Positions 1 to 37,810 of a stretch of DNA of 37,810 nucleotides are shown here, one piece after another (within the stretch, counting starts at the first letter, position 1; every line of letters begins with the position of its first letter). A program made the position numbers and the translations under genes. The notes beneath the pieces are model-generated. The model ran no database searches. It had not been told where the DNA came from and was given only the letters and a program-made list of their open reading frames with translations. Origin of the DNA: Clostridiales bacterium (GTDB lineage Bacteria; Bacillota; Clostridia; Christensenellales; CAG-314); the NCBI GenBank assembly GCA_022508375.1, contig JAFLVJ010000010.1, positions 1 to 37,810 of the forward strand. The letters are read 5' to 3'.

Positions 1-9
1 TTCCGATCT
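1..9. other. Probable sequencing-adapter remnant at contig edge
   Basis: The window opens with TTCCGATCT, which is identical to the last nine bases of the common Illumina TruSeq adapter. It sits exactly at the end of the sequence, where untrimmed adapter usually survives assembly. If so, genuine sequence begins at base 10. Nine bases could also match by chance. Confidence 0.6.
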
Positions 10-608
10 CACATACTGAGTGTGATACTGCGTTGGTAATTTACTCCAACGACGTAATATGTGATAACACGTGGATATGGCGGGGCGATCACAGTAAAGG
101 CGTAGCGTGGGAGGACACAACCTACATTAACGAACAGGGACATACGGTCACCGACTACGGTAACCCTGTACAAACGGGTATTTTGGTCGAAGGCGATAAC
201 GTAATTTGCTACGGATTGATGGTGGAGCATATCGAAGGTTATCAAACGTTATGGAAAGGCGAAAACGGTCTTACCGTAATGTATCAATGCGAAACGCCCT
301 ACCGTGTGCCGTCGCAGGACAAATGGATGTCGCCCGATGGCAAAAACGGCTACGCTGCTTACAAGGTGGCGGACAGCGTTAACGCTCACCGAGCCTACGG
401 CGTGGGAATATATCTCGTCAATTACAGCAACGTCAACCTCGCCTCGGCAATAGAAGTTCCATATAAATCGGGTATATCAATGGTGCATTTGGTAATTTGC
501 GACTTTACGCAAAGTTATCCTGCAACTATCACTAACGTCATCAACGACTTCGGTGGTGGCGTGGGACCAAGCTCGTTCCGCAAGCTGGTTGCGCGCTATC
601 CGATGTAA
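3..608 (+). CDS. Secreted right-handed beta-helix (GH55-like) protein, C-terminal fragment
   Basis: The frame is open from the window edge to a TAA at 606-608, so the 5' part of the gene is missing. The fragment has the signature I recall from the end of actinobacterial and clostridial beta-helix proteins, often annotated as coagulation factor 5/8 domain or adenylyl cyclase proteins and resembling GH55 glucanases. Motifs seen are CDNTWIWRGDHSKG, then GILVEGDNVICYGLMVEH, WKGENG, YAAYKVAD and a final NVINDFGG. Repeated short beta-strand patterns fit a parallel beta-helix wall. It is probably secreted, but the signal peptide lies outside the window. The neighbouring GH3, GH5 and SGNH genes support a carbohydrate-binding or carbohydrate-degrading role. 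The enzymatic activity cannot be assigned from this fragment, and the first two or three codons may be adapter-derived. Confidence 0.6.
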   Translation, partial: PISHTECDTALVIYSNDVICDNTWIWRGDHSKGVAWEDTTYINEQGHTVTDYGNPVQTGILVEGDNVICYGLMVEHIEGYQTLWKGENGLTVMYQCETPYRVPSQDKWMSPDGKNGYAAYKVADSVNAHRAYGVGIYLVNYSNVNLASAIEVPYKSGISMVHLVICDFTQSYPATITNVINDFGGGVGPSSFRKLVARYPM

Positions 609-619
609 AGAACTTTACC

Positions 620-651
620 GTCACTTTGTGACACATCCCTTTAGCAAGGGG
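620..651. repeat. Double hairpin in the intergenic region
   Basis: A perfect 5-bp stem (GTCAC-TTT-GTGAC, 620-632) is followed directly by a second stem (CCCTT-TAGC-AAGGG, 637-650). No T-tract follows, so it is not a convincing intrinsic terminator. It resembles small intergenic palindromic repeats common in clostridial genomes. The rest of 609-766 shows no clear promoter. Confidence 0.4.
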
Positions 652-766
652 AGGCGGATTACTCAAGCAAGACGGAATGGTTGTGACTGCATTTCACTTA
701 AATACGGTAACTACGGGTATTTAACCGTGGATATAAGCAAAAAACAATTTTTTTAGGAGGTAAACT

Positions 767-3700
767 ATGACAAGACAAAGGACGTCTATCAGGTATTTTC
801 TTATAGCGCTTTTGTTCGTTGTTTTTGTAGCGTCGTTGGCTCTTACCGCTTGTAAAAGCGGATACGCCATCACCTGGAAAATCGACGATCACGCAACAGT
901 TACTGTTGAAGGCGAAAAGAAACTGCCCCAAAAGGCGAAGGACGGAACAACGCTTGAATTTACAATCAAGACGGACAACGGTTACGTTGTTGACGAAGTT
1001 TTGCGCGACAACAAACCCATCAACGCAAATAGCGCGGGTAAGTATAGCATAACAATTTCGGCTGACGTAACAATCACTGTTACGACCAAGTTGGAAGTTA
1101 GCGGTATCAAGGTTGTCACCAAGCCCAGCAAGCTCACCTACAATTCGGGTGAAAGACTTGACAAGACGGGAATGGTTGTTCAAATGGAATACACCGTCGG
1201 TAACCCCCAAACAATCACCGATTACAGTATCCGTTATCAAACAAGTAACGCGTCCAGTTTCAAGATGGGCGACACCTACTTCCAAGTGTACGTTGGCGAA
1301 CATTTTTCCGAGCGCATCATGCTCAATGAACCGGTTGCAACCCTCATTACTCTTGACCTCGTAGGCGGTTCGGTAGATGATGGCTATATGGACAGTCTCA
1401 AGGCTAACACTGCCTTGAAAGACGTTACAAGGGAAAACGGCGTTGTCACCTTCAAGTACACCAGCGAGCTTACCGAAGATATTCCTCTGCCTGCAAGCGT
1501 GCAGATGAACAAGGGTGAAGTAGTTGGCGACTACGACTTCAGAAATTGGTCCTGCGCAGATGACGAAGGTAAGGGCGATGACGAAGTTCGTATTGTAAAA
1601 GACGGCGTTCTCACCAAGGAAACCGTTACCAGTGCAATCATCACAGCTAACTGGAACGCGCACCTTGCGGATATCACAGGCGTAGCATATGAAGTTGTTC
1701 AAGGCGTTCCTTATCTTGTATTGGAAGGAACATACCGTGCGGCTACTTCACTGCGCACGTATCTAACCGAAGGCAACAAAAAACTGGCTTACATGTTCGA
1801 CAACGAAATAACCGGCACTCGTGGCGAATCGTTCGAACTTCGCGCAAACATGCTTGAATTTGCAAAGAGCATCACGCTTGAAAGCGGTTTCTTCGGTTCT
1901 TGGTTGGATGTTCGCGTTGCTCAGGAAGTAAACGGTGTAATAGAACATACCGAAGCGCCTCAAGATAAAACTTTCGAAAAGTACAGCGTAAAGGACGGCG
2001 ACGAATCCTACAGCTTTGCTTTCGAAACTTGGGAAGGTTGGCGTAAAGTAGTAGTTACGGTAATCATGCCCTTCAACTACACAATGACTGTGGATAATAA
2101 CAAGGACGTGCTTTCGCTCACCTTTAACGGTCAAATTAAGGAAAACTTGGTATCCAATTACGTTGGTGCAACCGTCAAGATTGACTGGTGGATGGGCGGT
2201 TCAATTGGTCCTGTTGAATCGAAAATTGCTGCAGACGGCAGTTGGAAGATTGTATTTACCCTTTCACCTGAAAATGGCTTCAAACTCAACACCGTGGGAT
2301 ACGCTCACATCAAGATTGTCACAGATAACGGCGACGTTTTGTACAAAGACGGCGATCCCAACAAGGACGGAGATTTGCTTGCAAGCGGAATGAGCAACAG
2401 AGACGAACTGGAACAAATTGCCGTTCCCAACGGTGAAATAGTCGGCAACGGCAACACCACGATGGAAGCCCTTATGGTTTCCAACGAGGAGGGAACAATC
2501 GTTTACTATCCCGGTATTGCATGGTGGAATGCAGTCGTTATATACGGTCACAATCCTAAGGCTCCCGAATTTAAAGCAAGCGGTGACGTTGCACTCAAGG
2601 TTGATAACATGGATAAACCCACTAAGGTTTATTACGTTGTAAAGCTTACCGTTACCAAAAATGCAGAATACGTATATGATATCGTATTCGGTAACGTTGA
2701 CGGAACGGAAGACGTATTTGCTATCGACAGAGAAATGTCCAAGGTTAACGGCAACGTTTACACACTTTACTTCGACGTAACCGAGTACAGCGGAAGTCAA
2801 CTGTGGTCTAACCTGTATCTGACAAGAGAAACCGCCGACGGCGAAAAAGCGTATGACAAACTTACTGAAATCAAAAACGACACCAACAGTTCGGACGGAC
2901 TGTACGCAATAGTTAACGGTATCAAGTACTATATCAAGGGCGAATACAACAGTCCGTGCTTGTTCATCGGCACACCCGAAGATGGCGAAACCAATCCTCC
3001 CGAGGTTAACCCCGACGTTGTAGAAAAGCAAATTACAGTTGACGGCACATTCTTCGATCTCGTTGCCGAAGACGGCAAGGCGTACGTTGTTGTCAAAATT
3101 ACGGCAGTAGGCTTTAAGGATGCAGACGAAATCAAGGAAACCATCATGTACGGCGACATTGCTGATGACTTCCAATGGACGACTGAATGCTTCAAGGTTG
3201 AAGTGGTTGACGGCGGCTACAAGCTTTGGTTTGATATCACCGCTATGGAAATGGGTACCGACGGCAAATTGTGGTCGGGACTATATATCGGTGCAAAACA
3301 AACCGAAGTTAAGGTTACTCCTAGCCTTGCTCACGGCAAAACAATCACTGTTGGAAATGTAATTTACACAGTAGAGTGCACATCTAGTACTTGGAATATC
3401 CCTTGCATAATAACTAAGGAAGTAGGCACTCCCGATTATACCGTTAGCGACGTTGACCTTGTAGAGGACAACGGAACAGTTTACCTTGTAATCAGCGGAA
3501 CATACACCGAAGGTGGCAATGCTGACAAACTCGAGGCCGCTCTTGAAGCTGTTGCATTCACATTGACGCACAACGAGCAGGCTGGCGGACAAGGCGGCTG
3601 GGGCGTTGTAAGCAACTTTACAAGAGTTGTAACGGTTGATGACGCTGAAAGCACTTGGACACTCAAGATTAGCCTTATGGACCTTGAAATGTCCGCTTAT

Positions 3701-4693
3701 ATGGCTAAATTCCAGGGCACCGACCTCAAAAACGCCAATGCAACCGACGGCAAGAACTTCACGGTGGGCGATACGTTATATACCCTTGTTAACAAGTTCG
3801 GTAGCGGCGAAGGCTCTGAGTTCTGGGGCTGCATAGGTATTCGCGTTGAGGACGCAGATGCTCCCAACTTTGCTAAACTCACGATAGTTAACGCAACTCT
3901 CGAGGCTACGCAAGATAAGGTTTACTTCGTTATTAGCGGTTCATACACTGATATTGAAGACGATATCGTTGACAGAGTCCTCAACAAGGTTTACTTCGAT
4001 CTTCAAAAGCGTGGCGACGACTGGGCTCGTTACACCGACTTTGAAAGAACCGTCAACTATGACTCTTCCGAAAAGACATGGACAGTTAAGTTGGACGTAA
4101 CACAACTTCCCGCTCATGGCAATCCTTACACAGGTCACGTTGCCTCTCCTGCCGGTGATTTAAAGCTTGACGCTGAACATGCTATTGACGGACACAGCGT
4201 TACGTTGGGTACGTTAACTTTCACCATCGTCAACAAACCCGGTTCGACCAATGAAGCGGAAAACTGGGGTTGCGTAAGCCTCAAGGTTGAAAATTCTACT
4301 GCGAAGACATTGACCTACACAGGTGCAACTCTTGAAAAGCAAGAAGACAACGTATATCTTGTTCTTACGGCTGACTTCGCTAACTACACCGAAGATGAAC
4401 TCAAGACCATCACATACTACGAAGGTAATGCTACCACCGGTGAAGTGAAAAATGGTATGACTCTCACTGTAGAAAAGGTTGAAGTAACAGGTACATCTGT
4501 TAAACTTTACTTCAACTTTACCGAAGTTGCAGCAAACGGCGAATGGTGGTGGGGACACTGGACCATCGGCGGAGTCAATAAGGGTGACGTAAAGTGTACT
4601 GTTGCCGAAAACGAAATCGTTGAAAACGGCAGAAAATACGTTATCAAAAACAACGAGTGGGGTAACATGTACGTGGTTGTAACAGCAGCCTAA
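767..4693 (+). CDS. Large repeat-containing surface lipoprotein (1308 aa)
   Basis: The start is set by AGGAGG at 755-760, six bases before the ATG. The N-terminus is a lipoprotein signal peptide with lipobox LTAC (lipidated Cys29). Residues about 30-110 look like a beta-rich domain. Residues about 112-190 resemble a bacterial Ig-like (Big_3 type) domain, with KPSKLTYNSGERLD. From about residue 300 to the end I count seven divergent modules of 125-160 residues, starting near 302, 438, 598, 752, 889, 1034 and 1181. Several open with a pattern like [N/D]xVYLVISGxY and close with LYxxVNK...WGCIGIRVE. Later copies are the most alike (VYLVISGTYTE, VYFVISGSYTD, VYLVLTADFAN). No catalytic motif is visible. 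Surface attachment with a binding or scaffolding role, possibly for polysaccharide given the GH neighbours, is inference. A strong terminator follows. Confidence 0.75.
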   Translation: MTRQRTSIRYFLIALLFVVFVASLALTACKSGYAITWKIDDHATVTVEGEKKLPQKAKDGTTLEFTIKTDNGYVVDEVLRDNKPINANSAGKYSITISADVTITVTTKLEVSGIKVVTKPSKLTYNSGERLDKTGMVVQMEYTVGNPQTITDYSIRYQTSNASSFKMGDTYFQVYVGEHFSERIMLNEPVATLITLDLVGGSVDDGYMDSLKANTALKDVTRENGVVTFKYTSELTEDIPLPASVQMNKGEVVGDYDFRNWSCADDEGKGDDEVRIVKDGVLTKETVTSAIITANWNAHLADITGVAYEVVQGVPYLVLEGTYRAATSLRTYLTEGNKKLAYMFDNEITGTRGESFELRANMLEFAKSITLESGFFGSWLDVRVAQEVNGVIEHTEAPQDKTFEKYSVKDGDESYSFAFETWEGWRKVVVTVIMPFNYTMTVDNNKDVLSLTFNGQIKENLVSNYVGATVKIDWWMGGSIGPVESKIAADGSWKIVFTLSPENGFKLNTVGYAHIKIVTDNGDVLYKDGDPNKDGDLLASGMSNRDELEQIAVPNGEIVGNGNTTMEALMVSNEEGTIVYYPGIAWWNAVVIYGHNPKAPEFKASGDVALKVDNMDKPTKVYYVVKLTVTKNAEYVYDIVFGNVDGTEDVFAIDREMSKVNGNVYTLYFDVTEYSGSQLWSNLYLTRETADGEKAYDKLTEIKNDTNSSDGLYAIVNGIKYYIKGEYNSPCLFIGTPEDGETNPPEVNPDVVEKQITVDGTFFDLVAEDGKAYVVVKITAVGFKDADEIKETIMYGDIADDFQWTTECFKVEVVDGGYKLWFDITAMEMGTDGKLWSGLYIGAKQTEVKVTPSLAHGKTITVGNVIYTVECTSSTWNIPCIITKEVGTPDYTVSDVDLVEDNGTVYLVISGTYTEGGNADKLEAALEAVAFTLTHNEQAGGQGGWGVVSNFTRVVTVDDAESTWTLKISLMDLEMSAYMAKFQGTDLKNANATDGKNFTVGDTLYTLVNKFGSGEGSEFWGCIGIRVEDADAPNFAKLTIVNATLEATQDKVYFVISGSYTDIEDDIVDRVLNKVYFDLQKRGDDWARYTDFERTVNYDSSEKTWTVKLDVTQLPAHGNPYTGHVASPAGDLKLDAEHAIDGHSVTLGTLTFTIVNKPGSTNEAENWGCVSLKVENSTAKTLTYTGATLEKQEDNVYLVLTADFANYTEDELKTITYYEGNATTGEVKNGMTLTVEKVEVTGTSVKLYFNFTEVAANGEWWWGHWTIGGVNKGDVKCTVAENEIVENGRKYVIKNNEWGNMYVVVTAA

Positions 4694-4731
4694 TGTACAA
4701 CACATCTTGCTTTAAGCAATAACACAAATTG

Positions 4732-4758
4732 CCACGCACGAAAGTGCGTGGTTTTTTT
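4732..4758 (+). terminator. Intrinsic terminator of the 1308-aa lipoprotein gene
   Basis: A perfect 8-bp stem (CCACGCAC / GTGCGTGG, loop GAAA) is followed by seven T residues. Confidence 0.9.
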
Positions 4759-4763
4759 GTTGC

Positions 4764-4799
4764 AAAAAGAACCGCGTAGGGAAAACCCACGCGGTTCTT
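4764..4799 (-). terminator. Intrinsic terminator of the GH3 gene (minus strand)
   Basis: An 11-bp perfect outer stem (4767-4777 with 4789-4799) is extended by GGG/CCC across a one-base bulge, with an AAAA loop. Read on the minus strand it is followed by five T residues. It lies just beyond the stop of the convergent GH3 gene. The remaining bases to 4897 hold only a short AACGTTT/AAACGTT palindrome (4829-4845). Confidence 0.8.
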
Positions 4800-4897
4800 G
4801 TGTAATTTAACAACTATTTAATTATAATAACGTTTAACAAACGTTGTATCAACTGTTAAATGACTTTGGTTGACCAATTTGATGTTACTTTCAACCG

Positions 4898-7800
4898 TTA
4901 TTGTTGATTGTTCGTTGTGTTTTCGGGTTCGTTTGGCGTTTCGTTGTCGGTTGCGGGCTTTTTCTTGCGAAGTACCTTGTACATCCAATAGCCACATCCG
5001 CCAAGAGCAACGAGGTCAATTACTATCACAACGGGGATATACCAGCGGAACTTGAGCTCCAGCGGTGCAGTGTGGATTGGAACACCGTCAACTTCTCCGT
5101 TTGCAATTCTTTCGTTGTAGTCAGCCTGAGTTGCAAGCGCGTTTGCCCACATGAATATGATGTTCTTGCTAGCGCGTCTCAAGGATGCCTTGAAAGCGTT
5201 GGAGTTGGTATTGTATTTGTAGCTACCGTTGTTGCTTGCGCCGTCCATCCAGATATCTCCGCCTGCGCGTACCATATTGTCGCCTATCATGAAGTCGTGG
5301 TTGTCTGCGTAGTCGGTCAGGATTGCTCCCTTAAATCCCCATTCGTTGCGAACCAGTTCGGTAAGTAACGCTTCGCTACCGCCCGTCCACACGGCTCCTA
5401 TACGTCCGTAGGATGTCATTATACCGCTTGCTCCGCCTTCCTTGATGCAGATTTCGAAGGGTTTAACGTACGTTTCACGTAGCGCTTGCTCTGTTAGCCA
5501 TACGTACATTCCGTCGCGGTTGCTTTCACTTTCGTACAGGCACAGGTGCTTGAGGTAACAGAACACGCCGCCGTTTTTAGCAGCTTGTACGGTGCGGGCG
5601 CTCATCACGCCGGATAGCAACGCGTCTTCGCTGTAGTACTCGTAGTTTCTTCCGCCAAATGGTGAGCGGTGCAAATTGATTGCGGGGCCGTACCAACCGT
5701 TTATACCGAGATGTGCGCACTCGCTTGCTACGCTAAGACCCATACTGTAAGCAAGTTGTTCGTTCCAGGTTTGTGCCAGTACAATGGAGCTGAAGCCTGT
5801 TGTACCGTTGGATTGCGAGTAGAAGCTACCAACCTGGTTGGGACCGTCAACGTCAAGGGTCTTGGGCTTTCCGATACTGCTTAGCGCACCGGTTTGCGTG
5901 TAGCCGTGCAATGTGATGTTTTGCATTTCGTTGAGCGTCAGGCTGTCCAGTACGGGATCCCATATCTCATCGTTATCGAAGTTGTTCGGGTCTCCCAGTA
6001 TCTTACCCAAGGCGCTGATTTCGCCGTTTTCGAACACGTTCACACCGTTGTTGGCGCCCATTGTAATTTCTGGCGAATCATGCTTTTCATCCCAATCTTT
6101 TGCCAGGTCGCTCTTGTAGGTGTTGTACTTGGATATAACGTCCGTTATGTCGCGGTTTGCTTTTTGAGCGTAGGGGAAGGTTCCAACGAAGTCGCTGCGC
6201 GTCATGTAGGTGATAGCAGCGGTGTTGTCGCTATTGCCGTCTATTGCAATGCCGTCAGTGACGTTGGTACCTGTAAATAGGTTCTTTATTTCGTTGCCGG
6301 TGTTGCTGTCTTCTTCAATTTGAATATCGTTTTGTATGCGTAAATTGATGGTTGCTTTGTCGCCAACCTTGTCCGTTGCTACGGTGTGCGCGTCGGTGCG
6401 AAGGGTTAAGGCGTATGTGCCTTTTTCGATTTCGTAACCCTTGAAGCCGTTGTCGTTAGCGTCGTAGCAGTCGTAGGACTTGAGGTCTTCCACCTTGAAC
6501 TTCAATATGATTATTTCGAAGTCGCCCGGTTTAAGTACCTGTTGCGTCTTGCCGAATGCCGCAAGGTTTACGCTTGACTTTTCGATATCGCTTTCGTCGA
6601 GAGCGCCGTAGTACAGTTCAACAACTTCCTGTCCGGGATAGTCGCCAACGTTTGTAACCTTTACTTGGATTTCTATTTCGTCCTTTTCCGTTACTACCGC
6701 GTTGTTAAGGTGCGATACGTAACTTACTTCCCAGTCGAACTTAGTGTAGCTCATTCCGTAACCGAACGGGTACTGAACTACCTGCTCGTAACCTTCAACG
6801 CCCCATTGTTGTTTGGCTTTTGCAGTATTCCAAAAACCTTCCGCGTCCGCCGTCTCGTACCACTTGTAACCTACGTATATTCCTTCGATGTAGTCGGTGT
6901 AGGCTACGCCGCTGTACTTGACGTCACTGCTTCCGTTGGTGTGGTTGTGGTTGGTGGGGTACAAGGTGCTTTTGCCCATTGTGTTTTGGTAAAAGTTGGT
7001 GGTGTCCGATCCGCTGCTGCCTACCTTTATTCCCGAGCCGGTATTGGCGTATGTGGAGGAGGTGCTTAGGTCGTACGCGTATGTGTCCGCCGTCTTGCCG
7101 GAGGGTGTAAGTTCACCGTAAAGCATCTTGGGGATAGCAAGCGCGCCTGCCGAACCGGTTGTAGCCACGATCATGCACGAGTCAATACCGGGTATTGTTT
7201 CGAGGAAGCCAAGTTCCATTACGCTTGTGGAGTTGATGAGCACGATGACGTTTTCGTAGTTAGCGCCAACGTATGTCAACAGCGCTTCTTCTTCGGTGGA
7301 GATTTCAAGGTAAGTTCTGTCGTTGTCCGTCTTGTCGATAGCGGAGGACGATGTCGATTTTGCCGTCTTTTTGTATTGAACTTTCGGTGAGTCGTTACTT
7401 TCGCCCGAAGTTCTACCTATTACTACAATTGCCGTATCGGAAAACGCCTTAGCTTGTTCGAGCAAACTGTCGGAGTATTCTTCCATAGCCGGTTCGTACA
7501 GTCTGCTAAATTCGTAGTTGAAGCTGTGCAACGTACCGTCACTGTTAGCGGCGTTGTACGGAGAAGCCTTGTAACGTCTGCTTTGAAAGTTACGGTACAT
7601 GTTGATAAGGTCTTTGTTGTAACCTACGCCGTACTTTTCAAGCGAACCCAGCAAGTCCCACAGATGGGTATATCCGGCTCTTTCGTCCAAAAATCCGCGA
7701 ACTTGTCCCGAACCCGAACCGCTAAATACCCAGTCAATTGCCGCCCAACCGAATACGTTTACCTGACTTGTGGAAGTCTTGGTAAGCGGTAAGGTGTCGT

Positions 7801-8038
7801 TGTTGTTTTGAACGAGCACAGTACCCTCATACTGTATCTGTTCGACCAGTTCGGCGCCTGCTTGACGGCCTGCGCTGGAGTCCGAGCCTGTCTTGTAGCC
7901 GACTGCGAACTTGTCAATCATATCGTGCAACATGCCAACGGCAATGTTGAACGCCAACACGATGATAAGTATCACTGCCGATACCGAAAAGCATATGATT
8001 TGTGATACTTTTTTGCCTTTGGATACTTTTTGACTCAT
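4898..8038 (-). CDS. Domain-permuted GH3 glycosidase, membrane-anchored at both ends (1046 aa)
   Basis: GH3 beta-glucosidase/exoglycosidase family with domains in reversed order. A membrane helix at residues about 13-37 is followed by the GH3 alpha/beta sandwich domain (about 60-340), a fibronectin-III-like domain (about 440-550, TNVGDYPGQEVVELYYG) and last the TIM barrel (about 690-990). The barrel carries DGPNQVG, GINGWYGPAINLHRSPFGGRN, the K830-H831 pair and ILTDYAD, whose D909 is the likely nucleophile. A second helix (about 1007-1030) and a KKK-rich tail close the protein, so both termini should be cytoplasmic with the enzyme outside. Permuted GH3 enzymes are known, for example from Ruminococcus albus and Butyrivibrio fibrisolvens. 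GGAGG at 8051-8055 precedes the start by 12 bases. It has its own consensus promoter and an operator-like palindrome. The substrate is probably beta-glucosides, but that is inferred. Confidence 0.88.
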   Translation of the reverse strand: MSQKVSKGKKVSQIICFSVSAVILIIVLAFNIAVGMLHDMIDKFAVGYKTGSDSSAGRQAGAELVEQIQYEGTVLVQNNNDTLPLTKTSTSQVNVFGWAAIDWVFSGSGSGQVRGFLDERAGYTHLWDLLGSLEKYGVGYNKDLINMYRNFQSRRYKASPYNAANSDGTLHSFNYEFSRLYEPAMEEYSDSLLEQAKAFSDTAIVVIGRTSGESNDSPKVQYKKTAKSTSSSAIDKTDNDRTYLEISTEEEALLTYVGANYENVIVLINSTSVMELGFLETIPGIDSCMIVATTGSAGALAIPKMLYGELTPSGKTADTYAYDLSTSSTYANTGSGIKVGSSGSDTTNFYQNTMGKSTLYPTNHNHTNGSSDVKYSGVAYTDYIEGIYVGYKWYETADAEGFWNTAKAKQQWGVEGYEQVVQYPFGYGMSYTKFDWEVSYVSHLNNAVVTEKDEIEIQVKVTNVGDYPGQEVVELYYGALDESDIEKSSVNLAAFGKTQQVLKPGDFEIIILKFKVEDLKSYDCYDANDNGFKGYEIEKGTYALTLRTDAHTVATDKVGDKATINLRIQNDIQIEEDSNTGNEIKNLFTGTNVTDGIAIDGNSDNTAAITYMTRSDFVGTFPYAQKANRDITDVISKYNTYKSDLAKDWDEKHDSPEITMGANNGVNVFENGEISALGKILGDPNNFDNDEIWDPVLDSLTLNEMQNITLHGYTQTGALSSIGKPKTLDVDGPNQVGSFYSQSNGTTGFSSIVLAQTWNEQLAYSMGLSVASECAHLGINGWYGPAINLHRSPFGGRNYEYYSEDALLSGVMSARTVQAAKNGGVFCYLKHLCLYESESNRDGMYVWLTEQALRETYVKPFEICIKEGGASGIMTSYGRIGAVWTGGSEALLTELVRNEWGFKGAILTDYADNHDFMIGDNMVRAGGDIWMDGASNNGSYKYNTNSNAFKASLRRASKNIIFMWANALATQADYNERIANGEVDGVPIHTAPLELKFRWYIPVVIVIDLVALGGCGYWMYKVLRKKKPATDNETPNEPENTTNNQQ

Positions 8039-8067
8039 GTAGTTTGTTTACCTCCATTTTAATATCG

Positions 8068-8089
8068 TATGCGTACGCGCGCACGCATA
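8068..8089. promoter_or_regulatory. 22-bp operator-like palindrome in the GH3 leader
   Basis: TATGCGT-A-CGCGCG-C-ACGCATA is symmetric except for one mismatched pair and is centred on CG. It lies immediately downstream of the predicted GH3 transcription start (near 8092) and upstream of the ribosome binding site. That position suits a repressor. The central CG and GC-rich core recall LacI/GalR-family operators; this assignment is inference. Confidence 0.55.
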
Positions 8090-8098
8090 TATGTAGAT

Positions 8099-8127
8099 AT
8101 TATATATCGGTATATATATAATGTCAA
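8099..8127 (-). promoter_or_regulatory. Sigma-A promoter of the GH3 gene
   Basis: On the minus strand, TTGACA (complement of 8122-8127) and TATAAT (complement of 8099-8104) are separated by exactly 17 bases. Both hexamers match the consensus perfectly. The predicted start is near 8092, which gives a leader of about 54 nt. Confidence 0.9.
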
Positions 8128-8142
8128 TACTCAATTTTGTAT

Positions 8143-8404
8143 CCGACCAGTCGTGCGTTGACTTGGTTGACGCGGCTTTACGCCTTGCAACCTTGCGCTT
8201 GCGCGAGCTAACGCTTCAACGCAGTCGGACTAACAAGGAAGCTTGTGAAGCACAAGCTTCATCTTTGTGACTGCAGGGGGAGAAGTCGCATATCTCCCCT
8301 CTGCACCCCCTCTCGCAAGGACGCAAATGCTCGGTACACGCCCGAACTTTGCGAGCGATAATTTAAACTTCCGACTAGTCGTGCGTTGGCTTGGTTGATG
8401 GGGC
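8143..8404. repeat. Direct repeats flanking a hairpin-rich non-coding stretch
   Basis: The 425-base gap between the divergent GH3 and GH5 genes contains two copies of a 34-base sequence, 8143-8176 and 8371-8404, identical at 30 of 34 positions and starting CCGAC[C/T]AGTCGTGCGTTG. Between them are a perfect 10-bp hairpin (GAAGCTTGTG / CACAAGCTTC, 8238-8260) and a second imperfect stem (8272-8305) pairing TGCAGGGGGAGA with TCTCCCCTCTGCA. I see no coding frame here. It may be an intergenic repeat or a MITE-like relic. Confidence 0.6.
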
Positions 8405-8427
8405 GAGTTGCGTTTTTTACTTCGGTA

Positions 8428-8457
8428 TTGACTTGATATGCTGTAATAAGGTATAAT
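8428..8457 (+). promoter_or_regulatory. Promoter of the GH5 gene, placed for a leaderless transcript
   Basis: TTGACT (8428-8433), an 18-base spacer and TATAAT (8452-8457). The ATG at 8464 follows after six bases, where transcription would normally start. Confidence 0.75.
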
Positions 8458-8463
8458 GATATT

Positions 8464-9753
8464 ATGAAAAAAACTAGTATATTGTTGCTATTTACAATAT
8501 TGCTGACGCTTGTTGTGGGCTTAACGGCATGTCACGACAATCCCACCCCGTCGAAAGAGCACACGCTTCCCTTCCTTACGGTAAACGGTAAGTACGTTGT
8601 GGACGATAACGGAAACAAAGTTGTGCTTCGCGGCGTTAATGCCGGCGGACTGGGTGTAATCGAGCGGTGGATGACGGGATTTGACCGAAATTCGTCTGTT
8701 GCCCGCGATCACTATTCCATCAGCAAGATTTGGCTGGACCGTTTCGGCTACAAAGACACGGTAGCGCTGTGGGAAATCTATCAGGAAAACTGGTGGACGG
8801 AAACGGATTTTAAAAACTGCGCAGCCATGGGGATAAACGTAATCCGTTTGCCCTTCACCTACATGGATATCGACTTCGGCGCTGTTGTCAACTACGACAA
8901 CGCGGGAAAGTTCGATTTTACCTTCCTGGATAACTTCGTTGATATGGCGGAGCAGTACGGTATATATACTATTCTCGACTTACACGGCGCCTACGGCTCG
9001 CAAAACGGTCAGGACCACAGCGGATTGGTTTTAAATTCGGCAAGCCAAGTCAGCTTCTACAAAGATGAGCGCATGATAAATTTGACAACCAATCTGTGGC
9101 GCGCCGTCGCTGAGCATTTCAAGGATAATCCTGCCGTTGCAGGTTATGATTTGCTCAACGAACCGGTGGAAAAGGGCAACGGCAGTACAGGTGAGAGGCA
9201 CTGGGCGGTATTGGACCGTTTTTACGACGCTATTCGCGCAACGGGCGACAATCACGTTGTTATTTTCGAATCGTGTTGGGGCGCCGAAGGCTTGCCCAAA
9301 CCTGCCGATTACGAGTGGAGCAATTGTATGTACTCCTTCCATCACTACACGGGTTGCGCGGGTAACGACAGGGTCGAGGAGCATTGCAAGAGTTTTGAAT
9401 CGCGCCTACGCGAAATAGAAAATGCCAAATTCGGCGTGCCACTGTACATGGGTGAATTTACCTGTTATACCAATCAAACGCAATGGACTTATACATTGGA
9501 CCTGCTCAACCGCAGAGGTTGGCACTGGACGAGTTGGACGTACAAGATTTGGGGTACAAGCGGATGGGGTATTTACAATATTCGTGGGGAAGATTGGAAC
9601 AGGGTCAACGCCTCCGCTGATGAATTGAGCGAAATCCGCAAAAAGTTCCGCTACGTACTGACGGAAAACTCAACTACCACGCTATACACCTTTGCGTCCG
9701 GCAAGACGTTATTTGACGTGATAAGAGAATCGTGTATTTCTGTTGAATCCTAG
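8464..9753 (+). CDS. GH5 family glycoside hydrolase lipoprotein (429 aa)
   Basis: Secreted glucanase-type enzyme with a signal peptide and lipobox GLTAC (Cys23). The mature part is one GH5 TIM barrel. It opens with GKYVVDDNGNKVVLRGVNAGG, followed by GINVIRLPFTY, LDLHGAYGSQNG (His174), the acid/base motif LLNEP (Glu233), YSFHHY and the nucleophile motif MGEFTC (Glu331). The layout resembles exo-beta-1,3-glucanase and endoglucanase members, so a beta-glucan is the likeliest substrate; the exact linkage is uncertain. The only ribosome binding site candidate is a weak AAGG 12 bases upstream, inside the promoter, so the transcript may be leaderless. An 81-base gap with no terminator leads to the SGNH esterase gene, so the two are probably co-transcribed. 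Divergent from GH3. Confidence 0.9.
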   Translation: MKKTSILLLFTILLTLVVGLTACHDNPTPSKEHTLPFLTVNGKYVVDDNGNKVVLRGVNAGGLGVIERWMTGFDRNSSVARDHYSISKIWLDRFGYKDTVALWEIYQENWWTETDFKNCAAMGINVIRLPFTYMDIDFGAVVNYDNAGKFDFTFLDNFVDMAEQYGIYTILDLHGAYGSQNGQDHSGLVLNSASQVSFYKDERMINLTTNLWRAVAEHFKDNPAVAGYDLLNEPVEKGNGSTGERHWAVLDRFYDAIRATGDNHVVIFESCWGAEGLPKPADYEWSNCMYSFHHYTGCAGNDRVEEHCKSFESRLREIENAKFGVPLYMGEFTCYTNQTQWTYTLDLLNRRGWHWTSWTYKIWGTSGWGIYNIRGEDWNRVNASADELSEIRKKFRYVLTENSTTTLYTFASGKTLFDVIRESCISVES

Positions 9754-9834
9754 CGCTTTGCGACGTCTTCAACCCAAACATACTCGCCTTAGCTGTTGCC
9801 GAGTAAAATATATTTAGTATAAAAGGAGATGGGT

Positions 9835-10740
9835 ATGAACCGATTTTTGAGAACCGTTTGCGTTTTTGTGTTGTTTTTGATGGTTTTTACAATGCTTGTT
9901 GCGTGCAAACCCGATAACAACACGCCACCAAGTTACACGCCACCTGCAATAGAGTACACAATTGACGAAAGCGTACTTCAAACAAACAAGACGGCAAACG
10001 ACTCCGAGTTTTACGCCAGCGCAGTCACGCGCGTTAGCAACAGTCCGCTTGCAGGAAAGACCATATACTGGCTTGGTTCATCCGTTACATACGGAGCTAA
10101 CTCGGGCGGGGAATCCATGGCGGAGTTTCTTGCCGCTAAGACGGGCGCCAACTGCGTAAAGGACGCGGTATCGGGTACTACAATATTCAACGACGGCAAA
10201 AGTGCCGCTACCGGCAAGGACTCCTACGTCAACCGACTTGTAAACGGTACTAAATTCGACACAAGCGCACACGTTGACGCATTTATTTGTCAAATATCCA
10301 CCAACGACGCGCGTAATGACCGACTGAACAAGCGCGGTGAAATAGCGGAAGGCAAGGACAGAACGTACTTCGACACGGCTACAACGCTGGGTGGAGTGGA
10401 GTACATCATTTCCTACGTAGTGGAAACTTGGCATTGCCCCGTGTATTTCTACTCGGGTAGTTTCTTCGGCGATTCGGGCGTACGCTCAAGTAGCAATCCT
10501 ACGGGCACCAACTACGGCAAGCTCATTGACGACGTTAAGGACGTTGTATCGAAGTGGCAAAACTACGGTTACGATGTTGACGTCATCGACTTGTTTAATG
10601 ACTCGGACTTCAATTCGCAGGTAACCGACGATTATTACAAATGGTGTACCAACGACGCAATTCACCCCAAACGCGCAGGATATTTAAACTGGTGGATGCC
10701 GTATTTTGAACAGTATCTTATAGTAAAATTTGAAAATTAA
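9835..10740 (+). CDS. SGNH/GDSL-type esterase lipoprotein (301 aa)
   Basis: The start at 9835 is preferred because AAGGAG (9823-9828) lies six bases before it; an in-frame ATG at 9829 touches the same AAGGAG. The signal peptide ends in lipobox LVAC (Cys24). The SGNH hydrolase blocks are visible: block I WLGSSVTYG with the catalytic Ser83, block III as QISTNDAR, and block V as NDAIHPKRAGY with Asp274 and His277. An oxyanion-hole candidate lies in VSGTT. The family deacylates sugars or lipids. Sitting behind a GH5 enzyme suggests removal of acyl groups, for example acetyl, from the same polysaccharide. That role is inference. Confidence 0.85.
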   Translation: MNRFLRTVCVFVLFLMVFTMLVACKPDNNTPPSYTPPAIEYTIDESVLQTNKTANDSEFYASAVTRVSNSPLAGKTIYWLGSSVTYGANSGGESMAEFLAAKTGANCVKDAVSGTTIFNDGKSAATGKDSYVNRLVNGTKFDTSAHVDAFICQISTNDARNDRLNKRGEIAEGKDRTYFDTATTLGGVEYIISYVVETWHCPVYFYSGSFFGDSGVRSSSNPTGTNYGKLIDDVKDVVSKWQNYGYDVDVIDLFNDSDFNSQVTDDYYKWCTNDAIHPKRAGYLNWWMPYFEQYLIVKFEN

Positions 10741-10763
10741 CTTTTTAACGTATGTTCATGTTT

Positions 10764-10799
10764 AAAGGGCGTCTCCAACTTGGATGACGCCCCTTTTTT
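10764..10799 (+). terminator. Intrinsic terminator of the GH5-esterase operon
   Basis: GGGCGTC (10767-10773) pairs with GACGCCC (10786-10792). TCCA/TGGA adds pairing inside the loop, and a T-rich run follows. It is the only terminator after the GH5 gene. Confidence 0.85.
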
Positions 10800-10832
10800 A
10801 TTAAAATGTTGAGTATTTTAACGTAAATTCAG

Positions 10833-10861
10833 TTGCTTTTTAATTTTTTTTATAATATAAT
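10833..10861 (+). promoter_or_regulatory. Promoter of the TlpA-lipoprotein operon
   Basis: TTGCTT (10833-10838), a T-rich 17-base spacer and TATAAT (10856-10861). An overlapping TATAAT at 10851 is badly spaced. The leader to 11035 is about 165 nt with no obvious riboswitch fold. Confidence 0.65.
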
Positions 10862-11034
10862 AAATAAAATTAGCCTGTAATGTAATATCTACGAGAGCAA
10901 ATATATATTTGCAAACTGTGGCTCAACTTGTATCGTTTCGAGCCGCACGTGTAGGTTATCAGGCGAGTAAATTACTCGCCATTATTATTTTATATGGCGA
11001 TGTAACTAAATTGAAAAATTCGGAGGTGAAAGCA

Positions 11035-14000
11035 ATGAGTAAATGGCGAAAAATAGCGATTATTCTTCTTTGCATCACGATAGTGACGAGCTTGGCGCTC
11101 GCAGCGTGCAAATCTAAGGGATACACGATATACGTCAAAAGCCTAGGCGGCGTTGGGGTATCCGACGTTACCGTGACGGTGAATTTACCTGACGGTCCGT
11201 TCACAAGCAAGACGGATAGTGACGGTAAGGTGGAAGTCAAGGCTAAAAAAGGCGAGTACGATGTAACGGTTGCCGACCTTCCCCTTGGCTACAGCACGGT
11301 GGACAGCACCTACAAGACATCCAAGGACGACAATACACTCGTAATTTACGTTAAGTCATCGGTAATACTGGATACCGTGCCCGATAATAAGGTCTATAAG
11401 GAAGGCGACGTCATGTACGACTTCTCGATAACAGACAAGACGGGTAGTAGCGACGAGACTTACACATTGTCCGAGGTTTTAAAGACCAAAAAAATGGTGT
11501 TGCTCAACTTTTGGAATACGCACTGTACTCCATGCATGGGCGAAATGCCCGAGTTGGAGCTTGCTTACAGACAGTATGTAGAAGATGCCGAGGTATTTGG
11601 TATTAACGTACCTCTGCTAGGTGCTGACCGACTTGCTGATGTCAAGGGAGTTAGATCCAATCAATACACCGATCCCGACGGAAACAAATTTTCGTTGACC
11701 TTCCCATTGGCGCTTGACGACAACAACATGCCGTATCACTTTGCCATGACGGCAATACCGGTAAGCGTGGTAATTGACCGTTACGGCGTAGTGGCGCTCA
11801 TTCACACGGGTAGCATGGACAAGTCGAACTTTGTGTCTTTGTTTGCCAAGTACACCTCGGACGATTACGTTCAGGACGGCTCGCTTGGCGGCGGTAACGG
11901 TGGCGGTGACGGTGAAGAGCTTGAATGGGCTAAGCCCAACGTTACTCAACAAGAGTCTTCCGTTATCGAAGCTGCAATTAACGGTGCCAACTTCAACGGT
12001 TCGTACCACCCCGATACGGAATCCGCCGATGCCGAGTTCTCTTGGCCTTGGCTGGTTGGTGAAACCAACAACGAAAAATATATTTATCCGGCAAATCACG
12101 AAGTTAACTACTCATTTGCAACAATCTACACCAGCGTGACGATATCTGACGTCAGCGCAGGTAGCAACGTGGTACTGGTGTTCGACTTGCAGTGGTCGTG
12201 CGAGAACTTGTGCGATTACTTCTACGTGATAATAAACGATATGCTTGTTTATGAATACACAGGTACGGAGCAATGGGGCGAGTGGCAAGATTGCTACGCA
12301 CTTGTTGCCGACGAACCCGGCGACTATACGCTGTGCTTGATGTATGTCAAGGATCAGGAAAAGAGTGAAGGCGCCGATACGGTACGCATCAAAAACATGC
12401 GAATGATAACAACGTCGCAGATTACCGCCGATTCTCTTGATATGCCCAGACAGGCGGCACGCGGTTGGAACGACGGTGACTTTACCAGTTACGTTAGCGT
12501 AGTTAAGGATAGCGAAGGTTTCTACCACAAGGATACGGTAGATGGTCCCTATATCCTTGCTGACTTGATGAGCACAACCCCCTTCAACAAAAGATTGAAC
12601 ACAAGGTGGTCTATTGCCGAATTTGCAATAAACGACTACTTCAATTACAACGAGGGACTGGACATAGACGACCCCGACTACTACGACAAGTACGACCCGA
12701 CCAAGGACGACACCGACGCAATCACTCTGTGGGCAATGGCGGCAAATAACTCGGAATTACCGGGGCTTACACTTGTAAACGATGAGTTAATAGCGCTGTT
12801 AAATAAGTTTTTCAAGACGCAAGTAACCAACTTTAACGACAATATGTGGTTGGAGTTGTGTAAGTACTTCGATCACTACGGCACTGACGAAAGCGACACC
12901 GGTATTAACAATTCCAGCCGCAATCCCATACGCGGACTGCTCAATTCTACCGCAGTTCCAACTGTCAAAGCGCATGACGGTGCATTTAATGACTTGAAAA
13001 ATATTCCGGACGAGTACAAAAACAACGTTCTTCTTACCCGTCTGATTGTACCGCGTGGCTTTAAATACGTGTTTGTACCCGAAAAGAGCGGTGTATATCG
13101 TTTCAGGTCGCAAAGTAAGGAACTGTGTGATACTATGGCGTGGTTGCACCGTTACGAAGACGAGTTTTTGGTTAATGACGAGGACTTTTTGGTTACTACA
13201 GTCAGTCAGCTTGAAAACCCGGACGAAAGCTACAATTTTATTCTTACCTACTACCTTGAAGCGGGACGTAAGTATATCCTTGCAACCTGCTTTTCGGATA
13301 TGTATGTAACAGGAGAATACACCTTTACGGTTGAGTATCTGGGTACATCTTATTACTCATGGCAGTACGCTTCGCGTAATAACTTTACCACGTCAGATGA
13401 TGATATGACCCAAATCGTCAACTATTTTAACGTTATGCCGGTGCTACACACCGACGGTAAGTATTACAACGCCAAGAAGGACGCTGACGGCAACTACATT
13501 GCGGATAGTTTCGGTAACTATGTTGCAAATCTCAGTGACCCCATCTACGTTGATTTCCTGACCGGTGCACGTTTCTTCGATAACGGTTCGTTGGGATTGT
13601 GCTTTAGCTACAGCGATAAGGCTACAGTTGTTAAAACGCTTAGCGGAATCTTTTCCGTCATGTGGAGCAAACCGAAACCAAGTGATGCGGGTTGGCCTGA
13701 CGCTATGCCTCTTGCCAGCATCAAGGGTTCGGCGTTGACCAATAACGATTGGGATAAAATAATCGAAAGGTTGTACGCTATATATGGTGACAGCGTGTAT
13801 ATCGAAGGCGAATATGTCGATGCGCTCAAGGCGTGTAACTCCATTGGTTCCGTAGCGGATTTCCTCAAGAAGTATTATCTCAACTTCTTCGACCAAACTT
13901 ATATTCGTTACGACAGTAAATTGGGTATTCCCGAATCGCGCTACAAGGACTACACGGATATAGTACTTAGATACTACAACGCTGCTAAGGCATACAAGGG

Positions 14001-14169
14001 CAACGCCGAACGCGGTTACGCCGACAGAGGATGCGTACAGCTTACCGAGGAGTTGCGCGACGCATTGGATATGTTCTGCAAGCGAGTGGGCGGTTTCCCC
14101 GAGTTAGATACCGACTGGATGCGTCTGTGCGCTCACTTCGAATATCTCGGTCCGTATCAAAACAGCTAA
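11035..14169 (+). CDS. TlpA-type thioredoxin lipoprotein with large C-terminal extension (1044 aa)
   Basis: The start is set by CGGAGGTGA at 11021-11029. Lipobox LAAC gives Cys25. Residues about 28-115 look like a carboxypeptidase-regulatory/CnaB-type beta-sandwich (DGPFTSKTDSDGKVEVKAKKG). Residues about 120-285 form a TlpA/AhpC-like thioredoxin domain with active site HCTPC (Cys164, Cys167) and cis-proline AIPVSVV (Pro242). A glycine linker (about 283-292) leads to a beta-rich region (about 300-475), an unnamed module at about 482-616, a PPC-like beta-sandwich (about 660-760) and a second copy of the module at about 803-1044. Ordinary TlpA proteins are under 200 residues, so the extension is unusual. 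A membrane-tethered thiol oxidoreductase with surface binding domains is the likely role. The next gene shares the same module, and the electron source may be the polyferredoxin-TlpA protein at 17024. Confidence 0.8.
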   Translation: MSKWRKIAIILLCITIVTSLALAACKSKGYTIYVKSLGGVGVSDVTVTVNLPDGPFTSKTDSDGKVEVKAKKGEYDVTVADLPLGYSTVDSTYKTSKDDNTLVIYVKSSVILDTVPDNKVYKEGDVMYDFSITDKTGSSDETYTLSEVLKTKKMVLLNFWNTHCTPCMGEMPELELAYRQYVEDAEVFGINVPLLGADRLADVKGVRSNQYTDPDGNKFSLTFPLALDDNNMPYHFAMTAIPVSVVIDRYGVVALIHTGSMDKSNFVSLFAKYTSDDYVQDGSLGGGNGGGDGEELEWAKPNVTQQESSVIEAAINGANFNGSYHPDTESADAEFSWPWLVGETNNEKYIYPANHEVNYSFATIYTSVTISDVSAGSNVVLVFDLQWSCENLCDYFYVIINDMLVYEYTGTEQWGEWQDCYALVADEPGDYTLCLMYVKDQEKSEGADTVRIKNMRMITTSQITADSLDMPRQAARGWNDGDFTSYVSVVKDSEGFYHKDTVDGPYILADLMSTTPFNKRLNTRWSIAEFAINDYFNYNEGLDIDDPDYYDKYDPTKDDTDAITLWAMAANNSELPGLTLVNDELIALLNKFFKTQVTNFNDNMWLELCKYFDHYGTDESDTGINNSSRNPIRGLLNSTAVPTVKAHDGAFNDLKNIPDEYKNNVLLTRLIVPRGFKYVFVPEKSGVYRFRSQSKELCDTMAWLHRYEDEFLVNDEDFLVTTVSQLENPDESYNFILTYYLEAGRKYILATCFSDMYVTGEYTFTVEYLGTSYYSWQYASRNNFTTSDDDMTQIVNYFNVMPVLHTDGKYYNAKKDADGNYIADSFGNYVANLSDPIYVDFLTGARFFDNGSLGLCFSYSDKATVVKTLSGIFSVMWSKPKPSDAGWPDAMPLASIKGSALTNNDWDKIIERLYAIYGDSVYIEGEYVDALKACNSIGSVADFLKKYYLNFFDQTYIRYDSKLGIPESRYKDYTDIVLRYYNAAKAYKGNAERGYADRGCVQLTEELRDALDMFCKRVGGFPELDTDWMRLCAHFEYLGPYQNS

Positions 14170-14237
14170 AAGTTTTAGTCACAACCTAAACACAACATAC
14201 ATTTATTAGAAAAAAAACTAAAAGGAGATAAGAAACT

Positions 14238-16874
14238 ATGAAACGCATTACTAGAAACTTAGCAATCTTCGTGATTGTTTGTGTCATGGTACTGTCAATG
14301 GTGGCGCTTGTAGCTTGCAAAGGCTCCGGCGTTTACACCGTCAAGGTTGTAGGTACCGACGGTAAACCCTACGCCGGCGCAGTTGTTCAACTGTGCAAGG
14401 TTGAGTCCAGTGGCAGTCTGTCCACATGTTACGAGGGCGTTGCTACCGACGCTCAGGGTGTCGCAACGTTAACTGTCGGCAAGGAAATCCCAGATAAAGA
14501 CGTTGACGAAATGGAAGTTCACTTGTTTGGCTTGCCCGCATATCTGACTGCCGACTCCGTCAGGATGAAGAAGGGCGAAACAGTGACAATCACGCTCAAG
14601 AACAACCTCAAATCCCCCTCCGGCGGTACAGGTGAAGGCAGCTACGGCCAGGACAAGTTGGGCAATGACACTCTTACTATGAATCCCTACATCGTTGACA
14701 AAGGCGCGTACGAACTCAAGTTTACATCTGCTACTCAACTGATATTCTACGAGTTCCGCGCTCTAGACGTAGGTATTTACAAGGTGTACTCAGTTGGCGA
14801 TGTTGACGCAGCCGTTACGCAACTTACCGGTACGGAAATGACCGGTATCCGCAATACAGGTGATCCGAATTACACTAACGACAACATTAGCGCAACGGAC
14901 AAGAACTTTAGTTATGAATTTATTGTTGACGACAGCCTCATGGAGCAGACCAAGGGGATGAATAATGATATCAACTACGGCGCTTGCTACTTCGAAATTT
15001 CTCTTAAAAACGCCGAACACGTCAACAAATCTGCTATTATCGTATTTGAGTACGTGGACGAATACTCTGAAGAACCTCCCGTCGAAACAGTTCCCGTTAA
15101 TCCTTCAAAAACACTTACCGTTTACGGCGAACAAGACGGAGCATACACCGATCTTGACATGGACATGACCTGTGTCAAAGGTGACGACGGTTATTACCAC
15201 GTAAACGACAAAGATGGCGCAATAGTTATTGCTACTCTAGGTAACGACACTGTATTCCCACGTGTACTTGGAATGAGTTTCCTTTCCATCTATCGTCAAG
15301 GTCAAACGCTCAGTTTCTACGATAGTGTGCTTGGTAAGAATAAGGACTACGCTCCGCTTGTAGAGGCTTATACGCAAGCTTGCAACAGCGAAGGCCGTTA
15401 TCCGCTGACAGACGAACTGATTGATTTCTTCAGCACTTACATTAAGGGCACACAAATTGAAGATTGGTTGGCAGAAGAACTCAACACTCTCCTTCCCGAA
15501 GGTAGGGAATGGATTGTATGGTGCGGTTACTACGCCGAAACTTATACAGGTGGCGACGGCTCATCCGAAGAAAACGCTATTTATCTGACGGAAGGTGTGC
15601 TTACCATTTCTGTTGCGGCAGGTGGATCCGTTTACTACTCGTCCTATTACAATCCGGAAGTAACCTACATGATTACGTCGGAAGAAGCAAATATTAAACT
15701 TTCTGTTTACAACGCTTATTATCCCGATGAAGTGATGGAGTATGTCTCCAGTGATTACTCCTGGGGACTTGATGTGTACGTATCTGCATCTCCGCGTTCA
15801 CTGTATTACTTTGTATTCTCCACCGAGGACGGCGCAGCTGCAACGTATGACGTTACCGTTACAATTTACGTAGCGGAACCGGAACCCGATGGCTCCTTCG
15901 ACAATCCATTTGTAATTGACTACTTTGGTTGGAGAGGCGGAGAATGCACAAGTGTATTGGGTGACGGAAGTGGTGAACCTCTTTACTACATCTACACTGT
16001 TAGCGAGTACGATGATGATGGATTGTACTTCTACCTTGGCGAAAACACCATGATATCTTACGTAGAGTACGTAGATTCCGACTTGGTTCCTCACCAGTTA
16101 AGTTATGACCAGATAAAGGATGGCTTGAAGGGTCTTCCCGTCGAAACAGTGATAACCATTGCTGTAGGCACCGAACTGGGCGAAGGTTTGTTCTCGTTTG
16201 CGCTTTACAACTCTCCTTTGGGTGGTAAGGGCAATGCTTACAATTTGTCTGAGGGCAAACATACAGTTGTCGTTCCTGCAGACGGAGTGGTGTATTACGC
16301 CGTAAATAACTACAGCGCATACGCCGTAAACATTACTATCACCTCCGGTTCAACTAATGTTTCTCTCAAGGCGTACGACATCATGGTTGGTGAAGATTCC
16401 GCTACGCAGGTATCATCTTCCGCTAGCGGTTTCACCTACACGGTAAAAGTCGGTCAAGGCATTCTTCACTATTTTGTATTCTCTACCGTTAACGGACTGG
16501 CAGATTCCTACGACATTGAGGTAGCGGAAGAGTACATCATTCCCGAAGGTTCGTGGGACAATCCCATTGTAATTAAAGAATTTGGCGTACAGCACGGCGA
16601 AGTAACAGAGATAGATTGGATGGCTATACCCGTTTATTTCACATTCACTGCAACCGAAAACGTAACACTCTATTTCGCTCTTGGCAACAATACAGTTGTT
16701 GACCAAATAAATTGGTATCATGAAGAAACCGAACAAGGCGAATACTATTGTGATTGGGAAAACGGTGTACAAGTTCCTGCCGGTGCTGTTGTGACCATCG
16801 CGGTTGTTACAGCAGATGGCGAACTTGGTCCTGTTAGCTTCACAATTTCCAATCAACCTATAAATGCCGACTAA
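14238..16874 (+). CDS. Modular surface lipoprotein (878 aa) sharing a module with the TlpA lipoprotein
   Basis: It lies 68 bases after the TlpA lipoprotein with AAAGGAGATAAG before the ATG, so it is probably in the same operon. Lipobox LVAC gives Cys27. Residues about 30-125 form a CnaB/SpaA-like Ig domain (VVGTDGKPYAGAVVQLCK). Residues about 310-431 match the unnamed module of the preceding protein: GYYHVNDKDG, then PLTDELIDFF, ending REWIVWCGYY. The last 430 residues are about four beta-sandwich repeats of PPC type, alternating forms such as GSFDNPFVID / GSWDNPIVIK with ENAIYLTEG / GNAYNLSEG. There is no thioredoxin motif and no catalytic site I recognise. It is likely a surface partner or ligand-binding subunit of the TlpA lipoprotein; the function is unknown. 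A bidirectional terminator follows. Confidence 0.75.
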   Translation: MKRITRNLAIFVIVCVMVLSMVALVACKGSGVYTVKVVGTDGKPYAGAVVQLCKVESSGSLSTCYEGVATDAQGVATLTVGKEIPDKDVDEMEVHLFGLPAYLTADSVRMKKGETVTITLKNNLKSPSGGTGEGSYGQDKLGNDTLTMNPYIVDKGAYELKFTSATQLIFYEFRALDVGIYKVYSVGDVDAAVTQLTGTEMTGIRNTGDPNYTNDNISATDKNFSYEFIVDDSLMEQTKGMNNDINYGACYFEISLKNAEHVNKSAIIVFEYVDEYSEEPPVETVPVNPSKTLTVYGEQDGAYTDLDMDMTCVKGDDGYYHVNDKDGAIVIATLGNDTVFPRVLGMSFLSIYRQGQTLSFYDSVLGKNKDYAPLVEAYTQACNSEGRYPLTDELIDFFSTYIKGTQIEDWLAEELNTLLPEGREWIVWCGYYAETYTGGDGSSEENAIYLTEGVLTISVAAGGSVYYSSYYNPEVTYMITSEEANIKLSVYNAYYPDEVMEYVSSDYSWGLDVYVSASPRSLYYFVFSTEDGAAATYDVTVTIYVAEPEPDGSFDNPFVIDYFGWRGGECTSVLGDGSGEPLYYIYTVSEYDDDGLYFYLGENTMISYVEYVDSDLVPHQLSYDQIKDGLKGLPVETVITIAVGTELGEGLFSFALYNSPLGGKGNAYNLSEGKHTVVVPADGVVYYAVNNYSAYAVNITITSGSTNVSLKAYDIMVGEDSATQVSSSASGFTYTVKVGQGILHYFVFSTVNGLADSYDIEVAEEYIIPEGSWDNPIVIKEFGVQHGEVTEIDWMAIPVYFTFTATENVTLYFALGNNTVVDQINWYHEETEQGEYYCDWENGVQVPAGAVVTIAVVTADGELGPVSFTISNQPINAD

Positions 16875-16950
16875 TCGGATTGAGTTGTCAGACTTGATTG
16901 GTTAAATTCACTATTTGTGTAGTAAATTTGAACTGAACAAAACATTACAA

Positions 16951-16985
16951 AAAAACAAGAGAGAAGCCAATTCTCTCTTGTTTTT
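16951..16985. terminator. Bidirectional intrinsic terminator between convergent operons
   Basis: A perfect 15-bp inverted repeat (16951-16965 with 16971-16985) has a GCCAA loop, a GC-containing core (CAAGAGAGAA) and A/T ends that give a T-run on either strand. It serves both the lipoprotein operon and the convergent polyferredoxin operon. Confidence 0.92.
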
Positions 16986-17023
16986 ATTTTATCTACTATT
17001 TACTGTTTTGTTTTTTTGACAGT

Positions 17024-18700
17024 TTATTCAACTGTAAGCGCTTTCTCAACCTCGCTGACAAGCTTGTCGTAAGTGATGCTACCCTGTTTTGTAAAGGTAA
17101 TGTTGCCGTTTTTGTCCACGATAAGCGTCATGGGCCAACTGGAGATACCGCCAAGCGCTTGGAAAGTTTTACAAACTTTGCCTTCGATTTCATCTTGCAA
17201 GAATATAACGTTATAGTTGCGCCAACTTTCCTTGGTGTCCGTTGGACGTATGATAAATCTTGCTACGTCCTCGGTAGAACTTCCGTGTATCGCTATAAAC
17301 TTGACTTCGGGATACTCCGTTGCTGCTTGGTTGAAGTAGGGCAGTTCGGCAACGCACGGGCCGCACCAGGTCGCCCAAAAGTTTATCACTACGACGCTTC
17401 CTTTTTGTTCGCTTAAGGTAAACTTGTCTTCAAGTAGTCGGTAGTTGCCACTGTCGTTTTCGCCGTAAATATTTAACGTAAAGTCGGAACACGGAGTTCC
17501 AATCATTATATCCGTAACTTGCTGTTGCTCAGCAAATACGTTGAAGTACAGTAGCGCACCCACAAGCAGTAATATTGCCAGACTCCATGCAACTATCTGC
17601 GTCCAAAAGGCTTTGTTTCGCTTTTGCTTGGTTGTTACCTGTTGTACACCCGGAGTTGAACTGTCACCCCGTTCGTTATTGCTTGATTGTGAGTCGGTAA
17701 TGGCAGCGGTTGAGTTGAAACTTGTATTCACATTGTGCGACGTTGGTGTACTTGTGACCGTATCGGTTATTTCATCGGTCAGTAAATCGGACGGTTGAGC
17801 TTTGTCGCGCTTGCCAAATATTTCCGAGCCTTTCCAGCTGATAGCCTTTACAGGGCAAACCTTCATACACTTGCCACAGTTGATGCATTCGTGGTCGCCA
17901 ACACGCTTTACGTCCATTTGACAGTGACTTACGCACAGTCCACAGTCGGTACATTTGATCTGGTCCACCTTGACGCCGAGAAAAGCTATCTTGTTGAAGA
18001 AACCGTAAATGGCGCCCAACGGGCAAAGGAAACGACAGAACGGACGGTACATAAATACACACAACACCAGTATTGCGCACATCAGGGCAAATTTCCAAGT
18101 GAATATCGACCCAAGCATGTTGAGCAAGTCTCGACTTCCGTTCCAGTTTGCGGGATTGATGAGCAAGCCTACTCCTCCGCCTAGCGTTCCTGCCGGACAA
18201 ATGAACTTGCAAAATGCCGGTACCGCTATACCTTGCATGCCGTACAGTAGTGGAACTGCCACAACCAAAGCAACTAAGATAACGTATTTAAGATATGATA
18301 GTACGCGTGTTAAACGGCTTTTCTTTATCTTAAACGACGGGATAAGATGCAATAATTCCTGTCCCAGACCTACGGGGCACAAAAACCCGCAAATTGTACG
18401 CGCAAATATCAAACCGAACAGTCCGATGATTCCCAGTATGTAGTAGGGCGCGCGTGTTTCCGACTGGGCGAAGGCATTTTGCAACGACCCGAGCGGGCAC
18501 GCTCCCACAGCTCCAGGACAGGAGTAACAGTTCAGTCCCGGTACGCACACCGACTTGGTGACGGATTGCGAAATGTTTCCCGTTACAAATCCTTTAATGT
18601 TGGCGTTGTACAGCAAAGCTACGTACAACTGAATAAGTCTTCGTTTCGACGGCTTGTGGCGTTTAAACCAATCTTTTATTGAATGGAAAAATTTACTCAT
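17024..18700 (-). CDS. Polyferredoxin (NapH/YccM-like) fused to a TlpA thioredoxin (558 aa)
   Basis: The N-terminal half is a membrane 4Fe-4S protein of the NapH/YccM type. It carries NCYSCPGAVGACPLG, three CGFLCP-like motifs (ICGFLCPVG, FCKFICPAG, FCRFLCPLG), several membrane helices and two ferredoxin motifs (Cys250/253/256/260 and Cys272/275/278/282). A low-complexity Ser/Thr linker and one helix (about 362-385) lead to an extracytoplasmic TlpA domain with WCGPC (Cys446, Cys449) and cis-proline SSWPMTL. The layout suggests electron transfer from cytosolic ferredoxin to thiols outside, replacing a CcdA-type pump; none is visible here. I use the start at 18700 rather than 18718 because it begins MSKFF, is preceded by GGGGTGA, and leaves a four-base gap after the upstream gene, pointing to translational coupling. 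Confidence 0.88.
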   Translation of the reverse strand: MSKFFHSIKDWFKRHKPSKRRLIQLYVALLYNANIKGFVTGNISQSVTKSVCVPGLNCYSCPGAVGACPLGSLQNAFAQSETRAPYYILGIIGLFGLIFARTICGFLCPVGLGQELLHLIPSFKIKKSRLTRVLSYLKYVILVALVVAVPLLYGMQGIAVPAFCKFICPAGTLGGGVGLLINPANWNGSRDLLNMLGSIFTWKFALMCAILVLCVFMYRPFCRFLCPLGAIYGFFNKIAFLGVKVDQIKCTDCGLCVSHCQMDVKRVGDHECINCGKCMKVCPVKAISWKGSEIFGKRDKAQPSDLLTDEITDTVTSTPTSHNVNTSFNSTAAITDSQSSNNERGDSSTPGVQQVTTKQKRNKAFWTQIVAWSLAILLLVGALLYFNVFAEQQQVTDIMIGTPCSDFTLNIYGENDSGNYRLLEDKFTLSEQKGSVVVINFWATWCGPCVAELPYFNQAATEYPEVKFIAIHGSSTEDVARFIIRPTDTKESWRNYNVIFLQDEIEGKVCKTFQALGGISSWPMTLIVDKNGNITFTKQGSITYDKLVSEVEKALTVE

Positions 18701-18704
18701 GCTT

Positions 18705-19703
18705 TCACCCCAAACCAATACATTCCGTGCAAATATTGATTGCTTTTATCAGCACGTCGTTTGCTCCGCCGTTAGTTACGCCCACAATGATGAACGTAAT
18801 AGCAATTACGGCAACTGCAATACGTGTGATGAGTAGTAGTACCTTGTTTACTTTATCGGATATTTGGCTCTTTACGGAGTTGTAAACAGCAAAGCCGACT
18901 GCAATAAATTCGGCAACGGTAAGTACGATTACGTAAATATACGTCTGCGACAGACTGAATACGCTGTGAAGTATCAGCGGCGACAATGCGTATGCCGCAA
19001 TTGCAACGCCAAGTACTATTCCCGCGACAATTGCCACAACTGTTGCAGCTTTTTTAGTTATTTCTTTGCGTTCGGGAATTGCGCCTTTATCGCCTGTGAC
19101 AATCGCCGTTTTAATAGCGGTTATTTCGCGCTTGAGTAGTATTTCGTCCGCAATTGCCGCAGCTATTCCCACGGCAAGTCCCGCCACCGTCCAACTGAGC
19201 ACGTTTTTGACCAGGTTGAGAATATCGGCTTTCAACGCGTCGGTGTGGTAGTGCGTGACGTTAAATACGTAAATAAGTATCGCTACCGTTGCAACCAGCA
19301 ACACGCCAAGCGTTCCGTACCATATTCCTGTTCGCGCTTTTTCGAATTTCTTCATGGAGTGAATTGCGGCAGCGTATTCCTCCCCGCCTTCGGTGGGCAG
19401 GCGTTTTTTCAACAGTGCGAGCGTATTGCCGTTGTCCTTATACGTCGCCTTGTTTTCAGCTATGGGAAACACAATAGACAGTACAATTCCCGCAATCACT
19501 GCGGCAACAAAGCATAGCAACAATGCAAATGGCAACACAATATGTTCCCGAATCCTTTCGATTTCGAATGGATAATCGGGGTTTTCCGCCAGTCCTCCGT
19601 AGTACACTTGCGAAACTGCGATGATAAATGATACCCCCACAATCACAGCCAGTACTGCGAGAAATATTCCGTAATAAAAGCGTATTTTGTGTGATTTAAC
19701 CAA
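18705..19703 (-). CDS. Seven-helix membrane protein with CD1871A-like CxxC tail (332 aa)
   Basis: The body has about seven hydrophobic segments and a soluble stretch near residues 80-120. The last 45 residues (one helix, then VLIKAINICTECIGLG) match what I recall of the small clostridial CD1871A-family CXXC-motif proteins, which normally stand alone at about 40-50 residues. Here that module is fused to a larger membrane protein. I chose the TTG start at 19703: on the minus strand AAGGTG lies six bases before it, and the longer frame would begin inside the promoter. The CxxC lies at the C-terminal end and could accept or pass electrons from the downstream polyferredoxin. The role in an electron relay is inference. 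Confidence 0.65.
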   Translation of the reverse strand: MVKSHKIRFYYGIFLAVLAVIVGVSFIIAVSQVYYGGLAENPDYPFEIERIREHIVLPFALLLCFVAAVIAGIVLSIVFPIAENKATYKDNGNTLALLKKRLPTEGGEEYAAAIHSMKKFEKARTGIWYGTLGVLLVATVAILIYVFNVTHYHTDALKADILNLVKNVLSWTVAGLAVGIAAAIADEILLKREITAIKTAIVTGDKGAIPERKEITKKAATVVAIVAGIVLGVAIAAYALSPLILHSVFSLSQTYIYVIVLTVAEFIAVGFAVYNSVKSQISDKVNKVLLLITRIAVAVIAITFIIVGVTNGGANDVLIKAINICTECIGLG

Positions 19704-19740
19704 GTTTTTCACCTTTTTAACAAGTTTATTGAGTGTGCAA

Positions 19741-19769
19741 ATGATAACATAAATCCACTTTCGTGTCAA
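19741..19769 (-). promoter_or_regulatory. Promoter of the polyferredoxin operon
   Basis: On the minus strand, TTGACA (complement of 19764-19769), 17 bases, then TATCAT (complement of 19741-19746). The predicted start is near 19734, giving a 30-nt leader to the TTG at 19703. Confidence 0.8.
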
Positions 19770-19796
19770 ATATATGCTCTTACGTTCAACGTTTTC

Positions 19797-19813
19797 GCGC
19801 GTAATTTGCGCGC
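19797..19813. promoter_or_regulatory. GC-rich palindrome between divergent promoters
   Basis: GCGCG (19797-19801) and CGCGC (19809-19813) flank seven AT-rich bases. The centre is about 36-39 bases from the -35 box of each divergent promoter. It is a candidate shared binding site but short, so chance is possible. Confidence 0.3.
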
Positions 19814-19843
19814 ATGTTTATAATATAATCTTTATCTTATATA

Positions 19844-19872
19844 TTGCTTTTTGGGCGCGTAGGTGTTATAAT
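19844..19872 (+). promoter_or_regulatory. Promoter of the TIR-radical SAM operon
   Basis: TTGCTT (19844-19849), 17 bases, TATAAT (19867-19872). The leader to the TIR gene is about 58 nt. It is the only clear promoter before the terminator at 31238. Confidence 0.75.
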
Positions 19873-19937
19873 TATATACAAATTGCCATTATACGACAAA
19901 ATATACTTTTCAGTACCGAATAGGAGGAAAGTTGTGT

Positions 19938-21002
19938 ATGCCTGATCCCAAGTATGTGTTTATAAGTCATAGCAACAAAGAACCGGACGCAAGCTTGCTG
20001 AAACGGTTGTCGGAGTATTTAGAGTCGCAACGGCTTTCCGCTTGGTACGACGTGGACGGTCTCATGGGCGACAAGTGGACCCGACAGGTTGGCGACAGAT
20101 TACTGCATGCAACTGTTTATGTGCTCATTGCGAGCGTCAATTCGCTAACCTCCCCCGAGGTAAAGGACGAGTTGGATAAGATTCGCTACGAAAAGGTGCA
20201 CAACGGTAAGGCGATTATTCCGTTAGTGATGGATGACAGTTACTTTACATTGATAAGGACGGATAAGGACCTATATTCCGTACTTGGTTCCAACTCCGAT
20301 CAGGCTGTACTGATGTCCAAGTTTACAAGCGAACAGGCTGCATTCGAACGCTTGGGCGAATATCTCAAGTGCTACCTTGACGAATTCGAAAACAACCCCA
20401 AGGATTTCACAACGGACGAATCGGGGACAAAGCTTGTTAAATACGTCGGCACGGATAGTATCGTGCGCATACCTGCAAGCATTACCGAAATAGGCGAACG
20501 CGCGTTTTCCGGCAATAAACAGTTACAAAAGGTTATTGTTCACAGCGCTGTAACCAAGATAGAGCGGTACGCTTTCAAAAGTTGTTCGAGCCTTGTTGCG
20601 GTGGAAGGTATGCAAGGCGTAGAGTGCTGTGACGTAACGGCGTTTAAGGATTCGGGCGTAGGTGACAACAGCATTATCTGCGGCGTGGTATTTAACGGAG
20701 AGGTTGTAGGCGGTGTGTTGACAGTACCCGAGGGCGCGCGAGTTATTGCGAGCGGCGCGTTTAATTGCTGTGACGCCAAGCAGATTGTGTTCCCCGTTGG
20801 GCTTGAACATATAGGAGCGATTGCCTTTAGCGGAAGTTCATATATTACGGAAGTTGAGTTTCCCGTCTCCCTCAAGTCCATTGGTAAAAACGCATTCGCC
20901 GATTGCATGGAACTGAAAATGGCAATATTTAACGGCAAAAAACCGGCTGACGCAGAGTTGGCATTTGAAAATAAAATCACTATTAAGGAGCTCTACAAAT
21001 GA
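19938..21002 (+). CDS. TIR domain protein with BspA-type leucine-rich repeats (354 aa)
   Basis: AGGAGG at 19922-19927 lies ten bases before this ATG; an in-frame TTG at 19932 is too close. Residues about 4-130 form a TIR domain: KYVFISHSNKEPD at the first strand, the AWYDVDG loop, and SLTSPEVKDELDKI, where Glu78 is the likely equivalent of the NADase glutamate. Residues about 170-336 are BspA-like LRR_5 repeats (TEIGERAFSGNKQLQKV, TKIERYAFKSCSSL, EHIGAIAFSGSSYI, KSIGKNAFADCMEL). TIR domains of bacteria often cleave NAD or make cyclic ADP-ribose signals in immunity, and LRRs usually recognise a ligand, so this could be a sensor-effector. No ThsA, SIR2 or STAND partner is present. The stop overlaps the next start (ATGA), so the two are translationally coupled. 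Function is inferred from domains only. Confidence 0.88.
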   Translation: MPDPKYVFISHSNKEPDASLLKRLSEYLESQRLSAWYDVDGLMGDKWTRQVGDRLLHATVYVLIASVNSLTSPEVKDELDKIRYEKVHNGKAIIPLVMDDSYFTLIRTDKDLYSVLGSNSDQAVLMSKFTSEQAAFERLGEYLKCYLDEFENNPKDFTTDESGTKLVKYVGTDSIVRIPASITEIGERAFSGNKQLQKVIVHSAVTKIERYAFKSCSSLVAVEGMQGVECCDVTAFKDSGVGDNSIICGVVFNGEVVGGVLTVPEGARVIASGAFNCCDAKQIVFPVGLEHIGAIAFSGSSYITEVEFPVSLKSIGKNAFADCMELKMAIFNGKKPADAELAFENKITIKELYK

Positions 21003-23653
21003 CAAGGAAAGAAACAGGCTTGAGCGCTAAAGCGATGGATGAACTTATAAAAGGTTTGACCGAAAGCACCGATTGGGCAAAACAAAAAGAAGAAGTGTCT
21101 GTAAAAATCCGACACGATATCATTGGCGTACTTAGCGACATGAACAAGAGGGGTTTATTTGACACGGAGTTCCTCAACTATTGCAACTCGGTTAAGTCAC
21201 TGTTGGCAATACAAAACTTCGGCTCACTGCCCGAGAACAATACGGGTGAGGAAAGCGCCGATGCCAAAATTGCCAATGAGTTGATTTTGAAGGGCATCGA
21301 AAGGATTCTTGCGCACGTTAAGCAGGGCATAGGTTACGATATCGAGCCATACCTGCCCAAGGACGAATGTCTGGAGATTTTCGGTCTTGAAGATGATTCC
21401 GACAAGGTTGTTCCCGTAACCTTGTCCGCAATGACGGTGTTTACCGTACTGATATACTTCCGTCGCGCTTACAAAAGACAAAATTTGTTTTCCGACGATG
21501 AGTTACAAACGGAAAACGGCGACATCATGCAAGAAGTTATATCCGTTGTTGCCGAACTGATGTACAACATTTATCAATACGCCGTTAGCGGAACTCAAAA
21601 GTTTGCCGGTTGGGGCGTTACGCTTGATCCGACTGTATCCAAGGCTATAACGTTGAGCGACACCTACGCAGTAGTGGATGCGCTGTCCCGTTTCGCAGAC
21701 GCGTTTACCAAGTCGGGACTTAAACGCGACAAGGAGTTTACCGACGCAATCGACGACTACGCTAAATTGCATTTCGGTATGGAGTCGCTTGTAGATTACT
21801 GTCTTGAATCAACCTACAAGACGGCGTACAATGTTTATGACGCAACCCGCAAGGTTTACGGCAAGGAAAGGGCTTTTTACGTGCTTACCAAAAACGACGG
21901 TAACGACGTGGATTACAAATACAATGGCACCGATTACGATCAAATTGCCGCAAGCAACCGCTCGTCGGCATTGTTCAATCCGTTGTATATTGCAATGATA
22001 ACCATGTACGGATACGACGACAAGGAGTTGGTAATACGCGCATTCATGGATGATCCGGAATTGAGCGAATCTTACTACGGCAAGTACGAAAAGGAAATCG
22101 TCGAATATTCCCGTACTCTTAGCGGTTACAACGACGAAAAGGAACACAACGACTTTGTTCGAGATCACGGCATACTGGCAAAAAAGGACTCCAAAAAGTC
22201 GCAGGACTACTCCAACTCCACCTACAAGTCGGATCAAAACGACGGCAAGGAGTGGAAGAAATACTACAAGGTAGCGCGCGTCTATCAAAAGTTCCTTGAG
22301 GAAAAACATCCCGAAGAATTGATGGAAATCCCCGCTTACCGTGATTATCTTAACGCAACCAAGGACGCAATCGACCAAGTAGTGGTGCTTTACCGCGACT
22401 TTGAAAACAATCAACGTTTGGGCGTGGTGGATACCGACTACGTAATGTACTCCGAGTTGGACGTTGCGGTGGATCGCGAAGACAAGGTTAGCATACCCAA
22501 GCTTAACAAGGCAAACGTGGCGGTAAATAATCTTCGCCCCATGTTGCTGTCCTCCAAGATAATGATTGTTAATGCGCTTACCAAGTATCCGCAATCGGAT
22601 ATGAAGGAGCTTTACGCCGCCATTATCAACAAAAGACATCAAAAAATAAACAAAAAGAATCGCACCAAGGAAGCCGAATGGTTGTGGAACGAGGACAACG
22701 TGGATATGAACTCCACCGCCCGTCACTGCGAAGCAATAACGTACGATTATTTCGACTACTACGAAAAGTATGAGCTGGGCTTCCTTGCAATCAAAAATTT
22801 ACGCGAAGCGCTATCTGCGGAAATATTGGCGGATAATGTCAGCGAGGAAGACGGTACCTTTACGCCCGGCGAAAGCGTGGCAGAAGACGGCGCAGATAAA
22901 AAGTTACTTGCGCTCAAACGTCTATTGCTGGAACTCACCCGTCAAAACGTCGATCTTGTCAAGGGCATTTACCAAAACAACCTTCAGGAAAGGGACAAGG
23001 AAAACCAACGTTTGAAGGAAGAAAAAGCCGCCCGCGAAGAAAAACACAAAAAGGAAATCGAAAACCTTCACAACATTTATCAAGATCAATTGCGCCGTCA
23101 ACAGGACAGCTTGCTTATGGGCGAAACGTTGCGCAACTGGATAAGGGAGGAAATAGAGACCTTCTTTACGCGCAACATGGCGATGGCTGTTATCAATACG
23201 CTTAACACCAAGATCAAGACGAGCAAAAACTTCACCGAGGAACACTTCGAAGATATGTACAACGGTGGCGATATTGTTGACGCCAAGTTCGACTTTGTCA
23301 AGGGCGTATGGGCGGATATAGTTGCCGACTGTGACGTTGATCCGGACAAAAAGCATGAAAAATTTGCCAAATATACCGAAGAATTTAAACATGCTATTTA
23401 TTTCCGCGAGACGTTATCGGCAGCCTGCAACGGTATCTTGGAAAAGTCGTTTTACAATACGCTTGGAACAAATAAGGATTTCTCCTTGGAAAAGCGTAAC
23501 GATGAGATAAGAGGCGCGTATAACCGCAGAAAGTATTACGGCACTCCCGAAGGCGAGAAACCCAACGAAAAACCCAACGAGGCGGCTGCCAATACCGAAG
23601 CTAACAATCAGGAAGCAACCAATCCGGAAACGGACGATAAAAAAGGCGAATAA
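20999..23653 (+). CDS. Large coiled-coil protein of unknown function in the TIR operon (884 aa)
   Basis: I do not recognise this protein. AAGGAG at 20985-20990 and a four-base overlap with the TIR gene fix the start. It has no signal peptide or membrane segment. Residues about 1-630 are mainly helical, with many Tyr/Asp/Lys-rich helices. Residues about 630-715 are a strongly charged coiled coil (NLQERDKENQRLKEEKAAREEKHKKE). A helical domain follows (about 715-850), then a disordered Pro/Asn/Glu tail (KPNEKPNEAAANTEANNQ). Its stable place between a TIR protein and a ParA-like ATPase suggests a cytoplasmic scaffold or partner of one of them. That is inference. No nuclease, protease or nucleotide-binding motif is visible. 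Confidence 0.8.
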   Translation: MTRKETGLSAKAMDELIKGLTESTDWAKQKEEVSVKIRHDIIGVLSDMNKRGLFDTEFLNYCNSVKSLLAIQNFGSLPENNTGEESADAKIANELILKGIERILAHVKQGIGYDIEPYLPKDECLEIFGLEDDSDKVVPVTLSAMTVFTVLIYFRRAYKRQNLFSDDELQTENGDIMQEVISVVAELMYNIYQYAVSGTQKFAGWGVTLDPTVSKAITLSDTYAVVDALSRFADAFTKSGLKRDKEFTDAIDDYAKLHFGMESLVDYCLESTYKTAYNVYDATRKVYGKERAFYVLTKNDGNDVDYKYNGTDYDQIAASNRSSALFNPLYIAMITMYGYDDKELVIRAFMDDPELSESYYGKYEKEIVEYSRTLSGYNDEKEHNDFVRDHGILAKKDSKKSQDYSNSTYKSDQNDGKEWKKYYKVARVYQKFLEEKHPEELMEIPAYRDYLNATKDAIDQVVVLYRDFENNQRLGVVDTDYVMYSELDVAVDREDKVSIPKLNKANVAVNNLRPMLLSSKIMIVNALTKYPQSDMKELYAAIINKRHQKINKKNRTKEAEWLWNEDNVDMNSTARHCEAITYDYFDYYEKYELGFLAIKNLREALSAEILADNVSEEDGTFTPGESVAEDGADKKLLALKRLLLELTRQNVDLVKGIYQNNLQERDKENQRLKEEKAAREEKHKKEIENLHNIYQDQLRRQQDSLLMGETLRNWIREEIETFFTRNMAMAVINTLNTKIKTSKNFTEEHFEDMYNGGDIVDAKFDFVKGVWADIVADCDVDPDKKHEKFAKYTEEFKHAIYFRETLSAACNGILEKSFYNTLGTNKDFSLEKRNDEIRGAYNRRKYYGTPEGEKPNEKPNEAAANTEANNQEATNPETDDKKGE

Positions 23654-23698
23654 AACGAAAAACAACATACTTGAGGTTAAATTTTTACGGAGGTTAAA

Positions 23699-24724
23699 AT
23701 GTTAATAGTATCTTTCAATTCGTACAAAGGTGGTGCTTGCCGTACCACGACATGTTACAACACGTTACCATATCTTGCAGAAAAGCTAAAAGCAACGTCG
23801 CACAATCCCGTAATAGTTTTCGACGTCGATTTGGACAGTATGGGACTTACAAACTTGCTTGGCGAGTCGGACGCAATCCAAAAATTGGTAAGTAAGGATA
23901 GGGTTGCCAAGCCTTATTCGGCAAGACACTTGTTTATCGACGACACAGATGGCATCAACAGAGATTTGGGAATGTACGATTTGGAATCGGTCGAAAATGC
24001 CAATTGGTATTTTAAATATTTTACCAAGGTGGGCAAGAAGCTTGGTCTAAAGGATGAGGGTAGCGTTTTGTTTTGCGGGGCGGACTCCGCCGCGGATACG
24101 ATAACGGACGAACAGTTTCAAAAGCAAAAGGATAATCCTCCGTTGAGACTGCTTATTTCCAAACTTATGGATATGGGCGACAATGCGCCGAGAGCAGTAG
24201 TATTCGACTGCGCTTCGGGCGTTCAGCAAACGACGCTGAGCGTACTTTCCTCCATTGACTGCGCAGTAATGTGCATGCGTCCCACCGATCAGTTCCGTAT
24301 AGGAACGAGCGAATACTTGCTGGATAAGATTCCCGCCAAGATCAACCGTTTCAACGGCGGTAAGTCACGCAAGATTGTGCTTTTGCCCACAAGTGTGTCG
24401 CCTAACACTGTTTCCGAAAGCGATCCCAATTACAAAAACGCAGTTGTGGAATTGCAAAACCTCAAAAAGAAAGCATTCAAAAAAATCAACGAACAAATTA
24501 TCGAACCTATCCTAGATGCGCTTGACGACGGTAGCGTACTGGGATACGAACTTAATATCAAGATGATAAATCAAGCGGAAGGTATCGAGGGTATTCCCGA
24601 AGTGGAACGCTTCAAGTGGGAAGAATCCAAGCTTCTTTACGCCCTGGACGAAACGCTTACCGAACAGGAAAAGCTGTTGAAATCCCGTTACGAGATGCTT
24701 GCACAAGTTTTGGTGGAGAAATAG
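23699..24724 (+). CDS. ParA/MinD-like ATPase with altered Walker A motif (341 aa)
   Basis: SIMIBI-class P-loop protein of the ParA/MinD type. The N-terminus reads SYKGGACRTTT. The signature lysine is kept (Lys10), but the usual GKT is CRT, so Cys14 and Arg15 replace the glycine and the Walker A lysine. FDVDLDSMGLT matches the Walker A-prime/switch I region and VVFDCASGV the Walker B/switch II region. A clear ribosome binding site (CGGAGG) precedes the ATG. It follows the coiled-coil gene by 45 bases and precedes the next by six, inside the TIR operon. ParA-type proteins position cargo or switch partners by ATP-driven dimerisation. KGG-x-GR variants also occur in other proteins, so the change may tune rather than abolish ATP use; activity is uncertain. 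Confidence 0.82.
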   Translation: MLIVSFNSYKGGACRTTTCYNTLPYLAEKLKATSHNPVIVFDVDLDSMGLTNLLGESDAIQKLVSKDRVAKPYSARHLFIDDTDGINRDLGMYDLESVENANWYFKYFTKVGKKLGLKDEGSVLFCGADSAADTITDEQFQKQKDNPPLRLLISKLMDMGDNAPRAVVFDCASGVQQTTLSVLSSIDCAVMCMRPTDQFRIGTSEYLLDKIPAKINRFNGGKSRKIVLLPTSVSPNTVSESDPNYKNAVVELQNLKKKAFKKINEQIIEPILDALDDGSVLGYELNIKMINQAEGIEGIPEVERFKWEESKLLYALDETLTEQEKLLKSRYEMLAQVLVEK

Positions 24725-24730
24725 TTTATT

Positions 24731-27256
24731 ATGGGAAACATTAAGGAAATTCGCAACAAAGCGGGCGAAACGGTGGATTTAAGCAACAGTGAAGCATTTG
24801 CCAGATTGGCGTTGGAAATGGTCCCCAATCCCGTTGCCCGTTCTGTTTTGTTTGGAACCAATTTGTACAAGGATAATGTTGACGAATTGGTCAGCAGCAT
24901 TGTACGTGACAAATTGGGTGGCGAATCGGGACTTGTTCAAGTCATGCGCAGTACAATCAACTTGGCATTTGTCGTTGCCATTACCCGCTGGAAACAACTG
25001 TACGATCACGCGCCGTGGGACCACGATGAGACAATCGAGGCTTTTCAAAACTCACGCTTTACCAAGATCTTTTTGAGCGCGTTGAGTAAGGAAGACATTA
25101 CGTTGGACTTGCAGGTTTTTGCGCTGATTGAGCTGTGGGTAGGTTTGAAATCGGACGAATACATTCGTGAAGACTTTGCCAATATTTACAGCATGGGTAG
25201 CAAAGGCGAAAACTTCGGACTAACGCTACAGGAAATACGTGACGCCATCAAGAAGGCGTCTTTCGGCAACCTGTACGCAACCAATTACGACTTGGAATAC
25301 GCCAACTATTTGTGTTACAAGCTGCTCAATTCGTTCCCGTTTTTGCGCACGTTGGAAGTGCAATACCCGCAGGATCCATTGGATCGCAACAAGCATTCGT
25401 TTTACCTGAGATATCCGTTAAACATCATGGGTGAATACGTTACGCTTTATCCTAACGATTTTTACGAAAAGGATGACTTCGTTGTTACGGAACAACAGCT
25501 TATCATACGAAGCGCCGCCAATGAAGAAGAAGGAAAAAGCAAGCTGAGAGGACGCGCTACAACGTTGAATTTGTTTATGCTGTCCGAGGCGTCGGCATTT
25601 ACCGGAAAGTTGCAATATACCTATCGCTCCTTTGCCGGCGACAAGGAAGCGCGAATCGAAGTGGACGAACACAAGTCGGAGAGTTTCTTGGTGGAAAAAG
25701 CCGACGACATTCACGAGATGCGCAAGTTCCTGTCCTTCAACTACAAGAACATTCGCGAGTTCGCCATTATCGTAAGCGACGCGCTTAAGGATTCACCCAT
25801 CAAGAAGAAGGAAATTTACGACCTGTGCCGTCAGCGCAATTCCAAGATTATCCCCACCGATATACACAGCGCCGATTCGCCCAATATCTATTGGGACAAC
25901 GTCATCACATTGATGCTGGTGGAGATTGGTCCGAGCGACTTCCTCGAGCATATACTGGATGAAAAAACCGTCTTCGATACGATAATTCAAAATATCGAAT
26001 GGCGTTACGCAGGGTACAACTTTATCGCTACGTTAAGGTCGAAATACGACGCGTCTTTTTCCTATTTGCAAAAGAGATGCGAAAACAACGAAAGAGCATT
26101 TCTTACCCAGGTGCTCAATTTGCGCGTACGCACGGTGCTTGGCGCTATGGGCTTTGACAAGGAAGAAAGTCGCGGTATCCATGCCTTTGAGGAAAGCCTG
26201 ACCTTCAAGTTCGAAAACATCAACACATGTATCGAGACGCTCAGACAGTATTGCGACAAAAGCGGCGGTGTTGACGTCGTCAAGTGTGACGCCGCACGCA
26301 AAACGTTGTCCGACATTTACAAAAACATTTTCATCTTTTTGCAAATTTTCTACACGGGTTTAAATGCCTATGCCATCAAGAAAAAGGAAATAGATAAGGA
26401 AAATTTAAAGAAAGCCACTCTCGCTGAAAAAATGCGCAAAAAGAGTCAAGAAGATCGCAAGGTCTCCGCGGATGAACTGGAAAAAAATGCCGCAGATAAG
26501 TTCGAACAGCGACGCAAGGAACGTAAGGACCTCTTGGACGAATTTACACAAGCGGCGGCAAATAAATACGCCGATATTCACAAGCAAAGTCTTATTGAAG
26601 CTTTTAAGGCTTTTTGCACGATGTGCAATCAGTACAACACCTACGACTCAAGTAAGGAATTCAGCATCAGTGAGCAAGCGGACAACCTCAAGTATCTTAT
26701 TACCCGCAATTACATCTGTGACGAGAAAAAACTGCGTTTCTTTGCGGAAATCGACTTCGAGGACGGCTCTACGAAAGAGGACGGCTCCAAGTACACGGTA
26801 TTCGACATGCTGGAAAACTTCTCCTACAAGTACTACAACGACGTCAGTTACGGCAAGTGGTTAAATTACTTCCAAGACGTTTTCCTGTTCCTCATTTACA
26901 ACGAGGATTACCACAAGCATGGACTCTATCTGGAAAACAACGTGCTTGAGGACAAGGATTGCGACCCCATATATCCGTATTTGGTAACCTACTACAAGGA
27001 AAACACCGACCGAGACAACCTCAAGAAATGCACCTACCGCGTACCCATTCCCACCAAGAGGGATACCGATCCCAAGGAACAGGGCTACGTTGTTACGTTG
27101 CTGACGGAACAGGAATTTCCCGCAAGCACGTATTTCTGCGTTCCATTGCGTTACGGATCCAGTGAAAACTGGTGGATCAATCCTTTCCTTATTCCTCGAG
27201 GATTTGTACACAAGATGGAAGAATTTCTCAAGAAGAAAAACATTGAATTGAAATAG
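24731..27256 (+). CDS. Large cytoplasmic protein of unknown function in the TIR operon (841 aa)
   Basis: I do not recognise this protein. It starts six bases after the ParA-like gene, with only a weak GGAG within the end of that gene, so translational coupling is likely. There is no signal peptide and no long membrane helix. Residues about 1-250 are helical, with an early hydrophobic segment (VQVMRSTINLAFVVAITRW). Residues about 265-330 look beta-rich. Residues about 551-620 form a highly charged coiled coil (LAEKMRKKSQEDRKVSADEL). The C-terminus is rich in Tyr/Trp (SSENWWINPFLIPRG). Like the 884-residue gene it pairs a large helical body with a charged coiled coil, so the two may form a complex with the ATPase. 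That is inference. Confidence 0.8.
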   Translation: MGNIKEIRNKAGETVDLSNSEAFARLALEMVPNPVARSVLFGTNLYKDNVDELVSSIVRDKLGGESGLVQVMRSTINLAFVVAITRWKQLYDHAPWDHDETIEAFQNSRFTKIFLSALSKEDITLDLQVFALIELWVGLKSDEYIREDFANIYSMGSKGENFGLTLQEIRDAIKKASFGNLYATNYDLEYANYLCYKLLNSFPFLRTLEVQYPQDPLDRNKHSFYLRYPLNIMGEYVTLYPNDFYEKDDFVVTEQQLIIRSAANEEEGKSKLRGRATTLNLFMLSEASAFTGKLQYTYRSFAGDKEARIEVDEHKSESFLVEKADDIHEMRKFLSFNYKNIREFAIIVSDALKDSPIKKKEIYDLCRQRNSKIIPTDIHSADSPNIYWDNVITLMLVEIGPSDFLEHILDEKTVFDTIIQNIEWRYAGYNFIATLRSKYDASFSYLQKRCENNERAFLTQVLNLRVRTVLGAMGFDKEESRGIHAFEESLTFKFENINTCIETLRQYCDKSGGVDVVKCDAARKTLSDIYKNIFIFLQIFYTGLNAYAIKKKEIDKENLKKATLAEKMRKKSQEDRKVSADELEKNAADKFEQRRKERKDLLDEFTQAAANKYADIHKQSLIEAFKAFCTMCNQYNTYDSSKEFSISEQADNLKYLITRNYICDEKKLRFFAEIDFEDGSTKEDGSKYTVFDMLENFSYKYYNDVSYGKWLNYFQDVFLFLIYNEDYHKHGLYLENNVLEDKDCDPIYPYLVTYYKENTDRDNLKKCTYRVPIPTKRDTDPKEQGYVVTLLTEQEFPASTYFCVPLRYGSSENWWINPFLIPRGFVHKMEEFLKKKNIELK

Positions 27257-27269
27257 TGAGGAAAAACTT

Positions 27270-28055
27270 ATGAACCATATCATGATAGACGGCTACCGTG
27301 CCAGCGAAAATCGTCTTGATGATATAAAAACGGTTAATTCGGTACTCAACGAAATAGTGCAAACGCTCAACATCGATTCGGTTATGCCACCTTTTCTTTT
27401 GCCGTACTACTACGCTAAGGACGGTGACGACGACGGTATAAGCGCATTCGTATTGCTTGAGGGCGGACACATAACCATACATACTTTCCCTCGTAGGGGA
27501 TGCCTGTTCGTCGATTTGCTGTATGACGGCTATTTCGACGAGGACAAGCTGTGTTCGATACTGCGCAGAACCTTCCATTACGAACCGGATGACGAAAAAA
27601 CGTTGCGCACCGAACGCAGATTTTACAACCCATCTATGGAAACGAAAAGCCTACACGGCGATTTCGGACCGCATATTATTGCGCGTTTGGAGGATGTTGA
27701 CGTTTCGTTTGAGCAAATCTTCGATATGTTGGACGTGTTGCCTGAAAGCACGAATATGATACCCATTTGCAGACCTTATGTCCTCAAGACAAAGGAATAC
27801 GTCTGCGGAGTGGTGCTGATCGCGCAAAGTCACATTGCTTTCCATTACTGCGTGAAGGAAAAAACACTTTTCGCCGATCTGTTCAGTTGTTCGTTTTACA
27901 AAAGCGACTACTTTATCGACTTTTTGCGTAAACAGTTTAACGTTGCAGACGTCAACGAAAAGACGTTAGTTCGCGGCAGTAAACACGACAAGCAGATATC
28001 CAATCGCGAACGTAAGATCAAGTCGCTTAGCCGTTGGCAAAAGAGAAACATATAA
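27270..28055 (+). CDS. Tandem AdoMet-decarboxylase-like (SpeD/SpeH fold) protein (261 aa)
   Basis: Two copies of the bacterial S-adenosylmethionine decarboxylase fold, each about 125 residues. The N-half has NHIMIDGY then EGGHITIHTFPRRGCLFVDLL. The C-half has PHIIARLED then AQSHIAFHYCVKEKTLFADL and FSC. In Thermotoga maritima the pyruvoyl-forming Ser63, His68 and Cys83 are 5 and 20 residues apart. The C-half reproduces this exactly with Ser187, His192 and Cys207. In the N-half the serine is Gly66 and the cysteine is Asp86; only His71 remains. So one half may self-process while the other is structural, or the substrate is not AdoMet. It may be a relative of SpeD homologs that decarboxylate other amino acids. 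It lies 13 bases after the 841-aa gene and 11 before the radical SAM gene. No spermidine synthase is nearby. Confidence 0.75.
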   Translation: MNHIMIDGYRASENRLDDIKTVNSVLNEIVQTLNIDSVMPPFLLPYYYAKDGDDDGISAFVLLEGGHITIHTFPRRGCLFVDLLYDGYFDEDKLCSILRRTFHYEPDDEKTLRTERRFYNPSMETKSLHGDFGPHIIARLEDVDVSFEQIFDMLDVLPESTNMIPICRPYVLKTKEYVCGVVLIAQSHIAFHYCVKEKTLFADLFSCSFYKSDYFIDFLRKQFNVADVNEKTLVRGSKHDKQISNRERKIKSLSRWQKRNI

Positions 28056-28066
28056 GGAGAACAATT

Positions 28067-29134
28067 ATGGATTGTAACAAGCTTGCACAGTTGAAGGCAG
28101 GATTGCTGTGTTACGGTGTAAACGTTGACAAAGAGGTAGGCGCGGAGCTGTTGAAATCCCGTCCGTACTTTTACGATAAGGGCTTCGTACACGCCGTAAA
28201 CGCCAATATAATGGGTAGCAACGTATGCGTAAGCGTTGCGGAACTGTTCAGCGGTTCATCACCCTATCACCTTGTGACGAAGGATGGCAAGTTTTACATA
28301 AACTACGAAAACGAAAGCGTACCTATTACGCTTTTCGACGATCTGCCCAAGACTAATACCGTAATAGACGACCTTGCGCGTCCTCATTCCAACCACGTTA
28401 TTTCACTGTGGCCGTCGCTTGTGTGTTGCTACGACCGCCCCGGCAAAAAGTGCAAATTTTGCAGTATCAAACCCACGGATGAGCAAACGGTCGTTCCCGC
28501 AAAAGAAGTGGTAGAGGGACTGCGCGCACTGTTTGAAAAAACTCAAAAATATTCGATAAACCTTGGTGGCGGAACGCATGTCAATCCCGACCGTATGGTA
28601 GAGTATCTGATAGATATAATCAAGGGTGTGCGCACATTTACCAATACGCCCATATCAGTGGAACTGGCTCCGCCAAGCAACCTCGATTTGATTGCCGCGC
28701 TTAAAGAGGCGGGCGCTTCGTCGCTTATCATGAACCTCGAAGTTGCTAACCCCGCAAGACGTCGCGAAATATGCCCGGGTAAGTCGTCAATAACTTACGA
28801 GCATTACTACGCAGCTTACAACAAAGCCGTGGAAATCTTCGGCAGGGGCAAGGTCTCCTGCGTACTGATTGCGGGAATTCAACCCAAGGAAGAAATTGTT
28901 GCGGAGTGCGCTAAACTCACCGATATAGGAGTCATTCCCACAATCATTCCATTCAAGGCAATGGACGACTGTGAATTTCACGACAAACCCAACTGCAATC
29001 ACCTTGAGCTACTTTGGATAAGCTCACAGGTTGGCGCATTGCTTCGCAGCAAGGGACTGTCTCCGCAAATGCAGGAAGGCTGCACCAAATGCGGCGGATG
29101 TTCGTTGGAAACTAACTATTACGACTTGGATTAA
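28067..29134 (+). CDS. Radical SAM protein related to the MSMEG_0568 family (355 aa)
   Basis: The start at 28067 is chosen because AAGGAG lies just before it, overlapping the upstream stop. Radical SAM core with an unusual cluster motif C-x7-C-x2-C (CYDRPGKKCKFC; Cys121, Cys129, Cys132) followed by INLGGGTHVNPDR and SVELAPPSNLDL. The C-terminus carries a second cysteine set, GCTKCGGCS (Cys339, Cys342, Cys345), probably binding an auxiliary cluster. Both motifs and the spacing match what I remember of the MSMEG_0568 family found in Nit1C nitrilase clusters, distant relatives of biotin synthase. No nitrilase is here. The substrate is unknown; the neighbours suggest a decarboxylated or phosphorylated small molecule. 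It overlaps no other gene and is followed after five bases by the dikinase. Confidence 0.82.
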   Translation: MDCNKLAQLKAGLLCYGVNVDKEVGAELLKSRPYFYDKGFVHAVNANIMGSNVCVSVAELFSGSSPYHLVTKDGKFYINYENESVPITLFDDLPKTNTVIDDLARPHSNHVISLWPSLVCCYDRPGKKCKFCSIKPTDEQTVVPAKEVVEGLRALFEKTQKYSINLGGGTHVNPDRMVEYLIDIIKGVRTFTNTPISVELAPPSNLDLIAALKEAGASSLIMNLEVANPARRREICPGKSSITYEHYYAAYNKAVEIFGRGKVSCVLIAGIQPKEEIVAECAKLTDIGVIPTIIPFKAMDDCEFHDKPNCNHLELLWISSQVGALLRSKGLSPQMQEGCTKCGGCSLETNYYDLD

Positions 29135-29139
29135 CAAAT

Positions 29140-31218
29140 ATGATTGTGTATGATAAAAAAGTGTATGACGTGTCCGTAGTTGGCGGCAAAGCATACGGAC
29201 TGTTTAAACTGGCGTCGTACGGTTACAACGTACCTGATTTTTTCGTAATAACCGTAGGTACGGACCTGGGTGACAAATTATTTGCGGCGGAGCTTGATGC
29301 TTACGCCGCAAAATTGCATTGTGAATTATTCGCCGTTCGTTCGAGCAACGTCAACGAGGACGGCGGAGTCAACAGTTTCGCCGGTCAATTTGATACGGAA
29401 TTGAACGTTGAACGTGATGCATTGTATCAAGCGGTGATGAAAGTTGCAGCATCGTCGTCAAACAGACAAACGACTGCATACAACGCTCATGTCGATGCGC
29501 ATACATGCGATATGGCAATCGTGGTGCAAGCCCAGATAAATCCGACGTATGCCGGAGTTATGTTTACCACCTCGCCCTTTTCTAACGGTCACGTGTTAAT
29601 AGAACAAGTTGACGGCCTTGGTGAGCAACTGGTCAGCGGTAGCGTTATTCCGCGTAAGACTCAGTTGGCAAAGGGGGAAAACAATTCCACTTTTTACGGC
29701 GAACTGGCGCGGGCAGCCGAATGTCTGGAAAAGCTAGAAGGCTATCCCCTTGACGTAGAATGGGCATATAAGGATAAGCTGTACTTTTTACAAATGCGTC
29801 CGCTCACCGCGCTTGACGACCCATTGCCCGCCGTTCCATCAAGTGATTGGAGCCTGTACGTTTACCGTGATTTTTGTCTGTTCAGCCAATCCGTGCAGGC
29901 TAAGGCTTCGGAACCTCAATTGCAAACGGAGCTGTTCGGTTTTTCCGTTCCGATAGTGGAGGGGTTGTTGGTAAACGGACGTGAATTTTATACTTCACGT
30001 AACGACTTGGCATGTATCAATTTGTGGAAATCGCTGGATGGGGGAAGTTTTTTCGAGGATTTTATTGACAAGTTAAATAAGTCCGTCAGTAAAACCAAAC
30101 GCCTGACAAGTCAATTGAGACGTACCGACTATTCACAGGTGAAGGACAGGACGCTTTTCAACGCTTACAACAAATATATCACGGCGTACATAAAAAGCTA
30201 CGTTCCGCTGATGATACGCCCCGACGACTACTTGCACAGTCAACTGCAACAACTCTTAGGCAAGGAGCAAGCCGACAGCGCGATATCTTGCGTGACGGCG
30301 CTTGCGCGCAATACTTACTACGCAAGCGAGCAGGTGGATTTCCTGATAGCCGTGATAAACGGTAATTCCGCCAAGTATCTTAGTGAATACGAGTGGATTT
30401 ACAACCCACTTGGCAAAAAACTCAACCCAATGACGCTAACTAACTTCGACGATCGCTCCAAACGTTGGACTACGTATGACGCAATTAAGCGATGGAAACA
30501 AATCACCTTACAGCAGGACGAAGACAAGCGCCAAGCAAGACGGTTTATGTCCAAGGTTAGCAATGACGAAACAAAGCGACTGCTCAAATTGATAGTGCAG
30601 TTTGTAGGACTGCGTACATATACGGCGGAAAATAGCGACAGGTTTTTCTTCTATATCCGCAGTAAAATTTTGTCGCAGATAGCACGTAGATTTAATCTTG
30701 CCGAAGAAAGGCTTATGCTCATGACCTTTGAGGAGGTAATGAACCTAGAACAGGGTGTGCCCTCCCGTAACGAACTGGCAAAGCGCAGTCGAGGTAGCAT
30801 GACGGTATTTACCAACGGAGTACACACAACCTACTACGGCGGACAAACATACGGAGTATTGACGGATTTGCTTCCCACACCCGAGTTTGACGAAGGCACG
30901 GTGCGCGGGGAAATCGCCTGTCGCGGAGAGATTACCGCGCGGGTTAGGATTATCAACAATTTCGACGAAACGGACAAGCTTAATGAAGGTGAGATCATCG
31001 TAACATCCATGACGACGCCCGAGCTTACCGTAGCGTTGGAAAAAGCTGTCGGTATCATCACCGACGAAGGCGGTGTAACGTGTCACGCAGCCATCATATC
31101 TAGGGAATACGGCATTCCTTGTCTTGTTGGAACGCAAGTTGCAACGCACGTTTTGCAGGACGGAATGCTTGTAAAGTTGGACTGTATCCAAGGATACTTT
31201 CAAGTTGTGGAAGATTGA
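29140..31218 (+). CDS. PEP-synthase/rifampicin-phosphotransferase-like dikinase (692 aa)
   Basis: The N-terminal ATP-grasp domain of the PPDK/PEP synthase type (about 1-230) shows VGGKAYGLFKLASYG, FAVRSSNVNEDG with SFAGQFDT, YAGVMFTTSPF, VDGLGEQLVSG and YFLQMRPLT. The middle region (about 240-590) is not recognisable and would hold the substrate site. The C-terminal phosphohistidine domain has TSMTTPELT and GGVTCHAAIISREYGIPC, with His649 as the swivelling phospho-carrier. The missing PEP/pyruvate TIM barrel and the 692-residue length point away from true PEP synthase. They favour the ATP-grasp/substrate/His layout of rifampicin phosphotransferase. It likely phosphorylates the product of the radical SAM or decarboxylase-like neighbours. 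It starts five bases after the upstream stop without a good ribosome binding site, suggesting coupling, and ends the operon. Confidence 0.85.
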   Translation: MIVYDKKVYDVSVVGGKAYGLFKLASYGYNVPDFFVITVGTDLGDKLFAAELDAYAAKLHCELFAVRSSNVNEDGGVNSFAGQFDTELNVERDALYQAVMKVAASSSNRQTTAYNAHVDAHTCDMAIVVQAQINPTYAGVMFTTSPFSNGHVLIEQVDGLGEQLVSGSVIPRKTQLAKGENNSTFYGELARAAECLEKLEGYPLDVEWAYKDKLYFLQMRPLTALDDPLPAVPSSDWSLYVYRDFCLFSQSVQAKASEPQLQTELFGFSVPIVEGLLVNGREFYTSRNDLACINLWKSLDGGSFFEDFIDKLNKSVSKTKRLTSQLRRTDYSQVKDRTLFNAYNKYITAYIKSYVPLMIRPDDYLHSQLQQLLGKEQADSAISCVTALARNTYYASEQVDFLIAVINGNSAKYLSEYEWIYNPLGKKLNPMTLTNFDDRSKRWTTYDAIKRWKQITLQQDEDKRQARRFMSKVSNDETKRLLKLIVQFVGLRTYTAENSDRFFFYIRSKILSQIARRFNLAEERLMLMTFEEVMNLEQGVPSRNELAKRSRGSMTVFTNGVHTTYYGGQTYGVLTDLLPTPEFDEGTVRGEIACRGEITARVRIINNFDETDKLNEGEIIVTSMTTPELTVALEKAVGIITDEGGVTCHAAIISREYGIPCLVGTQVATHVLQDGMLVKLDCIQGYFQVVED

Positions 31219-31237
31219 ATTATATTATGTACAACAG

Positions 31238-31267
31238 CCGAGGCTATCAAATAGCTTCGGTTTTTTT
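31238..31267 (+). terminator. Terminator of the TIR-radical SAM operon
   Basis: CCGAGGCTAT / ATAGCTTCGG, a 10-bp stem with one G-T pair and a CAA loop, is followed by seven T residues. It is the first terminator after the TIR promoter. Confidence 0.92.
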
Positions 31268-31296
31268 ACCCCATTTGGTTAAAAGTTAAATTACAC

Positions 31297-31326
31297 TTGA
31301 CAAATGTTATGACTATGTGATAATAT
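31297..31326 (+). promoter_or_regulatory. Promoter of the FtsK-gamma-like gene
   Basis: TTGACA at 31297-31302. The -10 is either TAATAT (31321-31326, 18-base spacer) or GATAAT (31318-31323, 15 bases). The leader is about 75-80 nt. Confidence 0.6.
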
Positions 31327-31408
31327 TGTGTTAACAATTCCAGCGCCTATCAGCGTTGTTCGCGAAGACGACTAACTGTGAAGTCTGATAAAAAAGAGGA
31401 GGTGTGTT

Positions 31409-31957
31409 ATGAATAAGGACGAATTGGAAAGATACTTGTGGATAAAAGGTTCTTTTACTATTGCCGAGGTGCAACAAAGGTTTGGTTTGAGTTATGCTGT
31501 CGTCAGACAGTTATTTAGGGAAATGGAAGAAGCCGGCAAGATCTATCTTGAAAGCGGCGTAACCTTCAAGTACATACCTCAGCAAAGGACGGTAATTGAA
31601 CAACATCAAAGTTTTGACGAGAACGATGTTGATGACGATGAACTAGACAATTTATTCGACAGTTTATTTGATGACGAAGATGTCACAGCAAAACCCGCAG
31701 TAATTAACAGCGACGTTGACCCCCTGTGCAAAAAAGCTTTACGTTATTGGTTGTCAAAGCAAGGCGGACGTGCCTCGATTGCGTCCATTCAGCGCAACCT
31801 AGGTATCGGTTTCAATCGCGCAGGCCGCATAATGGATACGCTGCAAAAACTTGGCTACGTGGAAAATTACGTCGAAGGTATGCCCTCGTCAAGACCGCTG
31901 CGTGTTCTTGTTACGCTGGACGAACTTGACAAACTGTTTCCCGACCTACCCGACTAA
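31409..31957 (+). CDS. Stand-alone FtsK-gamma-like winged-helix protein (182 aa)
   Basis: Residues about 1-58 form a winged helix (FTIAEVQQRFGLSYAVVRQLFREME). A very acidic linker (about 65-92, with EDVDDDELDNLFDSLFDDED-like composition) leads to a second winged helix (about 103-178) that closely matches the gamma domain of FtsK/SpoIIIE: DPLCKKALRYWLSKQGGRAS, IGFNRAGRIMDTLQKLGYVE and RPLRVLVTLDEL. In FtsK this domain reads polar chromosomal sequences and activates XerD. Here there is no motor domain, so it is likely a small DNA-binding regulator. A good GAGGAGG site precedes the ATG. The same IGxNRA motif occurs in other stand-alone proteins, so its target may not be the chromosome-dimer site. 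Confidence 0.75.
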   Translation: MNKDELERYLWIKGSFTIAEVQQRFGLSYAVVRQLFREMEEAGKIYLESGVTFKYIPQQRTVIEQHQSFDENDVDDDELDNLFDSLFDDEDVTAKPAVINSDVDPLCKKALRYWLSKQGGRASIASIQRNLGIGFNRAGRIMDTLQKLGYVENYVEGMPSSRPLRVLVTLDELDKLFPDLPD

Positions 31958-32010
31958 AAGTATGCGTGTGCGATGTTAAGCCGTTTTGTGCATAATACGC
32001 GAGCCTTAAC

Positions 32011-32039
32011 TTGACAATTTTGGTAAAATTTGGTATATT
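32011..32039 (+). promoter_or_regulatory. Promoter of the PHP gene, placed for a leaderless transcript
   Basis: TTGACA (32011-32016), 17 bases, TATATT (32034-32039). The ATG follows after six bases, the same distance as at the GH5 gene. Confidence 0.8.
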
Positions 32040-32045
32040 TTGAAT

Positions 32046-32861
32046 ATGAAATGCGATTTACATATTCACACAAACTGTTCCGACGGAATATTCACTCCCG
32101 AGGACATAGTTGACATGGCAAAGGAGCGCGGATTGGACTGTATTGCAATCACAGACCATGATACCTTCGACGGCGTGGAACGCGCAAGGGCAAAAGCGCG
32201 CGAACTGGGGTTAAAATACGTTGTCGGCGCGGAAATTTCCAGTGTCGATAACGGACTGGACGTACACGTATTGGCCTACAACGTAGATATCGACAATCCC
32301 GAGTTTAAGGAAGTCATGAGCAAAATTGCCGATTTGCGTAATCAGCGTAACATAGCCATTGTAGCAAAGCTTGCCGAACACGGTATCAACATCGACCTTG
32401 ACGCGTTGAAGAAACAGGTCAACTCCGTTGGGCGCGCGGTAATTGCTCGCGAAATGGTGCGACTTGGGTACTGTTCGGACGTTGTTGACGTCTTCGAAAG
32501 ATACTTGGGCGCGGGTAAGTGTTGTTACGTTCAAACGCGACGCCTCACTCCGCTTGAAGCGGTGCGGTTTACTTTGCACTTCGGCGGACTTGCCGTCCTA
32601 GCGCACCCCAAGCAACTGCACATGAACGAAAGTGAATTCGAACAGTTTATTAAGCCGCTGGTAAAAGCAGGCTTGGCAGGTATTGAAGCCAACTATTTTA
32701 CACACAATACTTCCGAGCGTAATTTCTATAACAAGATGGCGAAAAAGTACAAACTCATTGCAACAGGCGGAAGTGACTTTCACGATTACACGCACGGTGT
32801 CGAACTTGGTACAAAGAGTTTTTCGCCAACCGGATACACTCGAAAGATATTGGGTATATGA
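32046..32861 (+). CDS. PHP-domain phosphoesterase, TrpH/YciV (RNase AM)-like (271 aa)
   Basis: Metal-dependent PHP phosphoesterase. The three-metal site motifs are visible: DLHIHTNCSDG near residue 4, ITDHDTFDG, VGAEIS, LAHPKQ and GSDFHDYTHG. Length and order match TrpH/YciV-like enzymes, which remove 5' nucleotides from RNA and hydrolyse nucleoside 3',5'-bisphosphates; the exact substrate is not certain. I use the ATG at 32046. An in-frame TTG at 32040 would lie right behind the -10 box. No ribosome binding site exists for either start, so a leaderless mRNA is likely. The stop overlaps the VanW gene start by four bases (ATGA), showing co-translation. Confidence 0.85.
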   Translation: MKCDLHIHTNCSDGIFTPEDIVDMAKERGLDCIAITDHDTFDGVERARAKARELGLKYVVGAEISSVDNGLDVHVLAYNVDIDNPEFKEVMSKIADLRNQRNIAIVAKLAEHGINIDLDALKKQVNSVGRAVIAREMVRLGYCSDVVDVFERYLGAGKCCYVQTRRLTPLEAVRFTLHFGGLAVLAHPKQLHMNESEFEQFIKPLVKAGLAGIEANYFTHNTSERNFYNKMAKKYKLIATGGSDFHDYTHGVELGTKSFSPTGYTRKILGI

Positions 32862-34081
32862 AAAAGTTTTTAGCAATATTTATAGTTATGCTCGCAACGT
32901 TTGCGGGCATTTTTATTTGTAAAGCAGACGTTACGTCTGCTGAGGCTGTTGCCCCTTGGAATGTGCGGTTTACGGTGGAGTACGAGGGGGATACTGTTTC
33001 GTACAACTTGAGCAAGGAAATAATCGGGTTGGAAAAACAAGCGGACAAACGCGGCTTTTACCTTGGCATTAACGGCAAACGCAACTTGTACAACCACCTT
33101 GCGTCATTGGGGTTACCCGAAGTTGCCGTTTACGAATATATGTTGCCCAATTTTTCAAGGGTACTGGCTCACTTCGGTTACGTCAATTGTGAACGTGTTG
33201 ATTCAACCGTTGTCTTTGACAAAAAGGGTTTCAATTACACGAAAGGGCACAATGGGGTGGAAATTGACGCAAAAACATTGTTCGAAAAGGCGTTGAGTTC
33301 TAACGGATACAATAAACATTTGACGCTTCCGCTTGCAATAGATAAGGCTGTAACGGTATCCGAGCTGAAACAAAACACCGTAATTAAATCCACGTTTACT
33401 ACCAATTACGTCAACAGTGGAGCAAACCGCTGCTACAATATCGCTAAAGCCGCCGATGCACTCAACGGAGTGACAATTGATGTTGGCGAAACGTTTTCAT
33501 TTAATGCAATTGTCGGTGACAGGACGGAAGCAAGGGGATACAAGCAGTCCAAGGTAATACTTGACGGCAATTATACCGAAGGCGTAGGCGGTGGTGTGTG
33601 TCAGGTATCCACAACGCTGTACAACGCTTTGCTACTTGCGGGCTTTATTCCCAAGGCTACACAACACTCGCTCATTTCTTCCTACGTCAAGGCGGGTTTT
33701 GACGCAATGGTAAGCTACGGCTCGGCGGATTTGACATTTGTAAACGATACCGACCACCCTATATACATTGCGTCAAGTACACAGGGTAAGAGCGTAACTT
33801 TTACTATTTACGGACAGCCCAACATTTACCGAATTGAACGCGAAAGCGTAGAAACGCGGGACAAGTTCGAAACTGTTTACGTTGTTGACGCGAACAAATA
33901 TCCCGAGCTTATCTATACCGACCAAACGAAAGTAGTGACAAGCGGTTCGGACGGCGTCAAGACTCAATCGTACCTCAAGTACTACCAAGGCGACAAACTT
34001 GTCGAAACCAAACTGATTCGCAAAAACAGCTACAAGCGCGTGGACCAAGTTATAGCTCACGGCGCGCAGGAACGCGAATAG
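32858..34081 (+). CDS. VanW family protein with C-terminal G5-like domain (407 aa)
   Basis: An N-terminal signal or anchor helix (KKFLAIFIVMLATFAGIFIC) precedes the VanW domain. Its hallmarks are GETFSFNAIVGDRT, the YTEGVGGGVCQVSTTLYNA motif, and ADLTFVNDTDHPIYI. The last 75 residues (ETRDKFETVYVVD to SYKRVDQVIAHG) fit a G5 domain, which binds cell-wall glycans. VanW proteins are common in Clostridia and are linked to the envelope, but their reaction is not established. The gene overlaps the PHP gene by four bases, so both share its promoter. I see no clear terminator after it. Confidence 0.9.
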   Translation: MKKFLAIFIVMLATFAGIFICKADVTSAEAVAPWNVRFTVEYEGDTVSYNLSKEIIGLEKQADKRGFYLGINGKRNLYNHLASLGLPEVAVYEYMLPNFSRVLAHFGYVNCERVDSTVVFDKKGFNYTKGHNGVEIDAKTLFEKALSSNGYNKHLTLPLAIDKAVTVSELKQNTVIKSTFTTNYVNSGANRCYNIAKAADALNGVTIDVGETFSFNAIVGDRTEARGYKQSKVILDGNYTEGVGGGVCQVSTTLYNALLLAGFIPKATQHSLISSYVKAGFDAMVSYGSADLTFVNDTDHPIYIASSTQGKSVTFTIYGQPNIYRIERESVETRDKFETVYVVDANKYPELIYTDQTKVVTSGSDGVKTQSYLKYYQGDKLVETKLIRKNSYKRVDQVIAHGAQERE

Positions 34082-34212
34082 GCGAGGGTATTCCGCACAA
34101 AACGGCTTCGCTTCGCACACTTAAACTTTCAATAAAAGTACAAAAACAGGTTGTTTGCGTGTGCTCGTTGAATAAGGCTATTCTAAATTAAAAATTATTT
34201 TTTCTCATTTTA

Positions 34213-34241
34213 TTGCTTTATACTCCTAAATACAGTATAAT
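34213..34241 (+). promoter_or_regulatory. Promoter of dnaB
   Basis: TTGCTT (34213-34218), 17 bases, TATAAT (34236-34241). The rest of 34082-34293 is AT-rich and non-coding. Confidence 0.75.
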
Positions 34242-34293
34242 TAAGCTAGCATAATACGCGCATATTCATTTGCGCGCCACCAAGGAGGCAATA

Positions 34294-35811
34294 ATGCCAG
34301 CCAAGAAGGAACAAGTAGCCGCTACGCTTACAATGCCCAACAGCGTCGAAGCAGAACAAAGCGTTCTGTGTTGCATACTGCGCGACGAAGCGTATCAAGC
34401 AGAAATTATCGCCGCGTTAAAACCCGAGGATTTTTATCAAAACAATCACTCGGTAATTTTTGAAGCAATGCAAAAAATTAACGCGGAAACGCACCGCTCG
34501 GGAGACGAAAACAGGGCCAACACCGTCAACATTGCATCCGTCATTGACTATCTCAGACGTAACGGACAGCTGGCTCAAGTAGGCGATATCGATTACATAG
34601 CCCGACTTAACGATTTTCTCCCCAGTACTGCCAATTTCGACGAATACGTGGCAATTGTTATTCGCGCAAGCAAGATGCGTCAACTAATCCGTATATGCAG
34701 TGAAGTAACGCAAAAGGCTCGAAGCGCATCCACGGCGGAAGAAGCGATAACCTACGCCGAAACGGAAATATTTAAACTTTCGCAAGGCGGCGCTACGGGC
34801 GGACTGGTATCGTTGGCTGAGGAAACAAGCCGAACCTTGTTGGAAATAAACGAGCGCTTCAAGAACCCCGGTAAATTTCGCGGAATTCAAACGGGTATTA
34901 AGCGTCTGGACCGCATTACAAACGGACTGCACGGCGGCGAATTGATAGTTCTTGCGGCGCGTCCCGGTGTCGGTAAATCGGCGCTCAGCATGAACATCGT
35001 CGAGCACGTGGCGAAGCAGGGTAAGACGGTTGCGGTATTCAGCTTGGAAATGTCCAAGCAACAAATTATCGAGCGTTTGCTTTCGGCAATGTCAACCGTT
35101 CCGCTTGAGTTCATCAAGAGCGGTCAGCTGCCGGGCGGTGCAAGTGACCTATCTAAGCTGAGAGTTGCGCAGGAGACCATATGTTCATCCATGCGCCTGT
35201 ACGGTAACGACTACTCCAGTATCACTCCGCCGGAAATTGCATCCCAGTGTCGCAGACTCAAGTCGCAACAGGGGTTGGATCTTATCGTAATCGACTACCT
35301 GCAACTTATGAGTAACGGTGGCAAACGCAGCGACGGACGTCAGCAAGAAGTAGCGGATATATCCCGTGCTTTGAAACAACTTGCGATGGAACTTCAAGTA
35401 CCCATTATTGCATTGTCACAGCTCAAGCGTGATGCGGAAACCCGCAATCTCAAGGGCAAAGAGGGTGGCGGCGGTGGCGAACCGGTACTGTCCGACATAC
35501 GTGAATCGGGCGCAATTGAGCAGGACGCCGATATCGTTATGTTCATACACAAGGAGTCGGACGGCGGTGGTAACATCAAGTACAGCCTTATCCTTGCCAA
35601 GCACCGTAACGGTGAAACGGGAAATATTCCCATTTACTGGCTCGGGAAAATCGTTCGTTTCGTGGACGAGGAATATCTCATGCAACACGGAATTCGCGCA
35701 AATGCCGAACAAGCAACTCAACAGCAACAAGGCGATCAACCGCCTCAGGATGAAATGGATGATATTGATCCCGAGTACGTTCCAACCGATGACACCGATG
35801 ACGATGATTGA
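34294..35811 (+). CDS. dnaB: Replicative DNA helicase DnaB (505 aa)
   Basis: Hexameric helicase that unwinds DNA at the replication fork. The N-terminal domain (PNSVEAEQSVLCCIL) and the RecA-like C-terminal domain are complete, with Walker A ARPGVGKSALSMN (Lys228), FSLEMSK, Walker B LIVIDYLQLM, ALSQLKRDAE and DIRESGAIEQDADIVMF. The C-terminus has an extra Gln-rich and very acidic tail (QATQQQQGDQPP then DDTDDDD), longer than in most homologs. The start at 34294 has AAGGAGG six bases upstream; a longer in-frame start at 34270 lacks one. Confidence 0.96.
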   Translation: MPAKKEQVAATLTMPNSVEAEQSVLCCILRDEAYQAEIIAALKPEDFYQNNHSVIFEAMQKINAETHRSGDENRANTVNIASVIDYLRRNGQLAQVGDIDYIARLNDFLPSTANFDEYVAIVIRASKMRQLIRICSEVTQKARSASTAEEAITYAETEIFKLSQGGATGGLVSLAEETSRTLLEINERFKNPGKFRGIQTGIKRLDRITNGLHGGELIVLAARPGVGKSALSMNIVEHVAKQGKTVAVFSLEMSKQQIIERLLSAMSTVPLEFIKSGQLPGGASDLSKLRVAQETICSSMRLYGNDYSSITPPEIASQCRRLKSQQGLDLIVIDYLQLMSNGGKRSDGRQQEVADISRALKQLAMELQVPIIALSQLKRDAETRNLKGKEGGGGGEPVLSDIRESGAIEQDADIVMFIHKESDGGGNIKYSLILAKHRNGETGNIPIYWLGKIVRFVDEEYLMQHGIRANAEQATQQQQGDQPPQDEMDDIDPEYVPTDDTDDDD

Positions 35812-35909
35812 GCCGTCTATAAGCGTCGCAATACTTTGTTAAACTGCGCGTTTCTCGGGTCCTCAGCCTGGAAGTTTTTAAGATTTTTTTGTAATAAACA
35901 AGGAGTAAT

Positions 35910-35930
35910 ATGTCGGTCACAGTTAGGTGA
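35910..35930 (+). CDS. Six-codon upstream ORF before glnS
   Basis: ATG-TCG-GTC-ACA-GTT-AGG-TGA has the strong AAGGAG site (35900-35905) that glnS itself lacks. It is in frame with glnS and ends 15 bases before its ATG. It could drive glnS translation by reinitiation or act as a leader peptide. The peptide MSVTVR has no glutamine run, so classical attenuation is not indicated. Confidence 0.4.
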   Translation: MSVTVR

Positions 35931-35945
35931 CTGATTGGTTGTAAA

Positions 35946-37586
35946 ATGAGTGAATTTAAAAATTTTATCGAAGATATAATAGACAGTGATTTGGCAAGCG
36001 GAAAGGTCAAGAAAGTTTACACGCGTTTTCCGCCCGAGCCAAACGGATATTTACATATAGGTCACGCAAAGAGCCTGTGCATCAACTTCGGCATAAAGGA
36101 AAAGTATCACGGCAAGTGCAATTTGCGTTTCGACGACACCAACCCCAGCAAGGAAGACGTCGAGTACGTCGAAAGCATCAAGTCGGATATCGAGTGGCTA
36201 GGCTTCAAATGGGATAAGATTTTGTTTGCCAGCGACTACTTCGACGTGATGTTCGATTGCGCGGTAAAGCTTATCAAAAAAGGTCTTGCTTACATTAGCG
36301 ACGAAACCGCGGAGGAAATTCGCGAACGCAGAGGAACGCTGTACGAGCCCGGTATCGAAAGTCCTTTCCGCAACCGCAGCGTTAATGAAAACCTCAAGCT
36401 GTTTTACGAAATGCGCGACGGCGTATATCCCGACGGAGCGAAGGTGCTTCGCGCAAAGATTGACATGGCGTCCCCCAACCTTAACATGAGAGACCCAGTT
36501 ATCTACCGCGTACTGCATGCAACGCATCACAACACGGGCGATAAGTGGTGTATTTACCCCATGTACGACTTTGCTCATCCCATTGAGGATGCGCACGAAA
36601 AAATCACCCATTCCATATGTACGTTGGAATTTGAAGATCACCGTCCGTTGTATGACTGGGTGGTGCGCGAGTGCGGATTTAAAGCTCCGCTTCCTCAACA
36701 GATTGAGTTTGCCCGCCTTAACGTCACCAACACGATAATGTCCAAAAGATACCTTAAAAAGTTGGTAGATGAGGGTAAAGTTTTGGGGTGGGACGATCCC
36801 CGTATGCCCACGCTGTCGGGACTCAGACGCCGCGGTTATCCACCCGAAGCGCTCAAGGATTTTTGCGAGCGTATCGGCGTATCCAAGGCAAATAGCGAAG
36901 TGCAGGAAAGTTACTTGCAATCGTGTGTTCGCGATAACCTCAACCGCACGGCAAACCGCGTAATGGCAGTATTCGACCCGTTGAAGGTTGTGTTGACCAA
37001 CTACGAAGGCACCGAAGAACTTACCGTGGAAGATAACGGCAATGCCGAAGTAATGACTTACCGAACCGTTCCGTTTTCGAAGGAAATATATATCGACCGT
37101 AGCGACTTCGAACTTGTTCCTCCGCCTAAGTATTACCGCTTAAAGCCGGACGGATATGTCAGACTCAAGGGCGCGTACATCATTCACTGCGACGAAGCGG
37201 TGTTAGACGGCGACGGCAACGTTAAGGAACTGCTTTGCTCGGTTGTACCCAACTCCAAGTCGGGCGAAGACGAAAGCGGAATCAAGGTTAAGGGCGTTAT
37301 CCAATGGGTGGACGCTAAGACGTGTGTTGACGTAACCGTTCGCAAGTTGCAAAGCCTACTCACCGACGTGGTGGATGGGGTAACGGACTTCAACGAACGC
37401 TTTAACGAAAACAGCATGCAAATCGTCTCCGCTAAGGTGGAACGTAGCCTGCTTTCCGCTAAGGTTGAGGACCGATTCCAGTTTATGCGCGTGGGTTATT
37501 ACGTACTGGATAAGGACAGTCAAGGTGACAAGCTTGTATTTAACGAAATAGTGGGTTTAAAGGACAGTTTTAATCCCTCTAAATGA
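35946..37586 (+). CDS. glnS: Glutaminyl-tRNA synthetase (546 aa)
   Basis: Class I aminoacyl-tRNA synthetase that attaches glutamine to tRNA-Gln. FPPEPNGYLHIGHAKS carries the HIGH motif (residues 37-40), and NTIMSKRYLKK (about 262-272) is the KMSKS-type motif. FDDTNPSKED, DFAHPIEDAHE and the C-terminal beta-barrel region are intact, and the length is normal for the family. The start MSEFKNFIEDII matches the usual bacterial N-terminus. No ribosome binding site lies near the ATG; a good one belongs to a six-codon ORF just upstream. Many Firmicutes instead make Gln-tRNA with GatCAB, so its presence is a useful lineage trait. Confidence 0.96.
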   Translation: MSEFKNFIEDIIDSDLASGKVKKVYTRFPPEPNGYLHIGHAKSLCINFGIKEKYHGKCNLRFDDTNPSKEDVEYVESIKSDIEWLGFKWDKILFASDYFDVMFDCAVKLIKKGLAYISDETAEEIRERRGTLYEPGIESPFRNRSVNENLKLFYEMRDGVYPDGAKVLRAKIDMASPNLNMRDPVIYRVLHATHHNTGDKWCIYPMYDFAHPIEDAHEKITHSICTLEFEDHRPLYDWVVRECGFKAPLPQQIEFARLNVTNTIMSKRYLKKLVDEGKVLGWDDPRMPTLSGLRRRGYPPEALKDFCERIGVSKANSEVQESYLQSCVRDNLNRTANRVMAVFDPLKVVLTNYEGTEELTVEDNGNAEVMTYRTVPFSKEIYIDRSDFELVPPPKYYRLKPDGYVRLKGAYIIHCDEAVLDGDGNVKELLCSVVPNSKSGEDESGIKVKGVIQWVDAKTCVDVTVRKLQSLLTDVVDGVTDFNERFNENSMQIVSAKVERSLLSAKVEDRFQFMRVGYYVLDKDSQGDKLVFNEIVGLKDSFNPSK

Positions 37587-37619
37587 GAAATTTTGATTGA
37601 AAATTGACAAAATTACATC

Positions 37620-37648
37620 TTGACAAATATGCTGAAATGGTATATATT
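37620..37648 (+). promoter_or_regulatory. Promoter of the zinc-ribbon gene
   Basis: TTGACA (37620-37625), 17 bases, TATATT (37643-37648). A second TTGACA at 37604 is not well spaced. Confidence 0.75.
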
Positions 37649-37705
37649 GTATAAATAGTAGATATGTTTCCACACAAGTCAAGTGTGGATAGCGAGGGTG
37701 GCACA

Positions 37706-37810
37706 ATGAAAGTATGTAAACACTGCGGAGAACTCAACACAAACGACTCGTCGTACTGTTGCAACTGCGGTCAATCCAGCTTCATAATGAAAGATGAAAT
37801 CGCCTGCCAA
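37706..37810 (+). CDS. Zinc-ribbon protein, N-terminal fragment
   Basis: The first 35 codons of a gene cut by the window end. GAGGG at 37693-37697 precedes the ATG by eight bases. The protein begins with a double zinc knuckle, CKHCGELNTNDSSYCCNCGQ, of the zinc-ribbon type found at the start of many Firmicutes membrane or regulatory proteins. Nothing more can be said without the rest of the gene. Confidence 0.75.
   Translation, partial: MKVCKHCGELNTNDSSYCCNCGQSSFIMKDEIACQ

What the first reader, a model, noticed from the sequence alone, without database searches (positions are those of the whole stretch)
19844..31267. Seven-gene TIR-LRR / ParA-like / AdoMetDC-like / radical SAM / dikinase operon: candidate undescribed system
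One promoter and one terminator bracket seven genes with gaps of -4, 45, 6, 13, 11 and 5 bases. The set joins a TIR-LRR protein, two large unknown proteins with coiled coils, an altered ParA-like ATPase and three small-molecule enzymes (decarboxylase-like, radical SAM, phosphohistidine dikinase). I know of no named defence, signalling or biosynthetic system with this composition; Thoeris and other TIR systems have different partners. One model is that the enzyme trio makes or modifies a small molecule, the LRR part senses an invader or ligand, and the TIR part acts on NAD, with the ATPase and scaffolds controlling assembly. A role in envelope or developmental signalling is equally open.
Basis: partly seen in the sequence, partly recalled or inferred. 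Interest (0 to 1): 0.88.

Follow-up and report, generated by a model that had tools for sequence, protein, structure and literature searches.

The report
Modular TIR and amine-enzyme operon
A gut bacterium carries a seven-gene operon that belongs to a patchy, exchangeable family of gene sets pairing a cell-damage-type protein with an enzyme that probably makes a small amine, and no catalogue searched here has a name for it.

Summary
The operon is real: seven genes with the reported gaps and a strong terminator; its promoter is not distinguishable from chance. It is not a one-off. B (alpha/alpha-toroid protein) and C (ParA-like ATPase with the Walker lysine changed to arginine) adjoin D (unmatched 841-aa protein) in 21 of 21 D-bearing genomes among 396 searched. 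Around this core, parts are swapped. The effector slot holds a TIR-like protein in 33 of 36 loci and a homologous, predicted two-transmembrane protein in the other 3. The chemistry slot holds a tandem AdoMetDC relative (E); E plus radical SAM and dikinase-like enzymes (this window and 10 others); E plus agmatine deiminase or agmatinase; a GNAT; or a SPASM radical SAM. E resembles pyruvoyl ornithine/arginine decarboxylases more than AdoMetDC. Core subtypes cross taxonomic families. PADLOC, Pfam, NCBIfam and the papers searched gave no name for the system. Best reading: a horizontally moving conflict (probably anti-phage) system in which an amine-making module sets the signal for a TIR or membrane effector. 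Conservation and modularity are shown; defence role and chemistry are inferred.

The parts
19938..21002 (+). A: TIR domain + BspA-type LRR (LRR_5), 354 aa; putative effector/sensor
   Evidence: TIR_2 E 1.7e-13, LRR_5 E 2.5e-26; E78 invariant in 21 aligned A proteins
20999..23653 (+). B: 884 aa; predicted alpha/alpha-toroid domain (about 25-600) followed by a long coiled coil
23699..24724 (+). C: ParA/MinD-like ATPase with KGGxxR P-loop, 341 aa
   Evidence: NF047398 39.5 bits, below cut-off 90; K10, G11, G12 and R15 invariant in 21
24731..27256 (+). D: 841 aa, mostly helical with a C-terminal beta domain (about 743-833); core protein without a convincing fold match
27270..28055 (+). E: tandem AdoMetDC-fold protein, 261 aa; second half keeps Ser187/His192/Cys207, first half lacks the Ser and the Cys
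   Evidence: AdoMet_dc E 8.6e-27, two stretches; alignment of 23; motifs of 34 rows
28067..29134 (+). F: variant radical SAM enzyme, 355 aa, Cx7CxxC motif plus C-terminal CxxCxxC
   Evidence: NF045502 155.4 bits, above cut-off 125; Cys motifs invariant in 11
29140..31218 (+). G: PEP-synthase-like protein (PPDK_N + phospho-His mobile domain, no PEP-binding domain match), 692 aa
   Evidence: PPDK_N E 5.9e-37, PEP-utilizers E 5.1e-24; TDEGG..CHA with His649 invariant in 10
31236..31267 (+). intrinsic terminator of the operon
   Evidence: 12-pair stem with T tail
19817..19845 (+). possible promoter; not above chance
   Evidence: 9 of 12 consensus positions

Best explanation
A horizontally moving, modular conflict system (most likely anti-phage). 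SHOWN: B, C and D stay together; the effector next to them is a TIR protein or, instead, a predicted two-TM protein; a variable enzyme module lies beside them, mostly the tandem pyruvoyl-decarboxylase relative E, joined in subtype I by F and, wherever the contig reaches far enough, by G. INFERRED: the ATPase C works as a nucleotide-gated switch between the toroid protein B and D and holds or releases the effector. E makes a small amine (putrescine or agmatine), which F and G convert into a dedicated molecule in subtype I. That molecule, perhaps bound in the toroid of B, sets the state of the complex. When infection disturbs it, the TIR (NAD cleavage) or the two-TM protein (membrane) shuts the cell down. 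The low conservation of A suggests that it also takes part in sensing.
For: Same seven genes in order in the window and L034-L039, L046; in L041 G lies upstream and divergent but is still present. B and C adjoin D in 21 of 21 D-bearing genomes of 396. E and D share 15 of 16 E-bearing genomes, Fisher 1.6e-21. Effector exchange: TIR-like protein in 33 of 36 loci with at least B and C, homologous two-TM proteins in L071, L072, L074; a TIR and a D-type C-terminal match share one protein in L107. Amine link: agmatine deiminase in 5 of these loci, agmatinase in L072 and beside E in L052. E second half keeps Ser/His/Cys in 33 of 34 rows but lacks, in 34 of 34, the Pro that I take to be the AdoMetDC mark. 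SpeE has no match in 17 of 22 carrier entries, that is 15 of 20 distinct genomes. Patchy and crossing families.
Against: No phage or NAD evidence exists here. A PADLOC scan of 93 neighbouring proteins gave 9 families with 1-3 members each: no clear defence-island signal. D was not found on phage or plasmid records, nor D or F in viral contigs. Three loci lack TIR; six lack E (three with GNAT, two with a SPASM rSAM, L107 with neither), so no single chemistry is universal. L079, L105 and L124 TIRs score below the Pfam cut-off. AguA and agmatinase matches pass Pfam but lie below the NCBIfam equivalog cut-offs. AguA and arginase families are absent from three subtype I/II genomes, so agmatine processing is not general. 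L124 has no D match between C and E.
Confidence: 0.5

Rival explanations
1. A regulated polyamine or stress-metabolism operon, not a conflict system: E (with AguA, agmatinase or GNAT) makes or consumes amines, B-C-D localise or gate the pathway, and TIR/LRR senses envelope or nutrient state.
For: Several of the variable enzymes can be read as amine metabolism: pyruvoyl decarboxylase, AguA, SpeB, perhaps GNAT. Flanking genes scanned are mostly ordinary.
Against: D is in only 21 of 396 genomes of the order and patchy within a genus. Subtypes cross families. A TIR with conserved Glu and the TIR/two-TM exchange look more like toxic effectors than metabolic control.
Confidence: 0.25
2. A biosynthetic cluster for a secreted or signalling metabolite or peptide, with B-C-D as carrier/assembly proteins and TIR as a binding domain only.
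For: rSAM + ATP-dependent dikinase/ligase-like G (weak relatives include PigC and RedH); PapB-like SPASM rSAM in L103 and L106.
Against: Ten loci have A to E without F and G, so the rSAM/dikinase pair is not essential. Gaps between the window genes are at most 45 bases, too short for a precursor peptide inside the operon; precursors elsewhere were not searched for.
Confidence: 0.1
3. An already described defence system under another name, missed because the libraries held here are older or because the paper library is partial.
For: The PADLOC copy is of 2023; only open-licence papers were searched, and two papers on TIR/conflict gene neighbourhoods (PMC10853773, PMC10732462) were seen only as listings.
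Against: No reliable model for B, D or E in PADLOC; only weak TIR and ParA matches for A and C. Seven paper searches aimed at the system listed no paper that names such a composition.
Confidence: 0.12

Closest known systems
Thoeris and other TIR-effector defence systems
   Same: TIR domain with the catalytic-position Glu; use of alternative membrane effectors in some relatives (recalled)
   Different: No ThsA match; the TIR match to ThsB is marginal (14.8 bits); partners B-C-D and amine enzymes are different
NTP-dependent ternary conflict systems of Kaur et al. 2020 (PMC7159879, passages read)
   Same: Modular, effector-exchanging systems that can contain TIR and MinD/ParA-like domains predicted inactive
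   Different: No vWA or MoxR component found by Pfam in the seven proteins
SpeD-SpeDC fusion decarboxylases (PMC10407285, passages and section 7 read)
   Same: Two AdoMetDC-fold domains in one chain of about 270 aa; second domain with processing residues and, by my alignment, without the AdoMetDC proline
   Different: Here the N-terminal half lost the Cys (and the Ser in subtype I), the reverse of the Victivallis fusion, which lost its C-terminal site; fixed inside a TIR operon instead of beside speE
Nit1C cluster radical SAM (MSMEG_0568 family; the name NitD is recalled)
   Same: F is a distant relative (29-32% in the ten records shown; 156.9 bits to TIGR04043, below cut-off 303.7)
   Different: No nitrilase, AIR-synthase-like or flavin oxidoreductase genes as in the plasmid cluster
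Rifampicin phosphotransferase / PEP synthase / PigC-RedH
   Same: G has the ATP-binding and swivelling phospho-His domains
   Different: About 690 aa, no PEP-binding domain match, far below the curated cut-off of each of the 25 NCBIfam models shown

Membership tests
Thoeris | ThsA effector gene beside ThsB | tested here: not met
   PADLOC scan of all seven proteins: no ThsA match at E <= 0.1
Thoeris | TIR protein of ThsB type | tested here: inconclusive
   ThsB model E 0.0038, 14.8 bits over the TIR only
vWA-MoxR ternary conflict systems | vWA and MoxR components | tested here: not met
   Pfam scan of the seven proteins at E <= 0.1 shows neither
KGGVGR-motif ATPases (NF047398) | score over curated cut-off 90 | tested here: not met
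   39.5 bits; P-loop KGGxxR with the Arg invariant in 21
bona fide AdoMet decarboxylase | Ser63/His68/Cys83 equivalents | tested here: met
   second half of E: all three in 33 of 34 rows, L072 lacks the His
bona fide AdoMet decarboxylase | conserved Pro in the central region (marks AdoMetDC against SpeDA, PMC10407285 section 7) | tested here: not met
   absent from the second half in 34 of 34 rows; I take it to be the Pro of HTWP in 1tlu; Figure 8 of the paper was not seen, so the position is my inference
SpeDC/SpeDA amino-acid decarboxylases | activity on ornithine or arginine | not testable with these tools
   needs an enzyme assay; Gln, Phe and Tyr around the motif resemble three of the four SpeDC marks, but their exact positions are in a figure not held
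variant radical SAM (NF045502) | score over cut-off 125 | tested here: met
   155.4 bits
Nit1C cluster | nitrilase and companion genes | tested here: not met
   none among the seven proteins
PEP synthase / PPDK | PEP-binding C-terminal domain | tested here: not met
   only PPDK_N and PEP-utilizers found at E <= 0.1
TIR NADases | catalytic-position Glu | tested here: met
   E78 invariant in 21 aligned; that this is the catalytic Glu is recalled knowledge of TIRs
TIR NADases | NAD cleavage | not testable with these tools
   needs an assay
alpha/alpha toroid proteins (for B) | toroid fold | tested here: met

The most novel reading that the evidence does not exclude
A new class of immune or conflict system that runs on amines: a pyruvoyl decarboxylase makes putrescine or agmatine, accessory enzymes (rSAM + dikinase, deiminase, ureohydrolase) tailor it, and the TIR uses it as an ADP-ribose acceptor or is gated by it through the toroid protein B and the KGGxxR ATPase. 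As far as searched here, it would be the first TIR system with its own dedicated amine metabolism.
Probability: 0.2. Interest if true: 0.93.

Novelty: new variant of a known kind. Interest (0 to 1): 0.74.

Why it matters
If right, it adds a family of TIR systems with an ATPase/toroid core and exchangeable chemistry, ties amine (polyamine) metabolism to bacterial immunity, and gives a natural series of subtypes for working out what small molecule drives it. It also places tandem AdoMetDC-fold proteins, so far discussed for polyamine synthesis, inside a conflict-type system.

Tried and rejected
Rejected: housekeeping spermidine synthesis for E. Of 19 genomes of the genus searched, 17 have no AdoMet_dc match and the two others, both operon carriers, match only at the operon.

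Led nowhere: a clean empty site. The PHP gene to the right is in 23 of 23 genus genomes searched, the window's own included. In 15 fetched regions (13 with at least 6 kb upstream of it) neither the window's left-flank genes nor an operon gene was listed upstream; the junction is simply variable. Class-wide sample: 1 of 391, the window itself. Viral contigs: D none, F none, E two short single-domain relatives. F on plasmids: 516 records, each under 60% identity. Phage record MT835476 has an F-like gene (46%) without the system in the stretch read.

Rows dropped before counts: L033 and L075 (contig ends on the A side) from the 36-locus effector count; L005, L007, L069, L070 as duplicates of L038, L054, L039, L035; L052 and L053 lack the core. 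L073, L080 and L125 (one genus) and L124 (B and C, no D match) were counted. L033 and L040 were left out of the identity means as incomplete; L040 ends about 1.1 kb after F, so G is untested there. The neighbour scan took 93 of 108 proteins picked (at most two per side from 31 loci, none over 1200 aa): 14 system parts and one 1186-aa protein were left out; the window's own neighbours were scanned with Pfam only.
Full report
Observation. The promoter is not distinguishable from chance. Domain assignments were checked against Pfam, PADLOC and NCBIfam: A is TIR + LRR_5, C a ParA-like ATPase, E carries two AdoMet_dc stretches, F is a variant radical SAM protein over the curated cut-off, G has PPDK_N and PEP-utilizers, and B and D have no family over a cut-off.

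Conservation. The window is contig 2 of a 1.63-Mb assembly. A genome of the same genus (G002) has all seven genes in the same order in different surroundings, and a genome of another family (G036) has A-B-C-D-E without F and G. A scan of genome contigs with E gave 22 loci; 20 of the 22 have B, C and D directly before E. The records are titled as Clostridia, Clostridiales, Oscillospiraceae, Bacilli or Candidatus Coproplasma MAGs. Ten of the 20 are subtype I with F (L033-L041 and L046); G is present in 9 and the tenth contig (L040) ends. Ten are subtype II, A to E only: L042-L045, L047-L051, L054. In L041 G stands upstream of A on the other strand, so its link to the system survives rearrangement.

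Whole-genome sample. Of 396 genomes of the order, 21 hold D (the narrower profile found 16) and 16 hold E; 15 are shared (Fisher 1.6e-21). In all 21, B and C lie next to D. The sixteenth E genome, G249 (L124), also has B and C beside E and a 200-aa ORF where D should be, which gave no D match. In G295 and G303 only a shortened D was seen. A class-wide sample found only the window (1 of 391), so the system is rare outside the order as sampled; one search found E without the core in a Bacilli record (L052).

Modules. Over 36 loci with at least B and C and an uncut A side, 33 have a TIR-like protein, judged by alignment or profile. Only the window, L079, L103, L105, L107 and L124 were checked with Pfam, where L079, L105 and L124 fall short of the TIR cut-off. 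The other three loci (L071, L072, L074) have mutually homologous proteins of 508-535 aa with hydrophobic segments near the C-terminus that I read as two TM helices (25-36% identity). In L107 one 889-aa protein holds a TIR (residues 579-689) and, at its C-terminus, the D-type C-terminal match. The chemistry slot varies: E; E+F+G; E plus agmatine deiminase (L071, L074, L105, L124 by Pfam and NCBIfam, L104 by its ORF and motif); E plus agmatinase (L072); GNAT without E (L077, L078, L079); PapB-like SPASM radical SAM without E (L103, L106); L107 with neither. The NCBIfam scores of the agmatine enzymes are below the equivalog cut-offs. L052 has E beside an agmatinase without the core. The A proteins of subtypes I and II share the TIR but differ in the C-terminal part.

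Tree and transfer. In a tree of C (36 rows) subtype I is one clade (100/100), subtype II (L042-L051 without L046, and L054) one clade (100/99), GNAT loci one clade (99/94) and SPASM loci one clade (100/100). The subtype I clade holds genomes of families f1, f24 and f32, while another genome of the window's own genus (G017) carries the GNAT type, next to two genomes of f6. L074 (two-TM protein, agmatine deiminase) groups with L104/L105 (TIR, agmatine deiminase) with 96/88, which points to an effector swap, although 8 of 33 inner branches are open and two rows are very long. Base composition of the operon does not stand out (GC 0.45-0.48 against 0.44-0.49 in the window), and no clean empty site was found.

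E. The family keeps the autoprocessing/catalytic triad of AdoMetDC in its second half: Ser, His and Cys in 33 of 34 rows (L072 has Tyr for His). The first half lacks the Cys in its aligned place and has Gly for Ser in subtype I. In a characterised set (PMC10407285, section 7 read) a conserved proline marks true AdoMetDC against arginine decarboxylases, and Gln/Thr/Phe/Tyr mark ornithine decarboxylases. At the place that I take for the proline the second half of E has another residue in 34 of 34; the second half reads QSHIAFHY in 23 of 23 rows of alignment A6, while four of the five rows beside agmatine deiminase read ESH instead of QSH. I therefore predict an ornithine- or arginine-type decarboxylase; exact mapping to that paper's figure was not possible. 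The lack of a SpeE match in 15 of 20 distinct carrier genomes (17 of 22 entries), the lack of other AdoMet_dc genes in the genus, and the recurrent agmatine enzymes agree. Agmatine deiminase and arginase families are absent from G000, G002 and G036, so in these assemblies the amine is not processed by them.

F and G. Among nine subtype I loci F is by far the most conserved (mean pairwise identity 0.73), E next (0.60), then C 0.49, G 0.44, D 0.42, B 0.40 and A 0.38, as expected if F and E hold a fixed chemistry and A a changing target. F has an invariant Cx7CxxC motif and a C-terminal CxxCxxC in 11 rows. Outside the operon, F has relatives in G063 and G159 in other surroundings, a weaker one in G277 not looked at, and distant MSMEG_0568-family proteins on plasmids, of which the one opened lies in a nitrilase cluster. 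G keeps the phospho-histidine motif in 10 of 10.

Mechanism and doubt. I favour a conflict system in which an amine-making module sets the state of a B-C-D complex that restrains a TIR or membrane effector. What is shown is the conserved core, its co-occurrence with E, the exchange of effectors and enzymes, and a distribution that crosses families. What is inferred is defence, the signal, and each catalytic step. Against it: only a weak defence-gene signal in neighbours (9 PADLOC families in 93 proteins at E <= 1e-8; mostly ordinary families among the 25 of 114 Pfam families shown) and no mobile-element carriage seen.

Literature. Seven of the ten searches were aimed at the system and listed no paper that names such a composition; three served E, TIR chemistry and F. 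Only PMC10407285 (passages, section 7) and PMC7159879 (passages) were opened; the rest, including PMC10853773 and PMC10732462, were seen as listings. The library holds open-licence papers only.

Noticed in passing
window 4898-8038 (-): GH3 family protein with the C-terminal domain match (73-391) before the N-terminal domain match (742-911): permuted order.
   Followed up: no
window 767-4693 and 14238-16874 (+): Two large proteins (1308 and 878 aa) without a Pfam match at E <= 0.01.
   Followed up: no
window 31409-31957 (+): Small winged-helix protein matching the FtsK gamma domain, beside PHP, VanW, DnaB and tRNA-synt_1c genes.
   Followed up: partly
window 17024-18718 (-): Protein with 4Fe-4S matches and a C-terminal thioredoxin-like domain, next to a 354-aa protein that looks membrane-bound.
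   Followed up: no
L053:7162-13292: E without the core, near a TIR-LRR protein and an 801-aa ORF that looks like a methionine synthase by eye; may be a remnant or a separate use of E.
   Followed up: partly
L077:3288-4601 and L078:6522-7925: Second TIR proteins of another kind next to two of the GNAT-type loci.
   Followed up: no
L071:5337-6863, L072:2764-4287, L074:11502-13106: Unnamed family of 508-535 aa proteins with hydrophobic segments near the C-terminus, no Pfam match over a cut-off.
   Followed up: partly
L163 (MT835476.1): Record labelled unverified bacteriophage; the stretch looks bacterial by eye and holds an F-like gene.
   Followed up: partly
L161:4959-5375: Viral contig with a short single AdoMetDC-fold protein distantly like E.
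   Followed up: no
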